The notes beneath the pieces are model-generated. The model searched no databases. It saw only the letters and a program-made list of their open reading frames with translations, and was not told the origin of the DNA. A DNA stretch of 64,000 nt, from the NCBI RefSeq assembly GCF_008041935.1, contig NZ_VKAC01000011.1, forward strand, positions 124,001 through 188,000, given 5' to 3'. This DNA is from Quadrisphaera setariae. GTDB taxonomy: Bacteria; Actinomycetota; Actinomycetes; Actinomycetales; Quadrisphaeraceae. Every line of letters begins with the position of its first letter. Within the stretch, counting starts at the first letter, position 1. The position numbers were made by a program, and so were the translations under genes. This document shows, one piece after another, positions 1-64,000 of the stretch.

Positions 1-238
1 GGTCGGCGTCGCCGGGGGCGAACAGGCCCTGCTCCTCGTAGGTGCGGGCCTCGGTCAGCAGGCGCTCGAGCTGGCGGGCCGCCGCCTCCGCGGAGACGTC
101 CGCGAGGACGACGGGCAGCCCGGCGCGGGCCATCGACTGCGCGATGCCCCCGCCCATGTACCCGGCGCCGACCACGGCGGCCGTCTCGATGCGCCGCACC
201 ACGGGTGCGCTGGCTGAGTTGTCGTCGGTGACGCTCAC
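1..238 (-). CDS. 3-hydroxyacyl-CoA dehydrogenase, N-terminal part (cut by window edge)
   Basis: Only the first 79 codons lie in the window; the rest continues beyond base 1. A GTG start at 238 gives a protein whose residues about 18-35 contain the Rossmann NAD-binding signature GAGYMGGGIAQ, followed by a strand ending in LADVSAEAA. This layout is typical of the NAD-binding domain of 3-hydroxyacyl/3-hydroxybutyryl-CoA dehydrogenases in fatty-acid beta-oxidation or butanoate metabolism. The catalytic C-terminal domain is not visible, so related beta-hydroxyacid dehydrogenases cannot be ruled out and the exact substrate is unknown. Confidence 0.75.
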   Translation of the reverse strand, partial: MSVTDDNSASAPVVRRIETAAVVGAGYMGGGIAQSMARAGLPVVLADVSAEAAARQLERLLTEARTYEEQGLFAPGDAD

Positions 239-308
239 GGCACCAGCCTGCCGGGCCCGGTCCCCGACCGCACGGTAGGGGTCGGCCGCAGGGCGCCGGG
301 AGGTGCCG

Positions 309-2303
309 TCAGCGCGTGCGCGCCGCCAGCACGGCGACGTCGTCAGCGCCGCCGCCGCCCACCAGCTCGGCGATGACGGCGTCGAGCAGCTCCGGCAGCG
401 GCAGGTGCGCGACCTCGGCGAGCGCGTCCGCGAGCCGCTGGACGCCCTCGCCCAGGTCGCTGTCGCGCCGCTCGACCAGGCCGTCGGTGTAGAGCAGCAG
501 GGTGGACCCGGCGGGCAGGTCCACCTCGGCCTCGCTGCGCGGGCTGCCCGGGGCCAGGCCCAGCAGCAGGTCCGCCTCGTGCCCGTCCAGCGCCACGACG
601 CCGGAACCGGGGACGGCGAGCAGCGCTGGCAGGTGGCCGGCGCTGCTCCAGCGCATGCGCAGGTCCCCCGCGCCGTGGCCGTCGTCGGCGAGGCGGATCG
701 CCAGGACGGTGGCGAGGACGTCGGCGCCGAGGACGTCGAGGGTGCCGTCCAGGCGGGCGAGCAGCTGGGCCGGGGAGTCCTCCGTGGCCACGGCGAGGGT
801 GCGCAGCGCGCTGCGCACCTGGCCCATGGCCGCGGCGGCGCCGATGTCGTGGCCGGTGACGTCACCGATGACGAGCAGGGTGGAGCCGTCGGGGTGGAGC
901 AGCGCGTCGTACCAGTCGCCACCCACCTGGTGGCCCGCGGCGGCGGGCGCGTACCGGGCGGCGAGCTCCAGGTGGGGCAGGTCGGGCAGCTCGGTGAGCA
1001 TGGCGCGCTGCAGCGTCCGAGCGGCCTCCCGCTCGGCGCGCAGCGACAGGCAGCGCTGGACGGCGTGGGCCGCGGCCTCCGCGAGGGAGGCCACCAGCTC
1101 GCGCTCGGCCGGCAGCAGCGCACGGGCGGAGCCCCAGGCGACGGTCAGCACGCCCAGGCACTGCCCGTCGACCAGCAGCGGGGCGTGCACAGCGGCCTCC
1201 ACGCCGGCCAGCACGGGTGCCGCTGAGGAGGCGGTCGCCGCGGCGGTGGCGGCGTCGGGCGTGAAGACCACGCGCGCCTCCCGCGCGGCCAGCAGCGCGC
1301 CCTCGGGCACGTCGAGCGGTTCGGCCGGGCTCGCGCCGTCGTCGTCCTGCTCCGTCCCGGCCTCGCGGTCGGAGGCCACGTAGCGCAGCGCGCCGGAGCC
1401 GCGCTCGTGCAGGGCGACGGCCGTCAGCTGCGCCTCCAGGCCCGTCCGCACTCCGGCGACGACGCTGGCCGCGACGTCCTCCACCTCGCGCGCGCGGGAG
1501 ACGGCCTGGCTGAGGTCGAGCAGGAGGCGGCTGCGCGCGGCGGCCACCTCCGCGTCGCGGCGCAGGCCCACGGCGCGCATCTGCGCGGTGGTGGCCTCGT
1601 CGCGGGCGCTCTCGGCGGCCGCCCGCACCTCGGCGGCGTCGGACAGGGCCCGGCGCAGCTGCAGCTCCGCGGAGCACGCGGCGGCGAGGTCGGCGAGGAG
1701 GGCCACCTCGCGGCGGGTCCAGTCACGGGGCTCGGCGGACAGCGCGGCGAGCGCGCCGACGGCCTCGCCGCGGGCGTCCCGCAGCGGGGCGCCGAGGTAG
1801 CCGACGGCGCCGAGCTCGGTGACCACGGCGTCGTCGCGCAGGTCGGGGTCCTCGCGGGCGTCGCGCACGGCGAGCGGCTGGCCGCTGGCCACCACCTGCT
1901 GGCAGGAGGAGCGGGACAGGTCCGCGAGGCGCGTGGTCTGCCACGGCTCGGGCAGGCCGACGGCGCCGGGGAAGAGCTGCAGGCGCCGGGAGACCAGGCT
2001 GACGACGGCGGCGGGCACGCCCAGGACCGAGCACACCAGGCGGGCGTGCCGGTCGAGGGCGCCGTCGCGGCCACCGGCTCCCCCGCCGGCGGGGGCGGCG
2101 GCGGTGAGGTCGAGGGGTGGCGCCGGCAGCGCGGCGGGCTGGACGGGGGCCGCGGGCGTGGTCAGCACCTCCACGCGCTCCACCAGGGGGGTCTCGGGCA
2201 GCACCAGGGCGCCCTCGGCTGCGCCGAGGGCCTCGACCTGCTCGCCTGCGGAGGGGCCGCGCTGCGGAACCACCGCGGGCGAGGTCCCCCTGCTCGCCCC
2301 CAC
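309..2303 (-). CDS. GAF-domain PP2C (SpoIIE/RsbU-type) protein phosphatase
   Basis: A 664-residue cytosolic protein. A first GAF domain (about residues 75-205) and a second (about 260-410) precede a C-terminal PP2C/SpoIIE phosphatase domain (about 430-664). The metal-binding motifs are intact: GGDWYD, GDVTGHD, YTDGLVE and a late ADDVAV. Such enzymes dephosphorylate STAS anti-sigma antagonists and release sigma factors in stress responses. An RsbW-like kinase lies divergently at 2548 and a second phosphatase of similar length lies at 4685, so this looks like a partner-switching locus, although no STAS gene is adjacent. The start is a GTG at 2303 without a convincing ribosome site; another GTG ten codons later is possible. 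The signals sensed by the GAF domains are unknown. Confidence 0.9.
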   Translation of the reverse strand: MGASRGTSPAVVPQRGPSAGEQVEALGAAEGALVLPETPLVERVEVLTTPAAPVQPAALPAPPLDLTAAAPAGGGAGGRDGALDRHARLVCSVLGVPAAVVSLVSRRLQLFPGAVGLPEPWQTTRLADLSRSSCQQVVASGQPLAVRDAREDPDLRDDAVVTELGAVGYLGAPLRDARGEAVGALAALSAEPRDWTRREVALLADLAAACSAELQLRRALSDAAEVRAAAESARDEATTAQMRAVGLRRDAEVAAARSRLLLDLSQAVSRAREVEDVAASVVAGVRTGLEAQLTAVALHERGSGALRYVASDREAGTEQDDDGASPAEPLDVPEGALLAAREARVVFTPDAATAAATASSAAPVLAGVEAAVHAPLLVDGQCLGVLTVAWGSARALLPAERELVASLAEAAAHAVQRCLSLRAEREAARTLQRAMLTELPDLPHLELAARYAPAAAGHQVGGDWYDALLHPDGSTLLVIGDVTGHDIGAAAAMGQVRSALRTLAVATEDSPAQLLARLDGTLDVLGADVLATVLAIRLADDGHGAGDLRMRWSSAGHLPALLAVPGSGVVALDGHEADLLLGLAPGSPRSEAEVDLPAGSTLLLYTDGLVERRDSDLGEGVQRLADALAEVAHLPLPELLDAVIAELVGGGGADDVAVLAARTR

Positions 2304-2429
2304 GCGTCAAGGATGCCCCACAGGAGGGGTCCGCGAGGTCGGTTCTGGGGAGCCGGTGCGCCGCCGGCGCCCCCCGGCGGGTCCGACCGGGTGGCCGGCC
2401 GGGTGGGCCGACGGTGGCGCGGCCAGCGG

Positions 2430-2506
2430 TCTGGACCGGCGGAGCAGGCCGAACCGGTCCAGACTCGGGGGTGTGCTCCCGTCGCGGGCCCGGCAACCGG
2501 TCCAGA
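2430..2506. repeat. Three copies of a CCGGTCCAGA element
   Basis: Within the 244-base gap between divergent genes, AACCGGTCCAGA occurs at 2452-2463 and exactly again at 2495-2506, 43 bases apart. The inverted core TCTGGACCGG lies at 2430-2439. The third copy ends about 40 bases before the start of the RsbW-like gene at 2548. This arrangement is compatible with a multi-site operator serving one or both genes, but no regulator can be named. The rest of the gap shows nothing recognisable. Confidence 0.5.
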
Positions 2507-2547
2507 GCGCTGTGGTGCGAGTGGTGCGAGACCCCTGAGGAGCTGCG

Positions 2548-3006
2548 GTGTGCGAGGTGACGGCGGCGGCCAGCACGACCCTGCCCTCGGACACGAGCGC
2601 GCCGCGCCTGGCGCGGGTGTTCCTGCGCACCGCCCGCTGCCCCCAGCACCACTCCACCGTGCTGGACGACGCCGAGCTGCTGACCTCCGAGCTGGTGACC
2701 AACGCCGTGGTCCACGGTGCGCCGCCGGTGACCCTGGCGGTGGAGTGCGACACCTCCAGCGGGATGCGGGTGCGCGTCACCGACGGCAGCTCCCGCCAGC
2801 CGCTGCCGCGCGCGGCGCGCCCCGCGGACGTCGACGGGCGCGGCATGGCCCTGGTGGACCTGCTGTCCGCCGCGTGGGGCGCGGAGCCCACCGAGCACGG
2901 CAAGGAGGTCTGGTTCCTGCTGCGCCGCAGCCCGCAGAGCGCCCCCCTCGGCGGCTCGCAGGGCCGCTCCGCCCGCGACGAGGCCGCGCAGCGCTGGGGG
3001 CCCTGA
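2548..3006 (+). CDS. RsbW-like ATP-binding protein (anti-sigma factor kinase family)
   Basis: A 152-residue single-domain HATPase (GHKL) protein. Residues 45-57 carry the N-box (SELVTNAVVHG), D79-G80 is a G1-like DG motif, and 97-103 is the glycine-rich GRGMALV lid. This is the layout of RsbW/SpoIIAB-like kinases, which bind sigma factors or phosphorylate STAS antagonists; actinobacteria have many copies with unknown partners. The GTG start follows TGAGGAG at a good distance. The position between two PP2C phosphatases supports a role in partner switching. The C-terminal 25 residues are charged and probably disordered. The substrate is unknown. Confidence 0.85.
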   Translation: MCEVTAAASTTLPSDTSAPRLARVFLRTARCPQHHSTVLDDAELLTSELVTNAVVHGAPPVTLAVECDTSSGMRVRVTDGSSRQPLPRAARPADVDGRGMALVDLLSAAWGAEPTEHGKEVWFLLRRSPQSAPLGGSQGRSARDEAAQRWGP

Positions 3007-3183
3007 GGGCTCACGACCCGCGGCGACCGCCTGCGACGTGCGCCACAGCCCCGCCGGGGCGCGTCGACCGCGCGGCCCGGAGAGCGGGATGATGGGAGGT
3101 GGCTCGCGCGAGCGGGCCGGAGTGCACCACCGACGTCGACCGACGTCCTCACCGAGGAGGCAGCGCTGAGCGCCCAGGAGTCC

Positions 3184-4677
3184 GTGGTCAACAACGCCCG
3201 TGCAGCCAGCGCCGCGCCCGACGTCGTCATGGTCGGCGGCGGCATCATGAGCGCCACGCTCGCCGCGCTGCTGGGGCTCGTGCAGCCGGACTGGTCCGTC
3301 GTCGTCCTGGAGTCGGGGCCGTCGGTGGGGCTGGAGAGCTCCGACCCGTGGAACAACGCCGGCACCGGCCACGCGGCGCTGTGCGAGCTGAACTACACCC
3401 CGGCGGGCCCCGACGGCCGGGTCGACCCGGCCAAGGCCGTGGGGATCAACGAGCAGTTCCAGGTCTCCCGCCAGCTGTGGTCCTCCCTGGTGCGCGCCGG
3501 GCTCACCGACGACCCGAAGGCGTTCATCACCTCGGTGCCGCACGTCAGCTTCGTCACCGGCGAGGACGGGCAGCGCTACATGCGCGCCCGCTACGAGGCG
3601 CTGAAGGCCCAGCCGCTGTTCTCCGAGCTGGAGCACACCGCGGACCCGTCCGAGCTGGCCGAGTGGGTCCCGCTGGTGATGGCCGGGCGCGACCCGGCGC
3701 AGGAGGTCGCCGCGACCCGCTCCCTGGCCGGCACCGACGTCAACTTCGGCGCCCTCACCGGGCTCCTGCTCGACGCCGCCCAGCGCCGCGGCGTGCACGT
3801 GGCCACCGGCACCCGCGTCACCGGCCTCAAGCGCACCCCGTCGGGGCGCTGGCAGGTGCAGGTGCAGGACGTCGCCACCGGGCACCGCAGCGCGCTGGTC
3901 ACCCGCTTCGTCTTCGTCGGCGCCGGCGGTGGGGCGCTGCCGCTGCTGCAGCACTCCGGCATCAAGGAGATCCGCGGGTTCGGCGGGTTCCCCGTGAGCG
4001 GGCAGTTCCTGCGCACCCGCCGCAAGGACCTCGTCTCCCAGCACCACGCGAAGGTCTACGGCCAGGCCGAGGTCGGGGCCCCGCCGATGTCGGTGCCCCA
4101 CCTCGACCTCCGCTCGGTGGACGGGGAGCAGTCGCTGCTGTTCGGCCCGTACGCGGGCTTCTCGCCGAAGTTCCTCAAGGCGGGGTCGCTGTTCGACCTG
4201 CCGCGCTCGGTCAAGGCCAACAACCTGTCCTCGATGCTGGGCGTGGCCCGCTCGGAGCTGGCGCTCACCAAGTACCTCGTGCAGCAGGTGCTGCAGACGC
4301 GCGGACAGCGCCTGGAGGCGCTGCGCACCTTCTTCCCCGAGGCCGGGGACGGCGACTGGGAGCTCATCACCGCGGGTCAGCGCGTCCAGGTGATCAAGAA
4401 GGACCAGCGCGGCCGCGGCGTCCTGCAGTTCGGCACCGAGCTGGTGACCGGGGCCGACGGCACGATCGCCGGTCTGCTCGGGGCCTCCCCGGGTGCCTCG
4501 ACGGCGGCCTCGGCGATGCTCACCCTGCTCGAGCGGTGCTTCCCCGAGCGCATCGACGCGTGGCGCCCGCTGCTGAGCGACGTCATCCCCTCCTACGGCC
4601 GGAAGCTGTCCGACGACCCCTCCCTGGCGCAGGAGGTGCGTGAGGAGACCGCGCGCACCCTGCACCTGACGGCATGA
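3184..4677 (+). CDS. mqo: Malate:quinone oxidoreductase
   Basis: A 497-residue FAD-dependent membrane-associated enzyme that oxidises L-malate to oxaloacetate and passes electrons to quinone, a TCA-cycle step. The N-terminal dinucleotide-binding motif VVMVGGGIMSATL is at residues 14-26. Family-typical blocks follow: DPWNNAGTGHAALCELNY, VGINEQFQVSR, GFPVSGQFLR and GASPGASTAASAML. Length matches the family. The annotated GTG has AGGAG only about three bases upstream. An in-frame CTG at 3166 lies five bases after a perfect GAGGAGG and would add six residues, so initiation may be at that non-canonical codon. The next gene starts seven bases after the stop. Confidence 0.97.
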   Translation: MVNNARAASAAPDVVMVGGGIMSATLAALLGLVQPDWSVVVLESGPSVGLESSDPWNNAGTGHAALCELNYTPAGPDGRVDPAKAVGINEQFQVSRQLWSSLVRAGLTDDPKAFITSVPHVSFVTGEDGQRYMRARYEALKAQPLFSELEHTADPSELAEWVPLVMAGRDPAQEVAATRSLAGTDVNFGALTGLLLDAAQRRGVHVATGTRVTGLKRTPSGRWQVQVQDVATGHRSALVTRFVFVGAGGGALPLLQHSGIKEIRGFGGFPVSGQFLRTRRKDLVSQHHAKVYGQAEVGAPPMSVPHLDLRSVDGEQSLLFGPYAGFSPKFLKAGSLFDLPRSVKANNLSSMLGVARSELALTKYLVQQVLQTRGQRLEALRTFFPEAGDGDWELITAGQRVQVIKKDQRGRGVLQFGTELVTGADGTIAGLLGASPGASTAASAMLTLLERCFPERIDAWRPLLSDVIPSYGRKLSDDPSLAQEVREETARTLHLTA

Positions 4678-4684
4678 CCTGCTG

Positions 4685-6691
4685 GTGACGCCGGCGGAGG
4701 GGCCGTTCGCCGCGGCTGGCGAGCTGCGCGGCGCCTACGAGGCCGTCGACTGGTCCGCCACGCCCGTGGGGGCGCCCGAGACGTGGTCGACGCCGCTGCG
4801 CACGGCCCTGTCGCTGGCGTTCGCCACGAGCTTCCCGGTGACGCTGCTGTGGGGTCCCCGGTTCGTGCTGCTCTACAACGCCGCGTACGCGCGGATGCTC
4901 CCCGGCAAGCACCCGTGGGGGCTTGGCACACCGTGCGAGGACGTCTTCGGCGAGATCTGGGACCAGATCGGCCCGCTCATGCGCGGGGTGCTCGCCGGTG
5001 ACGGTGCTGTGCGCATGGTCGACCAGGAGCTGTACATCGACCGCCGGGGCTTCCCCGAGGAGTGCTACTTCGACTACTGCTACTCCCCCGTCGCCGGAGA
5101 CGACGGGGCGGTGGAGGGCGTGCTCGACATCGCCGTGGAGACCACCGCCCAGGTGCTGGAGCGGCGTCGCTCGGCGCTGCTGCGGCGCCTGGCGGACCTG
5201 CCGCGCGTGCTGCGCAGCACCGCCGACCTGGCGCGGCTGGCGCTGCCGGTGCTGCGCACCGACCCGGGCGACCTCCCCCTGCTGGAGCTGCTGGTGCCCG
5301 GCGAGGCCCCGCGGCAGCGCGAGGTCCGCCTGCTGGGCCCCCCTCCGCGTGCGGTGGACGAGGCCGTGGTGGTGGGCGCCAGTGCGGCGGGGCGCACCGC
5401 GTGGGTGCGGGTGCCGGGCGTGGGGCCGGCGCACGACCGGCCGCTGCTCGTGGTGGCCCTCTCCCCGGGGCTCGCCGAGGACGAGCACTACCTGGGCTTC
5501 CTGCGGCAGGTCGCGGCGGCCCTGGGTGGTGCTCTGGCGGTGGCCTCCGCCGCCGAGGCCGCGCAGGCGCGGGTGGAGCTCCAGGGCGCCCAGGTGCGCC
5601 GGCTGCTGGGCCTGGTGCGGGTGCTGCAGGAGCTGCCCGAGGCCGCCGACGTGGCCCAGCTGGAGGGCGTGGTGGAGCGCGGGGCGGCCAGGCTGCTCGG
5701 CGCCCGCAGGGCGCAGCTGTCCCTCGGTGCTCCCGACGACGGCGACGGGGTGGCCGTCGCGGCGGCGGAGGCCCGGGGCGCGGTGCACCTCGACGTGGGC
5801 GACCGCCACCTGGGGCTGCTGGAGCTGGCCTGGGCCGACGGGCAGCACCAGACCGAGCTCGCCGAGGAGGACCGGGCGGTGCTGTCGGTGCTGGCCAGCT
5901 CCACCGCCCAGGCCCTGGAGCGGGCCGCTGCCCGCGAGGCGGAGCAGCGCGCCACCGAGGCCGTGCGCGCCATCGCCGAGGAGCTGCAGCGCAGCCTGCT
6001 CACCGAGCCCCCGCCCGTGACGGGGCTCGACCTCGCGGTGCGCTACGTGCCGGCCGCGGAGCACGCGCAGGTGGGCGGGGACTGGTACGACGCCTTCACC
6101 ACTGCCACCGGCGCTCTGCAGCTGGTCATCGGTGACGTCACCGGTCACGACCAGCGCGCCGCCGCGGCCATGGGGCAGCTGCGCAACCTCCTGCGGGGCA
6201 TCGCCCACAGCGGGGTGCGCACGCCGTCGCAGGTGCTCGCCGAGCTCGACGCCGCGCTGCCGCACCTGGGCGTGACGTCACTGGCGACGGCGGTGCTCGG
6301 CTCCCTGTCCCCGGCGGAGCCCGACGGCTCCCGGGAGCTGGTGTGGAGCAGCGCGGGACACCTGCCGCCGCTGCTGCTCGTGCCCGGCGCCGCCCCGCGC
6401 CTGCTCGAGGAGCCCGCCGAGCTGCTGCTGGGCCTGCAGGTCGACACCCGCCGCACCGACCACCGCACGGTGCTGCCCGCCGGGGCGACCGTGCTGCTCT
6501 ACACCGACGGCCTGGTGGAGCGGCGCGGCGTGGACCTCTCCAAGGGGCTGGTGTGGCTCCGCAGCGCGGCCGCCGGCCTGGACGGCGCGAGCCCCGACGA
6601 GGTCTGCGACGCCCTGCTCGACCTCGTCGGCGGCCGCGTGGACGACGACATCGCTCTCGTCGCCGTCCGCCTCGTCGGCCGCCACCTCTGA
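4685..6691 (+). CDS. PAS/GAF-domain PP2C (SpoIIE-type) protein phosphatase
   Basis: A 668-residue protein. An N-terminal PAS-like domain (about 15-155, with LLWGPRFVLLYNAAYARML and CYFDYCYSPV) is followed by a GAF-like region (about 290-420) and a C-terminal PP2C domain (about 430-665). The motifs QVGGDWYDAF, GDVTGHD, YTDGLVERR and DDDIALV retain the metal-binding aspartates. It is a paralogue in the phosphatase domain of the gene at 309-2303 but has a different sensor half, so the two probably answer to different signals. It follows mqo by seven bases without a clear ribosome site, which suggests read-through or coupling. The likely role is dephosphorylation of a STAS-type antagonist; the target is unknown. 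Confidence 0.9.
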   Translation: MTPAEGPFAAAGELRGAYEAVDWSATPVGAPETWSTPLRTALSLAFATSFPVTLLWGPRFVLLYNAAYARMLPGKHPWGLGTPCEDVFGEIWDQIGPLMRGVLAGDGAVRMVDQELYIDRRGFPEECYFDYCYSPVAGDDGAVEGVLDIAVETTAQVLERRRSALLRRLADLPRVLRSTADLARLALPVLRTDPGDLPLLELLVPGEAPRQREVRLLGPPPRAVDEAVVVGASAAGRTAWVRVPGVGPAHDRPLLVVALSPGLAEDEHYLGFLRQVAAALGGALAVASAAEAAQARVELQGAQVRRLLGLVRVLQELPEAADVAQLEGVVERGAARLLGARRAQLSLGAPDDGDGVAVAAAEARGAVHLDVGDRHLGLLELAWADGQHQTELAEEDRAVLSVLASSTAQALERAAAREAEQRATEAVRAIAEELQRSLLTEPPPVTGLDLAVRYVPAAEHAQVGGDWYDAFTTATGALQLVIGDVTGHDQRAAAAMGQLRNLLRGIAHSGVRTPSQVLAELDAALPHLGVTSLATAVLGSLSPAEPDGSRELVWSSAGHLPPLLLVPGAAPRLLEEPAELLLGLQVDTRRTDHRTVLPAGATVLLYTDGLVERRGVDLSKGLVWLRSAAAGLDGASPDEVCDALLDLVGGRVDDDIALVAVRLVGRHL

Positions 6692-6713
6692 CCTGGCCCT
6701 GGTTCGCAGGGGC

Positions 6714-7610
6714 TCAGCGGAGGAGGACGGGCCCCGTGGGGTCGGTGGGGAGGTCACCGCCGGTCACCACGGCCCGCACCTGCATCTCGCGCAGCGCCAC
6801 GCCACCCCGCAGCGAGGTCAGGAAGGCCGTGTCCACGGCGTCACGGCCGGTGCTGATGCGCCACAGCGACGGACGCGGAGCCAGGTGCGTGGCGTCGTGC
6901 ACCTGCCACTGCGCAGCTCCTGCGCCGTCCTCCACCCTGATCTCGGCGACGGCGTGGAAGTCCATCGGGGACAGTCCGGGGGCGTACACGGCGGTCAGGC
7001 GCGCGGGCAGCTCCAGGGCGCGCGCGAGGGTCACCACGAGGTGGGCGTAGTCGCGGCAGACGCCCTGTCCGCGCAGGAGGGTCTGGACCGCCCCGTCGAA
7101 CGGCGTGGAGGAGCCCGAGGTGTAGACGAGCCGGTCAGCCACCCAGGCGGTGATGCGCTCGGCGAGCTCGGCGTCGCCGGTCTGGGCGCGGGTGCCGAAC
7201 TCCGCGGCGGCGAACGCGGTCAGCTCGTCGGAGGGGCAGTACCGGCTGGGCCGGTTGAGCTCGAAGCGCTCCACCAGGTCGACGGGCGAGGGGGCGCCGG
7301 CCGCGTCCGCCGCGGGCGTGAGCCGACCGGCGTACTCGACCACCACGCGGCCCGCGGGAACGCCGGTGAGGACGTGCATGCGCTCACCGCGCTCGCGCGG
7401 ACCGACGGCCACCTCGACGGGCAGGGCGGCCTGCGGCAGCGGACCGTCGGCGTGGGTGACGACGAGCTCGTCCTCCACGGTCGAACCGGGGGTCCGGGCT
7501 GCGGCGACCAGCAGCGACAGGTCCGCCGGGGAGGACAGCTGCAGCTCCAGCCTCGCGAAGACCTCCCTCGTCAGCGCCGAGGAGGTGGGAGTGGGGGCGG
7601 TGGCGGTCAC
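6714..7610 (-). CDS. Transglutaminase-like domain protein
   Basis: A 298-residue protein with an N-terminal beta-rich domain (about 1-110) and a C-terminal transglutaminase/papain-like core. The catalytic triad is visible: C185 in QGVCRDYAH, H219 in MDFHAV and D239 in VHDATHLAPR. No signal peptide or membrane segment is seen. Members of this bacterial family may act as proteases or amide-bond-forming enzymes and often sit near ATP-grasp/alpha-E genes, which are absent here. The GTG start gives a Thr/Ala/Pro-rich leader. The 3' end faces the phosphatase gene at 4685-6691 with 22 bases between the stops. The biological role is unknown. Confidence 0.85.
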   Translation of the reverse strand: MTATAPTPTSSALTREVFARLELQLSSPADLSLLVAAARTPGSTVEDELVVTHADGPLPQAALPVEVAVGPRERGERMHVLTGVPAGRVVVEYAGRLTPAADAAGAPSPVDLVERFELNRPSRYCPSDELTAFAAAEFGTRAQTGDAELAERITAWVADRLVYTSGSSTPFDGAVQTLLRGQGVCRDYAHLVVTLARALELPARLTAVYAPGLSPMDFHAVAEIRVEDGAGAAQWQVHDATHLAPRPSLWRISTGRDAVDTAFLTSLRGGVALREMQVRAVVTGGDLPTDPTGPVLLR

Positions 7611-7671
7611 GGGCGCCCATTCTGGGGGCTCTGACCGCCGCCGCGCCCGCTCGGGCCCCGGCTCGGTGGCC

Positions 7672-9153
7672 TCAGCCGTGGGGGCGGTGGTCCGTGCCGG
7701 GCCGCTCTGCGACCACGGGGTACTCGCCGGTGTAGCCCTCGCGCTCGGCGGCCACGGCCAGCACGCGCCTGCGCACCGCGAACCAGCCGACGATCAGCCC
7801 TGGAACGATGACCACCAGGGTGGCGAGCGTCCAGGTGCCGATGGGGTAGTCGAAGCCGATGAGCACGAGCACCACCGCGAGGAAGACCAGCGTGGCGTAC
7901 CCGGTGTACGGCGCGCCCATCATCTTGAAGCGGGGCCGCTCCACCACGCCCTGCTTCGACAGGCTGAACAGCCGCAGCTGGCACAGGACGATGGTCCCCC
8001 AGGCCGCCACGATGCCCAGCGCCGACATGTTGAGGACGATCTCGAAGGCCTGCCCCGGGACGACCGCGTTGAGGCCCACCCCGAGCAGGGTGATGACGCC
8101 GGTCAGCGCGATGCCGCCGAACGGCACGCCGTTGCGCGTCATCTTGCCGGTGAACTTCGGCGCGGACCCCGCCACCGACATCGACCGCAGGATGCGCCCG
8201 GTGGAGTACAGACCGGCGTTGAGGCTGCTGAGCGCGGCGGTGAGCACGATGACGTTCATGATGTCACCGGCGGCGGGCACGCCGATGCGCGAGAAGAACG
8301 AGACGAACGGGCTCTCGCCGTCCTTGTAGGCGGTGTAGGGCAGCAGCAGGCCCAGCAGCACCAGCGAGCCCACGTAGAACAGCGCGATGCGGAAGATCAC
8401 GGCGTTGATGGCCTTGGGCATGATCTTCTCGGGGTTCTCGGTCTCACCGGCGGTGGTGCCGACCAGCTCCACCGCGGCGTAGGCGAAGACCACGCCCGAG
8501 GTGACCAGCACCAGCGGCAGCAGGCCGGTGGGGAACAGGCCGCCGTTGTCGGCGATGACCGACGGGCCCGTGGTCTCGCCGTCCACCGTGAAGCGGCCCA
8601 GGAGGAACACCAGGCCGATGACGATGAACGCGCTCAGCGCGATGACCTTGAGCAGCGCCGCCCAGAACTCCAGCTCGCCGAAGAGCTTGACCGAGATGAG
8701 GTTCATCGACAGCACCACGACCAGCGCCACCAGCGCGATCACCCACTGGGGCACCACCTCGGTGGCGCCCCAGTAGTGGACGTACAGCGCGATGGCGGTG
8801 ACGTCGACGATGGAGGTCATCGCCCAGTTGAGGAAGTACATCCACCCCGCCACGAAGGCGAAGCGCTCGCCGTAGAACTCGCGGGCGTAGGAGACGAACG
8901 ACCCCGAGGACGGACGGTGGAGCACCAGCTCGCCGAGCGCCCTCAGGATGAGGAAGACGAACACGCCGCAGATCGCGTAGACGAGGAACAGGCCGGGGCC
9001 GGCGTTGGCGAGCCGCCCGCCGGCGCCCAGGAACAGGCCGGTGCCGATGGCCCCGCCGATGGCGATCATCTGGATCTGCCGCGGCTTGAGGCCCTTGTGG
9101 TAACCCTCGTCCTCGGCGGTCAGGTCCGCCTGGCTGCGCGTCTGGGAGCTCAC
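7672..9153 (-). CDS. Amino acid permease, APC superfamily (AnsP/GabP-like)
   Basis: A 493-residue integral membrane protein with about 12 hydrophobic helices. After a charged leader, the family signature [16 protein letters not shown] (about residues 30-45) forms the unwound substrate-binding helix 1. Helix 3 carries [18 protein letters not shown], and a [16 protein letters not shown] block occurs near the middle. These match amino acid:proton symporters of the AAT family; similarity in these blocks is closest to asparagine or aromatic/GABA permeases, but the substrate cannot be fixed by eye. The GTG start is preceded by GAGGAGGTGGAG. No catabolic gene is adjacent, so it is probably a single-gene unit. 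Confidence 0.92.
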
Positions 9154-9246
9154 AGGGCTCCACCTCCTCGTGTTCGGCCGGGGCGACCCTAGGTGCCTGG
9201 GCGCACCTGTGCGCGACGAGGGTGTGTCGGCGGCGTGACACGCGCC

Positions 9247-10167
9247 TCACACGAGGGCCGCGGTGAGCTCCTCGACGAGCGCCGTGCACGACGGTGGCCG
9301 CTCGGCCGGGTCCACGGCGAGCGCGCGGGCCACCACCCTGTCGAGCGCCACGGGCAGCCAGCGGCGCCGCCGGCTGAGCTTCGGGGGACGGCCGGCCACG
9401 TGGGCGCGGGCCACGGCGAACGTCGTGGAGAACGGGTACGGCGGCTCCCCCGAGAGCAGCTCCACCGCCGTGCACGCCAGGGAGTACACGTCGGTGGCGG
9501 GCGTGACCCGCTGCGCCTGGAGCAGCTCGGGCGCCGCGTACGGCAGCGACCCCGCCACCCGGCCGTGGCGGGCCAGCGGCCGGGACTCGTCCAGGCTGCG
9601 CGCCAGCCCGAAGTCGGTCACCGCGGCCCGGCGGTCAGGTGGTGCCGCGAGCAGCACGTTGGTGGGCTTGACGTCGCCGTGCACCACGTCGAGCGCGTGC
9701 ACGGCGTCGAGGCCGGCCGCCGCCTGCGCGAGCACGTCGAGGATGCGGTCGACGTCGGGGCGCCCGCGCCCGCGCGGCCGCAGCGCGGCCGACGTGCCGC
9801 CGTCGAGCAGCTCCATCGCCGCCCACAGCAGCGGCTCCTCCAGAGCGCTGCCCCGGGGCAGCTCCTCGCCGTGGGTGAGGACGGCGACGACGCCGGGGTG
9901 GCGCACCTCGGTGGCCACCTCGCACTCGCGGTGGAAGCGGCGGCGCCCCGCACCGGTGGCCGCGGCGCTCGGCTCGAGCACCTTGAGGGCCTCCTCGCGG
10001 GCGCTGCGCCCGGCCCCCCGCAGCACCCGGTACACCTGCGCGCTGCCACCGCGGCCCAGCAGCCCGAGCACGAGGCGCCCGCCGATGACCTGCCCGGGGA
10101 CCAGCAGGTCGCGGCGCCCGTCCCCGGCCAGGGCGAGCAGCTCCGCCTCGCGGTCCCACGGGATCAC
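9247..10167 (-). CDS. Serine/threonine protein kinase (soluble, Hanks type)
   Basis: A 306-residue protein that is almost entirely a kinase domain. The glycine loop GRGGSAQVY is at 39-46, the ATP lysine K62 is in EALKVLEP, and the catalytic loop HGDVKPTNVLL is at 163-173 with Asp165. DFG is at 185-187, and AAPELL and DVYSLACTAVELL follow. The usual HRD is HGD, an atypical but still catalytically plausible variant because Asp and Lys remain. Unlike PknB-type kinases there is no transmembrane segment or PASTA region. The substrate is unknown. Confidence 0.9.
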   Translation of the reverse strand: MIPWDREAELLALAGDGRRDLLVPGQVIGGRLVLGLLGRGGSAQVYRVLRGAGRSAREEALKVLEPSAAATGAGRRRFHRECEVATEVRHPGVVAVLTHGEELPRGSALEEPLLWAAMELLDGGTSAALRPRGRGRPDVDRILDVLAQAAAGLDAVHALDVVHGDVKPTNVLLAAPPDRRAAVTDFGLARSLDESRPLARHGRVAGSLPYAAPELLQAQRVTPATDVYSLACTAVELLSGEPPYPFSTTFAVARAHVAGRPPKLSRRRRWLPVALDRVVARALAVDPAERPPSCTALVEELTAALV

Positions 10168-10249
10168 CCCGGCAGTGTGCTGCGTGTCCGGCGGAGGCGC
10201 AGCCGGCCCGGCCGGGTCCGGGGTGCCCGTCGTCGGGCACCTGGTGCGT

Positions 10250-10894
10250 CTAGGACCCCTCGACGGCGGCGACCTGCTCGCGCAGGGTGCGCAGCTGATG
10301 CCCGACCCAGCGGACGTAGCGCGACGCGTCCCAGCCGCGCGCGACGGTGAAGTGGAGGTAGGTCTCGGGGGCGAGGACGTGGCCGAGCAGGTCGGTGGCC
10401 GTGGGGACGTCGCCGTCGTCGAGGAGCCCGCGGGTGGCGAACCACCGGGCCCCGACGGCCATGTCCTGCCAGCGCCGCTCCTCCAGGCGCTCGTAGGCGG
10501 CCTGGGCCTCCGGGTCGACCCGGGCCGCCGTGCTCAGGGCCGCGACCAGTGGCGCCGACCGCTCGTTGGCCTCGGCGAGGAAGGCCAGGTACCGCTCGAA
10601 GGCGGTGTCGACGTCGGCCTCTGCCATGACGGCCGTGAGCTCCGGTCGGTCGGTCAGCAGCTGCTCGCCCTCGTCACCGGCGAAGGCGCGGTCGAGCGCG
10701 GCGACCAGGAGCGCGTGCTTGGCCCCCTGCAGGTGCACCGTCGGGACGGAGACGCCGGCCCGCTCCGCGACGGCCTTCATCGTCGTCGCGGCGTAGCCCC
10801 GGGCGGCGAAGAGCTCAGCGGCGGCGTCGAGGACGCGCGCCCGCGTCTCGGAGGCGTCCGCCTCGCGCTTCGGGGAGCGGTAGGAGCGGGGCAC
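10250..10894 (-). CDS. TetR-family transcriptional regulator
   Basis: About 214 residues from GTG 10894; a TTG four codons upstream is also open. The N-terminal helix-turn-helix is clear: RARVLDAAAELFAARGYAATTMKAVAERAGVSVPTVHLQG. It is followed by a helical ligand-binding domain without recognisable specificity. It lies 18 bases downstream of the membrane gene at 10913-11608 on the same strand. That gene is divergent from a glycosyltransferase across a perfect 7+7 palindrome at 11618-11633, the probable operator. A local repressor controlling this three-gene unit is therefore the simplest reading. Confidence 0.88.
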   Translation of the reverse strand: MPRSYRSPKREADASETRARVLDAAAELFAARGYAATTMKAVAERAGVSVPTVHLQGAKHALLVAALDRAFAGDEGEQLLTDRPELTAVMAEADVDTAFERYLAFLAEANERSAPLVAALSTAARVDPEAQAAYERLEERRWQDMAVGARWFATRGLLDDGDVPTATDLLGHVLAPETYLHFTVARGWDASRYVRWVGHQLRTLREQVAAVEGS

Positions 10895-10912
10895 GCGTCC
10901 ATCCAACCCGGC

Positions 10913-11608
10913 TCAGACGGGCCGGGGCGTGGCGGTCCGGGCCCGGCCCGCCAGCAGCACCGCACCGGCGACCACCTGCGAGCACGTGGAGAACAGCAGG
11001 GCGCCGGTGATGACGGCGGGATCCGAGGCGGTCGTCACCACGATCCCGGCGACGACGGCGGCCGCCGTCAGCCCCGGGAACGCCCACCGCGCGGCACCGG
11101 CGGCCACGCGGGCGACGACGACGACGGTCGACGCGGTGAGGAGCAGCACCAGCTGCGTCAGACCGGCCGCGGTGAGGATCCAGGCCGACTCCGGCCCACT
11201 GCCACCGCCGCCGTAGGAGAGCACCCAGTACGTCACCTGGCTCATCAGGAACACCGCGCCGAAGGAGAGCAGCGCCACGGTGCCGAGCACCCGGCGACCG
11301 CAGATCCCGTTCGAGCCGGTCGACCCCAGGGCCAGCGGCAGCATCGCAGCGGCGTGCACGACGGCTGCGGCGAGGTAGAAGGCGCTGAACGTCGCCACGG
11401 CGGAGTCCGGTGCACCGTCACCGAGACCCGCCTCGAGCACGGTCGCGACGGTCAGCAGGAGCCCTCCGGTCATGACCCCCGCCCCGCCTCCGACCGCCCA
11501 CACCGGGCGGCGGCCGGCGCCCTGCGAGCCGCGGCGCTGCTGCGAGACGGCTGCGGGGACGGTGGGGGTGGGGTCGGCGGTCTGGCTGTGCTGCGGGGCG
11601 CTCGACAC
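10913..11608 (-). CDS. Integral membrane protein of unknown function
   Basis: A 231-residue protein with about six hydrophobic segments: AGVMTGGLLLTVATVL, FSAFYLAAAVVHAAAML, VLGTVALLSFGAVFLM, LTQLVLLLTASTVVVVARV, ALTAAAVVAGIVVTT-like and a last segment in the C-terminal 35 residues. The N-terminal 35 residues are hydrophilic. I do not recognise the family. The GTG start has an excellent ribosome site (GGAGGAG, 11621-11615) which itself lies against the palindrome at 11618-11633, so a bound repressor or RNA fold could mask it. It is co-transcribed with the TetR gene and divergent from the glycosyltransferase, which suggests a transport or immunity role in the same response. Confidence 0.75.
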   Translation of the reverse strand: MSSAPQHSQTADPTPTVPAAVSQQRRGSQGAGRRPVWAVGGGAGVMTGGLLLTVATVLEAGLGDGAPDSAVATFSAFYLAAAVVHAAAMLPLALGSTGSNGICGRRVLGTVALLSFGAVFLMSQVTYWVLSYGGGGSGPESAWILTAAGLTQLVLLLTASTVVVVARVAAGAARWAFPGLTAAAVVAGIVVTTASDPAVITGALLFSTCSQVVAGAVLLAGRARTATPRPV

Positions 11609-11617
11609 GATCGGCTC

Positions 11618-11633
11618 CTCCAGTTGACTGGAG
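11618..11633. promoter_or_regulatory. Palindromic operator candidate (TetR) overlapping divergent promoters
   Basis: CTCCAGTTGACTGGAG is a palindrome with two perfect 7-base arms around TG. It contains TTGACT, usable as a -35 box for the rightward glycosyltransferase gene. A TAGAGT box at 11649-11654 lies 19 bases downstream and seven bases before the ATG. On the other strand it overlaps the ribosome site of the membrane gene at 11608. A TetR gene is in the leftward operon, so this is the natural operator candidate; binding is an inference. Confidence 0.6.
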
Positions 11634-11661
11634 CATCACCATATTCACTAGAGTTGGGATC

Positions 11662-12957
11662 ATGTCAATGAGTGGACCACCCGTCCGCCGGGCCCTCCTG
11701 TGCGCCATGCCCGCTGTGGGGCACGTCGACCCGGTGCTCGTCGTCGCTCGCGAGCTGCTCCGCCGGGGGTGGCAGGTGGACGTGCTCACCGGCGCCCGGT
11801 ACGAGGACCGGGTCACCGGCGCCGGCGCCGGCTTCGTGGCCCTGCCCGCCGAGGCCGACACCCTGGACGCCGTCGGCAGCTCCGACGACCGCAAGCGCGG
11901 CCTGGACGCCCTCAACGCCGGGGTCGAGGAGGCCTTCGTCCGGCCCGCGCCTGCGGCGGCGCGCCGCATCGAGGAGCACCTGGACGCCCAACCGGTCGAC
12001 CTCGTGGTCCACGACTCGACCTTCCTCGGCGTGCAGGGACTCCTGGCGAGGCCGCGCGCGCAGCGCCCCCTCGTCGTCCTCCTCGGGATCGGGCCGGTCG
12101 GGTTCTCCAGCCGCGACTGCCCGCCCTTCGGGCTGGGGATCACCCCGTCACGACTCCCCGTCTGGGGAAGCGCTCGGGACGCCGTGCTGCGCGCGGTCGC
12201 CCCGCGGCTGCTGGCCCCGGTGCACCGGTCGCTCGACGCCTTCCTGACCTCCGTGGGCGCGGCGACGCTCGGGTCGGCGTTCTTCACCGACGTCGTCACG
12301 CGCAGCGACCTCCTGGCGCAGGGCACCGTCCCCGAGTTCGAGTACCCGCGCTCCGACGCCCCCCGGCACCTGCGCTTCTACGGGCCGATGCAGGCTCCTC
12401 CGCCGCCCGGGCTGCAGGCGCCCGACTGGCTCGGCGAGCTCGGCGGCCGCCCGGTGGTCCACGTCACCCAGGGCACCGTCGCCAACACCGACTTCAGCGA
12501 GCTCGTCGGGCCGGCCCTGGAGGCGCTCGCGGACGAGCCGGTGGACGTCGTGCTCACCGCCGGCGGCCGCGCGGTCTCCGACCTGCCAGCCCTCCCGTCC
12601 AACGCCCACGCGGCCGCCTACCTCCCCTACGACGCGCTGCTGCCGCTCACCCGCGCGTTCGTCACCAACGGCGGGTACGGCGGCCTGCACCAGGCGATGC
12701 GCCACGGGGTCCCGATCGTCATCGCCGGAGACTCCGAGGACAAGGTGGAGACCTCGGCCCGCGTGCGCTGGTCAGGAGCGGGGATCAGCCTGGGGACCGG
12801 CAGGCCCACCGCGGCGCAGGTGGGGCGCGCGGTGAGGAGGGTCCTGGCGGACGACCGCTACACGCTGGCCTCGCGGCGCATCGGCGGGCGCATCGCCGCC
12901 TCGCGCGGCGCCGCCGGCCTCGTCGACGACGTCGAGGAGCTCCTCGCGCCGCTCTAG
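11662..12957 (+). CDS. MGT-family (GT1, UDP-glycosyltransferase-like) glycosyltransferase
   Basis: A 431-residue GT-B enzyme. The N-terminal domain starts with ALLCAMPAVGHVDPVLVVARELLRRG, the acceptor-side GHV motif of macrolide and antibiotic glycosyltransferases. The C-terminal nucleotide-sugar domain has VVHVTQGTVANTDF (about 270-285), AAYLPYDALLPLTRAFVTNGGYGGLHQAMRHGVP and a D/E-containing end (GDSEDKVETSARV). The family transfers a sugar from a UDP/NDP donor to small hydrophobic acceptors, often to inactivate a toxin. No Shine-Dalgarno is seen; a TAGAGT box ends seven bases before the ATG, so the mRNA is probably leaderless. The divergent TetR/membrane pair suggests inducible detoxification or efflux-linked modification. 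Confidence 0.88.
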   Translation: MSMSGPPVRRALLCAMPAVGHVDPVLVVARELLRRGWQVDVLTGARYEDRVTGAGAGFVALPAEADTLDAVGSSDDRKRGLDALNAGVEEAFVRPAPAAARRIEEHLDAQPVDLVVHDSTFLGVQGLLARPRAQRPLVVLLGIGPVGFSSRDCPPFGLGITPSRLPVWGSARDAVLRAVAPRLLAPVHRSLDAFLTSVGAATLGSAFFTDVVTRSDLLAQGTVPEFEYPRSDAPRHLRFYGPMQAPPPPGLQAPDWLGELGGRPVVHVTQGTVANTDFSELVGPALEALADEPVDVVLTAGGRAVSDLPALPSNAHAAAYLPYDALLPLTRAFVTNGGYGGLHQAMRHGVPIVIAGDSEDKVETSARVRWSGAGISLGTGRPTAAQVGRAVRRVLADDRYTLASRRIGGRIAASRGAAGLVDDVEELLAPL

Positions 12958-12967
12958 GCTCGCCGCC

Positions 12968-13780
12968 GTGGCAGACGCGGAGCAGGCAGCGGTGGACGTG
13001 GCGGTCCTGGGGACCGGGACGATGGGCGAGGCGGTGCTCGCCGCGGTGCTGGCCGGCGGTCAGCCCGCCGAGCGCACGCTCGCCACGGCCCGCCGCCCGC
13101 AGCGGGCCGCCGAGCTCACCGAGCGCCACGGCGTCCGCGTCGTCCCCGTGCGAGAGGCCGCCGCTGCCGACGTCGTCGTCCTGGGGGTGAAGCCGCAGCA
13201 GCTCGACGCCGTGGCGGCCGAGGTGGCGGGGGCCGTGCGCGAGGGGGCGCTGCTGGTGTCGCTCCTGGCGGGGGTGACCACCGCGCGGCTGGCCGCGGCG
13301 TTCCCCGGCGCGACGGTGGTGCGCACGGTGGTGAACACCCCGGCGCTGGTGGGCGCCGGAGTCACGGTGCTCGCGGCCGGCGCCGGCGCCGGTGAGGAGG
13401 AGCTGGCCCGCACCGAGCAGCTGCTCGCCGCCACCGGCACCGTGCTGCGCCTGGCCGAGGGCCAGCTCGACGCGGCCACCGGCGTCTCGGGTTCGGGGCC
13501 GGCGTTCGTCTTCGCCGTGGCCGACGCGCTCGCGGAGGGCGGGGTGGGCGCCGGGCTGCCGCGCGCGGTGGCGCTGCAGCTGGCCGCGGCGACCGTGCTG
13601 GGCGCCGGCCGGCTCATGGTGGAGACCGGCACGCACCCGGCGCTCCTGCGCGAGCAGGTGACCTCCCCCGCCGGGACCACCGCCGCGGGCCTGCGCGAGC
13701 TCGACGCGCAGGGGACGAGGGCCGCGCTGGTGTCGGCCGTCATGGCCGCGGCGAGGCGGTCGGCCGAGCTCGCCGGCTAG
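12968..13780 (+). CDS. proC: Pyrroline-5-carboxylate reductase
   Basis: A 270-residue NAD(P)H-dependent enzyme for the last step of proline synthesis. The N-terminal Rossmann motif VAVLGTGTMGEAVLAAVL is at about residues 13-30. VVLGVKPQQLDAVAAEV and the C-terminal signature VTSPAGTTAAGLRELDAQGTRAAL are typical of ProC. Length fits the family. The GTG start has no ribosome site. TAGGCT at 12955-12960, overlapping the stop of the upstream gene, lies seven bases before it and could drive a leaderless transcript. Its 3' end overlaps the stop of the convergent nitroreductase by four bases. Confidence 0.96.
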   Translation: MADAEQAAVDVAVLGTGTMGEAVLAAVLAGGQPAERTLATARRPQRAAELTERHGVRVVPVREAAAADVVVLGVKPQQLDAVAAEVAGAVREGALLVSLLAGVTTARLAAAFPGATVVRTVVNTPALVGAGVTVLAAGAGAGEEELARTEQLLAATGTVLRLAEGQLDAATGVSGSGPAFVFAVADALAEGGVGAGLPRAVALQLAAATVLGAGRLMVETGTHPALLREQVTSPAGTTAAGLRELDAQGTRAALVSAVMAAARRSAELAG

Positions 13781-14268
13781 GCGGGCGGGCTCAGGACGAC
13801 GACCGGCAGCACGCGGCTCGTGCGCTTCCGGTAGTCGTCCATGACGGGGGCCGCGGCGACCACCGCGGCCCACAGCCGCTGCCGCTCGGAGCCGACCGCC
13901 GTGCAGGCGGTGGCCCGGTGCTCGGCGCGGCCGATGCGCACCGTCACGCGCGGGTCGTCGAGGAGGTTGAGGTACCACGCCGGGTGCGCGTCGCGTCCGG
14001 CGTTCGAGGCGACCACCACGACCTCGTCGCCGGTCCGCAGGCAGCCGACCGTGGCGCTGCGGGGCTGCCCCGACCGCCGTCCGGTCGTGGTCAGCAGGGC
14101 GACGGCGGTGCCGCCCATCGAGGCGCCGAGCCGTCCGCCGCTGGCCCGGTAGGTGCGCGCGTGGGCCCGGGAGACGGCGTCGACCAGGCGTGCGGTGCGG
14201 CTGCCGGGAGCGGTGCTCGCGGCGAGGTCGGAGAAGCGGGTGGTGAGCCGATGAGCGGTGGAGGTCAT
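13777..14268 (-). CDS. Deazaflavin (F420)-dependent nitroreductase family protein
   Basis: A 163-residue DDN-type split-beta-barrel protein. LLTTTGRRSGQPRSATVGCL (about 77-97), VVVASNAGRDAHPAWYLNLLDDPRVTV (about 105-131) and VMDDYRKRTSRVLPVVVL are the conserved blocks that bind coenzyme F420 in the mycobacterial Ddn family. These enzymes reduce quinones or nitro compounds with F420H2; the natural substrate here is unknown. A second member lies at 15290-15730, so the organism very probably makes F420. It shares a 4-base overlapping stop with proC on the opposite strand. Confidence 0.88.
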   Translation of the reverse strand: MTSTAHRLTTRFSDLAASTAPGSRTARLVDAVSRAHARTYRASGGRLGASMGGTAVALLTTTGRRSGQPRSATVGCLRTGDEVVVVASNAGRDAHPAWYLNLLDDPRVTVRIGRAEHRATACTAVGSERQRLWAAVVAAAPVMDDYRKRTSRVLPVVVLSPPA

Positions 14269-14342
14269 GCGGGCACGGTGCCGACCACCGCTTGTCGCCC
14301 CCTTGGCACCTGCTTGGCGGCCGCGTGCGCGAGCATGGGTGG

Positions 14343-15275
14343 GTGACGACTGACGGGGGGCCGCCGCGCGTCGGGTTGGTGCTCCACCCCACGCGTGACG
14401 TCTTCTCCGTCTCCGAGCAGGTGGGCCGCTGGGCCGCCGAGCAGGGCGCCCAGGTGGTGGTCGCGGCCGGCGACGCCGCCCGGGTGGCCGGGCCGGTGCT
14501 CGAGGTGCCGCCGGAGGAGCTGGCCGCCGCGTGCCACGCCCTGGTCTCCCTGGGCGGCGACGGCACCATGCTGGGCGCGCTGCGCGCCTCCGCCGGGACG
14601 GGGGTGCCGGTGCTCGGCGTCAACCTCGGTCGCGTGGGCGTGCTCGTGGAGGTGGAGCCCTCCGAGGTGGCGCCGGCGCTGCAGCGCGTCGTGGAGGGCC
14701 GCTACTCCGTGGAGGCCAGGCCCGCGCTGCGCGTGACCGGCGTCGACCTCGAGGACGGCTCCACCTCGGCGGTGGCCTTCAACGACGTGGCGCTGTCGCG
14801 CTGCCCCGGCGACGGCATCGCCTCGGCCGCGCTGAGCATCGACGGGCAGGGCTACGGCGTGTACCGCTGCGACGCCGTCATCGTGGCCACGCCCATGGGG
14901 TCGACGGCGTACAGCTACGCCGCCGGCGGTCCGGTGGTGTCGCCGACGCTGTCGGCGATGGTGGTCGCGCCGGCGTCGCCGTGGTCGGGCATCTCCCGGC
15001 CGGTGGTGCTCTCCCCCGAGGACCACCTCGCGCTGGAGCTGCTGCCCGACAGCGGCGTGCTGGCGCTGGAGGTGGACGGCCGCGTGCTGGCGCCGCTGGC
15101 GCCGGGCGCGCGCATCGAGGTGGTGGAGGAGCGCGACGCCGGTCACGTCGTGCGCCTGGACAGGGCACGCCACGACCGGCGCTCGCGCGTGAAGCTCAGC
15201 CTGCTCGACCTGCCGCTGCTCCCGGAGGAGCTGCGCGAGCTGCTCCCCCGGGAGCTCGGCCACGCCCCCGACTGA
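14343..15275 (+). CDS. nadK: NAD kinase
   Basis: About 310 residues from GTG 14343; the open frame extends 17 codons upstream, but that part is poorly composed and unlike the family. It phosphorylates NAD (or NADH) to NADP with ATP or polyphosphate. The signature LVSLGGDGTMLGALR (about 54-68), GVPVLGVNLGRVG, FNDVALSRCPGDG and the substrate-binding ATPMGSTAYSYAAGGPVVSP are all intact. The polyphosphate glucokinase at 49203 suggests the cell does use polyphosphate. It is convergent with the second nitroreductase. Confidence 0.93.
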   Translation: MTTDGGPPRVGLVLHPTRDVFSVSEQVGRWAAEQGAQVVVAAGDAARVAGPVLEVPPEELAAACHALVSLGGDGTMLGALRASAGTGVPVLGVNLGRVGVLVEVEPSEVAPALQRVVEGRYSVEARPALRVTGVDLEDGSTSAVAFNDVALSRCPGDGIASAALSIDGQGYGVYRCDAVIVATPMGSTAYSYAAGGPVVSPTLSAMVVAPASPWSGISRPVVLSPEDHLALELLPDSGVLALEVDGRVLAPLAPGARIEVVEERDAGHVVRLDRARHDRRSRVKLSLLDLPLLPEELRELLPRELGHAPD

Positions 15276-15282
15276 GGCTCCG

Positions 15283-15305
15283 GCCCCGTTCAGGACTGAC
15301 GGGGC
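15283..15305. terminator. Weak bidirectional hairpin between convergent genes
   Basis: GCCCCGT at 15283-15289 pairs with ACGGGGC at 15299-15305 around a 9-base loop. It lies immediately after nadK and overlaps the stop codon of the convergent nitroreductase. There is no U-tract, so termination is plausible but not certain. Confidence 0.4.
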
Positions 15306-15730
15306 TCCATGACCACGACGGGGATCAGCCGGTCGGTCTTGGTCTGGTACTCGGCGTAGTCGGGCCAGACGGCGACGGCGCGCTCCCACCACTGCTCGCG
15401 CTCCTCGCCGTGCACCTCACGGGCGGTGTAGTCGGCCTTGTGCGGACCGTCCTGCACCTCGACGTGGGGCTCGGCGAGCAGGTTGCGGTACCAGACGGGG
15501 TGCGTGGGGGCGCCGCCCTTGGAGGCGACCGCGGCGTAGGAGCCGTCGTGCTCGACCCGCATGAGCGGGGTCTTGCGCAGCTTGCCGCTCTTCGCACCGC
15601 GGTTGGTGACGATCATGACCGGCACCCCGCGCAGCGTGGTGCCCTCGGTGCCACCGGAGGACTCGTACTGCTCGACCTGGTCGCGGACCCACTGCTCGGG
15701 GCTGGGCTCGTACTCACCGCTGAGAGGCAT
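15290..15730 (-). CDS. Deazaflavin (F420)-dependent nitroreductase family protein
   Basis: A 146-residue protein from ATG 15730; the longer open frame to 15901 is less plausible because it overlaps the promoter and start of ogt. The DDN-family blocks are clear: [49 protein letters not shown] and a C-terminal [20 protein letters not shown]. It is a paralogue of the protein encoded at 13777-14268. The probable activity is F420H2-dependent reduction of quinones or nitro compounds in the cytosol; the physiological substrate is unknown. Confidence 0.88.
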
Positions 15731-15860
15731 GACCCCAGCCTCCGCCACGCCCCGCACCGCCCACCACCCGACCCCCTCCGTCCGCAGGCCGTCCGCAGGC
15801 CGTCCACAGGTCGCGGACCGGTCCGAGCGGGCGGGGGCGTCCGGCGGGCAGGGTGGGCGC

Positions 15861-16463
15861 ATGGCCCTGATCCCCGCGCGACCGCTGCGCCACGCCCGCA
15901 CGGACTCACCCCTCGGACCGCTGGTGGTGGTCGTCGACGACGACGGCGCGCTCGCCGGCCTCTACTACGCCGACGGGCACACGCCCGCCCCGCGGCCGAC
16001 CGCCCTCGGCGGCTGCGCCGACCCCGACGACCCGCAGGTCCGCGCCGTCACGTCCGCCGTCCTCGCCTACCTGCGGGGGGAGTCCGACGTGCTGGAGGTG
16101 CCGCTGACCTCGGCCGCGGTGCCCGGCGCCACGGACCTGCAGCGCGCCGTCTGGGCGCAGATCGCCGCGATCCCGCGCGGCCAGACCCGGACCTACGGCG
16201 AGGTGGCCGCGGCGATCGGCAAGCCGACAGCGGTGCGCGCCGTGGGCCAGGCGGTCGGCCGCAACCCGCACTCCCTCGTGGTCCCGTGCCACCGCGTGGT
16301 CGGCTCCGGCGGGAAGATCACCGGCTACGCCGGCGGGGTCGAGGTCAAGCGGCGCCTGCTCGAGCTGGAGGGCGTCACGCTCGGCACCGCCGACGCCACC
16401 GGAACCCCGGTCAGCGACGCACCGGAGGCGCCGGCTCCAGGTGCACCGCCTTCAGCGCCGTGA
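15861..16463 (+). CDS. ogt: Methylated-DNA--protein-cysteine methyltransferase
   Basis: A 200-residue suicide repair protein that transfers the methyl group from O6-methylguanine in DNA to its own cysteine. The active-site motif VPCHRV places the acceptor at C143. The preceding [41 protein letters not shown] is the DNA-binding helix-turn-helix and arginine finger. The C-terminal 25 residues are a Pro/Ala-rich tail beyond the usual end. ATG 15861 is chosen because the family N-terminus starts just after it. The last 53 bases overlap the 3' end of the aldehyde dehydrogenase on the other strand. Confidence 0.95.
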
Positions 16464-17901
16464 GCTCGCCCAGCAGGTCCGGTCCGTAGCCGCGGCCGCG
16501 TCCGGAGGAGCGGCGCGGGTCGGCGGAGCCACCGGGAGCCCCGCCCCAGACGGCGTTGACCTTGACCGTGCCCACCTCCAGCTCGTCCGCGGCCTGCAGC
16601 GCGTGGGCGGTGTCGGGCGTCAGCACGGTGGCGGCCAGGCCGTAGGCGCCGGAACCGGCCAGGCGCAGGCCCTCCTCCCAGTCGGCCACCACGCGCACCG
16701 CGGCGACGGGACCGAACGTCTCCTCGGTCATGACGTCCATGTCGTCGGTGCACCCGACCAGCACGGTCGGCGGGTACCAGGCGCCGGGCCGGTCCAGCCG
16801 CTCACCACCGGCCAGCACCCGTGCCCCCGCCGCGCGAGCGGCCTCGACGTGCGCGGCCACCACGGCGAGCTGCCGCTCGTCGACCAGCGGGCCGAGCTGG
16901 CTGTCCGGGTCAGCGGGATCGGCGACGACGAGGCCGCGGGCGAGCTCCACCAGCTCGGCGAGCACGGCGTCGGCGACGTCGGCGTGCAGGTAGACGCGCT
17001 CCACGGAGGTGCACAGCTGACCGGTGTTGGTGAAGGCACCCGCCGCGACCTGGGCGGCGGCCCAGGCCGGGTCGACGCCGGCGTCGACGAGGAGCGGGTC
17101 CTTCCCGCCGTTCTCCAGCAGCGCGATCGCGCCGCGAGCGCCGGTGACGGCGCCGATGCGGCGCCCGGTGGCGGTGGAGCCGACCTGCGCCACGACGTCG
17201 ACGCGGTCGTCGGCGACCAGCACCTCCCCCACCTCCCCGTCCCCGGTGACCACCTGCAGGACGCCCGGGGGCAGCGCCGCGGCGACGAGCGCGGCCATCG
17301 CCGCTCCGGGCCCGCTGGAGCGCTCCGACGGCTTGTGCACCACGGTGTTGCCCGCCACGAGCGCCGCGGCGAGCAGGCCGGCGGCTGCGGGGAACGGGTC
17401 GTTCCAGGGCGTGATGACGGCGACGGTGCCCCGCGGCTCGCGGCGGACCACGTCGATGGCGCCCGACGAGCCCGCCAGCGACCTGCCGGCGTCGAGCACG
17501 CCCGTGGTGGCCGCCTCCTCGAGCAGCTCCGCGGCCACCGCTGCGGACCCGCGGGCCTGGCCGACGAGGCGACCGGTGGTGGCGACGAGGAGGTCGCCGA
17601 GCACGTCGGCGTGGTCCCGCACGGACGCGGCGGCGGCCCGCAGGGCGGCGGCGCGCTCGCCGGGCGCGGTCGTCCGCCAGCCGCGGCGGGCGGCGCGGGC
17701 ACCTGCGAGCGCGGCCTCGACCTGCTCCGGTGAGGCGCAGCGGACCTCCCCGGCGGGCTCACCGGTGGTCGGGTCCACCAGGGGCAGGGACCGGCCCGCG
17801 GCGTCGACCGGAGCGCCGTCCAGCCAGCAGCCCGTGGTCAGCGCGGGCACGTGCAGGGGGCTCGTGGGCTCGGTGGACCCCGTGGCATCGGTCAGCGTCA
17901 C
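16411..17901 (-). CDS. Aldehyde dehydrogenase (NAD(P)-dependent)
   Basis: A 496-residue ALDH-superfamily enzyme. The NAD-binding block VAVITPWNDPFPAAAGLLAAALVAGNTVVHKPSE, the general-base region LLENGGKDPLLVDAGVD and the nucleophile in FTNTGQLCTSVERVYLH are present, with TEETFGPVAAV towards the C-terminus. The usual ELGGK motif reads ENGGK, but the glutamate is kept. Substrate specificity (betaine, succinate semialdehyde or others) cannot be assigned. Neighbours give no pathway hint. Its 3' end overlaps ogt by 53 bases. Confidence 0.93.
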   Translation of the reverse strand: MTLTDATGSTEPTSPLHVPALTTGCWLDGAPVDAAGRSLPLVDPTTGEPAGEVRCASPEQVEAALAGARAARRGWRTTAPGERAAALRAAAASVRDHADVLGDLLVATTGRLVGQARGSAAVAAELLEEAATTGVLDAGRSLAGSSGAIDVVRREPRGTVAVITPWNDPFPAAAGLLAAALVAGNTVVHKPSERSSGPGAAMAALVAAALPPGVLQVVTGDGEVGEVLVADDRVDVVAQVGSTATGRRIGAVTGARGAIALLENGGKDPLLVDAGVDPAWAAAQVAAGAFTNTGQLCTSVERVYLHADVADAVLAELVELARGLVVADPADPDSQLGPLVDERQLAVVAAHVEAARAAGARVLAGGERLDRPGAWYPPTVLVGCTDDMDVMTEETFGPVAAVRVVADWEEGLRLAGSGAYGLAATVLTPDTAHALQAADELEVGTVKVNAVWGGAPGGSADPRRSSGRGRGYGPDLLGELTALKAVHLEPAPPVRR

Positions 17902-17968
17902 CCGGCCTGTCTACCGGCTGGTCGGCGTCCTCGCCCCGTGAGCCGGAGGCGGACGCCGGTCGCACACG

Positions 17969-18020
17969 TGATCGACCACTGATCGACTTTCGAGGTGTCC
18001 GCGTCTGCCCTAGACACCTC
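17969..18020 (+). promoter_or_regulatory. Promoter/operator region of the carbamoyltransferase-heptose cluster
   Basis: TGATCGAC is repeated directly at 17969-17976 and 17980-17987. A perfect 8-base inverted repeat, GAGGTGTC (17992-17999) and GACACCTC (18013-18020), follows. The right arm contains TAGACA (18011-18016), a -10-like box seven bases before the ATG at 18024; there is no ribosome site. This suggests a leaderless promoter controlled by a repressor at the inverted repeat, or a hairpin at the transcript start. No regulator gene is adjacent. Confidence 0.5.
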
Positions 18021-18023
18021 CCC

Positions 18024-19748
18024 ATGAAGGTCTTGGGCGTCAACGCGGTCTTCCACGACTCCTCCGCCGCGCTCGTGGTGGACGGCGTCGTGGTGGCCGC
18101 CGCCGAGGAGGAGCGCTTCTCCCGGCGCAAGCACGGCAAGCGCCCCGTCCCGTTCTCGGCGTGGGAGCTGCCCGAGCTGGCGATGCGCTGGTGCCTGGAC
18201 CACGCGGGCCTGGCGGTGGACGACCTCGACGCCGTCGCCTACGGCTACGACCCGTCGATGGCGCTGTCGGAGGAGGAGGGCCACGAGCGCGGCCTGCGCG
18301 ACCCGTGGGACCACCTGCGCACCACGTACGCCTCCCGCGCCGCCGGGTTCCTCGCCACCGCGCTGCCGGGGCTGGACAAGGAGAAGGTGGTCTTCGTCCC
18401 CCACCACGTCGCGCACGCGGCGAGCTCGGGCCTGCCCGGACCGTCCACCACCGGCAGCGTCCTCGTGCTGGACGGCCGCGGCGAGCGCGGGAGCCACCTG
18501 TCGGGCCGCTACGTCGGCGGGAAGCTCGAGGTGCTGGCCACCACCGAGCTGCCGCACTCCCTGGGCCTGGTCTACGAGTCGCTCACCGACCACCTGGGCT
18601 TCCTGCGGTCCTCCGACGAGTTCAAGGTCATGGCGATGGCCTCCTACGGCACGCCGCGCCACCTCGAGGCGCTGCGCGAGCACGTCCACGCCACCGGCGA
18701 CGGCCGGTTCGTGGCCACCGAGCCCGACTGGAGCCGCTTCGCCCCGCGGCGCACCCCCGCCGAGGCGGCCGCCACGAGCGCCGAGGCCCTCCCTCCCGAG
18801 CACGCCGACCTCGCCGCGTCCGTGCAGGCGCTCACCGAGGAGGTCCTCGTGGACCTGGCCACCTGGCTGCACGCCCAGACCGGCGACACCCTGCTGACCA
18901 TGGCCGGCGGCACCGCGCTGAACTGCGTGGCCAACACGAAGATCTGGCAGCGCACCCCGTTCGAGCGCGTGTGGGTGCAGCCGGCCGCCGGAGACTCCGG
19001 CACGGCCCTGGGCGCCGCGCTGCAGGTGGCCGCGGAGCACGGCGACCGCATCCGTCCCATGGGCACCGCGGCGCTGGGCCGGGAGTGGACCGACGAGCAG
19101 CTGGCTGACTGGCTGCGCACGGCCGAGGTGCCCTTCACCACCCCCGGCAGCCGCGAGGCGCTCGCCGAGGAGGTGGCCGACGTGCTCGCCGCCGACGGCG
19201 TGGTCGCCTGGTTCGACGGGCGCAGCGAGTTCGGGCCCCGCGCCCTGGGCCACCGCTCCCTCATCGCCCACCCGGGCCACGCGCACAACGTGGAGCGCAT
19301 GAACGACGTCAAGGGCCGCGAGCAGTTCCGCCCCATCGCCCCGATGGTGCTGGCCGAGCGCGCGACCGAGGTCTTCGAGAACGGGCCCTTCCCCAGCCCG
19401 TACATGCTCTTCGTGCACGACGTGAAGGACGGGTGGCGCGAGAGGATCCCCGCTGTGACGCACGTCGACGGCACCGCCCGCATCCAGACCGTCTCCGACG
19501 GCACAGGCGGCACAGCCGGGGTCGACGGAGGAGTCGACGAGAGCGCGAACCCCGGCGTCCACGCCCTCATCAGCGCCTTCGAGCGGCGCACCGGGCTGCC
19601 CGTCGTGGTGAACACCAGCCTCAACACCGCTGGACGCCCCATGGTCGACGACCCCCGCGACGCCCTCGAGCTGTTCGGGTCCGCCCCCGTCGACGTGCTG
19701 GTCCTCGGGCCGCACCTCGTGCGCCGGCAGTCGCTGTTCGCCTCGTGA
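18024..19748 (+). CDS. Carbamoyltransferase (NodU/CmcH/TobZ family)
   Basis: A 574-residue two-domain enzyme that makes carbamoyl-adenylate from carbamoyl phosphate and ATP and transfers the carbamoyl group to a hydroxyl, usually of a sugar. The N-terminal Kae1-like domain starts MKVLGVNAVFHDSSAALVVDG and carries the metal-binding VPHHVAHAAS (H127-H131). The C-terminal YrdC-like part has FDGRSEFGPRALGHRSL, EQFRPIAPMV and VVNTSLN. It opens a chain of overlapping genes for heptose synthesis and glycosyl transfer; its stop shares GTGA with the next start. The simplest inference is carbamoylation of the heptose or another sugar of the glycan. CmcH-like action on a small metabolite is the alternative. 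Confidence 0.93.
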   Translation: MKVLGVNAVFHDSSAALVVDGVVVAAAEEERFSRRKHGKRPVPFSAWELPELAMRWCLDHAGLAVDDLDAVAYGYDPSMALSEEEGHERGLRDPWDHLRTTYASRAAGFLATALPGLDKEKVVFVPHHVAHAASSGLPGPSTTGSVLVLDGRGERGSHLSGRYVGGKLEVLATTELPHSLGLVYESLTDHLGFLRSSDEFKVMAMASYGTPRHLEALREHVHATGDGRFVATEPDWSRFAPRRTPAEAAATSAEALPPEHADLAASVQALTEEVLVDLATWLHAQTGDTLLTMAGGTALNCVANTKIWQRTPFERVWVQPAAGDSGTALGAALQVAAEHGDRIRPMGTAALGREWTDEQLADWLRTAEVPFTTPGSREALAEEVADVLAADGVVAWFDGRSEFGPRALGHRSLIAHPGHAHNVERMNDVKGREQFRPIAPMVLAERATEVFENGPFPSPYMLFVHDVKDGWRERIPAVTHVDGTARIQTVSDGTGGTAGVDGGVDESANPGVHALISAFERRTGLPVVVNTSLNTAGRPMVDDPRDALELFGSAPVDVLVLGPHLVRRQSLFAS

Positions 19749-21418
19749 GGCCCGGTGGTGGTGGCCCGCGCTGGGCGGTGGTCGTCCCCTCGGTGGGCCG
19801 TCCCAGCCTGCAGGTGCTGCTCGCCTCGCTGGCCGCTCAGGACACGGGGGAGGACGACGACGGCGGCGCCCTGCCGGCGCTCGTCGTCGTCGCTGACGAC
19901 CGGCGCCTGACCGACGGGGGCTCGGGCCCTGCGGCGCTGCGGCCCGTGCTCGGCGCGCGCGGCGTGGAGCTCGTCGTGGTGCGCTCGGGAGGGCGCGGGC
20001 CGGCCGCGGCCCGCAACCTGGGGTGGCGCACCGCCGCGGCCCGCGTGGACGGCCTGGAGTGGGTGGCGTTCGTCGACGACGACGTCGAGCTGCCGCCGGC
20101 GTGGTCGCGCGAGCTGCTCGCCGACCTCGCCGACCTCGCCGCCGCGGGCGCCGTGGACCCCGGGCCCGCCGTCGGCGGCTCGCAGGGGCGCCTGCGCGTG
20201 CCGCTGCCGGCAGACCGCCGCCCCACGGACTGGGAGCGCGGCACCGCGGGGCTGGCCGACGCGGCGTGGGCCACCGCCGACATGGCCTACCGCCTCGACG
20301 CGCTGGTGGCCGTCGGCGGCTTCGACGAGCGCTTCCCCCGCGCCTACCGCGAGGACGCCGACCTGGCCCTGCGCGTGGAGCGGGCCGGCTGGTCGCTGGT
20401 GCGCGGTCGGCGCACCGCCGTGCACCCCGTGCGCCCCGCCGACGACCTCGTGAGCCTCCGCGTGCAGCGCGGCAACGCCGACGACGTCCTCATGGCCGCC
20501 CTGCACGGCCCCACGTGGCGCCGCGACGCGCAGGCCCCGCCCGGACGGCTGCGCTGGCACGCGGCGACCACGGCAGCCCTCGCGGCGGCCGGTCTCGGCG
20601 CGCTGACCGGCCACCGGCGCACGGCGGCGCTGGGCGCCCTGGCGTGGGCCGGGCTCACCGCCGACTTCGCCCGCCTGCGCATCACCCCCGGCCCGCGCGA
20701 CACCGCCGAGGTGCGCCGCATGGTGCTGACGTCCGCCGCCATCCCCGTCGCCGCGGTGTGGCACCGCGCTCGAGGCCTCGCCCGCTGGCACCGACCCGGT
20801 GCGGGACCCGTGGCGCCGTGGCCGCAGGCCGTGCGCGAGGAGCCTCTCGCCGCCGTCCTCTTCGACAGGGACGGCACCCTCGTCCACGACGTCGCCTACA
20901 ACGGAGACCCGGCCCAGGTGCGCCTGGTCGACGGCGCCCGCGAGGCGCTGGCCCGCGTGCGCGCCGCCGGGCTGCGCACCGGGATGGTCACCAACCAGTC
21001 CGGCGTCGCGCGCCGGATCATCACGCGCGACCAGGCCGACGCCGTCACCGCCGAGGTGGTCCGCCAGGTCGGCGGGCTCGACGTGGTCATGACGTGCCCC
21101 CACGGCCCCGACGACTCCTGCCCGTGCCGCAAGCCCGGCCCCGGCATGGTGGTCGAGGCCGCCCGCCGCCTCGGCGTGCCGACCTCGCGGGTCGCGGTGG
21201 TCGGCGACATCGCCGCCGACGTCGGCGCCGCGGTGGCCGCCGGCGCTCGAGGTGTGCTCGTCCCGACGCCCGTGACACGCTCGGAGGAGGTGGCGGCCGC
21301 CCGTGAGACGGCCACCTCCGGCGGCCCCGTCCTCGGTGTCGCCCCCGACCTGTCCGGCGCCCTGGACCTGCTGCTCGGCGCCGCGAACCGCCACTCACCG
21401 GCCGGAGGCCACGCATGA
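19745..21418 (+). CDS. Fusion: GT2 glycosyltransferase + GmhB-type heptose-bisphosphate phosphatase
   Basis: A 557-residue fusion. Residues 8-255 are a GT-A family 2 transferase: AVVVPSVGRPSLQVLL, GPAAARNLGWRTAA, the DxD-type FVDDDVELP at 109-117 and GGFDERFPRAYREDADLALR. Residues 270-345 hold two hydrophobic stretches that may touch the membrane. Residues 366-545 are a HAD histidinol-phosphatase/GmhB domain with AVLFDRDGTLV (D374, D376), VTNQSGVAR, a zinc loop CPHGPDDSCPC (C451, H453, C459, C461) and VVGDIAADVGAA. GmhB removes the 7-phosphate of heptose 1,7-bisphosphate. Fused to a glycosyltransferase and lying upstream of a GmhA-HldE fusion, it supplies the one missing phosphatase step. GTG overlaps the upstream stop. 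Confidence 0.9.
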   Translation: MRPGGGGPRWAVVVPSVGRPSLQVLLASLAAQDTGEDDDGGALPALVVVADDRRLTDGGSGPAALRPVLGARGVELVVVRSGGRGPAAARNLGWRTAAARVDGLEWVAFVDDDVELPPAWSRELLADLADLAAAGAVDPGPAVGGSQGRLRVPLPADRRPTDWERGTAGLADAAWATADMAYRLDALVAVGGFDERFPRAYREDADLALRVERAGWSLVRGRRTAVHPVRPADDLVSLRVQRGNADDVLMAALHGPTWRRDAQAPPGRLRWHAATTAALAAAGLGALTGHRRTAALGALAWAGLTADFARLRITPGPRDTAEVRRMVLTSAAIPVAAVWHRARGLARWHRPGAGPVAPWPQAVREEPLAAVLFDRDGTLVHDVAYNGDPAQVRLVDGAREALARVRAAGLRTGMVTNQSGVARRIITRDQADAVTAEVVRQVGGLDVVMTCPHGPDDSCPCRKPGPGMVVEAARRLGVPTSRVAVVGDIAADVGAAVAAGARGVLVPTPVTRSEEVAAARETATSGGPVLGVAPDLSGALDLLLGAANRHSPAGGHA

Positions 21419-22554
21419 CCGCCCAGCAGGACCCGAGGCGCGTGCTCGCCGTCCGCCTCGACAGCGACGGCGACGTCCTCATGACCGGCCCAGCGATCGC
21501 CGCCCTGCGCCGCGGCCCGGGCGGCACCGAGGTGGAGCGGCTCGACCTGCTCGCCGCCCCCGGCGGCGCCGGTGCCGCGCGGCTGCTGCCCGGGATCGAC
21601 GAGGTGCTCGTCGCCGACGTGCCGTGGTCCGGCTACCAGCCGCCGGCCCCGGACGCCGCGGCGCTGACCGCCCTCGTCGACCTCCTGCGCGAGCGCTCCT
21701 ACGACGAGGTCGTCGTCTTCACCTCCTACCACCAGAGCCCGCTGCCGATGGCGGTCCTCGCGCGCCTGGCCGGGGTGCCCCGCGTCATCGCCGCCAGCGA
21801 CGACTACCCCGGCTCCCTGCTCGACCTGCGCCACAAGCGCCCCGGCGACCCCGACGGCACCGGCGGCGAGCACGAGGTGGTCGCCAGCCTCGGGCTGGTG
21901 GCCGCCAGCGGCCGCGTCATCCCCGCCGACCCGCGCACGGCGCTGCGCCGACCGCTCCCCGGGGTGCCGGGCTGGCTCCTGGAGCGCAGCACCACGGCCA
22001 CCGGTGCCCTCGTCGTCGTCCACCCGGGAGCCTCCGTGCCGGCCCGCGCGGCGCGGCCCGACGTCGTCGCCCGCGCCACGGCCGCCCTCGTCGAGGCGGG
22101 CCACCACGTGGTGGTGACCGGCGGCCCCGGTGAGGTGGACCTCACCGGCCGCGTGGCGGCCGCGGCGCCCGGAGCGCTCGACGCCGGCGGGCGCACGTCG
22201 CTCGGCGAGCTGGCGGCGCTGCTGGACGCGGCGGACGTCGTCGTCGTGGGCAACACCGGACCGGCGCACCTGGCGGCAGCCGTCGGGACGCCCGTGGCCA
22301 GCCTCTTCTCCGCGGTGATGCCGGTGGAGCGGTGGGCGCCCTTCGGCGTGCCCGTGGTGGTGCTCGGAGACCTCGACGCCCCCTGCCGCCTCACGCGCGC
22401 GCAGCGCTGCCCGGTCGGAGACGGGAGCGGCCACCCCTGCCTCGACGTCTCCCCGGAGGCCGTCGTCGCGGCCGTCGCCGACCTCGCCTCCGGGCGCGTG
22501 CCCGTGCCGCCGCCGGCGCAGCCCGTCGCCGTCGAGGCCGGGCAGGCGCTGTGA
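21415..22554 (+). CDS. GT9-family (heptosyltransferase-like) glycosyltransferase
   Basis: A 379-residue GT-B protein of family 9, whose best-known members (WaaC, WaaF) transfer heptose from ADP-heptose. The N-terminus RVLAVRLDSDGDVLMTGPAIAALRR is the GT9 start. LVVVHPGASVPARAARPDVVARATAAL and VVVGNTGPAHLAAAVGTPVASLFSAVMPVERWAPF are the donor-binding half, with the conserved TGPAHLA. A C-terminal CRLTRAQRCP...HPCL block with cysteines resembles that of other GT9 enzymes. ATG overlaps the previous stop (ATGA). Position in a cluster making ADP-heptose supports ADP-heptose as donor; the acceptor is unknown. Confidence 0.92.
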   Translation: MTAQQDPRRVLAVRLDSDGDVLMTGPAIAALRRGPGGTEVERLDLLAAPGGAGAARLLPGIDEVLVADVPWSGYQPPAPDAAALTALVDLLRERSYDEVVVFTSYHQSPLPMAVLARLAGVPRVIAASDDYPGSLLDLRHKRPGDPDGTGGEHEVVASLGLVAASGRVIPADPRTALRRPLPGVPGWLLERSTTATGALVVVHPGASVPARAARPDVVARATAALVEAGHHVVVTGGPGEVDLTGRVAAAAPGALDAGGRTSLGELAALLDAADVVVVGNTGPAHLAAAVGTPVASLFSAVMPVERWAPFGVPVVVLGDLDAPCRLTRAQRCPVGDGSGHPCLDVSPEAVVAAVADLASGRVPVPPPAQPVAVEAGQAL

Positions 22555-23570
22555 CAGGCCCGCCCCGGCGCCCGAGGGTCCTCCTCTGGCACGTCCACGG
22601 CTCGTGGACCACGGCCTTCGTGCAGGGCCGCCACGACTACCTCGTGCCCGTGCTGCCCGACCGCGGCCCGGACGGCCGCGGCCGCGCCCGCACGTGGGAC
22701 TGGCCCGCGTCGGTGCGTGAGGTCACCCCCGAGCAGCTCGCTGACAGCACGCGCGGCGGCGACGCCCGCCCCGACGTCGTCCTCCTCCAGCGCCCCCACG
22801 AGGCGGAGCTGCTGCGGGAGTGGACCGGGCTGCGCGCCGGGGTCGACGTCCCGGCCGTCTACGTCGAGCACGACGCCCCCCGTGAGCACGCGGTCCGCTC
22901 GCGCCACCCCCTGGCCGACGCCACCTCCGAGGGGCGGGCACCGCTCCCGGTGGTGCACGTGACGCACTTCAACGCGCTCATGTGGGACTGCGGCGACGTG
23001 CCCACCCGGGTGGTGGAGCACGGCGTCGTCGACCCCGGCCACCTCGCCACCGGTGAGCGGGCCTCGCTCGCGGTGGTGGTCAACGAGCCGGTGCGCCGCT
23101 GGCGCGTGGCCGGCACCGACCTCGTGGTGGACCTGGCCCAGCGGGTGCCGCTGGACGTGTACGGCATGGGGATGGACGCGCTGCAGAGGTGCGCGCCCCA
23201 CCTCGCCGGCCACCTCCACGAGGACCTGCCGCAGGCGCGGATGCACGCGGAGGTGGCCCGCCACCGCGCCTACTTCCACCCCTACCGGTGGACCAGCCTC
23301 GGGCTGGCGCTGGTGGAGGCCATGACCATGGGCCTGCCGGTCCTGGCCCTGGCCACCACGGCGGCGCCCGAGTCGGTGCCGCCGGAGGCGGGGTTCCTGT
23401 CCGCGGACCCCGCCGCGCTGGAGCGGACGGCCCAGCGCTGGCTGGCCGACCCGGCCGAGGCGCGAGAGCGTGGCCTCGCCGCCCGCGAGCACGCCCTGCG
23501 CCGCTTCGGGCTGGCGCGCTTCCTCGCCGACTGGGACGACGTCCTGGAAGGCGCCGGGGTCCAGCAGTAG
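22551..23570 (+). CDS. GT-B glycosyltransferase (GT4-like)
   Basis: A 339-residue protein that starts at GTG 22551, overlapping the upstream stop. The N-terminal VLLWHVHGSWTTAFVQGRHDYLVPV is an unusual acceptor domain. The C-terminal half carries HRAYFHPYRWTSLGLALVEAMTMGLPVLALATT, the E-x7-E-like donor-binding motif of retaining GT4 enzymes. Actinobacterial homologues of this type are usually annotated only as glycosyltransferase. Donor and acceptor cannot be predicted. Strict overlap with both flanking transferases argues for a shared product. The 53-base gap after it is the longest before the next gene in the cluster. Confidence 0.85.
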   Translation: MTGPPRRPRVLLWHVHGSWTTAFVQGRHDYLVPVLPDRGPDGRGRARTWDWPASVREVTPEQLADSTRGGDARPDVVLLQRPHEAELLREWTGLRAGVDVPAVYVEHDAPREHAVRSRHPLADATSEGRAPLPVVHVTHFNALMWDCGDVPTRVVEHGVVDPGHLATGERASLAVVVNEPVRRWRVAGTDLVVDLAQRVPLDVYGMGMDALQRCAPHLAGHLHEDLPQARMHAEVARHRAYFHPYRWTSLGLALVEAMTMGLPVLALATTAAPESVPPEAGFLSADPAALERTAQRWLADPAEARERGLAAREHALRRFGLARFLADWDDVLEGAGVQQ

Positions 23571-23622
23571 GCCCCCGGGGTCGAGCACGCGGCCCCTTCC
23601 TGGACCTACCCAGGAGACACCG

Positions 23623-24918
23623 ATGAGGATCGCGATGGTCTCCGAGCACGCCAGTCCCCTGGCGGTCCTCGGAGGTGTCGACGCCGGCGGGCAGAACGTG
23701 CACGTCGCAGCCCTGGCGCAGGCGCTGGCCGCCCGCGGTCACCAGGTGGAGGTGCACACCCGGCGCGACGCGCCGGACCTGCCGCGGCGCGTGCGCATGG
23801 GCCCGGGCGTGGACGTGGTCCACGTCGACGCCGGTCCGCCGCGGCCGGTGCCGAAGGACGAGCTGCTGCCCTGGATGCCGGCGTTCGCCGCCCAGCTGAG
23901 GCGCTCCTGGGCCTCCCCCGGCTCCCGGCCCGACGTGGTGCACGCCCACTTCTGGATGTCCGGGCTGGCCGCGCTGGAGGCCGGGCGCGCGCTCGGCGTG
24001 CCCGTGGTGCAGACCTTCCACGCCCTCGGCTCCGTCAAGCGCCGCCACCAGGGGGACCACGACACCTCCCCGGCGGAGCGCGTGGCGCTGGAGGCGGGCC
24101 TCGTGCGCGACGTCGACCTCGTGGTGGCCACCTGCCGCGACGAGGTCGCCGAGCTCGACGCCCTGGCCGCACCGCGCCGCCGCCCCGCGGTGGTGCCGTG
24201 CGGGGTGGACCTGGAGCACTTCGAGCCCGAGGGCCCCGTGGAGCCGCGCGCCGCGGGCAGTCCGCGGTTCCGGCTGGTGAGCGTGGGCCGGCTCGTGGAG
24301 CGCAAGGGCGTGGAGACGGCCGTGCGCGCCCTCGCCGTGCTGCCCGACGCCGAGCTGGTGGTGGCGGGTGGTCCTCCGCCGCGCGAGCTGCACCTCGACC
24401 CGGAGGCCGTGCGCCTGCGGAGCGTGGCGCGCTCCCTGGGCGTGGCCGACCGGCTGCTGCTCGTGGGACAGGTGGAGCAGCCCGACGTGCCGCGGCTGCT
24501 CCGCTCGGCCGACGTGTCGGTCAACGCGCCCTGGTACGAGCCGTTCGGCATCGCCCCGCTGGAGGCCATGGCCTGCGGCCTGCCCGTGGTCGGCACGGCC
24601 GTCGGTGGGCTGCTCGACACCGTGGTGGAGGGCGCCACCGGCGCGCTCGTGGAGCCGCGCGACACCGCGGCGCTGGCCGCGACGGTGCGCGCGCTGCTCG
24701 ACGACCCCGCCCGGCGCCGCCGGTGGGGCCGCGCGGGGCGCCGCCGGGCGCTGGCCCACTACGGCTGGGACCGCGTGGCGGCATCGACCGAGGACGCCTA
24801 CGGTCGGGCCCTGAGGGGCACGGCCCGGCGCGCGGCGACTGCCGCGGCGCCGAAGGGCCCCGCATCCCCGCTGGTGCGCGGTCCTGCGCTGCACCTCGAC
24901 GAGCAGGAGGCGGTGTGA
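23623..24918 (+). CDS. GT4-family glycosyltransferase
   Basis: A 431-residue GT-B enzyme. RIAMVSEHASPLAVLGGVDAGGQNVHVAALAQALAARGH is the N-terminal glycine-rich acceptor loop shared with sucrose synthase- and MshA-like enzymes. VGRLVERKGVETAVRAL, APWYEPFGIAPLEAMACGLPVVGTAVGGLLDTV and a final helix form the UDP/NDP-sugar domain, with the EPFGIAPLEA catalytic motif near residue 305. ATG 23623 has CAGGAG upstream, so this gene has its own ribosome site, unlike its neighbours. The C-terminal 35 residues are Ala/Pro-rich and end in DEQEAV, overlapping the next GTG start. Donor unknown. Confidence 0.92.
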   Translation: MRIAMVSEHASPLAVLGGVDAGGQNVHVAALAQALAARGHQVEVHTRRDAPDLPRRVRMGPGVDVVHVDAGPPRPVPKDELLPWMPAFAAQLRRSWASPGSRPDVVHAHFWMSGLAALEAGRALGVPVVQTFHALGSVKRRHQGDHDTSPAERVALEAGLVRDVDLVVATCRDEVAELDALAAPRRRPAVVPCGVDLEHFEPEGPVEPRAAGSPRFRLVSVGRLVERKGVETAVRALAVLPDAELVVAGGPPPRELHLDPEAVRLRSVARSLGVADRLLLVGQVEQPDVPRLLRSADVSVNAPWYEPFGIAPLEAMACGLPVVGTAVGGLLDTVVEGATGALVEPRDTAALAATVRALLDDPARRRRWGRAGRRRALAHYGWDRVAASTEDAYGRALRGTARRAATAAAPKGPASPLVRGPALHLDEQEAV

Positions 24919-27158
24919 GCACCCTGGGCGCTCCCGACCACAGCACGCACCCGACCAGCCGCACGACGCCGGCGGCCGACTGGCTGGCCGGTCACCGCAG
25001 CGAGGTCGACGCGACCGTCGGCGGCCTGCAGGCCGCCGCGGCCCGGCTCGACGCCTGGGGCCGCCACCTCGCCGCCGTCCTGGACGGCGGGGGCCGGCTG
25101 CTGGCCGCCGGCAACGGCGGCAGCGCCGCCGAGGCCCAGCACCTCACCGCCGAGCTCGTCGGCAGGTTCGTCGACGAGCGCAAGCCGCTGTCGGCCATCG
25201 CGCTGCACGCGGAGTCGTCCTCCACCACCGCCATCGGCAACGACTACGGCGCCGCCAAGGTCTTCGCCCGTCAGGTGCAGGCGCACGGCCGGCCCGGTGA
25301 CGTGCTGCTGCTGCTCTCCACGTCGGGGCGCAGCGAGAACGTCGTCCGCGCCGCGCAGGCGGGCCGCCGCGCCGGCCTGCGGGTGTGGGCCCTCACCGGG
25401 CCCGCCCACAGCCCGCTGGCGGAGGCCAGCGACGAGGTGCTGCGCGTCGGCGAGCCGGGCTCGTCCACCTCCGCGGTGCAGGAGGGCCACCTCGTGGTGG
25501 TCCACGCGCTGTGCGCCGCTGTGGACGCCCACCTCCTCGCCGCCACCACCGGGACGACGACGAGCGCCGCCGCGCCCGTCCCCGCTGCAGCTGCAGGTGC
25601 CAGCGCTGAGCCGCTCGACCTGCGCTCTGCCGATCAACCGGCCGATCAGCCGGCCGACCGGCCGGCGCGGGCGGCGCGGTCCGCCGGTGACCGCCGCCCC
25701 CGCGTCGTCGTGGTCGGTGACGCCGTGCTCGACCGCGACCTGCTCGGGCGCAGCGACCGCGTGGCCCCCGACGCCCCCGTGCCCGTGGTCGACGTCACCG
25801 GTCTCGACGAGAGCCCCGGCGGCGCCGGCCTGACGGCCCTGCTCGTGGCCGGTCGCGCCCGCACCTCGCTGGTGGCCCCGGTGGCCGACGACGACGCGGG
25901 CCGCCGCCTCCGCGAGGCCCTCGAGAGCCCCTCCGGCGGCGTCGAGGGCGTCGAGGTGGTCGCGCTCGGCCACGCCGGCGGCACCCGCACCAAGACCCGC
26001 GTGCGCGTGGCCGGCCAGTCCCTCGTCCGCCTCGACGAGGGCGGCCCCGCCACCCCGGTGGAGGTCGACCTCGCCGTGCTCGCCGAGGCCCTGGCCGACG
26101 CCGACGTCGTGCTGGTCAGCGACTACGGCGCCGGCACCACGCGCGACCCCGCCGTGCGCGAGGCGCTGGCGCAGGCGGCCCGCCGCGTGCCCGTGGTGTG
26201 GGACCCGCACCCGCGCGGAGGGGCGCCCGTGCCCGGCTGCGCCCTGGTGACGCCCAACCTCTCGGAGGCGCGCGCCGCGGCCTCGCCGGGCGTCGCGGGC
26301 GCCTCGCCCGACGTGCTCGCCGAGCACCTCGCCTCCACGTGGGGCGTGCGCGGGGTCTGCGTCACGACCGGGGCGCAGGGCGCCTGGCTCGCCTCCCCCG
26401 GCACCGACGCGGTGTTCGCCCCCGCCGCCGTGGTGGCCGGCGGTGACCCGTGCGGCGCCGGCGACAGCTTCGCGGCCTCGGCCGCGGTGTCGCTGGCCAC
26501 CGGCCGGGTGCTGTCGGAGGCCGTCGTCGCCGCCGTGGCCGACGCCTCGGCGTGGGTCGCCGCAGGCGGTGCCTCCGGCTGGCGCGCGGCCCAGCGCGAG
26601 GCGGCCTCGCAGGGCGCCGCCGCGGCGGCTGCCGGCGCGGCCGAGCGCAGCGCTCCGAGCACCGCCGCCGACGTGGTCGCCCGCGTCCGGGCGACCGGCG
26701 GCACCGTGGTGGCCACCGGCGGCTGCTTCGACGTGCTGCACGCCGGGCACGTCGCCACCCTCGAAGCCGCGCGCCGCCTGGGCGACGCGCTCGTCGTCCT
26801 GCTCAACGCCGACTCCTCCGTCCGCCGGCTCAAGGGCCCCACCCGTCCGGTGAACGACGAGGTGGACCGCGCCCGCGTGCTCGCGGCGCTGGACTGCGTG
26901 GACGCCGTCGTCGTCTTCTCCGAGGACGACCCCCGCGCCGCCCTCGCGCAGGTCCGCCCCGACGTCTGGGCCAAGGGCGGTGACTACGGCGGCGCCGAGC
27001 TGCCCGAGGCGCCGCTCGTGCGCAGCTGGGGCGGACGCGTCGTGCTGCTGCCCTACCTCGACGGGCGCTCGACCACCTCCATCCTCGCCCGCGGCGCCCT
27101 GCCGGCGTCGACGTCGGCCACCCCCGCAGACCGCACCACCCAGGAGACCGCCCGGTGA
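24915..27158 (+). CDS. Three-domain ADP-heptose synthesis enzyme: GmhA isomerase + HldE kinase/adenylyltransferase
   Basis: A 747-residue fusion with three enzymatic domains in pathway-relevant form. Residues 20-210 are a GmhA-type SIS isomerase (AAGNGGSAAEAQHLTAELVGRF 65-84, AIGNDY 106-111, STSGRSENV 135-143, AVQEGH 187-192) converting sedoheptulose 7-phosphate to heptose 7-phosphate. Residues 211-260 are an Ala/Pro/Asp linker. Residues 262-560 are a PfkB-type heptose-7-phosphate kinase (GDAVLDRDLLG, SPGGAG 299-304, base D517 in PCGAGDSF). Residues 590-735 are the adenylyltransferase (GGCFDVLHAGH with H609/H612, AKGGDY). With the GmhB domain upstream, all activities for ADP-D-glycero-beta-D-manno-heptose are present. 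GTG overlaps the upstream stop. Confidence 0.93.
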   Translation: MSTLGAPDHSTHPTSRTTPAADWLAGHRSEVDATVGGLQAAAARLDAWGRHLAAVLDGGGRLLAAGNGGSAAEAQHLTAELVGRFVDERKPLSAIALHAESSSTTAIGNDYGAAKVFARQVQAHGRPGDVLLLLSTSGRSENVVRAAQAGRRAGLRVWALTGPAHSPLAEASDEVLRVGEPGSSTSAVQEGHLVVVHALCAAVDAHLLAATTGTTTSAAAPVPAAAAGASAEPLDLRSADQPADQPADRPARAARSAGDRRPRVVVVGDAVLDRDLLGRSDRVAPDAPVPVVDVTGLDESPGGAGLTALLVAGRARTSLVAPVADDDAGRRLREALESPSGGVEGVEVVALGHAGGTRTKTRVRVAGQSLVRLDEGGPATPVEVDLAVLAEALADADVVLVSDYGAGTTRDPAVREALAQAARRVPVVWDPHPRGGAPVPGCALVTPNLSEARAAASPGVAGASPDVLAEHLASTWGVRGVCVTTGAQGAWLASPGTDAVFAPAAVVAGGDPCGAGDSFAASAAVSLATGRVLSEAVVAAVADASAWVAAGGASGWRAAQREAASQGAAAAAAGAAERSAPSTAADVVARVRATGGTVVATGGCFDVLHAGHVATLEAARRLGDALVVLLNADSSVRRLKGPTRPVNDEVDRARVLAALDCVDAVVVFSEDDPRAALAQVRPDVWAKGGDYGGAELPEAPLVRSWGGRVVLLPYLDGRSTTSILARGALPASTSATPADRTTQETAR
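25630..25665 (+). repeat. Three imperfect 12-base repeats in the fusion linker
   Basis: CCGATCAACCGG, CCGATCAGCCGG and CCGACCGGCCGG lie head to tail and encode the DQPADQPADRP stretch joining the GmhA and HldE parts of the fusion. The repeats keep the reading frame and look like a linker that grew by slippage. Confidence 0.8.
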
Positions 27159-27901
27159 CCAGCGCGACCCCCAGCACCACCCCCCTGCTCGACGGCATGG
27201 AGCTCGAGCGCCCGCTCGGCACCGTCTACGTCACGGGCGGATCCAGCGGTCTCGGGGCCGCCGTCGTGGAGGTGGTGACCGCGCTGGGCGGCACCGCCGC
27301 GGTCATCGACAGGGCCGCTCCGCCGCAGGGCTCGGCAGCGGCCGCGCACGCCCTCGCGGACGTGTCGGACTCCGCCGCCGTCGAGCGGGCCGTGGCGTCC
27401 CTGGTCGAGCAGGTGGGGCCGCCCACCGCGCTCTTCACCGCCGCTGGGACCGACGCGGTGGGGCGCCTCGAGGACGTCCCCACCGACCGGTGGGAGAAGG
27501 TGATCGGGGTGAACCTCATCGGCACGGCGGCCGCTGTGCGCGCCTGCCTGCCGCACCTCCTCGCCGCCCGCGGCACGGTCGTCACCGTGGCCAGCTCCCT
27601 GGGCCTGCGCGCCGCGAGCGACGCCACGGCGTACTGCGCGAGCAAGTTCGGCATCGTCGGGTTCACGCGCTCGCTGCAGCTGGAGCTGGCGGGGCAGGTG
27701 GGCGTGACGATGCTGGTGCCCGCCGGCATGCGCACCGCCTTCTTCGACGGGCGCACCGAGCAGTACCGGCCCGGCCCCGACGCTGCCCTCATGGACCCGC
27801 GCCAGGTGGCGCTGTCGGTGGTGCACGCCCTGCGCCAGCCGGTCGGCACCGAGGTGCGCGAGATCGTCGTCACGGTGTCCACGGAGCCGTCCTGGCCCTG
27901 A
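27155..27901 (+). CDS. Short-chain dehydrogenase/reductase (classical SDR)
   Basis: A 248-residue classical SDR. TVYVTGGSSGLGAAVVEVV (about 23-41) is the NAD(P)-binding TGxxxGxG motif. VNLIGTAAAVRACLPHL, the serine of VTVASSLGL and the YCASK catalytic motif near residue 163 are complete. Length and the YxxxK context mark a classical SDR, not an extended SDR like the HldD heptose epimerase. It overlaps the HldE fusion stop (GTGA), so it is probably part of the same product pathway, perhaps oxidising or reducing the sugar. Its substrate is not predictable. Confidence 0.9.
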   Translation: MTSATPSTTPLLDGMELERPLGTVYVTGGSSGLGAAVVEVVTALGGTAAVIDRAAPPQGSAAAAHALADVSDSAAVERAVASLVEQVGPPTALFTAAGTDAVGRLEDVPTDRWEKVIGVNLIGTAAAVRACLPHLLAARGTVVTVASSLGLRAASDATAYCASKFGIVGFTRSLQLELAGQVGVTMLVPAGMRTAFFDGRTEQYRPGPDAALMDPRQVALSVVHALRQPVGTEVREIVVTVSTEPSWP

Positions 27902-27911
27902 CGGCCCTGCC

Positions 27912-28862
27912 GTGACGACGACGGTGCTCGCGCTGCGGGCCCTGGGGCTGGGTGACGCCCTCACCGGCGTCCCCGCCCTGCGGGGCCTGCGGCGGGCCCG
28001 ACCGGAGGCCCGGCTGGTGCTGGCCGGCCCGCCCGAGACCGGCGGGCTGCTGGTGGACGAGGGTGTGGTCGACGCGGTGCTCCCCGTGCGGGGCCTGGCT
28101 CCGCTCGAGCCCGAGGCCCTGGTGCGCGCCGCCGCCGAGCACCCCGCGGTGCTGGGCGGACTCGGCCCGTCGACGGTGGACCTCGCGGTCAACCTCCACG
28201 GCCGCGGCCCGCAGAGCACGGCGGCGCTGGCCGCGCTGCGGCCGCGCGAGCTCGTGGCGTTCGACCGCCCCGGCCAGCCGGTCTGGGACGGCGAGGCCCA
28301 CGAGGTCGAGCGCTGGTGCTCCCTCGTCAGGTCCCTGGGCGGTGCGTGCGGCCCCGAGGACCTCGTGCTGCGCGACGTGCCCCTAGGCGCGCGCACGGGT
28401 CCGGTGGTGGTGCACCCCGGCGCCGCCTCACCGTCCCGGCGCTGGCCCGCCGAGCGCTGGGCCCGAGTGGTGGCCGCCCTGGCCGGCGCCGGTCGCGTCA
28501 TCGTCGTCACGGGTGGGCCGGACGAGGCCGGCGCGTGCGCCGAGGTGGCCGCCGCCGGTGCCGCCGACCTGTGCGGGCGGCTGTCGCTGGCGCAGCTGCT
28601 GGAGCTGGTCGCGACGAGCCCCCTGCTGCTGTCCGGTGACACCGGAGCCGCGCACGTGGCCACGGCCGCGCGCACGCCGTCGGTGCTGCTGTTCGGGCCG
28701 ACGTCGCCCGCGCGGTGGGGGCCCGCGGTCGACCACGACCGGCACCGGGTGCTGTGGCGCTCCCGTGCGGGGGACGCGCCGGGTGACCCGCACGGGGTGT
28801 CCCCCGACCCCGTCCTCCTCCGCACGACGGTGCGCGACGTCCTCGCAGGTACGGTGGACTGA
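27912..28862 (+). CDS. GT9-family (heptosyltransferase-like) glycosyltransferase
   Basis: A 316-residue GT9 protein, the second in the cluster. The start TTVLALRALGLGDALTGVPALRGLRRARP is the family N-terminal motif (LGDxL). GPVVVHPGAASPSRRWPAERWARVV and LLLSGDTGAAHVATAARTPSVLLFGPTSPARWGP carry the donor-binding residues, with the typical GDTGxAH. The GTG start lies 10 bases after the SDR stop. ADP-heptose is the likely donor given the upstream genes. The two GT9 proteins differ enough to suggest two successive heptose transfers or two donor forms. Confidence 0.92.
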   Translation: MTTTVLALRALGLGDALTGVPALRGLRRARPEARLVLAGPPETGGLLVDEGVVDAVLPVRGLAPLEPEALVRAAAEHPAVLGGLGPSTVDLAVNLHGRGPQSTAALAALRPRELVAFDRPGQPVWDGEAHEVERWCSLVRSLGGACGPEDLVLRDVPLGARTGPVVVHPGAASPSRRWPAERWARVVAALAGAGRVIVVTGGPDEAGACAEVAAAGAADLCGRLSLAQLLELVATSPLLLSGDTGAAHVATAARTPSVLLFGPTSPARWGPAVDHDRHRVLWRSRAGDAPGDPHGVSPDPVLLRTTVRDVLAGTVD

Positions 28863-29341
28863 TGCAACCGACCGAGAGCGCGTCCGAGCCGACCGTGGCG
28901 ACGGGCGGGGACTTCGAGGTCCGCGAGATGCTGTGCCTGGCCCTGCACCGCGCGTCGCGGGCCATGACGTCGCAGTACCGGCCCCTGCTCGCCCCGCACG
29001 GGCTGACCTACCCGCAGTACCTCGTCATCACGCTGCTGCGCCTGAGCGGCACCACCACCGTGGGCGGGGTCGGCGAGGAGCTGGGCCTGGAGTCGAGCAC
29101 GCTGTCCCCGCTGCTGACGCGCCTGGCCGAGCGCGGCCTCGTGACGCGCACGCGCTCCACCGACGACGAGCGCCGCGTGGAGGTCTCACTGACGCCGCAG
29201 GGGAAGGCGCTCGGTGAGGAGCTCGCCGACGTGCCGTGGACCGTGGTCGGCGCGACCGGGCTCACCGTGCCGGAGATCAAGGGCGTCGTAGCGCAGCTGA
29301 CGGAGCTGGTCGAGCGGCTCGAGGGCCCTGCGGCCATCTGA
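28862..29341 (+). CDS. OhrR-type MarR-family redox regulator
   Basis: A 159-residue winged-helix protein. The OhrR hallmarks are present: a peroxide-sensing cysteine C25 in REMLCLALHRASRAM, the following SQYRPLLAPHGLTYPQYLVI, and wing residues LTRLAERGLVTRTRSTDDERRVEVSLT. It has a single Cys, so it is of the 1-Cys class in which an organic hydroperoxide oxidises C25 and releases DNA. The ATG overlaps the last base of the GT9 stop (TGATG), so it can be translated from the glycan-cluster transcript. The paired boxes at 29347-29385 are its likely operators. The usual partner ohr is absent; an alpha/beta hydrolase follows. Confidence 0.88.
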   Translation: MQPTESASEPTVATGGDFEVREMLCLALHRASRAMTSQYRPLLAPHGLTYPQYLVITLLRLSGTTTVGGVGEELGLESSTLSPLLTRLAERGLVTRTRSTDDERRVEVSLTPQGKALGEELADVPWTVVGATGLTVPEIKGVVAQLTELVERLEGPAAI

Positions 29342-29346
29342 GCGAA

Positions 29347-29385
29347 CCAGTCGCGCGCGATAGGTATTGAGTCGCGCACGACTGG
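29347..29385. promoter_or_regulatory. Paired OhrR-like operators
   Basis: CCAGTCGCGCGCGA (29347-29360) and TCGCGCACGACTGG (29372-29385) form a 14-base inverted repeat with one mismatch around an 11-base spacer. The first arm contains the perfect palindrome TCGCGCGCGA. The half-sites also read as a direct repeat (AGTCGCGC at 29349 and 29370), 21 bases apart, two helical turns. The site lies between the OhrR gene and the hydrolase gene at 29446. OhrR binding is inferred from position and the general GCGCGC-centred palindrome. Confidence 0.65.
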
Positions 29386-29445
29386 ATTTGGGGGCAGGAT
29401 GGTGGAGCGGCCTCGACGGCCGTGACTCCACCGAAGGGAAGAGCC

Positions 29446-30312
29446 ATGCCCCGCCTCACCGTCGGACGGTCCAGCTCGGGTTCCAGCGCCGAGGTCGACC
29501 TGTACTACGAGGACCACGGCACCGGTGCGCCCGTCGTGCTCATCCACGGGTGGCCGCTCTCGGGCCGCTCCTGGGAGGCGCAGGTCCCCGCGCTCGTCGA
29601 GGCCGGCCACCGGGTCATCACCTACGACCGCCGCGGCTTCGGTGACAGCTCCCAGCCGTGGGACGGCTACGACTACGACACCTTCGCCGCCGACCTCGAC
29701 GCGCTGCTGACGCACCTCGACGTCGCCGGCGCCACGCTCGTGGGCTTCTCGATGGGCGGCGGTGAGGTGGTCCGGTACATCTCCCGCTACGGCACCTCGC
29801 GCGTGGCGAAGGCCGTGCTGGCCGCCGCCGTCCCGCCGTACCTCTACAAGTCCGCCGACAACCCCGACGGCGGTCTGGACGACGACACCATCGCCCAGTT
29901 CCAGACCGGCGTGAAGACCGACCGGATCGCGTTCCTCGAGGACTTCACCACCAACTTCTTCTCCGCCGGCAAGGGCCTCACCGGCGCCAAGGTCAAGGTC
30001 AGCGAGCCGCAGCGGCAGTACGCCCGCCACATCGCGGAGTTCGCCTCCCCCAAGGGCACCCTCGACTGCATCACCGCCTTCGGCCGCACCGACTTCCGCG
30101 GCGACGTCTCCGCCGTGGCGGCCGCCGGCATCCCGGTGCTGGTCATCCACGGCGACAGCGACGCGATCGTCCCGCTGGAGGTGAGCGGGCAGCGCAGCCA
30201 CGAGGCCATCCCCGGCTCGCAGCTGCACGTCGTCGAGGACGGCCCGCACGGCATCAACGCCTCGCACGCCGAGGAGTTCAACCGGGTGCTGCTGGGCTTC
30301 CTCGCCGGCTGA
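29446..30312 (+). CDS. Alpha/beta hydrolase (non-haem chloroperoxidase-like)
   Basis: A 288-residue alpha/beta-hydrolase with the layout of cofactor-free haloperoxidases/perhydrolases: oxyanion HGWPLSGRSWEAQ, RRGFGDSSQP, nucleophile S102 in GFSMGGGEV, acid Asp in HGDSDAIVP and His in DGPHGINASH. ATG 29446 is preferred over one eight codons upstream because GAAGGGA precedes it. Family enzymes hydrolyse esters or make peracids. Location behind OhrR and its operators suggests induction by organic peroxides, possibly to remove lipid esters or peroxides; this is inference. Confidence 0.9.
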   Translation: MPRLTVGRSSSGSSAEVDLYYEDHGTGAPVVLIHGWPLSGRSWEAQVPALVEAGHRVITYDRRGFGDSSQPWDGYDYDTFAADLDALLTHLDVAGATLVGFSMGGGEVVRYISRYGTSRVAKAVLAAAVPPYLYKSADNPDGGLDDDTIAQFQTGVKTDRIAFLEDFTTNFFSAGKGLTGAKVKVSEPQRQYARHIAEFASPKGTLDCITAFGRTDFRGDVSAVAAAGIPVLVIHGDSDAIVPLEVSGQRSHEAIPGSQLHVVEDGPHGINASHAEEFNRVLLGFLAG

Positions 30313-30318
30313 CCCACG

Positions 30319-30384
30319 CCCCTGTCCCGCACCTTCCTCGGCAAGTGCGGGACAGGGGCTGCCTTTGGCGCACTTGCCGAGGAA
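30319..30384. terminator. Nested, mutually exclusive hairpins between convergent genes
   Basis: CCCCTGTCCCGCAC (30319-30332) pairs perfectly with GTGCGGGACAGGGG (30345-30358). A second perfect 16-base pairing is possible between 30334-30349 (TTCCTCGGCAAGTGCG) and 30369-30384. The second stem uses five bases of the right arm of the first, so only one can form. Located between the hydrolase and the convergent methionine aminopeptidase, it can end transcription from both sides, or be a copy of an intergenic palindromic repeat. Confidence 0.75.
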
Positions 30385-30402
30385 AGCGCGAAGGAGCCGG
30401 GC

Positions 30403-31191
30403 TCAGGGGGCGGTGAGGACGACGGGGCCGTCGTCGGTGACGGCCACCGTGTGCTCGGCGTGCGCGGCGCGGCGACGGTCGCGCGTCACCACCGACCAGC
30501 CGTCCCGCGCCGTGCGGTACTCCGGTGAGCCGGCCAGCAGCATCGGCTCGATGGCGATGGTGTGCCCGGCCTCCAGGCGCACGTCCCGCGCCCCGGCCAG
30601 CGGCTGGTTGGGCACGAAGGGCGCCTCGTGCATGGCCCGGCCGATGCCGTGGCCGCCGTGGTCGGGCAGGTGCGCGAACCCGTGCCTCTTCGCCACCGCG
30701 TCGATGGCGGTGGCCACGTCGAGCAGGGTCGCCCCGGGCACCGCGGCGGCGATGCCCGCCGCCAGCGCCTCCTCGGTGGCCGCCACGAGCCTGCGGTCCT
30801 CCTCGGTGGACGTGCCGGCGATGACGGTGATGGCGGCGTCACCGTGCCACCCGTCGACGGCGGCGCCGAAGTCGATGCTCAGCACGTCACCGTCGGCGAG
30901 CTTGCGCCCGGTCGGCGGGCCGTGCACGACCACCTCGTTGGGCGACAGGCACAGCACGCCCTTGTACGGCGTGGGGGCCCACGCCGGGGCGTAGCCGAAG
31001 AAGCTGCTCTCCGCGCCGGCCTCGTGCAGGGCGGTGCGGGCGATGTCGTCGAGGTCGCGCAGCTTCACCCCGGGCACCGCGGCGGCCTTGACCGCCTGCA
31101 GCGCCAGGGCCACCACCCGGCCCGACTCGCGCATGGTCTCCAGCTCCGCGGCGGACCTGACGGGATGCTCTGCCGTGGAGGTGCTGGCCAT
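30403..31191 (-). CDS. map: Methionine aminopeptidase, type I (first copy)
   Basis: A 262-residue dinuclear-metal peptidase that removes N-terminal methionine from new proteins. The pita-bread fold motifs are intact: CLSPNEVVVHGPP, metal ligands in SIDFGAAVDGWHGDAA, GGHGIGRAMHEAPFVPN, IAIEPML and HAEHTVAV. ATG 31191 is chosen by family length; the frame is open far upstream, where it would overlap the divergent AlkA gene at 31226. A longer paralogue lies at 48293. Having two or more such enzymes is common in actinobacteria. Confidence 0.95.
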   Translation of the reverse strand: MASTSTAEHPVRSAAELETMRESGRVVALALQAVKAAAVPGVKLRDLDDIARTALHEAGAESSFFGYAPAWAPTPYKGVLCLSPNEVVVHGPPTGRKLADGDVLSIDFGAAVDGWHGDAAITVIAGTSTEEDRRLVAATEEALAAGIAAAVPGATLLDVATAIDAVAKRHGFAHLPDHGGHGIGRAMHEAPFVPNQPLAGARDVRLEAGHTIAIEPMLLAGSPEYRTARDGWSVVTRDRRRAAHAEHTVAVTDDGPVVLTAP

Positions 31192-31225
31192 GCCCCCCAG
31201 GCTACGACCCGCGAGGCTGGGGTCC

Positions 31226-32134
31226 GTGGACCTGCCCTTCACGCCGCCCCTGCACGCCGACCAGCTCTTCGGCCACCTCGCCGCGACGGCGGTCCCTGGC
31301 GTCGAGGAGTGGCTGCCAGGCCAGGACCCCGGCAGCGGCGCGCTGCGGCGCAGCCTGCGCCTGCCTGGCGGGCCCGCCGTCGTCGTCGTCCACGTCCCGC
31401 CCCCGGGTGCCACGTCGGTGCGCGTCGAGATCACCACCACCGACCCCGCCGAGGCACCGCTCGCCGCGCTGCTGTGCCGGCGGCTGCTGGACCTGGACCT
31501 CGACCCGGCCCTGCCCGACACCGCGCTCTCGGAGGACCCGGCGCTCGCCCCGCTCGTCGCCGCCGTGCCGGGGCGTCGCACGCCCGGCTCGCCGAGCGCC
31601 GAGGAGGTGGCGCTGCGCGCGGTGCTCGGCCAGCAGGTCTCCACGGCGGCGGCCCGCACGCACGCCGCGCGGCTCGTGGCGGCCCTCGGGGAGCCCGCCG
31701 GTTCCAGCGGGCTGCGGCTGTTCCCCAGCGCCGGGTCCGTGGCCGCTCTCGACGACGACGCCGCCACGCGCCTGCTCGCCCTGCCCGTCCGGCGCCGCGA
31801 GACGCTGCGGAACCTCGCCCGCGTGCTCGCCTCGGGGGCGCTGGACCTCCGACACGTCGACGACGGCGGCGACCCGTCCCGTGCCCGCGCCCAGCTGCTG
31901 GCGCTGCCGGGCATCGGCCCGTGGACGGCTCAGACGGTGACGATGCGCGCCCTGGGCGACACCGACGCCTTCCTCGCCAGCGACCTCGGCGTGCTGGCTG
32001 CGGCGCGGGCGCTCGGACTGCCCGGCGACGCGCGCCCGCTGGAGCGGAAGGCCGCGGCGTGGGCGCCGTGGCGCTCGTACGCCGTGCAGCACCTGTGGGG
32101 CGTGCTGCCGCACGCCATCAACGCCCTGCCGTGA
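31226..32134 (+). CDS. DNA-3-methyladenine glycosylase II (AlkA family, without Ada domain)
   Basis: A 302-residue base-excision repair enzyme from GTG 31226. An N-terminal AlkA-like domain (about 1-115) precedes the helix-hairpin-helix glycosylase domain: SAEEVALRAVLGQQVSTAAARTHAARLV, the hairpin LPGIGPWTAQTVTMRALGD (226-244) and the catalytic aspartate D253 in FLASDLGV. Many actinobacterial homologues carry an N-terminal Ada methyltransferase module; it is absent here, while a separate ogt lies 15 kb upstream. The start is divergent from map by 34 bases, so both promoters overlap. Confidence 0.9.
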   Translation: MDLPFTPPLHADQLFGHLAATAVPGVEEWLPGQDPGSGALRRSLRLPGGPAVVVVHVPPPGATSVRVEITTTDPAEAPLAALLCRRLLDLDLDPALPDTALSEDPALAPLVAAVPGRRTPGSPSAEEVALRAVLGQQVSTAAARTHAARLVAALGEPAGSSGLRLFPSAGSVAALDDDAATRLLALPVRRRETLRNLARVLASGALDLRHVDDGGDPSRARAQLLALPGIGPWTAQTVTMRALGDTDAFLASDLGVLAAARALGLPGDARPLERKAAAWAPWRSYAVQHLWGVLPHAINALP

Positions 32135-32150
32135 TCCCAGAGGGGCCCGG

Positions 32151-32708
32151 TCACCGCAGCGGGAGGGTCTCCACCGGCTCCCAGGGGCCGCCGTCGTAGC
32201 GCCACACCTCCAGCGCCGCCGCGCGGGCGGTCCACGGCGCCACCTCCACCTCGAGGCGGTCCGCGAGCGCTCGCGCCCGGACGGGGTCGACCTTGTTCTG
32301 CACCGTGACGTGCGCCCGCAACCGCTGGCGGTCCTGAGCGGTGAGGGACTCGTCCCCCAGCTCGCTGCGCAGGCGCGCCAGCAGCCGCGCGTGCAGCGCG
32401 TCCAGGTCGCGGGAGGCCAGGCGCAGCGCCGTCCCCCGGCCCAGCCTCAGGACCTCCCCGACGCGCACCTCGAAGGCCGCGGTGGACTCCGCGTGCTCGG
32501 CGAGCAGCTCCTGGACGCGGTGGGCACCGGCGGACGGCAGCGCGTGGAAGAGCGTCACGTGGGCGGGCAGGTGGTTGCGGTCCGCCGGGAAGTGCGCCCG
32601 ACGGAGGTCGTCCAGCCGCGCCTGGCTGGCCTCGTCCAGGGCCAGCGTCACGACGAGCGGGCGCCCGTCGGCGCCCTCGTGAGACCGGTGGACCGCAGCG
32701 GCGCTCAT
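32151..32708 (-). CDS. 2H phosphoesterase / 2'-5' RNA ligase family protein
   Basis: A 185-residue protein with the two HxTx motifs of the 2H superfamily, HVTLFHAL (about residues 49-56) and HVTVQNK (about 133-139), on the expected LigT/CPDase fold. Members hydrolyse 2',3'-cyclic nucleotides or ligate RNA; the physiological substrate is unknown. The ATG overlaps the stop of the upstream epimerase gene (ATGA, 32705-32708), so the two are translationally coupled although no functional link is obvious. Confidence 0.85.
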   Translation of the reverse strand: MSAAAVHRSHEGADGRPLVVTLALDEASQARLDDLRRAHFPADRNHLPAHVTLFHALPSAGAHRVQELLAEHAESTAAFEVRVGEVLRLGRGTALRLASRDLDALHARLLARLRSELGDESLTAQDRQRLRAHVTVQNKVDPVRARALADRLEVEVAPWTARAAALEVWRYDGGPWEPVETLPLR

Positions 32709-33742
32709 GCGGCCTGCCGGAGCCCCGAGAAGAAGGCGACGGTGGAGGCCAGGCCCTGCTGCCACGGCACGGCCGGCTCCCAGCCCAGCAGCGTGCGCGC
32801 CAGCGTCGTGTCCGGGCGGCGCACCTGCGGGTCGTCGACGGGACGCTCCACGAACCGCACCTGCGAGCGGGACCCGGTGGCGGCCACCACGTCCTCGGCG
32901 ATCTGCTTCACGGTCATCTCGTGCGGGTTGCCCACGTTGACCGGGCCCGGGTGGCCGCTGCCGGCCAGCGCGAGGATGCCGCGCACCAGGTCGTCGACGT
33001 AGCAGACCGACCGGGTCTGCATCCCGTCGCCGGCCACGGTGATGTCCTCCCCCGCCAGCGCCTGGCGGATGAAGGTGGGGATGGCGCGCCCGTCGTGCGG
33101 GCGCATCCGCGGCCCGTAGGTGTTGAAGATGCGCACGATGGCGGTGTCGACGTCGTGCGTGGTGCGGTAGGCGGTGGTCATGGCCTCGCCGTAGCGCTTG
33201 GCCTCGTCGTAGACCCCGCGCGGTCCGACGGGGTTGACGTGGCCCCAGTAGTCCTCCGGCTGCGGGTGCACCTGCGGGTCTCCGTAGACCTCGCTGGTGG
33301 AGGCCAGCAGGAAGCGCGCGCCCTTCTCCTTGGCCAGCCCGAGGGCGTGCAGGGTGCCGATCGCACCGACCTTGAGGGTCTCGATCGGCAGCTGCAGGTA
33401 GTCGATCGGGGAGGCCGGGGAGGCGAAGTGCAGGACCAGGTCGACGTCGCCGGGGACGTGCACGAAGTCGGTGATGTCGCAGCGGACCATCCGGAACTGC
33501 GAGGACGGGTAGCGCTCGGCGAGGTGGGCGACGTTGCCCGGCCCGCCGGTGAGGAAGGAGTCCAGGCACACCACCTGGGTGCCGCGCGCGAGCAGCTCCT
33601 CGCACAGGTGGCTGCCGAGGAAGCCGGCCCCGCCGGTCACGACCGCCCGGCGGAAGCCGCGCTGCGGCAGCACCGTCGAGCCGGTGGTCGGTCCGGTGGT
33701 GCTGCGCGGGCTGTCGGGCTGGCTGGTGCTGGGCTGGGCCAC
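32705..33742 (-). CDS. UDP-glucuronate decarboxylase-like epimerase (UDP-xylose synthase)
   Basis: A 345-residue extended SDR. RRAVVTGGAGFLGSHLCEELL (31-51) binds NAD, ASTSEVYGDPQVHPQPEDYWGHVN (147-170) contains the TSE triplet characteristic of UXS enzymes, and GVYDEAKRYGEA supplies Y178 and K182. A C-terminal RSVCYVDDLVRGI follows. UXS converts UDP-glucuronate to UDP-xylose. GTG 33742 has GGGGAG eight bases upstream. It is divergent from two GT2 genes at 33870, so UDP-xylose or a related pentose may be their donor. It is not the HldD epimerase for the heptose cluster. Confidence 0.88.
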   Translation of the reverse strand: MAQPSTSQPDSPRSTTGPTTGSTVLPQRGFRRAVVTGGAGFLGSHLCEELLARGTQVVCLDSFLTGGPGNVAHLAERYPSSQFRMVRCDITDFVHVPGDVDLVLHFASPASPIDYLQLPIETLKVGAIGTLHALGLAKEKGARFLLASTSEVYGDPQVHPQPEDYWGHVNPVGPRGVYDEAKRYGEAMTTAYRTTHDVDTAIVRIFNTYGPRMRPHDGRAIPTFIRQALAGEDITVAGDGMQTRSVCYVDDLVRGILALAGSGHPGPVNVGNPHEMTVKQIAEDVVAATGSRSQVRFVERPVDDPQVRRPDTTLARTLLGWEPAVPWQQGLASTVAFFSGLRQAA

Positions 33743-33869
33743 GGTGGGGACTCCCCGGTCACGGCGTCGTCGGGCCGCACTGCTCGACCTCGCTGGCGCT
33801 GTCGGGGCCAGTTGACCCCACCCGCGCTGGACGCGCGAACCGAGCGCCCCGGAGGCAGGATCGGCCGGG

Positions 33870-34823
33870 ATGCCCAGCACCTCCTCCCCCGACGAGCTCC
33901 TCGACCCGCGCCTCGGCGTCGTGGTGATCACCTGGCAGCGCCGCGAGGAGGCCCTCGCCGCCGTCGGGCGGCTGCTGGACCTGCCCGAACGGCCCCGCGT
34001 GGTCGTCATCGACAACGGCTCCACGGACGGCACGGCGGGCGCGCTGCGCCGCGCCCACCCGGCGGCCGTGGCGTCCGGGCAGCTCGAGGTGGTGCCGCTG
34101 GCGCACAACGCGGGCGCCGTGGGGCGCAACGTCGGGGTGGCGCGCCTGGCGGAGCTGGGTCTGCGCTACGCGGCGTTCTGCGACGACGACACCTGGTGGG
34201 AGCCCGGCAGCCTCGCGCGCGCCGGCGACGTGCTGGACGCTCACCCCGACGTCGCCGTGCTCACCGCGCGCATCGTCGTGGAGCCCAGCGGCCGCGAGGA
34301 CCCGATCGTCGCGGAGCTGCGCGACTCCCCCGTGGTGGGTTCCCGGCCCGACCTGCCGGGCCCGGCGCTGGGGAGCTTCCTGGCGGGGGCGTCGGTGGTC
34401 CGCGTCGACGCGTTCACGCAGGTCGGCGGCTTCTCGGCGCGGCTGTGGCTGGGCGGGGAGGAGGAGATGTGCGCCGCCGACCTCGCCGCCGCCGGCTGGG
34501 AGCTGTGCTACCTGCCCGACCTCACCGTGCACCACCTGGCCTCGACGCTCCGCGACTCCTCGCTGCGGCGCCGCCACGGCATCCGCAACACCGTGTGGTT
34601 CACGCTGCTGCGCCGCCCGTGGCCGGCGGCGCTGCGCCGGCTGCGCGTCCTGGCGCGGCAGGTCCCCAAGGACCGGACCACGGTGCTGGCCGTGGCCGAC
34701 GCCGCCCGCGGCCTGCCGTGGGTGCTGCGCGAGCGCCGGCCGCTGCCGCCGCACGCCGAGGCGCGCTTCCTCGCCCTGGAGGACGCCCAGACCCGCTCGA
34801 CGGCGAGGAGCTACGTCGGATGA
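33870..34823 (+). CDS. GT2-family glycosyltransferase (first of a tandem pair)
   Basis: A 317-residue GT-A transferase. GVVVITWQRREEALAAV, VVVIDNGSTDGTAGALR, the metal/donor motif AAFCDDDTWWEPGSL (about 107-121) and GGFSARLWLGGEEEMCAADLAAAGWELCYLPDLTVHH mark family 2. No membrane helix is seen. The next gene overlaps it by four bases and encodes a close relative. Divergent UXS-like gene upstream. Donor and acceptor unknown. Confidence 0.9.
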   Translation: MPSTSSPDELLDPRLGVVVITWQRREEALAAVGRLLDLPERPRVVVIDNGSTDGTAGALRRAHPAAVASGQLEVVPLAHNAGAVGRNVGVARLAELGLRYAAFCDDDTWWEPGSLARAGDVLDAHPDVAVLTARIVVEPSGREDPIVAELRDSPVVGSRPDLPGPALGSFLAGASVVRVDAFTQVGGFSARLWLGGEEEMCAADLAAAGWELCYLPDLTVHHLASTLRDSSLRRRHGIRNTVWFTLLRRPWPAALRRLRVLARQVPKDRTTVLAVADAARGLPWVLRERRPLPPHAEARFLALEDAQTRSTARSYVG

Positions 34824-35680
34824 GCGCGCCCTCGGACTCCGTGACCGTGGTGGTGGCGAGCATGGACCGGCGCGAGGAGCTGCTGGCCTCCCTGCCGCGC
34901 CACCTCGCGCAGGGACTGCGCGTGCTGCTGGTCGACAACGGCAGCCGCGACGGCACCGTCGAGGCCGTCCGCGCCGCGCTGCCGCAGGTGGAGGTGGTCC
35001 CCCTGCCGGCCAACCGCGGAGCGGCCGCCCGCACGCTCGGCGTGGAGCGGGCCTCGACGCCCTACGTGGCCTTCGCCGACGACGACTCCTGGTGGGCGCC
35101 CGGGTCGCTGGAGCACGCCGCGGAGCTGCTCGACGCGCACCCGCGGGCGGGGCTGCTGACCGCGCGCATCCTCGTGGGCGAGGCCGAGCGGCCCGACCCG
35201 TTCAACGACGTGCTGGCCGCCGCACCGCTGGGGACCGAGCCCGACCTGCCCGGGCCGTCGACGCTGGGCTTCATCGCCTGCGCCGCGGTGGTCCGCCGGT
35301 CGGCGTTCCTGGCCGTCGGCGGCTTCGACGACGTGGTGGTCTTCCCCGGCGAGGAGGAGCGGGTGGCGCTCGACCTCGCGCGCGACGGGTGGGGCAGCGC
35401 CTACGTGCCCGAGCTGGTGGTGCACCACCACCCCAAGAAGTCGGCCTCGCGAGACACCGACGAGCGGCGCCGCACCCGCATCACGCGCTCGGCGCTGCTC
35501 ACGGCGCTCATGCGGCGGCCCTGGCCCGTGGTGGCGGCGCGGACCGCGCGCGCATGGCGAGCCGGCGGCCCGGAGCGCGCGGCGCTCGTCCCGGCCCTGC
35601 GCGACGCCCCGCGGGCCCTGCGCGCCCGCCGCGTGGTCCCGCCGCCGCTGGAGGCCGTGGCCCGGTCGCTGGGCCAGTGA
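34820..35680 (+). CDS. GT2-family glycosyltransferase (second of a tandem pair)
   Basis: A 286-residue GT-A transferase from ATG 34820, overlapping the upstream stop. TVVVASMDRREELLASL, LLVDNGSRDGTVEAVRAAL, VAFADDDSWWAPGSLEHA, GLLTARILVGEAERPDPFNDV and GGFDDVVVFPGEEERVALDLARDGW align block by block with the preceding protein, including DDDxWWxPGSL, LDAHP, LTARI and PDLPGP. The pair therefore arose by tandem duplication. The divergence around the acceptor half suggests different acceptors. Confidence 0.9.
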   Translation: MSAPSDSVTVVVASMDRREELLASLPRHLAQGLRVLLVDNGSRDGTVEAVRAALPQVEVVPLPANRGAAARTLGVERASTPYVAFADDDSWWAPGSLEHAAELLDAHPRAGLLTARILVGEAERPDPFNDVLAAAPLGTEPDLPGPSTLGFIACAAVVRRSAFLAVGGFDDVVVFPGEEERVALDLARDGWGSAYVPELVVHHHPKKSASRDTDERRRTRITRSALLTALMRRPWPVVAARTARAWRAGGPERAALVPALRDAPRALRARRVVPPPLEAVARSLGQ

Positions 35681-36075
35681 GCGACGGGCCGGTGAGCGAT
35701 GGGCCGGTGCGCGAGCGCGGGGCCGCAGCCCGGAGGGCGGAGCTGCTGGCGCGCTACCGGCAGTTGGTGCTGCACGAGCTGCCGGAGCGGGCAGCGCGCG
35801 AGCGCTGGGTGGTGCACGCCGACCACTGCCTGGGCCGCGTGGTGCTCGACCACGCCGTGGGCGGGCGCTGGTACGACGTGCTCGGCCGCTCCGGCGCAGC
35901 GGGGCGCCGCGGGCCGGCGTTCGAGCGGCTCTCCGACGAGCAGCTGGCACGGGCCGTGGCCCTGGCGGAGGAGGTCGCCGACGGCGGTGACGAGGTGCTG
36001 CGCCCCTTGGACGCGCAGTCACTGGAGTGGCGGGGCAAGAGCCCTCGCCGCCGGGCGCCCAGCGCGCCAGGATGA
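35677..36075 (+). CDS. Uncharacterised conserved small protein
   Basis: A 132-residue soluble protein that starts at GTG 35677 overlapping the GT2 stop; a second GTG at 35692 follows within a small direct repeat. The core RYRQLVLHELPERAARERWVVHADHCLGRVVLDHAVGGRWYDVLGR, followed by AFERLSDEQLARAVALAEEVADGGDEVLRPLDAQSLEWRGK, looks like a conserved family with an HC-x2-RV-x-LD-x6-WY motif. I recall similar hypothetical proteins in other bacteria but no function. Its place in the GT2 transcript is the only clue. Confidence 0.75.
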   Translation: MSDGPVSDGPVRERGAAARRAELLARYRQLVLHELPERAARERWVVHADHCLGRVVLDHAVGGRWYDVLGRSGAAGRRGPAFERLSDEQLARAVALAEEVADGGDEVLRPLDAQSLEWRGKSPRRRAPSAPG

Positions 36076-36224
36076 GCGGCGTGAGCGCGAGCGAGGAGGA
36101 AGTGCGTCTGGTCAGCGAGGGCGTCGTCGACGGCGTCGAGCTGTTCACCTGGTTCAACGCCGAGGGCCGCGTCATCGCCGAGCACACCCCGCTGGACCCG
36201 ACGCTGAAGAGCTGCGGCTGCTGA
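36072..36224 (+). CDS. 50-residue protein ending in KSCGC
   Basis: ATG 36072 overlaps the upstream stop (ATGA), giving a small acidic protein: MSGVSASEEEVRLVSEGVVD followed by GVELFTWFNAEGRVIAEHTP and a C-terminal LKSCGC. The two closing cysteines could bind metal or form a disulphide. Codon use matches the neighbours and the stop lies in a terminator hairpin, which supports a real last gene of the GT2 operon. The family is not recognised. Confidence 0.6.
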   Translation: MSGVSASEEEVRLVSEGVVDGVELFTWFNAEGRVIAEHTPLDPTLKSCGC

Positions 36225-36241
36225 CCCCGCCGCGGGGTCAG
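36221..36241. terminator. GC-rich hairpin between convergent genes
   Basis: CTGACCCCGC (36221-36230) and GCGGGGTCAG (36232-36241) form a perfect stem. It includes the stop codon of the 50-residue gene and the stop codon of the convergent SDR, so it can serve both strands. No U-tract. Confidence 0.65.
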
Positions 36242-36927
36242 AAGGCCGAGGAGGGGACCTCGCGCTCGTCGTCGACGAGGGCCTGCACGAGGCGGGCGGC
36301 GACGTCGTCGGGGTCCTTGCCGCGCGGGAGCTTCGGCGCGGTGCCCGTCAGGGGCCGGTCGGCGAGGCCGGTCTCCGTGTGCGGCGGGCGGGCGTCCACC
36401 ACGCGGACGCCGTCGCGGCGCAGCTCCTTGGCGGCCGCGCCGACGTAGCTGGACAGCGCCGCCTTCGCCGCGCCGTACGCGGCCATCCCCGCGACCGGAC
36501 CCTCGGCGAGCACGGCAGTCACCACGAGCGCGGTGCCCTTCGTCTCGCGCAGCGCCGGCAGGGCGGCGCGCAGCAGGCGCACCGGTGCCAGGTAGTCGAC
36601 GAGGAGCAGCTCGTCCAGGACGTCGTCGTCCTCCGCGCCCACCGCGGAGAAGCCCGACGCGCCCGCCAGGTGGACGACGGCGTCGAGGCCGCCCAGGTGG
36701 TCCACCGCCGCGTCGACGACGGCCTGCGGCTGGTCGGGCAGGGTGAGGTCGGCCGTCACGGCCAGGGCCCGGTCCCCTTCGAGGGAACCCGCCAGCTCCT
36801 CCAGGCGACCGGAGTCCCGGGCGGTCAGCGCCAGGCGCGCCCCCGCCCCCGCGAGGCGGGCGACCGTCGGTCGGCCGAGCCCTCCGGTCGCACCCGTCAC
36901 CAGCACCCGAGCACCCTGCAGGTCCAC
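36238..36927 (-). CDS. Short-chain dehydrogenase/reductase
   Basis: A 229-residue classical SDR. ARVLVTGATGGLGRPTVARLAGAG (about 6-29) binds NAD(P), VVHLAGASGF corresponds to the NAG region, and the catalytic YGAAK is present at about residue 151. In the expected serine position the sequence is VVTAVLAEGPV, so the usual active-site serine appears replaced; catalytic competence is uncertain. Substrate unknown. It is separated from glnE by 36 bases on the same strand. Confidence 0.87.
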   Translation of the reverse strand: MDLQGARVLVTGATGGLGRPTVARLAGAGARLALTARDSGRLEELAGSLEGDRALAVTADLTLPDQPQAVVDAAVDHLGGLDAVVHLAGASGFSAVGAEDDDVLDELLLVDYLAPVRLLRAALPALRETKGTALVVTAVLAEGPVAGMAAYGAAKAALSSYVGAAAKELRRDGVRVVDARPPHTETGLADRPLTGTAPKLPRGKDPDDVAARLVQALVDDEREVPSSAF

Positions 36928-36963
36928 CGACGCAGCCTCTCCCGACCACCGCGCACCCGCACG

Positions 36964-39900
36964 TCAGCCGTAGAAGACGCGCTCCACCACGGCGCGGGCC
37001 CGGCGCGACGAGCGGCGCAGGTCGTCCTCCACCGTCGTGGCCGACCCGGCCGGGTAGCCCAGCAGCCGGGCGGCGGCGTCGAGGTCGCGCGCCTCCCGCG
37101 GCAGCACGTCGGTGGGGCGGCCGCTGTGGAGCACGAGGGCGTCCCGCAGGCGGGACGCGAACTCCCACGCCTCCACGAGCACCTCGACGTCGCGCTCGGC
37201 GACCAGCCCCGCCTCGGCGGCGGCGCGCAGCGCCCCCGTCGTGGACGGGGTGCGCAGGGCCGGGAGGTCACCGCTGTGGCGCAGCTGCAGCAGCTGGGCG
37301 GTCCACTCGACGTCGGCCAGCCCGCCCGGCCCCAGCTTGAGGTGGCGGCGCGGGTCGATGCCGCGCGGCAGCCGCTCGCCCTCCACGCGCGCCTTGACGC
37401 GCCGCACCTCGCGCAGCACCGCCTCGTCGGCGCCGCCGTCGGGGTGGCGCAGCGGGTCGACCAGCGAGCAGAACGCACGCCCCACGTCGAGGTCACCGGC
37501 GGTCGGGACGGCCCGCAGCAGCGCCTGCGCCTCCCAGGGCTCCGACCAACGGCGGTAGTACTCCCGGCACGAGCCGAGCGAGCGGGCCAGCGGCCCGTTG
37601 CGGCCCTCCGGGCGCAGCCGCGCGTCCACCTCCAACGCCGGCTCTGGGCCGGGGGCGGTGAGGATCCTCGTCACCTCCGCGGCCAGGGCCAGGGCCTGGT
37701 CCTGCGCGTCGGCGCCGCGCACGCCCGGCAGGGGGTCGTGGACGAAGACGACGTCGGCGTCGGAGCCGTAGCCCATCTCCGCGCCGCCCAGGCGTCCCAT
37801 CCCGACGACGGCGAAGCGCGTCACCCGCTCACCGCCACCCGCCGCCACCACCGCGGGCGCGCGCCAGGCCACCTCGAGCGCCGCGTCGAGCACGGCCCCG
37901 GTGGCCGTGCTCAGCGCCTCGCGCACGGCAGGCCCCTCCAGGAGCCCCAGGACGTCGGCCAGCGCCGTGCGCAGCACCTCCCGCCCCCTCAGGCGCCGGA
38001 CCACGCCGGCGGCGTCGGCGAGGTCGTCGTGGCGGGCGCTCGCCCGCCCGACCTCCGCCCGCAGCGCCGAGCGCGTGCGGGGCGCCAGCTCGGCGTCGTC
38101 CCCGAGCCAGCGGACGGCTTCCCCGTCGCGCTCGAGGCCGTCGGCGACCAGCCGCGACGACGACGTCGCCACCGCCACGCGCTGGGCCGCGGCGCCCTCG
38201 TCGCGCAGCATCTTGAGGTACCAGTGCGAGCCGCCGAGCTTCTCGCTGATCCGCCGGAAGCTGAGCAGCCCCTCGTCGGGCCCCGCGCCGTCGGCGAACC
38301 ACCCGAGCATCACCGGCAGCAGCTGCCGCTGGATGGCCGCCCGCCGGCTCACGCCCGAGCTGAGCGCCGCGATGTGGCGCAGCGCACCGGCCGGGTCGCG
38401 GTAGCCCAGAGCGCCCAGCCGCGCCTGCGCGGCCGCGGGCGACAGGCGCACCTCGTCGGGCTTGAGCGCGGCGACGGCGGCGAGCAGCGGCCGGTAGAAC
38501 AGCGCCTCGTGCAGGCGGCGCACGCGGCGCCGGACCACGGCCAGCTCGCGCTGGAGGCCCTCCACGCCGCCCGGCACGCCCGCGGCGCGGCCGAGGCGGC
38601 GCAGGTCGGCCTCGCTCGTGGGCAGCAGGTGCGTCCGCTGCACGGCCTTGAGCTGCAGCCGGTGCTCCAGCACCCGCAGGAAGCGGTAGTCGTGGTCGAG
38701 CTCGGCGGCGTCGTGCCGCCCCACGTAGCCGTAGGCGGCCAGGCGCTGCAGCGCGTCGAGCGTGTTGGCGGTGCGCAGCGCGGGGTCGGTGCGCCCGTGC
38801 ACGAGCTGCAGCAGCTGGAGGCTGAACTCGACGTCGCGCAGCCCGCCGCGGCCGAGCTTGAGCTGGCGCTCGCGCTCCTTGGGCGGGACGTGGTCCTCCA
38901 CGCGGCGGCGCATCGCCTGGGCGCCGGGCACGAGGTCGGGGCGGTCGGCGGCGCGCCACACGAGGTCGGCGGTGGCGGCGGCGTACGCGGCGCCCAGGTC
39001 GGGGTCGCCCGCGGCCGGGCGGGCCTTGAGCAGGGCCTGGAACTCCCACGTCTTCGCCCACCGGCGGTAGTACTGCAGGTGGCTCTCCAGGGTGCGCACC
39101 AGCGGGCCGTCGCGGCCCTCCGGGCGCAGGTTGGGGTCCACCGGCCACAGCACGCCCTCGGCCGTGGTCGCCGAGCACGCCAGCGCCAGCTCGGTGGCCA
39201 GCCTCGTGCCCACGGCGGTGGCGGTCTCCTCGTCGGCGCCGTCCGCGTCGAGGCTGGGCGCGACGACGTAGACGACGTCGACGTCGCTGACGTAGTTCAG
39301 CTCCCGCGCACCGCACTTGCCCATGGCGATGACCGCGATCCGGCAGGCCTCGTGGCCCTCCACGCCCGCACGGGCCAGGGCCAGGGCCGTCTCCAGGGCG
39401 GCGTCGGCGAGGTCGGACAGGGACCGCGTCACGGCGTCCACCGCGGCGAGCGGGTCGGGGCTGGCGAGGTCGGCTCCCGCGATCGCCAGCAGCCGCTCGC
39501 GGTAGGCCACGCGCAGCGCGTCCCGGCCGGCGTCCCCGGACACCGCCGCCACGGGCGCGGCGTCGGCGGGGTCGGCGCCGACGGCCCGCAGCAGGAGCGC
39601 GCGCACCGCGGCGCGGTCGCCGCCGCGGTCGGTGTCGTCGTCGTCCCCGACGCCGTCCACGCCCTCGTCCACCGGCGGGCGCAGCGGGTCGTCGGTGACG
39701 GCGCGCCACTGCTGCGGGTGGCGCACCAGCTGCTCGCCGAGGGCGACGGACCCCCCGAGCACCGCCAGCAGCCGGTCTCGCACGGGGGAGGGCTGGGCGA
39801 GCACGTCGAGCAGGGCCGGGTCGTCGGTGCGCTCCAGCAGGCGCACCAGCACCAGCAGCCCGCGGTCGGGGTCGGCGGTGGCGCCGAGCGCCGCGACGAC

Positions 39901-40074
39901 GCCCTCCAGGCCGCCCGCGCGCCGGGCCAGCGGTTCCAGGGAGCGGTCCGAGAGCAGCTTCACCGCGCTGCGGCCGCCGGTGAAGCCGGTGCGCAGCAGC
40001 TGGGCGGCGGCGCTGTCGAGGCGCGCGCCGGGCTCCTGACCGGCTGAGCCGCCGGCGGCGGCGACCCGGCTCAC
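36964..40074 (-). CDS. glnE: Bifunctional glutamine synthetase adenylyltransferase/deadenylyltransferase
   Basis: A 1036-residue protein that adenylylates and deadenylylates glutamine synthetase in response to nitrogen status. Two nucleotidyltransferase modules are visible: the N-terminal one with MGKCGARELNYVSDVDVVYV (about 257-276) and the C-terminal one with GMGRLGGAEMGYGSDADVVFV (about 757-777), each followed by its helical domain with LKLGRGGLRDVEFSLQLLQ and LKLGPGGLADVEWTAQLLQ. The GTG start overlaps the stop of the amidotransferase gene (GTGA). The GS next in the operon lacks the adenylylation motif, so the target is probably another GlnA. Confidence 0.97.
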   Translation of the reverse strand: MSRVAAAGGSAGQEPGARLDSAAAQLLRTGFTGGRSAVKLLSDRSLEPLARRAGGLEGVVAALGATADPDRGLLVLVRLLERTDDPALLDVLAQPSPVRDRLLAVLGGSVALGEQLVRHPQQWRAVTDDPLRPPVDEGVDGVGDDDDTDRGGDRAAVRALLLRAVGADPADAAPVAAVSGDAGRDALRVAYRERLLAIAGADLASPDPLAAVDAVTRSLSDLADAALETALALARAGVEGHEACRIAVIAMGKCGARELNYVSDVDVVYVVAPSLDADGADEETATAVGTRLATELALACSATTAEGVLWPVDPNLRPEGRDGPLVRTLESHLQYYRRWAKTWEFQALLKARPAAGDPDLGAAYAAATADLVWRAADRPDLVPGAQAMRRRVEDHVPPKERERQLKLGRGGLRDVEFSLQLLQLVHGRTDPALRTANTLDALQRLAAYGYVGRHDAAELDHDYRFLRVLEHRLQLKAVQRTHLLPTSEADLRRLGRAAGVPGGVEGLQRELAVVRRRVRRLHEALFYRPLLAAVAALKPDEVRLSPAAAQARLGALGYRDPAGALRHIAALSSGVSRRAAIQRQLLPVMLGWFADGAGPDEGLLSFRRISEKLGGSHWYLKMLRDEGAAAQRVAVATSSSRLVADGLERDGEAVRWLGDDAELAPRTRSALRAEVGRASARHDDLADAAGVVRRLRGREVLRTALADVLGLLEGPAVREALSTATGAVLDAALEVAWRAPAVVAAGGGERVTRFAVVGMGRLGGAEMGYGSDADVVFVHDPLPGVRGADAQDQALALAAEVTRILTAPGPEPALEVDARLRPEGRNGPLARSLGSCREYYRRWSEPWEAQALLRAVPTAGDLDVGRAFCSLVDPLRHPDGGADEAVLREVRRVKARVEGERLPRGIDPRRHLKLGPGGLADVEWTAQLLQLRHSGDLPALRTPSTTGALRAAAEAGLVAERDVEVLVEAWEFASRLRDALVLHSGRPTDVLPREARDLDAAARLLGYPAGSATTVEDDLRRSSRRARAVVERVFYG

Positions 40075-40820
40075 CGGGACGGCTCCAGCGCGGCCTCGAG
40101 CAGGGCGCGCCCGTGCACGGCCGCCAGCCGCGCGAGCGCCGGCTCCGCCTCGGCGACCGCCGCCCGCTGCTCGGCGACGCTGCTGCCGCGGGCCGCCAGC
40201 AGCTCGGCGTGGTGGTCCTGCAGCCAGCCCAGGAGGTCGGCCGGGGTGACCTCCGGGTGGTACTGCACGCCCCAGGCGCGCTCCCCCACGCGCAGCGCCT
40301 GCACGGGGTAGAGGTCGCTGGAGGCGAGCAGCTCGGCGTCGGGCGGCAGCGCGGTCACGGCATCACCGTGCGCCTGGGGTGCCTCCCACCGCTCGCCGAA
40401 CACCTCGACGACGGCGCCGACCAGCGCGTCGTCGCGCCCGGCGGCGGTGGCGCCCACCGGCAGCAGCCCCGCCTCGGGTCCCGCTGCGCCGCGCTCCACG
40501 CGGCCGCCGGTGGCCAGCGCCAGCAGCTGCGCCCCCAGGCACACCCCCAGCGCGGCCACGCCGGCCGACGCGGCGCGGGCGAGCAGCGCGCGGGTGTCCG
40601 GAAGCCACGGCGCGACGTCGTCGTCCCAGGCGGCCACCTGACCACCCAGGACGACGAGCGCGTCGACGCCGGCCAGCGCGTCGCGCCCGGTCGGCAGGAC
40701 GTCGCCCGCCCAGGGGCGGCGCACGTCCAGCCGGGCGCCGGTCAGGGCGGGCCCGAGCCGCCCCAGGCCGCAGGCGGCCTCGTGCTCGACGACGAGCACC
40801 ACCGGGTGGGAGGCGCTCAC
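40071..40820 (-). CDS. Class I glutamine amidotransferase-like protein
   Basis: A 249-residue protein from GTG 40820, which overlaps the glnA stop. The triad of class I amidotransferases is visible: nucleophile Cys in GVAALGVCLGAQLLALATGG (about residue 94), His in WGVQYHPEVTPADL and the following Glu. It resembles stand-alone GMP-synthase-like GATase proteins that hydrolyse glutamine or gamma-glutamyl compounds. It lies between glnA and glnE with 4-base overlaps at both ends, so it is co-expressed with nitrogen control. Gamma-glutamyl (polyamine) hydrolysis is one possibility; the role is unknown. Confidence 0.87.
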   Translation of the reverse strand: MSASHPVVLVVEHEAACGLGRLGPALTGARLDVRRPWAGDVLPTGRDALAGVDALVVLGGQVAAWDDDVAPWLPDTRALLARAASAGVAALGVCLGAQLLALATGGRVERGAAGPEAGLLPVGATAAGRDDALVGAVVEVFGERWEAPQAHGDAVTALPPDAELLASSDLYPVQALRVGERAWGVQYHPEVTPADLLGWLQDHHAELLAARGSSVAEQRAAVAEAEPALARLAAVHGRALLEAALEPSR

Positions 40821-42163
40821 AGCACCGGGAGGTGCCGCCGCAGCTCGTACGGGGTGACCTGCGCCCGGTACTGGTTCCACTCCTCGCGCTTGTCGCGCAG
40901 GAGGTAGTCGACCACGTGCTCGCCGAGGGTCTCGGCCACGAGGTCGGAGGCCTCCAGCGCGGTCAGCGCCCTGTCGAGGCTCGCGGGCAGCGGCGTGATG
41001 CCCATGACCTTCCGCTCGGCGGGGGTCATGCGCGTGACGTCCTCGTCGGTGGGCTCGGGCAGCTCGTAGCCCTCCTCCACGCCCTTGAGGCCCGCGGCGA
41101 GCAGCAGCGCGAACGACAGGTACGGGTTGGCGGCGGAGTCGAGCGCCCGGTACTCCACGCGCGCGGCGCCGGCCTTGCGCGGCTTGTACATGGGCACGCG
41201 GACCAGCGCGGAGCGGTTGTTGTGGCCCCAGCAGACGTAGGACGGCGCCTCGTCACCGCCCCACAGCCGCTTGTAGGAGTTCACGTACTGGTTGGTCACC
41301 GCGGTGATCTCGTGCGCGTGGTGCAGCAGCCCCGCGATGAACGAGCGGCCCGTCTTGGACAGGCCGTACTGCCCGCCCGGGTCGTGGAAGGCGTTGCGGT
41401 CGCCCTCGAACAGCGACATGTGCGTGTGCATGCCGGAGCCGGGCTGGCCCGCCATGGGCTTGGGCATGAAGGTCGCGTAGACGCCCTGCTGGATCGCGAC
41501 CTCCTTGATCACCGTGCGGAAGGTCATGATGTTGTCGGCGGTCGAGAGGGCGTCGGCGTAGCGCAGGTCGATCTCGTTCTGCCCCGGGCCGGCCTCGTGG
41601 TGGCTGAACTCCACCGAGATGCCCATCGCCTCGAGCATGGAGATCGCCTGGCGCCGGAAGTCCTGGCCCTCCCCCCGTGCGACGTGGTCGAAGAAGCCGC
41701 CGGAGTCGATCGGCACCGGCACGCCGGTCTTCCGGGCGTCGTCGGCGAGCAGGTAGAACTCGACCTCGGGGTGCGTGTAGAAGGTGAAGCCGGCGTCGGC
41801 GGCCCTCGCCAGCACCCGCTTGAGCACCTGCCGGGAGTCCGACGCGGCGGGCGTGCCCTCGGGGGTGAGGATGTCGCAGAACATCCTCGCCGTGCCCTGG
41901 CCGGAGACGGCGTCGGTGCGCCACGGCAGCACCTGGTAGGTCGCCGGGTCGGGCCGCATGAGCATGTCCGCCTCCGAGACGCGCGTCAGCCCCTCGATGG
42001 CGCTGCCGTCGAAGCCGATGCCCTCCGAGAAGGCGCTCTCCAGCTCCGCGGGGGCCACGGCCACCGACTTCAACGACCCGTTGACGTCGGTGAACCACAG
42101 CCGGATGAACCGGATGTCGCGCTCTTCCACCGATCGGAGCACGAACTCCTGCTGCCTGTCCAT
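40817..42163 (-). CDS. Glutamine synthetase type I (GlnA2-like, non-adenylylated class)
   Basis: A 448-residue GS that joins ammonia to glutamate with ATP, or a gamma-glutamyl-amine ligase relative. The motifs FTDVNGSLKSVAV, GFDGSAIEG, THPEVEFYLL, EFSHHEAGPGQNEIDLRYADAL, MPKPMAGQPGSGMHTHMSLF and NRSALVRVP are intact. The NLYDLP adenylylation loop of GSI-beta is missing; the C-terminus reads YELPEPTDEDV. This fits GlnA2-type enzymes, which in mycobacteria also lie beside glnE. ATG 42163 has no ribosome site; a CATGAT box six bases upstream suggests leaderless transcription. Confidence 0.93.
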   Translation of the reverse strand: MDRQQEFVLRSVEERDIRFIRLWFTDVNGSLKSVAVAPAELESAFSEGIGFDGSAIEGLTRVSEADMLMRPDPATYQVLPWRTDAVSGQGTARMFCDILTPEGTPAASDSRQVLKRVLARAADAGFTFYTHPEVEFYLLADDARKTGVPVPIDSGGFFDHVARGEGQDFRRQAISMLEAMGISVEFSHHEAGPGQNEIDLRYADALSTADNIMTFRTVIKEVAIQQGVYATFMPKPMAGQPGSGMHTHMSLFEGDRNAFHDPGGQYGLSKTGRSFIAGLLHHAHEITAVTNQYVNSYKRLWGGDEAPSYVCWGHNNRSALVRVPMYKPRKAGAARVEYRALDSAANPYLSFALLLAAGLKGVEEGYELPEPTDEDVTRMTPAERKVMGITPLPASLDRALTALEASDLVAETLGEHVVDYLLRDKREEWNQYRAQVTPYELRRHLPVL

Positions 42164-42218
42164 GGGGGCATCATGCCGAACGCGCGCGAGCGCCCGACCG
42201 GACCGAGGATGGTCAGTC

Positions 42219-43766
42219 GTGACCACCCCCCGTCCACCGCGCGCAGGCGGCAGCCCAGACGGCAGCCCGGGCGGCGGGGGCCTCGACCCGAACCGCTGGC
42301 GCGTCCTGTGGGTCTGCCTGGTCACGGGCTTCATGACCCTGCTCGACGTCAGCATCGTCAACGTCGCGCTGCCGTCGATCTCCTCGGGCCTGGGCGCCTC
42401 CGGCAGCCAGCTGCAGTGGGTCGTCACGGGGTACGCCGTGGTCTTCGGCCTGGCGCTGGTGCCCGCGGGGCGCCTGGGCGACTCGTTCGGCCGCAAGAAG
42501 ATCTTCCTCGTGGGGCTGGTGCTCTTCGCGCTCGGCTCGCTGGCCTGCGGCCTGGCACCGAGCCCGGAGGCGCTCATCGCCGCGCGCATCGCGCAGGGGC
42601 TGGGCGCGGGCGTCCTCAACCCGCAGATCACCGCGATCATCAACTCCGAGTTCCGCGGCGCCGAGCGCGGCCGCGCCTTCGGCAGGTTCGGGGCCACGGT
42701 GGGACTGTCGACGGCGGTCGGCCCGCTGCTCGGCGGCGTGATCATCACGCTCGTCCCGTGGGAGGAGTCCTGGCGGCTCGTCTTCCTCGTCAACATGCCG
42801 GTGGCCGCGGTCGCCTTCGTGCTCGGGCTCAAGCTCATCTCCGACCGCGCCAGCGCCGAGCGCTCGCGGCTGGACTGGGTGGGCACGGTGCTGCTCGCCG
42901 TCGCCGTGGGCCTCGTGCTCGGTGCGGTGCAGGAGCGGGAGGTGCTCGGCCCGCTGCTCGTGGTGGTCGCCCTGGTGGTCGCCGCGGCCAGCGGCTGGGG
43001 GTTCGTGCGCTGGGAGCGCCGCTACGCCGCCGCTGGTCACCTGCCGCTGGCACGGCCGGGACTCCTCAAGGCACCCGGGTTCGGCCCGGGGGTGCTGCTC
43101 GGGTCGCTCTACTTCGGCGGCTTCATCGCGATCTTCTTCACGGTCACGCTGTACCTGCAGGACGCGCTGCGCTACTCCGCTCTGGAGGCGGGCCTGACCC
43201 AGACGCCGTTCGCGCTGGCCTCGGCGGTGGCGGCGCCGTGGGCCGGCAGGCGCGTCGTGGCCCAGGGGCGGCACCTGGTGGTGCGAGGCCTGGTCGCGGT
43301 CATCACCGGTCTGCTGGGGGTCATCGCCGTGGTCGAGCTGGTGGCCCCCGCCGTCGGTGACGGGTGGACGGGCCTGCTCCTGCTGGTGCCGTTCCTCGTG
43401 GCCGGGTTCGGCAGCGGCATCGTCATCGGGCCCAACGTGAACCTGTCGCTGGCGAACATCGACGGGCGGGACGCCGGCAGCGCGTCCGGGGTGTTCCAGA
43501 CCTTCCAGCGCGTCGGGTCGGGCATCGGCCTGGCGGTGGTGAGCGCGGTGTTCCTCTCCGTGAGCGGCGCCGGCGACCCCCGCGACGGGCTCTCCGCGGC
43601 GCTCGGCATGAGCGCGGCGCTCGTGCTGGCGGCGCTCGTGGTGGCCGTGGTCGACGTGCGCCGCAGCGGCGGCGGTGACGGCTCCTCGGCTCCCCCTCAG
43701 GACGACGACGGCGAGCACCCGGGTGCTCGCACGAGCGATGGCGGCCGTCCCCGCAGCGCTGGCTAG
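42219..43766 (+). CDS. MFS transporter, DHA2 (14-helix drug:proton antiporter) family
   Basis: A 515-residue membrane protein with about 14 hydrophobic segments. VTGFMTLLDVSIVNVALPSI is motif D1 of the DHA2 family, followed by GRLGDSFGRKKIFLVG (motif A), RIAQGLGAGVLNPQITAII (motif B) and RFGATVGLSTAVGPLLGGVII (motif C, antiporter signature). Such proteins export drugs, dyes or metabolites. The C-terminal 40 residues are a hydrophilic tail. The GTG start has GAGGA upstream and lies 55 bases from the divergent glnA start. Substrate unknown. Confidence 0.92.
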   Translation: MTTPRPPRAGGSPDGSPGGGGLDPNRWRVLWVCLVTGFMTLLDVSIVNVALPSISSGLGASGSQLQWVVTGYAVVFGLALVPAGRLGDSFGRKKIFLVGLVLFALGSLACGLAPSPEALIAARIAQGLGAGVLNPQITAIINSEFRGAERGRAFGRFGATVGLSTAVGPLLGGVIITLVPWEESWRLVFLVNMPVAAVAFVLGLKLISDRASAERSRLDWVGTVLLAVAVGLVLGAVQEREVLGPLLVVVALVVAAASGWGFVRWERRYAAAGHLPLARPGLLKAPGFGPGVLLGSLYFGGFIAIFFTVTLYLQDALRYSALEAGLTQTPFALASAVAAPWAGRRVVAQGRHLVVRGLVAVITGLLGVIAVVELVAPAVGDGWTGLLLLVPFLVAGFGSGIVIGPNVNLSLANIDGRDAGSASGVFQTFQRVGSGIGLAVVSAVFLSVSGAGDPRDGLSAALGMSAALVLAALVVAVVDVRRSGGGDGSSAPPQDDDGEHPGARTSDGGRPRSAG

Positions 43767-43775
43767 GCTCGAACC

Positions 43776-45605
43776 ATGACGCAGCTGCGCCTCGGGCTGG
43801 CCCAGGTCAACGCCACCGTCGGAGACCTGCCGGGCAACGCGGCGCTGGTGCGCGAGCGCACCGCCCGCGCCGCCGCCGCGGGCGCCGACCTGGTGGCCTT
43901 CCCCGAGATGGTGCTCACCGGGTACCCCGTGGAGGACCTGTCGCTGCGCTCGTCCTTCGTGGAGGCGTCCCGTGCGTGCGTGCAGCAGCTCGCGCGCGAC
44001 CTCGCCGCGGACGGGCTGGGCGAGGTCCCCGTCGTCGTCGGCTACCTCGACCGGGTCACCGACCCCGAGACCCAGCTCGACGCCGAGGCCGCCGCCCGCG
44101 CCGGCTCCGGCCGCGACGAGCGCGGGGTGGTGGGCGTGCCCAAGGGCATGCCGCAGAACTGCGCCGCGGTGCTGCACCGCGGCCAGGTGGTGGCCCGGTA
44201 CGCCAAGCACCACCTGCCGAACTACGGCGTCTTCGACGAGTTCCGCTTCTTCGTGCCCGGCCGCGACCTGCTCGTGGCGCGCATCGGCGGGGTCGACGTG
44301 GCCGTGGTCATCTGCGAGGACCTGTGGCAGGACGGCGGGCCGGTCGAGCGCGCCCGCGAGGCCGGCGCCGAGCTCCTGCTCGTGCTCAACGGCTCGCCGT
44401 GGGAGCGCGACAAGGACGACACGCGCCTGGCCCTGGCGCAGCGGCGCGCGCGCGAGGCGGGCTGCCCGCTGGCGTGGCTCAACCTCGTGGGCGGCCAGGA
44501 CGACCTCGTCTTCGACGGCGACTCCCTGGTGGTGGCCGCGGACGGCGAGCTGCTGGCCCGCGGGGCGCAGTTCGCAGAGGACCTGCTGCTCGTGGACGTC
44601 GACCTGCCGCAGAACGGGCTCGACCCGCAGGCGCTTCCGGCGGGCGTGCAGCACGTCGTCGTCAGCGACGCACCCGCCACCGCTGGTCGCGAGCGTCCTG
44701 CGCTGGAGTCCGTGGACCGCGGTGAGCGCGAGCGCCTCGACGAGGTCGGCGAGGTGTGGGCGGCGCTCCAGCTGGGCCTGGGCGACTACGTCCGCAAGAA
44801 CGGCTTCCGCAAGGTGGCCCTCGGGCTGTCCGGCGGGATCGACTCGGCGCTGGTGGCGGCGATCGCGGTGGACGCGCTGGGCCCGGAGGCGGTGACGGGC
44901 ATCTCGCTTCCGTCGTCGTACTCCAGCGAGCACTCCCGCAGCGACGCCGACGACCTCGCCGCCCGCACGGGGCTGGACTACCGGACGATCCCCATCGCGC
45001 CCATGGTCGACGCCTTCACCGCGGGGCTCGGCGAGGCGATGACGCTGTCGCCGGTGGCCGAGGAGAACCTCCAGGCGCGCGTGCGCGGCACCACGCTCAT
45101 GGCGCTGAGCAACTCCGAGGGCCACCTCGTGCTGGCCACGTCCAACAAGTCCGAGCTGAGCGTCGGCTACTCCACGCTGTACGGCGACTCCGTGGGCGGG
45201 TACGCCCCGCTCAAGGACGTTCCCAAGATGCTCGTGTGGGAGCTGTCGCGCTGGCGCAACGCGCAGGCGGCCGCGCGCGGCGAGGTGCCTCCGATCCCGG
45301 AGAACTCGATCTCCAAGGTGCCGTCGGCGGAGCTGCGCCCGGGTCAGACCGACCAGGACTCCCTGCCCCCGTACGAGGTGCTCGACGAGGTGCTGGAGCA
45401 CTACGTGGTGGGCGCGCAGGGCCGCAGCGAGCTGCTGGAGGCGGGCTTCGAGGCCGACGTCGTCGACGAGGTCGTCGGCCTGGTGGACCGCGCGGAGTGG
45501 AAGCGGCGGCAGTTCGCGCCCGGGGTGAAGATCAGCTCGGTGGCGTTCGGACGAGACCGGCGCCTGCCCATCACCACCCACTGGCGGGAGCAGCAGTCCC
45601 GATGA
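43776..45605 (+). CDS. nadE: Glutamine-dependent NAD synthetase
   Basis: A 609-residue enzyme that amidates deamido-NAD to NAD. The N-terminal nitrilase domain (about 1-290) supplies ammonia from glutamine: catalytic Glu in VAFPEMVLTGY, Lys in AKHHLPNYGVFDE and Cys in AVVICEDLWQDGGP. The C-terminal synthetase has the PP-loop LGLSGGIDSALVAAI (about 349-363) and KSELSVGYSTLYGDSVGGYAPLKDV. TAGGCT at 43764-43769 lies six bases before the ATG and no ribosome site is seen, so the mRNA may be leaderless. It overlaps panB by four bases. Confidence 0.97.
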   Translation: MTQLRLGLAQVNATVGDLPGNAALVRERTARAAAAGADLVAFPEMVLTGYPVEDLSLRSSFVEASRACVQQLARDLAADGLGEVPVVVGYLDRVTDPETQLDAEAAARAGSGRDERGVVGVPKGMPQNCAAVLHRGQVVARYAKHHLPNYGVFDEFRFFVPGRDLLVARIGGVDVAVVICEDLWQDGGPVERAREAGAELLLVLNGSPWERDKDDTRLALAQRRAREAGCPLAWLNLVGGQDDLVFDGDSLVVAADGELLARGAQFAEDLLLVDVDLPQNGLDPQALPAGVQHVVVSDAPATAGRERPALESVDRGERERLDEVGEVWAALQLGLGDYVRKNGFRKVALGLSGGIDSALVAAIAVDALGPEAVTGISLPSSYSSEHSRSDADDLAARTGLDYRTIPIAPMVDAFTAGLGEAMTLSPVAEENLQARVRGTTLMALSNSEGHLVLATSNKSELSVGYSTLYGDSVGGYAPLKDVPKMLVWELSRWRNAQAAARGEVPPIPENSISKVPSAELRPGQTDQDSLPPYEVLDEVLEHYVVGAQGRSELLEAGFEADVVDEVVGLVDRAEWKRRQFAPGVKISSVAFGRDRRLPITTHWREQQSR

Positions 45606-46426
45606 GCGAGCAGATCGCCCCCAGGCGCGTGCGGGTGCACCACCTGCGCGAGATGAAGGCCGCCGGTCAGCCGATCACCATGCTCACCGCCTACGACGCG
45701 GTCACGGCCGACGTCTTCGCCGAGGCGGGTGTCGACGTGCTGCTCGTGGGCGACTCCGTGGGTGACAACCTCCACGGCCACGCCACCACCCTGCCGGTCA
45801 CCGTGGAGGACCTGCTGCCGCACGTGCGGGCGGTCGCCTCGCGCGGCGGGCGGCCGTTCGTCGTCGCCGACCTGCCGTTCGGCTCCTACGAGGAGGGCCC
45901 GGCGCAGGCGCTGCGGACCGGCGTGCGGATGCTCAAGGAGGGCCTCGCGCACGGCGTGAAGCTGGAGGGCGGCCGCCGCGTGGCGCCGGCGGTCAAGGCG
46001 CTCGTCGACGCGGGCATCCCCGTGATGGGGCACCTGGGGTTCACGCCGCAGTCGGTCAACGCCATGGGCGGTCCCCGCGTGCAGGGCCGCGGTGCCGCCG
46101 CCGAGGAGCTCCTCGCCGACGCGCTGGCGCTGCAGGAGGCGGGAGCCTTCGCCGTCGTCCTCGAGGTGGTGCCGGGCGCGGTGGCCGAGCGGGTCACCGC
46201 GGCTCTGGACATCCCCACCATCGGCATCGGCGCGGGCCCCGGCTGCGACGGGCAGGTGCTCGTGTGGCTGGACATGGCGGGCCTGTCGGCGCGCACGCCC
46301 AAGCTGGCCAAGGCCTACGCGCAGCTGCGCACGGCGCTGCGCGAGGCCGCTGCCGAGTACGCCGCGGAGGTGCGCTCGCGCGCCTTCCCCGGCCCGGAGC
46401 ACACCTTCCCGGACCAGGTCAGCTGA
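45602..46426 (+). CDS. panB: 3-methyl-2-oxobutanoate hydroxymethyltransferase
   Basis: A 274-residue enzyme that adds a hydroxymethyl group from methylene-tetrahydrofolate to 2-oxoisovalerate, first committed step of pantothenate synthesis. ITMLTAYDAVTADVFAEAGVDVLLVGDSVGDNLHGHATTLPVT, DLPFGSYEEGP, KLEGG, GIPVMGHLGFTPQSVN and TIGIGAGPGCDGQVLVW are the conserved metal- and substrate-binding blocks. ATG overlaps the nadE stop, so NAD and CoA precursor synthesis are coupled. The 3' end overlaps the convergent VOC gene by eight bases. Confidence 0.97.
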   Translation: MSEQIAPRRVRVHHLREMKAAGQPITMLTAYDAVTADVFAEAGVDVLLVGDSVGDNLHGHATTLPVTVEDLLPHVRAVASRGGRPFVVADLPFGSYEEGPAQALRTGVRMLKEGLAHGVKLEGGRRVAPAVKALVDAGIPVMGHLGFTPQSVNAMGGPRVQGRGAAAEELLADALALQEAGAFAVVLEVVPGAVAERVTAALDIPTIGIGAGPGCDGQVLVWLDMAGLSARTPKLAKAYAQLRTALREAAAEYAAEVRSRAFPGPEHTFPDQVS

Positions 46427-46865
46427 CGCAGAGCTCGTTGCCCTCGGGGTCGGTCATGACCACCCAGCGCTGCGGGCCCTGCCGCCCCTCCCCCGCGCGC
46501 ACGGCACCAAGCCCCTCGAGGCGCGCGACCTCGGAGTCCACCAGTTCCGGCCCGACGTGCAGGTCGAGGTGGACCCGGTTCTTCACCGTCTTCGGCTCCG
46601 GGACGCGCTGCAGGTACAGACGCGGCCGCACGCCTCCGGGGTCGCGGGCCGCTGCGGCGTCGCGCCACACGAGCGTTCCCCCGCGCGTCATGACGTCGGC
46701 ACCCGTCGCGTACCCGGCCTCCAGCATGCGCCGGGCGAGGGGCTCGACGTCCTCCACCTCGTAGCCCAGGGCCGCGGCCCAGAACTCCGCCTGGGCGTGG
46801 GGGTCGGCGCAGTCGATGACCACCTGCACACTCGGGACCGCTGGGACGTCAGCTCCACCGCTCAT
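46419..46865 (-). CDS. VOC-superfamily (glyoxalase-like) protein
   Basis: A 148-residue protein with two beta-alpha-beta-beta-beta modules. VQVVIDCADPHAQAEFWAAALGYEVE (about 12-37) begins the first and RVHLDLHVGPELVDSEVARLEGLGA (about 96-120) the second; the C-terminal VVMTDPEGNELCVS is the typical metal/ligand edge with Glu. Members include glyoxalases, dioxygenases and antibiotic-binding proteins. ATG 46865 is chosen because the domain starts right after it. Function unknown. Confidence 0.88.
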   Translation of the reverse strand: MSGGADVPAVPSVQVVIDCADPHAQAEFWAAALGYEVEDVEPLARRMLEAGYATGADVMTRGGTLVWRDAAAARDPGGVRPRLYLQRVPEPKTVKNRVHLDLHVGPELVDSEVARLEGLGAVRAGEGRQGPQRWVVMTDPEGNELCVS

Positions 46866-46891
46866 GACGACCACGCAAGGCCCGTCCGCGG

Positions 46892-47874
46892 TCAGCTCGC
46901 GTCCGCGGAGGCCACGAGCCTCCACCCCAGGGAGCGCACCGCCGCCTTCAGCTGCGGCGGCGAGACCACGGTGAAGGGCACCCCGAGCCGGGCCAGCTGC
47001 GCCGCCACGACGTCGAGGGAGTCAGCCCCGGTGGTGAGCACGCACGCGTCGTCGCCGTCGGCCTCCAGCCGCCCGACCGTGGGCGGCACCCGCCGCGCCA
47101 CCACCTCCTGCGGCGCCTGCAGCCGCACCACCGCGGTCCACCGGTAGGGGCCGTCGAGACGCCGGCGGACACGAAGGCCGCGGCGTCCGGAGGGTCGACC
47201 AGCTGCTGGCGGCGCCCCGTGGTCCGCGGCGCGCGCATCCGGTCCACCCGGTAGCTGCGCCACTCCCCCCGCGGCGGGTCGCCGGGTCCGCGGTCGAGGT
47301 CCAGCGCCACGAGGTACCAGCGCCGTCCGGTGTGCACGAGCCGGTGCGGCACCGCGTGCCGCTGGCTCGCCCGGCCCGTGCCGTCGGTGTGCTCGAACCG
47401 GACGCGCTCGGAGTCGCGGCAGGCGGCGGCCAGCAGCACCAGCACGTCGCCGTCGACGGTGGGCCCGCCGCCCGTGAGCGGCACGGTGGCCTCGCCCAGC
47501 GCCTCCACGCGCGGCCGCAGCCGCTTCGGCAGCACCTGCTCCAGCCCGGCGAGCGCCCGCACCGCCGCCTCCGCGATGCCCGTGACGCCGGCGCCGGCGG
47601 CGGTGCGCAGGCCGACGGCCACCGCGACGGCCTCCTCGTCGTCCAGCAGCAGCGGCGGCAGGGAGCTGCCCGCGCGCAGCCGGTAGCCGCCGCTGGCCCC
47701 GGGCGCCGCGTCGACCTGGTAGCCGAGGGAGCGCAGCTTGTCGACGTCGCGGCGCACGGTGCGCGGGGTCACCTCGAGGCGCTCGGCGAGCTCCTCACCG
47801 GCCCAGCTGCGCCGGGAGGCGAGGAGGGACAGCAGGCGGAGCAACCGGGCGGACGTCTCGAGCACGGCGCACAT
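46892..47874 (-). pseudogene. HTH-WYL (YafY/PafC-like) transcriptional regulator interrupted by a frameshift
   Basis: From ATG 47874 the frame encodes a winged HTH (SARLLRLLSLLASRRSWAGEELAERLEVTPRTVRRDVDKLRSLGY) and a WYL domain (GRRWYLVALDLDRG, WRSYRVDRM) up to FVSAGV. The C-terminal WYL extension (DGPYRWTAVVRLQAPQEVVARR to the stop at 46892) continues in another frame. The switch lies at about 47150-47175; one extra base would restore SRRRLDGPYRW. Intact length would be about 327 residues. Either the gene is broken or there is a one-base sequence error in a GC-rich run. Confidence 0.82.
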
Positions 47875-47960
47875 CCTCGCCCTCACCCGTGGGCGCCGGC
47901 ACGGCGGTTGCGGACCGGTCCTGTCCGCAGGGGTCCCCCGTTGCGACCGCGGGCGCTGCG

Positions 47961-48011
47961 CTCCGGTGTGGACCACCAGACCGGAGGACAGCGTCCACGG
48001 ACGGCCGTCCG
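47961..48011. promoter_or_regulatory. Palindromes upstream of the WYL regulator
   Basis: In the 188-base gap before the regulator gene, CTCCGGT (47961-47967) and ACCGGAG (47980-47986) form a 7-base inverted repeat enclosing GTGGACCAC. A perfect 14-base palindrome CGGACGGCCGTCCG lies at 47998-48011. The only start facing this gap is that of the WYL gene, so these are candidate autoregulatory sites or, for the second, part of a terminator for the gene at 48063-48230. Confidence 0.4.
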
Positions 48012-48062
48012 GACGCGGGTGGTCCCGCCTGCCCGCCGGCGCGGGGCTCAGTCCCCCTGGAC

Positions 48063-48230
48063 TCAGTCCTCCTCGGCGCGGTCCCAGGCCTCGGTCTTCT
48101 CACGGGCCGTCTGCAGGGCCTGCTCGGCCTCCTCGCGGCTGGCGTACGGACCCATGAGGGTGGCGCCGGGCTTGAGGTGGCCGACGTCGACCTGGCCGGT
48201 CTTCGTGTTGAACCAGAACTGCTCGCTCAT
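48063..48230 (-). CDS. Small SPOR-like protein
   Basis: A 55-residue protein, MSEQFWFNTKTGQVDVGHLK followed by PGATLMGPYASREEAEQALQ and a charged end. It matches small actinobacterial proteins annotated as SPOR-domain or methionine-aminopeptidase-associated proteins, which have the MGPYxxREEAExAL core. It lies divergent from the methionine aminopeptidase gene at 48293. A GTG 13 codons upstream is possible, but the family starts at this ATG. Function unknown. Confidence 0.78.
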   Translation of the reverse strand: MSEQFWFNTKTGQVDVGHLKPGATLMGPYASREEAEQALQTAREKTEAWDRAEED

Positions 48231-48292
48231 GCGCGTGATCGTCCTCCCGGTGCCCGCGGTCCGCGACACGGGCCGACCTAGACTCGCCCGCC

Positions 48293-49174
48293 GTGCCGCA
48301 GCGCGCCCCCTCCAGCCCCGTCGTCGCCGGCGTCGTCAGCCCCCGCCGCCCCGTGCCGGCCAGCATCCCCCGCCCGGAGTACGTCGACAGGCCGCACCCG
48401 GCGCCCTACCGCGGCCCGCACGTCCAGCCCGCCGAGGTGGTCGAGCGGATGCGCACCGCCTGCCGGCTCGCCGCGCAGGCGGCCGCCGAGGCGGGCCGGC
48501 ACGTGCGGCCGGGCACCACGACGGACGCGGTCGACGCCGTCGTCCACGAGTTCCTCCTCGACCACGGCGCCTACCCCTCCACGCTCGGCTACCGGGGCTT
48601 CCCCAAGTCCTGCTGCACGAGCGTCAACGAGGTGGTCTGCCACGGGATCCCCGACGACCGACCGCTGGTCGAGGGCGACCTGTGCAGCGTCGACGTCACC
48701 GCCTACGTGGTCCTGGACGGCGTGGGCGTGCACGGCGACACGTGCGTCACGTTCGGCGCCGGTGAGCTCGACGAGGCCAGCGCGCTGCTGCTGGAGCGGG
48801 CCCGCGCCGCCACCGACCGCGGCATCGCCGCCGTGCGCCCCGGGCGGGAGGTCAACGTCATCGGCCGCGTGGTGGAGAGCGCCGCCCGCCGCCACGGCTA
48901 CGGGTCCGTGAAGGAGTACACCGGCCACGGCATCGGCACGGCGTTCCACTCGGGCCTGGTCATCCCCCACCACGACGCCGCCCCTGAGCACGCCGACGTC
49001 ATCGTGACCGGGATGACCTTCACCGTGGAGCCCATGATCACCGCTGGCGGCCCCGCGGTGGACCTGTGGGACGACGGCTGGACCGTGGTCACCCGCGACG
49101 GCGGCCGCGTCGCCCAGTTCGAGCACACCGTGCTGGTCACCGAGACCGGAGCGGAGGTCCTGACGCTGCCGTGA
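48293..49174 (+). CDS. map: Methionine aminopeptidase, type I (second copy, N-terminal extension)
   Basis: A 293-residue enzyme. The first 45 residues are a Pro/Arg-rich extension ([20 protein letters not shown]) typical of the MapB class, which may bind the ribosome. The catalytic domain has [21 protein letters not shown], metal ligands in [46 protein letters not shown] and [14 protein letters not shown] at 48279-48284, eight bases before the GTG and without a ribosome site, suggests a leaderless transcript. It is a more diverged paralogue of the enzyme encoded at 30403-31191. Confidence 0.95.
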
Positions 49175-49202
49175 GCCGCCGGGCGGGCTAGCCTGCGGCG
49201 TC

Positions 49203-50051
49203 GTGGCACCCGAGACCTCCACCGAGCCGACCACCACTCCGACGACGACGCCGGACGCGGCGTCGGGCAGCGCCCCGGGCGCGCTGAGCGGGACCGGCAT
49301 CGGCATCGACATCGGCGGCTCGGGCATCAAGGGCGCCCCCGTCGACCTCGCCACCGGCGAGTTCTCCGCCGAGCGAGTCCGCATCCCCACGCCGCAGCCG
49401 TCCACGCCGGACGCCGTCTCCCGCGTGGTCAAGCAGATCGTCGACCAGATCGGCGAGGGCCTGCCCGACGGCGGCGCCGGCCTGCCGGTCGGCATCACGT
49501 TCCCCGCCGTCATCCAGCACGGCGTGGCCCGCACCGCCGCCAACGTCGACAAGGGCTGGATCGACTTCGACGTCGCCACCCTCATGACCGCCGTCACCGG
49601 CCACCCGGTGCACGTCGTCAACGACGCTGACGCCGCCGGCGTCGCCGAGGCCCGCTACGGCGCTGCGAAGGGCGTCAGGGGCGTGGTCGTCCTGGCCACC
49701 CTGGGCACGGGCATCGGCACCGCGGTGATGGTCGACGGCGTGCTGCTGCCCAACACCGAGCTGGGCCACCTGGAGGTGGACGGGCACGACGCCGAGACCC
49801 GCGCCTCCGACGCCGCGCGCGAGCGCGACGACCTGTCCTGGTCGCACTGGGCCAAGCGCCTCAACAAGTACTTCCAGTCCCTGGAGGCGCTGCTGTGGCC
49901 GGACCTCATCGTCGTCGGCGGCGGGGTCTCCAAGAAGTCGGAGAAGTTCCTGCCCGAGCTCAAGCTGCGCACGCCGATCGTGCCGGCGCAGCTGCTGAAC
50001 TCCGCGGGGATCGTGGGGGCGGCGGCGCTGGCGAGCGAGCGGCGCGGCTGA
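49203..50051 (+). CDS. ppgK: Polyphosphate glucokinase (ROK family)
   Basis: A 282-residue enzyme that phosphorylates glucose with polyphosphate and often [24 protein letters not shown] (about 32-52) is the phosphate-binding loop. [40 protein letters not shown] with the catalytic Asp, [12 protein letters not shown] and [17 protein letters not shown] are typical of actinobacterial PpgK. The N-terminal 30 residues are Thr/Pro-rich. TAGCCT eight bases before the GTG and no ribosome site again suggest leaderless expression. Confidence 0.95.
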
Positions 50052-50053
50052 CC

Positions 50054-51061
50054 TCAGCCCGCGGGGCTGGCGCCGGTCGTCTCCTCTGACGGCTCCGCGG
50101 ACGACCGCGGCGCGGGCTCCGAGGCCGTGCTGCTGGCGGGCGCGGACAGGGCGGTGACACCGCTGGCCGGGACGGCTCCCGACGCGCTCCCGCCGTGCGC
50201 GTCCGCGGAGGCGCCGCGGCCGTCCGTCGGGGTCGGCGTCCCGGTGCCGTCGCCCGCACCCGTGCTGGCGCCTGCCGCGCCCCCGGTCGTGCCGGTGGTC
50301 GCCGTCAGCCCGGCGGTGGTGCCGGGGTCTGCGGACCCGGACCCGGCCCCGGCCCCGGAGCCCGAGCTCGGGCCCGAGCCGGCGGAGGACTCGCTCCCCC
50401 GGTCCGCCGTGCCGCCCGTGGAGCCGGCGCTCGGCCCGCCCGTGGAGCTGCTCGCCGAGCCGCCGGGAGAGGCGCTGCCACCGGACCCGCTGGGCGGAGC
50501 TGACGTCGGGGGGGTCGCGGTGTCGCTGCTGCTCCCCTCGCCCAGCCCGTCGCCGGGAGCGCTGGAGGGCTCGGGGGTGGGGAGCGGCACCTCCAGGCTC
50601 GGCAGGCCCGTCTCGTCGTCGCTCATGGCGCGCTGGTCGCTGGCGGCCACGCGGTAGCCGCTGGGCAGCCGCATGACGCCCGCGCCGGGCAGCAGGGGTC
50701 CCTCGAGGTCCGTGACGACCAGCAGCGGAGGCAGCCCGGTGACCAGGTGGGCCAGGCGCAGCCGCTGGGTCTGGCTGAGGGAGGTGGGGGTGCGGGTCGC
50801 CGCGGACCCGGTGGCCGCACCGCCGCTGCCGGCCGCACCGCCGCTGCCGGCCACGGAGCCGCGCACCGCGGTGCCTCCGGCCGCCCCGGCCGCGGAGGTG
50901 GAGCCGGGGCTACCACTGCCGTCGGTGCTCCCACCGTGCGGCAGCCCGCCCAGCGAGATCGTGAGGGTGGCGGCCACGAGCAGACCCGCCACGCCCAGGG
51001 CGACGCCCTCGGCAGGGTGCTTCAGGCGGAGGCCGGAGCCTCGCTTCGCCCGTCGCCCCAC
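50054..51061 (-). CDS. Membrane-anchored Ser/Gly/Thr-rich extracytoplasmic protein
   Basis: About 335 residues from GTG 51061, chosen because GGAGG lies six bases upstream; the longer open frame to 51376 would overlap the DoxX gene. A basic N-terminus (RRAKRGSGLRLKHP) is followed by one membrane helix GVALGVAGLLVAATLTISLGGL (about residues 19-41). Next come a Gly/Ser/Ala region, a short conserved-looking block RLRLAHLVTGLPPLLVVTDLEGPLLPGAGVMRLPSGYRVA, and about 170 residues of Ser/Pro/Gly/Thr low complexity. The topology suggests a signal anchor with a flexible wall-spanning stalk. No family recognised. Confidence 0.65.
   Translation of the reverse strand: MGRRAKRGSGLRLKHPAEGVALGVAGLLVAATLTISLGGLPHGGSTDGSGSPGSTSAAGAAGGTAVRGSVAGSGGAAGSGGAATGSAATRTPTSLSQTQRLRLAHLVTGLPPLLVVTDLEGPLLPGAGVMRLPSGYRVAASDQRAMSDDETGLPSLEVPLPTPEPSSAPGDGLGEGSSSDTATPPTSAPPSGSGGSASPGGSASSSTGGPSAGSTGGTADRGSESSAGSGPSSGSGAGAGSGSADPGTTAGLTATTGTTGGAAGASTGAGDGTGTPTPTDGRGASADAHGGSASGAVPASGVTALSAPASSTASEPAPRSSAEPSEETTGASPAG
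50813..50848 (-). repeat. Tandem 18-base repeat within a low-complexity gene
   Basis: GGCCGCACCGCCGCTGCC (plus-strand reading) is present twice head to tail, coding for GSGGAA repeats just after the membrane anchor. It keeps frame and looks like slippage-driven linker growth. Confidence 0.8.
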
Positions 51062-51259
51062 GTCACCCCTCCGCGTCGAGACCCGCGCAGCAGCGGTCGC
51101 TGCGGCGGCCCGCGACCCACGGTAGCCACGCCGGGGGCCGACTTCTGGGACTTCGGAGGATCGGCGCCGGTCGCGCCGGAGTGTCGCCCTGGCTAGCGTG
51201 ACCAGCGCTTCTGCTCGTGGACCCGTCGAACAGACCCTGAACAACCCCGGAGGCCCTCC

Positions 51260-51691
51260 GTGCGCAGCCCCGTCCTGCCGTCCCACCTGCCGGCCCGCCT
51301 CGCGAGCGGCGCCTACATCCTCAACTCGGGGCTGTCCAAGCGGAACGCGCCCCAGGAGGTGGCCGAGGGGCTGCACGGCTTCGCCTCGACCGCGTACCCG
51401 TTCCTGCAGCAGGTGGAGCCGCAGAAGTTCGTCAAGGCCCTCTCCACCGCCGAGATCGTGCTCGGGTCGGCCCTGCTGCTGCCGTTCGTGCCCACCGGCC
51501 TGGTCGCCACCGGTCTCGCGGCCTTCAGCGGCGGCCTGCTCGGCCTGTACCTGCGCGTGCCGGGCATGCGCGAGCCCGGCAGCCTGCGCTGGACCGAGCA
51601 GGGGCAGGCCATCGCCAAGGACGTCTTCCTCGCCGGCATCGCCGGCACCCTCCTGGCGGACTCCGCTCGACGTGCGAAGGACGCCGACTGA
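51260..51691 (+). CDS. DoxX-like membrane protein
   Basis: A 143-residue protein with about three to four hydrophobic segments: ARLASGAYILNSGLSKRN (the first helix with a conserved NxG), STAEIVLGSALLLPFVPTGLVATGLAAFSGGLLGLYL and DVFLAGIAGTLLADS. This is the arrangement of small DoxX/DUF-type membrane proteins, often linked to envelope or redox stress. GTG 51260 has GGAGG upstream. A stress-type CsbD gene follows 35 bases later on the same strand, so the pair may form an operon. Function unknown. Confidence 0.75.
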   Translation: MRSPVLPSHLPARLASGAYILNSGLSKRNAPQEVAEGLHGFASTAYPFLQQVEPQKFVKALSTAEIVLGSALLLPFVPTGLVATGLAAFSGGLLGLYLRVPGMREPGSLRWTEQGQAIAKDVFLAGIAGTLLADSARRAKDAD

Positions 51692-51726
51692 GCCGAAGAT
51701 CGGAGCACCCCGAGGAAGGAGGGCGG

Positions 51727-51900
51727 ATGTCCGCCATCGACAAGGTCAAGAACGCTGCTCAGGAGGCCGCCGGCAAGGTCAAGGAGGCGGTCGGCGACAA
51801 GACCGACGACCGCGACCTGCAGGCCGAGGGCCAGCGCGACCAGACCGCGGCTGACCTCAAGCAGCGCGGCGAGCACGTCAAGGACGCGTTCAAGGGCTGA
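51727..51900 (+). CDS. CsbD-family stress protein
   Basis: A 57-residue hydrophilic, helical protein: SAIDKVKNAAQEAAGKVKEA then VGDKTDDRDLQAEGQRDQTA and a lysine-rich end. The KVKNxxxEAxGKVKExxGxxTxDxxLxAEG pattern is the CsbD signature; the family is induced by general stress (sigma-B in Bacillus) and has no known biochemical function. AAGGAGG precedes the ATG. A strong hairpin follows. Confidence 0.93.
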   Translation: MSAIDKVKNAAQEAAGKVKEAVGDKTDDRDLQAEGQRDQTAADLKQRGEHVKDAFKG

Positions 51901-51924
51901 GCCCTGGACCACCCCTCCCGCTGA

Positions 51925-51958
51925 CAGGGGCGCCCACCGGTTCCGGTGGGCGCCCCTG
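51925..51958. terminator. Strong hairpin terminator after csbD
   Basis: CAGGGGCGCCCACCGG (51925-51940) and CCGGTGGGCGCCCCTG (51943-51958) form a perfect 16-base stem with TT between, about 25 bases after the CsbD stop. It also lies just before the 3' end of the convergent STAS gene, so it can act for both. No U-tract. Confidence 0.85.
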
Positions 51959-51979
51959 CGGCGTCTGCGGGCGACCGCC

Positions 51980-52456
51980 TCAGCCGCTCCGCGGCGGTGG
52001 GAGCACCGCGCTCGCGGCGACGTCGGCAGCCCGCTGCTCGGCGGGCTCGGGAGCGGGTCGTCGCAGCACGAGCGCCTCCTCGCGGGGTCCCACGGACATC
52101 TCAGCCGGCCACGCGGTGGCCGCCTGGAGGAGGTCGAGGGGGCGCAGCAGGGGGCGGCTGGGCCGGAGCACGAGCAGGGATCCGCCCGGAGGGGCCAGCT
52201 CCAGCACCGCCCGCAGCCCGCCGACGTCCACGAAGGTGACACCGCCGGCGTCCACCACCGCGCGGTGGGCCCACGCGGCGAGCGCGTGGCGCACCTCGGC
52301 CAGCTGCGAGGCGCAGCCCACGTCGAGCTCTCCGCTGACCTCGACGAGCACGCCGTCGTGCGTCCACCGCAGGGTGGTGGTGGCTGCCTCGGAGCTGGTG
52401 CGTCGCAGGACCCGCGGTCCCGGGTCGGGGTGGGAGGTCCAGGGGGTCTCGGCCAC
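51980..52456 (-). CDS. STAS-domain protein lacking the phospho-acceptor serine
   Basis: A 158-residue protein. GVLVEVSGELDVGCASQLAEVRHAL and AVVDAGGVTFVDVGGLRAVLELA form a STAS fold like anti-sigma antagonists (SpoIIAA/RsbV). In SpoIIAA the key loop is DSSG with the phosphorylated serine; here it reads D77-V78-G79-G80, so the switch residue is missing. The protein may be constitutively active or act as a non-phosphorylatable partner. A C-terminal 60-residue tail is Pro/Ala-rich. The phosphatases and kinase at 0.3-6.7 kb are possible partners, though distant. Confidence 0.8.
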   Translation of the reverse strand: MAETPWTSHPDPGPRVLRRTSSEAATTTLRWTHDGVLVEVSGELDVGCASQLAEVRHALAAWAHRAVVDAGGVTFVDVGGLRAVLELAPPGGSLLVLRPSRPLLRPLDLLQAATAWPAEMSVGPREEALVLRRPAPEPAEQRAADVAASAVLPPPRSG

Positions 52457-52633
52457 GATGCACCTCGGGGAGGGAGAGGTGGAGCCGTTCCGTCGACCCG
52501 GTGCGAGGGAGCCTAGGCGCCTCTGCGGCCGACCTCAAGGTCTGCGGCTCGTACCCCTCTCGTCCCGGTGCGCCCCCGCTGCTGCGGTGTCAGGCTGGAG
52601 CATGAGCAGGCCCGAGCGGCGCTGAGGGCGGCC

Positions 52634-53329
52634 GTGGATCCCGGACCCTCCCCGGAGCTGCGGGTGTGCGCGGCGCTGCGCGAGACCGTCGGCTGGGACC
52701 GCGTCGCCGTCGTCGTCGCCACCGACGCCGACGGCCGCCTTCCGCTGCGCGGCTCCGACGCGGCGCTCGAGCACTTCGGCGACCTGCAGCAGAGCCTCGT
52801 CCAGGGCCCCGGGATCGACGTGCTCGCCTCGGGAGCGTCGGTGCTCGTCGACGACCTGCGCACCGCGGTGAGCCCCTGGCCGCTGCTGCTGAGCTCGCTG
52901 CCGCCGGAGGTGCCGGTGCGCTCCCTGGCGGTGCTGCCGCTGCGGCTGCCCGGCGCCCGTCCCCTCACCGCTCCCGACGACGACGACGAGGCAGCGCGTC
53001 CGGCCGTCCTCGGGCTGCTGGCGGTGGGGCGGGACCAGCCCCAGCCGTTCACCCCCGCGCAGGTCACCGACCTCACGGCGCTGGCGGGGCTGGTCACGGC
53101 GGTGGTGCTGCAGCGGGCCACCACCGAGGAGCTCTTCACGCACGACGCGGCGCCCGACGAGGAGCTGCCCATCGTCGTCGGCATGCTGCGGGCGCGCCTC
53201 GGCGCCGGTGCCGCCGACGCCCTGGCGCACCTGCGGGCCTACGCCTTCAGCGCCGACACGACCATCCACCGCGTGGCCCGCGAGGTGCTCTCGGGCCACC
53301 TCGACCTCGCCGACGTGGCCCGCTCCTGA
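52634..53329 (+). CDS. GAF-ANTAR domain RNA-binding antiterminator
   Basis: About 231 residues from GTG 52634. The frame opens at 52568, but the codons before 52634 are atypical for this genome and GAGGG precedes 52634. The N-terminal GAF domain (RETVGWDRVAVVVATDADGRLPLRGSD to LGLLAVGRDQPQPFTPAQV) senses a small ligand. The C-terminal ANTAR domain (LPIVVGMLRARLGAGAADALAHLRAYAFSADTTIHRVAREVL) binds paired hexaloop hairpins in nascent RNA and prevents termination. Its RNA targets are unknown. Confidence 0.85.
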   Translation: MDPGPSPELRVCAALRETVGWDRVAVVVATDADGRLPLRGSDAALEHFGDLQQSLVQGPGIDVLASGASVLVDDLRTAVSPWPLLLSSLPPEVPVRSLAVLPLRLPGARPLTAPDDDDEAARPAVLGLLAVGRDQPQPFTPAQVTDLTALAGLVTAVVLQRATTEELFTHDAAPDEELPIVVGMLRARLGAGAADALAHLRAYAFSADTTIHRVAREVLSGHLDLADVARS

Positions 53330-53479
53330 GCCGGTGATCGGCTCGCGCAGCCCCGGGGGCGCTGGGACTGTGGAGGCAGGTCGGATGACGCCGTAAGCCT
53401 CTGGTGCCTCCGTCCCTGCCGGCGAGCACGCAGCCCCAGGGCGCGTACCCCCGGCGGACGTCCCTCCAGGAGGACTGCC

Positions 53480-54394
53480 ATGGCCACCGGAACCACCTTC
53501 GACGTCGACGCCCTGCGCCGCGCCACCGTCCACGCCTCCGACGGCTCCAAGATCGGCAAGGTCGGCGAGGTCTACCTCGACGACGCGACCGACCGCCCCG
53601 AGTGGGTGACCGTGAGGACCGGCCTGTTCGGCAGCTGGGAGACCTTCGTGCCGCTGGCCGGCGCCACCACCAGCGACGACGAGCTGCGCGTGCCCTACAG
53701 CAAGGACCAGGTCAAGGACGCCCCGCGCACCGACGCCGACGGGCAGCTCACGCCCGAGGAGGAGGAGCGGCTCCACCAGCACTACGGGCTCGGCGCGGGA
53801 ACGACGACGGGCACGACGACGGGCACGACGACGGGCACGGGCGCCGGCTACACCGAGGGGACGGGGCAGCGACGCGGCGAGTACGAGGGCCTCGACGACC
53901 TGGGCGCCGCCCGCGGCGAGGCCGGCCCCGCGGCCGGGGCGGGCACGGCGACCGGGACGAGCACCACGCGCGCCGAGGGCCACGACACCTCGGGGCCCAC
54001 CACCGACGACGCGATGACCCGCTCCGAGGAGCGCCTGGAGGTGGGCACCGAGCGGCGCGAGGCGGGCCGTGCTCGCCTGCGCAAGCACGTCGTCACCGAG
54101 ACCCAGACCCAGCAGGTGCCCACCTCCCACGAGGAGGTGGTGGTGGAGCGCGAGCCGATCACCGACCGCAACCGCGGGGCGGCGACGTCCGGTCCGGGGC
54201 TCAGCGACGAGGAGCACGAGGTGGTCCTCCACGAGGAGGTGCCGGTCACCTCCACCACCGTCGAGCCCGTCGAGCGCGTGCGGGTGGGGACCCGGGAGGT
54301 CTCCGAGGAGCGGACCGTCTCCGCTGACGTGCGCAAGGAGGAGATCGACCTCGACGAGGACGCGCCGCGCGCGGACACCCGCCGCGAGCGCTGA
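53480..54394 (+). CDS. PRC-barrel and DUF2382 domain stress protein
   Basis: A 304-residue protein. The N-terminal PRC barrel (about 10-85; VHASDGSKIGKVGEVYLDDATDRPEWVTVRTGLFGSWETFVPL) is followed by a Thr/Gly-rich linker (about 105-180) and a C-terminal DUF2382 region (about 180-300; RSEERLEVGTERREAGRARLRKHVVTETQTQQVP and VVLHEEVPVT). DUF2382 (YsnF-type) proteins are stress-related and of unknown activity. AGGAGG lies seven bases before the ATG. It heads a three-gene unit with another DUF2382 protein and an Asp23 protein. Confidence 0.88.
   Translation: MATGTTFDVDALRRATVHASDGSKIGKVGEVYLDDATDRPEWVTVRTGLFGSWETFVPLAGATTSDDELRVPYSKDQVKDAPRTDADGQLTPEEEERLHQHYGLGAGTTTGTTTGTTTGTGAGYTEGTGQRRGEYEGLDDLGAARGEAGPAAGAGTATGTSTTRAEGHDTSGPTTDDAMTRSEERLEVGTERREAGRARLRKHVVTETQTQQVPTSHEEVVVEREPITDRNRGAATSGPGLSDEEHEVVLHEEVPVTSTTVEPVERVRVGTREVSEERTVSADVRKEEIDLDEDAPRADTRRER
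53801..53842 (+). repeat. Tandem 12-base repeat in the PRC-DUF2382 linker
   Basis: ACGACGACGGGC is repeated three times from 53801 to 53836 and half of it again to 53842, encoding the TTTG repeats of the linker. In-frame and coding, so it is a length-variable linker rather than a non-coding repeat. Confidence 0.85.
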
Positions 54395-54404
54395 GGAGCC
54401 GGAC

Positions 54405-54854
54405 GTGGCACCTCCCGGCGCACCCGGTCACCCGCGTGACGGTCACGACGCCGCCGTCGACGTGGTGCTCTCCGCGGAGCGCGTCGACGTCGGGGTGCGG
54501 CGCGTGCCCCGCGAGCGCGTGCGGGTGCGCCGGGAGGTGGTCACCGAGGAGGTGACCCTGGTGGTGGCGGTGCGGCGCGAGGTGCTGCGCGTGGAGCGCG
54601 AGCCCCTCCAGGCGCGCACGGACGCGCAGGACCCGGGCGACCCGCTCCCGCTGGAGGTGGTGCTCTCCGAGGAGCGGCCCGTGGTGCACCTGGAGGTCGT
54701 GCCGTACGAGCGGGTGCGGGTGGGCCTCCGCGCGGTGCCGGGCTCGGCGCCCGTGGACGTCGAGCGGCGGCGGGAGGTCGCGGACCTCGTCGAGGACCCG
54801 CCTGCCGAGAGCGGCACCGCGAGCAGGACGGACGACGCGAGGAGCACCCCGTGA
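54405..54854 (+). CDS. DUF2382 (YsnF-like) protein
   Basis: A 149-residue protein with two YsnF-like repeats: VVLSAERVDVGVRRVPRERVRVRREVVTEEVTLVVAVRREVLRVERE and VVLSEERPVVHLEVVPYERVRVGLRAVPG. It lacks the PRC barrel of its neighbour and is probably a duplicated stand-alone module. GTG 54405 follows TGAGGAG. The stop overlaps the next start (GTGA). Function unknown; likely envelope or desiccation stress by association. Confidence 0.8.
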   Translation: MAPPGAPGHPRDGHDAAVDVVLSAERVDVGVRRVPRERVRVRREVVTEEVTLVVAVRREVLRVEREPLQARTDAQDPGDPLPLEVVLSEERPVVHLEVVPYERVRVGLRAVPGSAPVDVERRREVADLVEDPPAESGTASRTDDARSTP

Positions 54855-55267
54855 ACGCACAGAGCACCAGCCCCACCGGCACTCCGGGCGCCTCGAGCGC
54901 GGAGCGGGGCACCACGCGCATCGGCGAGGTCGTCGTGCTCGAGGTGGCCAGCGCGGCCGTCCGCGGCGTGCCCGGTGTCCGCGCCGTGGGCGGTGCGGGG
55001 CGGCGGGCGGCGGGCGTCGCGGTGACCGTCGGCGCGGACAGCGCCGAGGTGGCGGTGGAGGTGGTCGCCGAGCACGGCACCTCCCTGCCCGCGGTCGCGC
55101 AGTCCGTGCGCCGCTCCGTGGCCGAGGCGGTGCGGGACCTCACGGGGCTGCGGGTGGGGGCCGTCGACGTGCTCGTCGTCGACGTCCACGTGCCCTCGGA
55201 CCAGGAGGACGACGACGGCGTGCGCAGCGGCGGGACGCTGCCGCGCACGCGGACCACCGCGCGCTGA
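54851..55267 (+). CDS. Asp23/Gls24 family envelope stress protein
   Basis: A 138-residue protein: TTRIGEVVVLEVASAAVRGVPGVRAVGG is the Asp23 start, and VAVEVVAEHGTSLPAVAQSVRRSVAEAVRDLTGLRVGAVDVLVVDVHV is its conserved core ending in VDVxVxDV. Asp23 proteins attach to the membrane in staphylococci and respond to cell-wall stress. GTG overlaps the DUF2382 stop, so the two are translated together. C-terminal 25 residues disordered. Confidence 0.88.
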   Translation: MNAQSTSPTGTPGASSAERGTTRIGEVVVLEVASAAVRGVPGVRAVGGAGRRAAGVAVTVGADSAEVAVEVVAEHGTSLPAVAQSVRRSVAEAVRDLTGLRVGAVDVLVVDVHVPSDQEDDDGVRSGGTLPRTRTTAR

Positions 55268-55295
55268 GGCGCTCCGTCCCTGCGAGGGTGGGGCG

Positions 55296-56477
55296 GTGAC
55301 CGCGTGGACGACGACCCCGATCACCCCCGACCTCGTGCGCGGCGCGCTGGACCTGGTGCCCACCGAGCGGGGGCTCCTTCCGCAGCGCCTGCCGGCGCGG
55401 GCGCGCGCGCAGGTGCCCGACGAGCAGACGGCGATGGCGGTGGCCCAGCCGTCCGGGGTGCGGCTGGTGGTGCGCACGGCGGCCACCCAGCTGGAGCTCG
55501 ACGTGGTCCGCACCACGAACAGCTACGCCGGAGCACCGCCGCGGCCCGACGGCGTCTACGACGCCGTGGTGGACGGTGTGCTCGTGGAGCGCGCGACCGC
55601 TCCAGGGGGCGACGTCCTCGAGATCGACATGGTCACGGGTGCCCGCGCGCTGCGCCGGGGTCCCGTGGGCACGGTCAGGTTCCGGCACCTGCCCCCCGGG
55701 GAGAAGCACCTGGAGGTGTGGCTGCCCCACACCGAGATCACCACGCTGGTGGCGCTGCGGGCGGACGCCCCGGTCAGCGCGGCGCCCGAGGGGGCGGGCC
55801 CGGGTGGAGCGTCGCGTCCGGTCTGGGTGCACCACGGCAGCTCCATCAGCCACGGCTCCGGCGCCGACAGCCCCAGCACCACGTGGCCGGCGCTGGCCGC
55901 CGCACTGGGCGGGGTGGAGCTGGTGAACCTGGGGTTCGGCGGCAGTGCGCTGCTGGACCCCTTCACGGCGCGGGCGCTGCGAGACGTCCCCGCAGACCTG
56001 GTCAGCCTGAAGGTGGGCATCAACGTGGTCAACGGCGACGTCATGCGCCGCCGGGCGTTCGGGCCGGCGCTGCACGGCTTCCTCGACACCGTCCGCGAGG
56101 GGCACCCCGAGGTCCCGCTGGTGGTGGTGACGGCACTGGCCTGCCCCGTCCACGAGGACGTGCCGGGGCCGTCGGCGCCGGTCGTGGACGACGGCGGCGT
56201 GCGCTTCGTCGCCACCGGCGACCCGGCGGACGTGCCTGCGGGGCGCCTGTCGCTGCGGGCGACCCGCGAGGTGGTCACCGAGGTGGTGCGGGCGCGCCAG
56301 GCGGAGGACCCGCACCTGCACCTGCTCGACGGGCTGGAGCTGTACGGCCCCGCCGACGCCGAGGAGCACCCCCTGCCCGACGCGCTCCACCCCGACGCCG
56401 CGACGCACCGGCTCGTGGCGGAGCGCTTCGCCCGGTGGGCCTTCTCCGCGGGGGCCCCCTTCTCCGCCGCCCGCTGA
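55296..56477 (+). CDS. SGNH/GDSL-type hydrolase
   Basis: A 393-residue protein in two parts. An N-terminal beta-sandwich domain (about 1-165) is followed by an SGNH hydrolase (about 175-390). Block I nucleophile is in WVHHGSSISHGSGAD, block II Gly in NLGFGGSALLDP, block III Asn in KVGINVVNGD and block V Asp/His in DALHPDAATHRL. No signal peptide is seen. This two-domain layout resembles carbohydrate esterases that deacetylate or de-esterify sugars; the substrate is unknown. Confidence 0.87.
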   Translation: MTAWTTTPITPDLVRGALDLVPTERGLLPQRLPARARAQVPDEQTAMAVAQPSGVRLVVRTAATQLELDVVRTTNSYAGAPPRPDGVYDAVVDGVLVERATAPGGDVLEIDMVTGARALRRGPVGTVRFRHLPPGEKHLEVWLPHTEITTLVALRADAPVSAAPEGAGPGGASRPVWVHHGSSISHGSGADSPSTTWPALAAALGGVELVNLGFGGSALLDPFTARALRDVPADLVSLKVGINVVNGDVMRRRAFGPALHGFLDTVREGHPEVPLVVVTALACPVHEDVPGPSAPVVDDGGVRFVATGDPADVPAGRLSLRATREVVTEVVRARQAEDPHLHLLDGLELYGPADAEEHPLPDALHPDAATHRLVAERFARWAFSAGAPFSAAR

Positions 56478-56492
56478 GGCCGGACGACCGCC

Positions 56493-56511
56493 CTGACGGC
56501 GGGGCCGTCAG
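56493..56511. terminator. Bidirectional hairpin between convergent genes
   Basis: CTGACGGC (56493-56500) and GCCGTCAG (56504-56511) form a perfect 8-base stem around GGG. It starts 15 bases after the SGNH hydrolase stop and includes the stop codon of the convergent kup gene. Confidence 0.65.
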
Positions 56512-58601
56512 ACCTCGATGCGCGAGCCCATCACCACGGTGCGCGCCGACGGGAGGTCGAAGGAGCGGGCGGCGTCGGTGGTCAGGCGGGAGGTGGCGGT
56601 GAACAGCCCCCGCTGCCAGCGCGGCAGGTGCACCTGGGGCGAACCGTCGCCGTCGCCGTCGTCGTCTCCGGAGGCCCGGCGCAGCTCGATCGTGGACAGG
56701 AACCACGAGGCGCCGTCGAGGTCGACGTCGAGACCCTCGCGCTCGACGAGCGCCGCGAGCGCGTCGGGCACGTCCGTGCGCTGCATGTACCCGAAGCGCA
56801 GCACCACCTGGACCGGGTCCCCGGGCCCCTCGGTGCGGCCCTCGGCGTCGGGCACCGGGCGGAGCACGCGGGCCACCTCGTCCAGCGGGACGTAGGGCGA
56901 CTGGGTGGTCTCCACCGCGACGAGCACCACCCGCTCGTGCAGCACGTGCAGGTGCTCGACCGTGGCGCGCATGGCCAGCGGTGCGGTGCTGCTGCCGTCC
57001 TCGGCGGCGCGGTTGAGGTAGACGGCCGTGCCGGGGACGCGAGCCACGCCGTCCTCGTGGACCTGGGTGAGCAGCGCCTCCAGGGGACCCTCCTGACGCG
57101 TGCGGAGGCGGGTCACGGTGGCCCGCCCGCGGTTCCAGGTGGTCATCACGGTGAACAGGGCCGCACCGATGACCAGCGGCACCCACGCGCCGTGCGACAG
57201 CTTGGACAGGCCCGCGGCGAGGAACAGCAGCATGAGGAGCGCCATCGCCCCGCCGCCGGCGATGACCACGGGTCGCGGCCACGACCACTGGTGCGCCGCC
57301 ACCACGGTGATGATCGAGGTGGAGATGAGGATGGTGCCGGTCACGGCCATGCCGTAGGCGAAGGCGAGCGCGGCTGACGACTCGAAGGCGACCACCAGCA
57401 GCACGACCGCCACCATGAGCGCCCAGTTGACCCAGGGCACGTAGACCTGGCCGATGGTGTGGGCGGAGGTGTGGGTGATCCTCAGCCGCGGCAGGTACCC
57501 CAGGCGCACGGCCTGGCGCACGGCGGAGAAGGCGCCGGTGATCACCGCCTGGGAGGCGATGACCGTGGCGGCGGTGGCCAGCACGACCAGCGGCACCAGC
57601 GCCCAGGAGGGCACGGACAGGAAGAAGGGGGCCTTGACGGGGCCGGCGGCGGACAGGTCTCCCAGCAGCAGCGCCCCTTGCCCGGCGTAGGAGAGCAGCA
57701 GCGCGGGGTAGACGAGGAAGAGCCACGCGCGGGTGATGGCGGGGCGCCCGAAGTGCCCCAGGTCGGCGTAGAGGGCCTCGGCGCCGGTGACCGACAGCAC
57801 CACGGTGGCCAGCGCGAAGAACGCGATGCCGGGCTCGGCCAGGAAGAAGCCGACGGCGTACGTGGGTGACAGCGCGCGCAGGACGGAGGGGTTCCCCAGC
57901 ACCTGGAAGAGGCCCGCGACGCCGATCACGACGAACCACAGCGCCATGACCGGCCCGAAGGCGCGGCCCACCGTCGCCGTGCCGTAGCGCTGCACGGCGA
58001 ACAGGACGACGACGATGACCAGCGTGATCGGCACGACGAACGGCGCGAAGCCGGCGTTGACCACCTCCACGCCCTCCACGGCGGACAGCACCGACACCGC
58101 AGGGGTGATCATGCTGTCGGCGAGGAAGAGCGACGCCCCGGCGATGCCGGCCGCCGTCAGGCCCGCCACCAGGCGCGGGGAGAGCCGGCGCCCGTCGCGG
58201 CCCCGGCGGCCCAGGAGGGTGATGAGCGACATGAGGCCGCCCTCGCCGTGGTTGTCGGCCCGCAGCACCACGCCCACGTAGAGGACCGTCACCACGAGGG
58301 TCACGGACCAGAAGACCATCGAGACCAGGCCGAGCACGTTGTCGGCGGACAGCGGCACCGGGTGCGGGTCGTCGGGGCTGAAGAGCGTCTGCACCGTGTA
58401 GATGGGGCTGGTGCCGATGTCGCCGAAGACCACGCCGAGCGCGCCGAGCAGCAGCGCGCTGCGGCCGGGGCCGTGGGGCTGCCCCGCGGGGCGACCGTGG
58501 GCGGTGGCTCGGTCGGTGCCCGGCGGGGCCGGTGCAGCCGCGTCGGTCGCGGCGGGGGTGGTCACAACGGCACAGTCAACCCCCTCGCCGTGATCGCGCA
58601 C
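56508..58601 (-). CDS. kup: Low-affinity potassium transporter Kup
   Basis: A protein of up to 697 residues with about 12 transmembrane helices followed by a cytosolic C-terminal domain (about 510-697). LLLGALGVVFGDIGTSPIYTVQTLF is the family signature after the leader. ADNHGEGGLMSLITLL, SMITPAVSVLSAVEGVEV and GTAVYLNRAAEDGSSTAPLAM (start of the soluble domain) are typical. It takes up K+ with protons. GTG 58601 gives a 48-residue hydrophilic leader; GTG 58565 is an equally good start, and neither has a clear ribosome site. The last region has an Asp/Gly-rich insertion (SGDDDGDGDGSP). Confidence 0.95.
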   Translation of the reverse strand: MRDHGEGVDCAVVTTPAATDAAAPAPPGTDRATAHGRPAGQPHGPGRSALLLGALGVVFGDIGTSPIYTVQTLFSPDDPHPVPLSADNVLGLVSMVFWSVTLVVTVLYVGVVLRADNHGEGGLMSLITLLGRRGRDGRRLSPRLVAGLTAAGIAGASLFLADSMITPAVSVLSAVEGVEVVNAGFAPFVVPITLVIVVVLFAVQRYGTATVGRAFGPVMALWFVVIGVAGLFQVLGNPSVLRALSPTYAVGFFLAEPGIAFFALATVVLSVTGAEALYADLGHFGRPAITRAWLFLVYPALLLSYAGQGALLLGDLSAAGPVKAPFFLSVPSWALVPLVVLATAATVIASQAVITGAFSAVRQAVRLGYLPRLRITHTSAHTIGQVYVPWVNWALMVAVVLLVVAFESSAALAFAYGMAVTGTILISTSIITVVAAHQWSWPRPVVIAGGGAMALLMLLFLAAGLSKLSHGAWVPLVIGAALFTVMTTWNRGRATVTRLRTRQEGPLEALLTQVHEDGVARVPGTAVYLNRAAEDGSSTAPLAMRATVEHLHVLHERVVLVAVETTQSPYVPLDEVARVLRPVPDAEGRTEGPGDPVQVVLRFGYMQRTDVPDALAALVEREGLDVDLDGASWFLSTIELRRASGDDDGDGDGSPQVHLPRWQRGLFTATSRLTTDAARSFDLPSARTVVMGSRIEV

Positions 58602-58650
58602 GTCGGTCCTGACGCTTCCCTGACCCCCCGCCCCCGCGGGTGTCGCCCGC

Positions 58651-60144
58651 TCAGACGAGGGCGCTGGCCAGGCGGGCCAGCCCGTCGGCGGTCCTGGCCA
58701 CCAGGTCCCTGCGCCCCCACTCGGCGGGGGTGAGCTCGCGGCTCCGAGACCGGTAGAGGTCCTCCACGGCGCGCAGCTGGCGGGAGAAGTCGACCCCTCG
58801 CACCAGCACCGTCACCTCCAGGTTGAGCTCGAAGGAGCGCATGTCGAGGTTGGAGGAGCCGATGACGGCCACCTCCTCGTCCACGCTGAGGGTCTTGGCG
58901 TGCAGCACGAACGGCGGCGGGTACATGAAGATCCGCACGCCGGAGCGCAGCAGCGCGTCGTAGTAGGAGCGCTGCGCGTGGTGGACGAGGGCCTGGTCGC
59001 CGCGCTCGGAGACGAACAGCTGCACGTCCAGGCCCCGCTCGGCGGCGCTGCGCATGGCCAGCAGCAGCGACTCGTCGGGCACGAAGTACGGGCTCACCAC
59101 GACCGCCCGCTCCTGCGCGGCGTGCAGCAGCGACACGAACAGGCGCAGGTTGTTCTCCTGCTCGTACCCGGGTCCGCTGGGCACCACCTGCGCCTGCAGC
59201 TCCCGGGTGGAGTCGGGCGCGGGCGGCAGGTCCGTCCGCAGCCTGTCGTCGAGCAGCTCCCCGGTCTCCGAGTACCAGTCGGCGACGAAGACGGCGTCCA
59301 GCGCGGTCACCACCGGTCCCTCGAAGCGGGCCATGACGTCCACCCAGCGGCGGCCCTTCCTGCGGTTGCTGCGCTTGCCGTAGGCGGGGTCGACGACGTT
59401 CTGGCTGCCGCTGAAGGCGACGGCACCGTCCACCACGAGCAGCTTGCGGTGGTTGCGCAGGTCGATGCGCAGCACCTCGCGGGTGGTGGGGAACACCGGC
59501 AGCACCCGCCGCCACAGCACGCCCGAGGCCTCCAGCCGGCGCACCATCCGCCGGTAGCCCTTCACGCGCAGGCTCGCCAGGTGGTCGAAGAGCACCCGCA
59601 CCACCACGCCGCGGGCCGCCGCCCGCTCCAGCGCCCCGAAGAACGGCTCGGTGGTCTCGTCCAGGGCGAGGATGTAGAACTCGGCGTGCACGGAGTGCTG
59701 GGCGGCCTCCACCTCCGCGGTCATCGCCCACAGCGAGCCGACGTAGTCCTCCAACAGGTCAGCGGTGTTGCCCGACAGCACCGGCATGGCTCCCAGGCGC
59801 CGGTTCATCGCGTGGATGGTGCGCAGCACCGGCAGCTGCTCGTCCTCGGGGGTCAGGTGCACCGGTCGCTGCCGGGTGGTCCGCTCCAGCACCAGCTCGT
59901 CGAAGCGCCGCTGCTTCTCCCGCCGGGCGCGCGGCAGCTTGTTGCTGCCGATGACGAGGAACGCCAGCAGCCCCAGGTAGGGGATCAGGACGACGGCGAG
60001 CACCCAGCCCAGCGCCGCCGACGGCCGCCGGTCGTTGGCGATCACGGCGGCCACCACCAGCCCGACGAGCACGCCGACGGCCACCACGAGCCACACCGCC
60101 CACTCGGGCAGGGAGTCCGGCAGCACGTCGGAGATCGGCAGCAC
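58651..60144 (-). CDS. cls: Cardiolipin synthase (phospholipase D family)
   Basis: A 497-residue membrane enzyme that joins phosphatidyl groups to form cardiolipin. Two N-terminal helices (PEWAVWLVVAVGVLVGLVVAAVI and SAALGWVLAVVLIPYLGLLAFLVIG) are followed by two HKD motifs, NHRKLLVVDGAVAFSGSQN (about 210-230) and LHAKTLSVDEEVAVIGSSN (about 403-421). Length and order match bacterial ClsA. It shares strand and direction with kup but lies upstream of it with only 49 bases between, so they may be co-transcribed. Confidence 0.95.
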   Translation of the reverse strand: MLPISDVLPDSLPEWAVWLVVAVGVLVGLVVAAVIANDRRPSAALGWVLAVVLIPYLGLLAFLVIGSNKLPRARREKQRRFDELVLERTTRQRPVHLTPEDEQLPVLRTIHAMNRRLGAMPVLSGNTADLLEDYVGSLWAMTAEVEAAQHSVHAEFYILALDETTEPFFGALERAAARGVVVRVLFDHLASLRVKGYRRMVRRLEASGVLWRRVLPVFPTTREVLRIDLRNHRKLLVVDGAVAFSGSQNVVDPAYGKRSNRRKGRRWVDVMARFEGPVVTALDAVFVADWYSETGELLDDRLRTDLPPAPDSTRELQAQVVPSGPGYEQENNLRLFVSLLHAAQERAVVVSPYFVPDESLLLAMRSAAERGLDVQLFVSERGDQALVHHAQRSYYDALLRSGVRIFMYPPPFVLHAKTLSVDEEVAVIGSSNLDMRSFELNLEVTVLVRGVDFSRQLRAVEDLYRSRSRELTPAEWGRRDLVARTADGLARLASALV

Positions 60145-60319
60145 GGGTCCACTCCACCGCAGCGGGCTCCTCCGCGCTCGCGGACGCTCCGGATGTCACA
60201 GGGCTGGTCACAGGTCGGGTGTCACTCTGCGCGCCGCGGAGCGGCAGCGCGCCGGTGCTGCGCATGATGGGGAGTCGGCGGGATCCCCCGCCGCTCGGGG
60301 CAGGACGAGGGGGGTCGCC

Positions 60320-60517
60320 GTGCTCACCACGGACCGCTGCGCGTCGGTGCGCGGCATCCGCCAGCGGTGCGAGCTGGGGGTGCTCCACGAGGGCGCCCAC
60401 GTGAACGGCGTGAGGTCGTGGCCGCGCAGCGCCCGCGAGAGCACCGCGTTCCAGCAGGAGGTGGCCCGGGCGCGAGAGCTGCGCCGGCGCGCCCTCGCGC
60501 TGCGGCAGCAGCGCTGA
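60320..60517 (+). CDS. Small basic protein of unknown function
   Basis: A possible 65-residue gene from GTG 60320, preceded by GAGGGGGG seven bases upstream. The product is Arg-rich: LTTDRCASVRGIRQRCELGV then LHEGAHVNGVRSWPRSARES and a helical C-terminus QEVARARELRRRALALRQQR. Codon use has the high G/C third positions of real genes here, and no competing gene exists on the other strand. No family recognised; the 175 bases before it hold no other feature. It could be a chance frame in GC-rich DNA. Confidence 0.5.
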   Translation: MLTTDRCASVRGIRQRCELGVLHEGAHVNGVRSWPRSARESTAFQQEVARARELRRRALALRQQR

Positions 60518-60543
60518 CGCGCGGCCGCCTCGCCGCGCGCCCT

Positions 60544-61302
60544 TCAGGCGGGGCCGGGTCCGATGCGGCGCCGCTCCCAGCCGACGTCGATGTGCTCGCG
60601 CATGGCGCGCTCGGAGGCGGCGACGTCTCCCGAGGCCACCGCGCGGTAGACCGCCCACAGCTCGTCCAGGGTCCGCTGCATCGCGTCGCTGGGGTTGTGG
60701 CCGCGGTAGCGCGGGCTCTCCAGTGCGCGCGAGTAGAGCGCCCTGGTGATGTTGTGCGCCAGGCGGTTGCCCGACGCCTCCATGAGGGAGAAGTGGAAGA
60801 CGACGTCGGCCTGGTAGAAGGCCTCCTCGTCCGTGAGGTCGGCCATCTCCTCCAGCACGGCCCGCAGCGCCTCGAGGTGCTCGGCGGTGTGGTGGCGCGC
60901 CACCACACCGGCCATGAGCGCCTCCAGGTTCGCGCGGACCGCGCTGAGCTCGGACAGGACGCCGTTGTTGCCGTCGTCGTCGACGAGGGCCGAGAGCACC
61001 TGGGCGTCGAGCATGCGCCACGACGCCTGCCCGAGCACCTGGGTGCCGCGGCCCTGGCCGACGGTGACCAGCCCCTTCTCCTGGAGCCGCTTGACCGACT
61101 CGCGGATGACGGTCCGGCTCACGCCGAACCGCTCCGCCAGCGGCCCCTCGGGCGGGAGGAGGTCGCCGGGGGCGAACTCCCCGGTGACGATGGCGCTGAC
61201 GAGCTCCTCGACCACGGCGGTCCCCAGGCGTGCGGGCGGCCGCGCAGGCGCTTCCACGAGGGACCGGGGGACTGCGTCGGCGGAGGCCATCAGCGCCATC
61301 AT
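60544..61302 (-). CDS. GntR-family (FadR subfamily) transcriptional regulator
   Basis: A 252-residue regulator. The winged HTH (AVVEELVSAIVTGEFAPGDLLPPEGPLAERFGVSRTVIRESVKRLQEKGLVTVGQGRGTQV, about 29-90) is followed by an all-helical FadR C-terminal domain with the metal-binding pattern ADVVFHFSLMEASGN and H residues near 220. Such proteins are released from DNA by sugar acids or other carboxylates. It directly follows the enolase-superfamily gene (stop to start 28 bases), which suggests it controls that catabolic operon. ATG 61290 is an alternative start. Confidence 0.92.
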   Translation of the reverse strand: MMALMASADAVPRSLVEAPARPPARLGTAVVEELVSAIVTGEFAPGDLLPPEGPLAERFGVSRTVIRESVKRLQEKGLVTVGQGRGTQVLGQASWRMLDAQVLSALVDDDGNNGVLSELSAVRANLEALMAGVVARHHTAEHLEALRAVLEEMADLTDEEAFYQADVVFHFSLMEASGNRLAHNITRALYSRALESPRYRGHNPSDAMQRTLDELWAVYRAVASGDVAASERAMREHIDVGWERRRIGPGPA

Positions 61303-61330
61303 CCCACCCGGGGGCGGCTGGGCACGTCGC

Positions 61331-62533
61331 TCAGCCGCCGGACGCGTGAGGGGTGTGCGAGGGGCCGGGGACGTCGTCGGTCCGGTCGTCGTCGGCGTCG
61401 TCCTCGGGCACGAGGCGCAGCCCGGCCCGGCGGGGGCGCAGGTGCGGCCCGGAGCGGACCGCCCACCCGGCGGTGGCCGGGACCTCCTCGAAGAGCTCCT
61501 CGTGGAGGGTGATCCCGTTGCCGGGGCTGTCCCCCAGCACGGTGCCGCCGTCGTCTACCACCTGGTCGACGTCCACGCCGAGCGGCCAGGACAGGTCCTG
61601 CACCTCGATGCTGAGCAGGTTGGGCAGGGCCGCGGCCCCGGCCGCCACCGCGTAGGTGAGCCCGATCGGGCTGACGGGGAGGTCGAACGCATGGGCCATG
61701 GCCCCGACGCGCAGGAGGTTGGTGATCCCCCAGGCGGCGTTGGTCTGCAGCACGTCCACCGCACCGCCCTCGACGAGAGCCCGCACCTGCTCGAGCCCGG
61801 TGAGGTTCTCCCCGCTGGCCACACCGGCGGCCACCTGCTGGCGCAGCGAGGCCATGCCGCGCACGTCCCAGCGCCGGACCGGTTCCTCGACCCACGTGAG
61901 GTCGAACTCCGCCTCGAGGGCGCGGACGTGGCGGACGGCCTGCGAGACGTGCCACGACTCGTTGGCGTCGATCATGAGGCCGGGGTGGGAGGAGTTGGCG
62001 CTCATCGCGTCGCGCAGGATGCCCAGCCGCGTCAGGTCGCGGTCGAGGTGGCGACCGCCCTTGAGCTTGGCGGCGCCGAACCCGCGCTCGGCGAAGCGGC
62101 CGTACAGCTCCGCCACGCCGTCGTCGTCCAGGCCCGCCTCGAGGCCGGAGGCGTACCCGGGGACGAACCTGTCCCGCGCGCCCAGCAGGCGCCACAGGGG
62201 CTCACCGGCGAGCTTGGCCTTGAGGTCCCACAGCGCGGAGTCGATGGTGCCCAGGGTGCCGAACAGCGACCCCTGGTGGCCGAGCTTGAAGACCGCGTCG
62301 AGCATGCGGTCGTACAGGGCCGTGACGCTGCGGGGGTCCTCCCCGTCCAGCACCGAGAAGACCTTCTCGATCTCGGCGTGGGCGCCGAGCGCGACGCCCT
62401 CGACGCCGTCGCTGGTGGTGATGACCAGCACGTCCTGGCGGGTGGTCGTGCCGGCGCTGACGCCGTTGACGTCGCCGACCGGCCGGCCCCACTCGTGGCG
62501 GGTGGTGAGCGAGCGGTACCCGGTGATCTTCAT
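61331..62533 (-). CDS. Enolase-superfamily enzyme (mandelate racemase-like), with altered catalytic residues
   Basis: A 400-residue (beta/alpha)7-beta barrel enzyme. K156-L-K158 on strand 2, metal ligands D189 (MIDANESW), E216 (WVEEPV) and E242 (GVASGEN) are in place. In mandelate racemase-type members the next strands give an Asp (QPD) and His (SPH) dyad; here they read QTN (N265) and SPI (I290). The enzyme should therefore rely on the KxK lysines, perhaps as a dehydratase or epimerase of a different type. It overlaps the ABC permease gene by four bases (ATGA), so its substrate is probably the imported sugar or sugar acid. Confidence 0.85.
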   Translation of the reverse strand: MKITGYRSLTTRHEWGRPVGDVNGVSAGTTTRQDVLVITTSDGVEGVALGAHAEIEKVFSVLDGEDPRSVTALYDRMLDAVFKLGHQGSLFGTLGTIDSALWDLKAKLAGEPLWRLLGARDRFVPGYASGLEAGLDDDGVAELYGRFAERGFGAAKLKGGRHLDRDLTRLGILRDAMSANSSHPGLMIDANESWHVSQAVRHVRALEAEFDLTWVEEPVRRWDVRGMASLRQQVAAGVASGENLTGLEQVRALVEGGAVDVLQTNAAWGITNLLRVGAMAHAFDLPVSPIGLTYAVAAGAAALPNLLSIEVQDLSWPLGVDVDQVVDDGGTVLGDSPGNGITLHEELFEEVPATAGWAVRSGPHLRPRRAGLRLVPEDDADDDRTDDVPGPSHTPHASGG

Positions 62534-63477
62534 TCCTTGGTGCCTCCGGCCGTCATGCCCGCGACGAGGAAGCGCTGGCTGAACAGGAACACGACCAGCA
62601 CGGGCAGCACGCTCACCACGGTGGCGAGGGCCAGGGCCGGCAGCTGGACCGACTGGGAGCCGGCCGCGCTCGGGTTGAACGCGGGGGTGGAGGACAGCAG
62701 CGTCGACAGGCCCACCTGCATGGGGTACCTGTCGCTGCTCGGCAGCATCACGAACGGCAGGAAGTAGTTGTTCCAGTTCTGCACGAACGAGAAGAAGCCG
62801 ACCAGCGCCACCACCGGGGTGGCGAGCGGCAGCGCCACCCGCCAGAACACCTGGATCTCGTTGCACCCGTCCAGCCGCGCCGCCTCCAGGAGGCTGGAGG
62901 GGATGGAGGTGGAGTAGTAGATGAAGGTCAGGTAGACCCCGTACGGGTAGAACGAGAAGGGCAGGATCACGGCGAGGGGACTGCCGATGAGGCCCACCTG
63001 GTTCATCTCCAGGAACACCGGTAGCACCAGGGCGGTGCTCGGCATGAGCATGACCACGAGCGTCATGACCAGCAGCAGCTTGCGGCCGCGGAACTCCGTG
63101 AGGGCCAGGGCGTAGCCGGCCGGGATGGAGATCACCAGCGTGAGCACGAGGGCGCCCGCGGAGTAGACCACCGAGTTGGTGAACCAGCCGGTGACGGCGC
63201 CGTCCTGGAAGCTGGACAGCTGGGCCCAGTTGCCGGCGAGGCCCGACAGGGACCCCGGCGCGAAGGCCGCGGTGCGCTGCAGCTCGCCGCCGGACTTGGT
63301 CATGGCGAACAGCACCCAGACCAGCGGGACGACGAAGAACAGCGCGAAGACCGCCAGCACGATGCCGGCGAGGCCGCGGCCGCTCCAGCCGGCGAGGTCG
63401 AGGTCGAGGCCGCCGCCGCGGCGCGGACCCCCGGTGGCGGTCGAAGGCGGCCGGTGGCGCAGTGCCGTGGTGCTCAC
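62530..63477 (-). CDS. Carbohydrate ABC transporter permease (MalG type)
   Basis: A 315-residue membrane protein from GTG 63477 with about six helices: GLAGIVLAVFALFFVVPLVWVLF, SVVYSAGALVLTLVISIPAGYAL and others. The EAA motif EAARLDGCNEIQVFWRVALPL (about 190-210) contacts the ATPase subunit. The frame is open far upstream, but GTG 63477 overlaps the stop of the partner permease (GTGA), which fixes the start. It pairs with the MalF-like protein upstream; the binding protein and ATPase genes are not in the window. Confidence 0.94.
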   Translation of the reverse strand: MSTTALRHRPPSTATGGPRRGGGLDLDLAGWSGRGLAGIVLAVFALFFVVPLVWVLFAMTKSGGELQRTAAFAPGSLSGLAGNWAQLSSFQDGAVTGWFTNSVVYSAGALVLTLVISIPAGYALALTEFRGRKLLLVMTLVVMLMPSTALVLPVFLEMNQVGLIGSPLAVILPFSFYPYGVYLTFIYYSTSIPSSLLEAARLDGCNEIQVFWRVALPLATPVVALVGFFSFVQNWNNYFLPFVMLPSSDRYPMQVGLSTLLSSTPAFNPSAAGSQSVQLPALALATVVSVLPVLVVFLFSQRFLVAGMTAGGTKE

Positions 63478-64000
63478 ACGTCCTCCGTCTCGAAGAGGCC
63501 ACCGCGCCACACGAAGATCGCGGACAGGGCCAGGGCCACGACCAGGAGCATCACCGCGATGGCGGCAGAGGCGTTGAAGTCGCGGATGTTGAAGGCGTAC
63601 AGGTACGCCAGCTGGTTGATGGAGTAGTCGTTGGGGACCTGGCCGTTGCTGGCCTGCGAGAGCATCGTCGGCTCCACGAAGATCTGCGTCCCGCCGGCCA
63701 GTGAGAGCACCGCCATGTAGGCGATCCACTTGCGCAGCAGCGGCAGCTGGATCTTGAGCGCCATCTGGACGGGGCCGCAGCCGTCGATGCGCGCAGCCTC
63801 CATGACCTCGTGCGGGATGTTGTTGAGGGCCCCGTACATCACGACGATCCAGCCACCAGCGCCGGACCAGAAGGCGATGAGGGTGAAGATGATCGGCAGG
63901 CCGTCGGGCGCGATGGTGCTGGCGAAGCTCTCGAAGCCCATGAGCCGGAGCAGCCAGGCCGCGGGGCTGGCGGAGGGGTTGAGCATGAACAGCCACAGCA
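63474..64000 (-). CDS. Carbohydrate ABC transporter permease (MalF type), cut by window edge
   Basis: The last 175 or so residues of a MalF-like permease; the 5' part lies beyond the window. Helices FTLIAFWSGAGGWIVVMYGAL, AYMAVLSLAGGTQIF and ASAAIAVMLLVVALALSAIFVW are visible, with the EAA loop EAARIDGCGPVQMALKIQLPLL. It is the first permease of the operon that continues with the MalG-like permease and the enolase-superfamily enzyme. Sugar specificity cannot be predicted from the permease alone. Confidence 0.93.
   Translation of the reverse strand, partial: LWLFMLNPSASPAAWLLRLMGFESFASTIAPDGLPIIFTLIAFWSGAGGWIVVMYGALNNIPHEVMEAARIDGCGPVQMALKIQLPLLRKWIAYMAVLSLAGGTQIFVEPTMLSQASNGQVPNDYSINQLAYLYAFNIRDFNASAAIAVMLLVVALALSAIFVWRGGLFETEDV

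Follow-up and report, generated by a model that had tools for sequence, protein, structure and literature searches.

A Quadrisphaera form of the Streptomyces cwg gene set, with predicted heptose, xylose and carbamoyl functions

Introduction

The cwg operon of Streptomyces coelicolor (SCO6179-SCO6190) is reported to be induced by vancomycin, partly in dependence on sigma-E, and to respond to cell wall antibiotics; one of its genes, cwgA, rises under salt. The portions of the published text available refer to its product only as a cell wall glycan, qualified as putative or predicted. A literature search, with most subscription journals outside its coverage, returned no structure for the cwg product and no link of the operon to heptose chemistry, UXS or Burkholderiales in the text available, and the accessible parts of PMC5563000, PMC13390465 and PMC13274773 held nothing bearing on the cluster described here. 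Two Gram-negative systems offer points of comparison: the ADP-heptose pathway of the lipopolysaccharide (LPS) core, with GmhA, HldE, GmhB, HldD and the GT9 enzymes WaaC and WaaF, and WapO, which according to the available text of PMC8005017 places a carbamoyl group on heptose of the Pseudomonas LPS core.

We analysed a window of 64,000 nucleotides from Quadrisphaera setariae (contig NZ_VKAC01000011.1, positions 124,001 to 188,000), in which an earlier note, made from the letters alone, had described a carbamoyl and ADP-heptose cluster.

Results

Eight plus-strand genes, A to H, are confirmed at 18024-28862 by their open reading frames, Pfam and NCBIfam (Table 1); the names given to them in the earlier note are correct, and its enzyme assignments agree with both databases. 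Stop and start codons overlap by 4 bases at five of the seven junctions, in keeping with its description of most of them, while gaps of 52 and 10 bases separate D from E and G from H. Two genes are fusions, gene B joining a GT2 to GmhB and gene F joining GmhA to HldE. The extent proposed earlier was too short: its eight genes are real, but the set continues past 28862, with three missed members, a decarboxylase and two GT2s orthologous to cwgA, cwgL and cwgK, at 32705-35680 and other genes in between.

Table 1. Members of the cwg-type set and an adjoining gene, in window positions; percentages are identities to the corresponding cwg-type proteins.
Gene	Assignment	Position	Strand	Evidence
	Aldehyde dehydrogenase, divergent neighbour, membership uncertain	16411..17901	-	PF00171 394 bits
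A	NodU/TobZ-type O-carbamoyltransferase, cwgB orthologue	18024..19748	+	PF02543, PF16861; TobZ 279 bits; 64%
B	GT2 + GmhB-type HAD-IIIA phosphatase, cwgC + cwgD orthologues	19745..21418	+	Pfam, NCBIfam, solved-chain alignment; 54% and 52%
C	GT9 (heptosyltransferase family), cwgE orthologue	21415..22554	+	PF01075 55 bits; 49%
D	GT4-like GT-B glycosyltransferase, cwgF orthologue, marker of the set	22551..23570	+	Pfam; GT4 folds; 54%
E	MshA-like GT4 glycosyltransferase, cwgG orthologue	23623..24918	+	TIGR03449 243.5 bits; 60%
F	GmhA + HldE (kinase + nucleotidyltransferase), cwgH + cwgI orthologues	24915..27158	+	Pfam, NCBIfam; 65% and 51%
G	SDR oxidoreductase	27155..27901	+	Pfam, NCBIfam
H	Second GT9, cwgJ orthologue	27912..28862	+	PF01075 91 bits; 48%
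	UDP-glucuronate decarboxylase (UDP-xylose synthase), cwgA orthologue	32705..33673	-	human UXS1 335 bits; 64%; GTG start at 33673 is a best guess
	GT2 glycosyltransferase, cwgL orthologue	33870..34823	+	Pfam; 60%
	GT2-type glycosyltransferase, cwgK orthologue, 4-base overlap with cwgL orthologue	34820..35680	+	tblastn 49%, frame reading

All 12 genes of an operon of the SCO6179-SCO6190 type have counterparts in the window (48-65% identity by tblastn), and the order and strand of cwgB-C-D-E-F-G-H-I-J are conserved in genes A to H. This homology and colinearity identify the locus as the Quadrisphaera form of the known cwg gene set of Streptomyces; the novelty that the earlier note had implied is not borne out, and the reading as a new cluster is rejected. 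Compared with the S. coelicolor operon, cwgC and cwgD are fused here, as are cwgH and cwgI, the SDR gene G, for which the S. coelicolor-type reference operon gave no counterpart, is inserted ahead of cwgJ, and other genes separate the cluster from cwgA, cwgK and cwgL, some 4-7 kb downstream.

The reference operon, the Streptomyces-type locus L135, was found via the published cwg promoter, which lies 147 bases before the first gene as printed. Among 392 Streptomyces-type genomes, seven matched this promoter with at most two mismatches; of the four loci inspected, the operon is complete in L135 and L136, L137 has just two of its genes and the stretch from L138 has none. A looser pattern had no match in 130 loci, and the cwg promoter is lacking from three Streptomyces loci, L097, L116 and L125. 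No sigma-E-type promoter of the form AAC-N16-18-(C/G)GTC is seen in 17701-18040, within about 320 bases upstream of gene A, by this simple pattern, which leaves room for other ECF promoters. Such a promoter characterises the S. coelicolor operon and does not define the gene set.

Of 394 genomes of the class, 98 have a high-scoring gene D. We examined 58 named loci, each 18 kb or longer, retrieved by gene D alone from the best 80 of 580 confirmed matches and, being so drawn, biased towards good matches; all nine core functions occur in 49 of them and at least eight in 54. With such counts in loci brought in by gene D alone, the set is more than a chance grouping. The arrangement A to H is kept in most relatives within the order, and GmhA/HldE keep their place in it throughout the class. 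In the same sample from the best 80 of 580 matches, an SDR of the gene G type is found in 43 of the 58 loci, and the carbamoyltransferase is missing from six of these long loci.

The scanned open reading frames of the cluster yielded no exporter, polymerase or lipid-linked initiator, which upholds the earlier statement that it lacks an exporter gene. The flanks were screened by clustering the open reading frames of 103 loci (some overlapping, such as L043 and L085) into families present in at least ten; with its single length cut-off and single E-value, this screen may overlook some families. Five groups emerged: an aldehyde dehydrogenase, which adjoins the set in 27 loci, two antisense shadows of it, a pyruvyltransferase-like family (12 loci, with L135 counted only via an antisense frame) and a sigma-70-type factor (10 loci, with a Pfam check of one member). 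None of the families shared by at least ten loci is a transporter, and a hidden exporter or acceptor gene common to the loci finds no support in this screen; nor was a lipid or wall-attachment gene found linked to the set among the scanned open reading frames or in the flank screen.

Gene F combines a GmhA domain, a PfkB-type kinase and a nucleotidyltransferase (Pfam and NCBIfam). With the 1,7-bisphosphate phosphatase of gene B, all four domains of the heptose pathway are present with their motifs. The sedoheptulose-7-phosphate isomerase, heptose-7-phosphate kinase, phosphatase and nucleotidyltransferase motifs named earlier are kept in alignments to solved chains of GmhA, HldA kinase, a GmhB-type phosphatase and a putative cytidylyltransferase, and these domains and structural matches support the proposed heptose logic. 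The GmhA, GmhB and kinase domains score below the NCBIfam equivalog cut-offs and the nucleotidyltransferase falls 0.4 bits short of its own. As to the ADP-heptose donor of the earlier note, the pathway domains stand, but ADP alone is not assured: gene F carries the STTR5-like motif YLDGRSTT, suggesting that the donor nucleotide may be broad.

HldD had no match over cut-off in any of 16 genomes, all of which have weaker epimerase-family matches, and L,D-heptose as the product sugar is rejected on this basis. LpxC, the one lipid A gene tested, gave no match to PF03331 in the Quadrisphaera genome, with the control positive in 4 of 14 genomes; this is in line with the earlier description of an organism without LPS, and a role in LPS core biosynthesis is rejected. 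The locus thus shares GmhA, the kinase, a GmhB-type phosphatase, the nucleotidyltransferase and GT9 relatives with the Gram-negative pathway, and differs from it in having no HldD over cut-off, no LpxC and GT9s remote from WaaC and WaaF.

Both carbamoyltransferase domains of gene A are recognised by Pfam (N domain 166 bits, C domain 208 bits), and the protein matches the characterised TobZ, its best solved match, from end to end. Genes C and H are GT9 by Pfam and score far under the NCBIfam heptosyltransferase (WaaC, WaaF, WaaQ) cut-offs, at best 57.3 of 170.2 bits for C and 60.1 of 185.3 for H. Solved GT9s match only their C-terminal parts, at 38-44 bits (43.5 for H), and these scores make heptose uncertain as the GT9 donor. 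The predicted structure of gene D (mean pLDDT 90.9) is near in fold to PimA, MshA, BshA and TarM-type enzymes by Foldseek and VIA-align; the VIA-align rows are nearly tied, and because many GT4 relatives score so close together, these searches name no substrate. Gene E reaches 243.5 bits against TIGR03449 (MshA), where the cut-off is 462.5, and a true MshA-type gene elsewhere in the genome scores 604.6; the identification of gene E as the mycothiol enzyme MshA is rejected.

The cwgA orthologue matches human UXS1 over its whole length, with the SDR active-site motifs TSEVYGD and YxxxK aligned, and UDP-glucose dehydrogenase-type genes are present. The presence of this decarboxylase and two GT2 genes downstream of the main cluster makes a pentose donor a probable part of the pathway.

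A parallel set is borne on plasmids of Burkholderiales (nine loci: L145, L146 and L149-L155). It has in common with the actinobacterial set the carbamoyltransferase, a cwgC-type GT2, two GT9s, gene D, an MshA-like glycosyltransferase and the decarboxylase, with 34-51% identity to the actinobacterial proteins. It differs in that GmhA/HldE occur in none of the nine loci, as expected if the heptose donor comes from LPS synthesis. PIG-L deacetylase (GlcNAc-PI de-N-acetylase family) genes adjoin the set in eight of the nine, and an ABC-exporter protein with a receiver domain is often found beside it. A suspected link of these sets to the low-oxygen-activated (lxa) locus was not borne out by the available text of the literature checked.

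Discussion

From the observed homology, gene order and conservation, and the non-detection of HldD and LpxC, we infer each activity, the sugar order, the acceptor and the location of the product. GmhA, the HldE kinase, GmhB and the HldE nucleotidyltransferase would convert sedoheptulose 7-phosphate to NDP-D-glycero-D-manno-heptose (ADP, possibly CDP or UDP), and CwgA would form UDP-xylose by decarboxylating UDP-glucuronate. The glycan would be assembled by seven glycosyltransferases that appear to be soluble (three GT2, two GT9 and two GT4-like), the GT9 enzymes attaching the heptose. The carbamoyltransferase would carbamoylate a hydroxyl of one of the sugars, perhaps of heptose as for WapO, where a carbamoyltransferase likewise stands beside heptosyl transfer; judged against the available text of PMC8005017, this likeness is one of role only. 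Proteins encoded elsewhere would export the glycan, which would end in the cell envelope. The predicted sugar logic is thus NDP-D,D-heptose, UDP-xylose and carbamoyl, and a carbamoylated-heptose product is a reasonable reading of it. That cwg-type sets build an envelope glycan with these three constituents in this way is, in our judgement, probable. Counting against it are the heptose-pathway and GT9 scores under their cut-offs, the six long loci missing a carbamoyltransferase, the lack of a sigma-E-like pattern ahead of gene A and the failure to find a linked lipid or wall-attachment gene.

A lipid or inositol-type anchor as acceptor, with gene E starting a glycolipid that the other glycosyltransferases extend, so that no wall polymer is made, appears unlikely. 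The MshA-like nature of gene E, the fold relatives of the gene D model and the PIG-L genes of the Burkholderiales loci all point towards it. However, PIG-L is not among the flank families common to at least 10 of the 103 loci, and a shared GT-B fold with nearly tied alignment rows names no acceptor.

Rather less probable is a secreted small glycoside, an antibiotic-like carbamoylated heptoside in place of an envelope glycan. The cluster's lack of detected wall-attachment, polymerase and lipid-linked initiator genes would fit such a product, and the nearest solved carbamoyltransferases to gene A, TobZ and GdmN, act in antibiotic pathways. Against this, PKS, NRPS and resistance genes were not seen among the scanned open reading frames, the set is as widely conserved as the distribution of gene D indicates, and a pyruvyltransferase-like polysaccharide gene adjoins it in some loci. 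From the literature, in the text available, septacidin is an antibiotic for which heptose is used, whereas the S. coelicolor set responds to cell wall antibiotics.

That the heptose genes feed NDP-heptose to another purpose, with the linked glycosyltransferases using common sugars, would accord with the weak GT9 matches and a broad donor nucleotide but is very improbable, given that the place of GmhA/HldE in the gene order is kept throughout the class and that two GT9 genes accompany the set in Burkholderiales also.

Returning to the envelope glycan, we advance only tentatively the wider idea that cwg-type clusters make one common stress-linked carbamoylated heptose/xylose glycoconjugate of Gram-positive Actinomycetes and Gram-negative Burkholderiales, partly plasmid-borne. 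The export route of this glycoconjugate would then be the ABC exporter of Burkholderiales that is fused to a response-regulator domain, which might point to the actinobacterial exporter.

In Streptomyces, the cwg operon serves as a read-out of antibiotic-induced envelope stress. Read together, the genes suggest a specific composition for the cwg glycan, namely D,D-heptose, xylose and carbamoyl, and comparison across phyla brings the question down to the acceptor and the export route. The fused enzymes of the Quadrisphaera locus are compact and convenient for in vitro work. As NDP-heptoses trigger ALPK1 innate sensing, according to the published text available, a widespread actinobacterial source of them would also interest immunologists.

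An orthologous form of the cwg operon

The cluster is orthologous to cwg of Streptomyces coelicolor (SCO6179-SCO6190, cwgA-cwgL), a known operon of unsolved chemistry, and we are nearly certain that the cluster is of the cwg type. The earlier note had read a carbamoyl/ADP-heptose glycoconjugate cluster of eight genes from the sequence alone; all eight are present as described, by their open reading frame bounds and family assignments (see table). The window has a G+C content of 76.0% and is part of contig 11 in a genome of 4.9 Mb.

Genes of the cluster, in window-relative positions
Gene	Assignment	Position	Strand	Evidence
A	carbamoyltransferase	18024-19748	+	Pfam, NCBIfam
B	GT2 + HAD-IIIA phosphatase	19745-21418	+	Pfam, NCBIfam
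C	GT9	21415-22554	+	Pfam, NCBIfam
D	GT-B	22551-23570	+	Pfam, NCBIfam
E	GT4	23623-24918	+	Pfam, NCBIfam
F	GmhA + kinase + nucleotidyltransferase	24915-27158	+	Pfam, NCBIfam
G	SDR	27155-27901	+	Pfam, NCBIfam
H	GT9	27912-28862	+	Pfam, NCBIfam

Among solved structures, A matches TobZ, and the fusion protein F matches phosphoheptose isomerases, a putative cytidylyltransferase and heptose-7-phosphate kinase. The top match of the HAD part of B is a putative HAD hydrolase, followed by D,D-heptose 1,7-bisphosphate phosphatases. Against the NCBIfam equivalog models, the GmhA, GmhB and kinase domains each score under the cut-off, while the nucleotidyltransferase domain falls 0.4 bits short of its own; both GT9 proteins, C and H, are far under the heptosyltransferase cut-offs. 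Beyond the cluster (28862-30312), a MarR/OhrR-type regulator begins at the final base of H and is followed by an alpha/beta hydrolase; this pair also adjoins the set in most of the same-genus stretches examined.

Passages of PMC6767563 describe cwg as a 12-gene, vancomycin-induced operon, partly sigma-E dependent, and print its promoter, located 147 bases from the start codon. Used as a query with up to two mismatches over 392 Streptomyces-type genomes, this promoter matched in seven, one of them exactly. At the exact match, in a single contig of 8.63 Mb, a GTG codon lies 147 bases downstream and opens a run of twelve genes: decarboxylase, carbamoyltransferase, GT2, GmhB, GT9, D, E, GmhA, HldE, GT9, GT2 and GT2. 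We regard this run as the operon of S. coelicolor itself or a copy very close to it. Each of its 12 proteins has a counterpart in the window. In order from cwgB to cwgJ the identities are 64, 54, 52, 49, 54, 60, 65, 51 and 48%; for cwgA, cwgL and cwgK, whose counterparts lie at 32705-35680, they are 64, 60 and 49%. Unlike in S. coelicolor, cwgC and cwgD are fused in the window, as are cwgH and cwgI, and the SDR gene is extra; for each fusion, matches spanning both parts were found in other genera as well. A commentary (PMC11461863) already recognises an isomerase/kinase/nucleotidyltransferase class.

Distribution in Actinomycetes

Gene order is preserved in most of 20 stretches from relatives at the level of family and order. 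Several of these stretches are contig fragments or have genes missing, for example G and H in L033 and A in L045 and L047. A scan with D, the marker of the set, gave 580 confirmed matches. Among the 58 loci of at least 18 kb within the best 80 of these, all nine core functions are present in 49 and at least eight in 54; carbamoyltransferase occurs in 52, decarboxylase in 47, SDR in 43 and a cwgK/L-type GT2 within reach in 25. Counted among the matches listed, 98 of 394 genomes drawn from the class have a D match at E <1e-60. At E 1e-3 the figure is 337/394, and the weak matches look like other GT4 enzymes. The D, E or GmhB gene stands apart from the rest of the set in some lineages.

In two genomes that share a family, the set has a further, more divergent HldE-like gene (37-38%) close by (L045:14812-16224, L047:6340-7764). 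Within one family of the class (L139, L140, L141, L143, L144), D, E and a GT2 are rearranged relative to decarboxylase and carbamoyltransferase. In Georgenia and Cellulomonas stretches (L054, L055, L058, L061, L063), short palindrome-like GAGAA(G/C)-GGTTC(TC) elements recur, by eye, upstream of A and may be an operator.

Plasmid-borne and Burkholderiales sets

Searching plasmids with D returned 14 records: 10 belong to Burkholderiales and 4 to actinobacteria, and one actinobacterial record, of 11.9 Mb, resembles a chromosome. The Streptomyces plasmid p65_CHABEC carries 12/12 cwg-type genes (L148:6799-19229); STAS, ANTAR, PP2C-phosphatase and CsbD genes flank them. On a Clavibacter plasmid, the matches near D are limited to a GT9 and an epimerase, both weak.

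Loci from nine of the ten Burkholderiales records were compared, with queries drawn partly from two of them, L145 and L146. D, two GT9s and an MshA-like glycosyltransferase occur in all nine; carbamoyltransferase, decarboxylase, GmhB-type phosphatase and PIG-L deacetylase each in eight; an ABC protein and a cwgL-type GT2 each in seven. GmhA or HldE was found in 0/9, and the HldE nucleotidyltransferase domain was not found in two whole Burkholderiales replicons searched. This pattern would fit a heptose donor that the set takes over from the LPS synthesis of its host. The ABC protein, with transmembrane, ATPase and response-regulator domains in 3/3 checked, is a candidate exporter. Proteins of this type, about 890-914 residues long with the receiver domain C-terminal (L145:3676-6366, L146:4216-6960, L152:16036-18699), adjoin the cwg-like set and represent an unusual fusion. 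Stress-type genes (such as manganese catalase, hemerythrin, CsbD, BON or DUF4142) lie nearby in four of six annotated loci and are missing from two.

Predicted composition and location of the product

No HldD over its cut-off was found in 16/16 genomes tested, this one included; the heptose should therefore keep its D,D form. The nucleotidyltransferase has Arg at the STTR5 position (YLDGRSTT), which the same commentary (PMC11461863), citing Tang et al., ties to CTP and UTP use; the first residue of the motif is Tyr, not Phe or Leu. Across the 84 best matches in the compared loci, some of which overlap, this position is R in 66, H in 7, Y in 5, Q in 2, K, L and W in one each and unreadable in one, the residue of L084 being assigned by eye.

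Judged by sequence, UDP-xylose is a likely donor, because the cwgA protein aligns end-to-end with human UDP-glucuronate decarboxylase (335 bits), its Burkholderiales relatives bear that name in five plasmid annotations, and the genome has, at other sites, two NDP-sugar dehydrogenase genes that score over cut-off. An NCBIfam scan of the cwgA protein gave no UDP-glucuronate decarboxylase family over cut-off. Carbamoylated heptose has a precedent in WapO of Pseudomonas LPS (PMC8005017). The glycan is probably composed of heptose, xylose and carbamoyl groups.

Pfam scans of part of the open reading frames around the cluster gave no transporter, Wzx/Wzy or initiator family, in a crude hydropathy scan no 19-residue stretch of the cluster proteins exceeded 1.9, and screening the neighbours at 103 loci gave no transporter in common. 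A polysaccharide pyruvyltransferase-like family lies beside the set in 12/103 loci, in 11 with the protein itself, and PF04230 was confirmed in 6/6 members tested; these neighbours lean towards a polysaccharide product. Examples are L059:4594-5574, L071:1104-2108 and L097:3692-4735; the window itself has no such gene beside the set. The structure model of D is a confident GT-B fold (mean pLDDT 90.9), and the folds nearest to this model, which include wall-, lipid- and thiol-sugar enzymes, name no acceptor. Six LytR-CpsA-Psr and two PF00953 matches lie elsewhere in the genome and, though unlinked, make wall attachment possible. A product located in the envelope seems somewhat likely.
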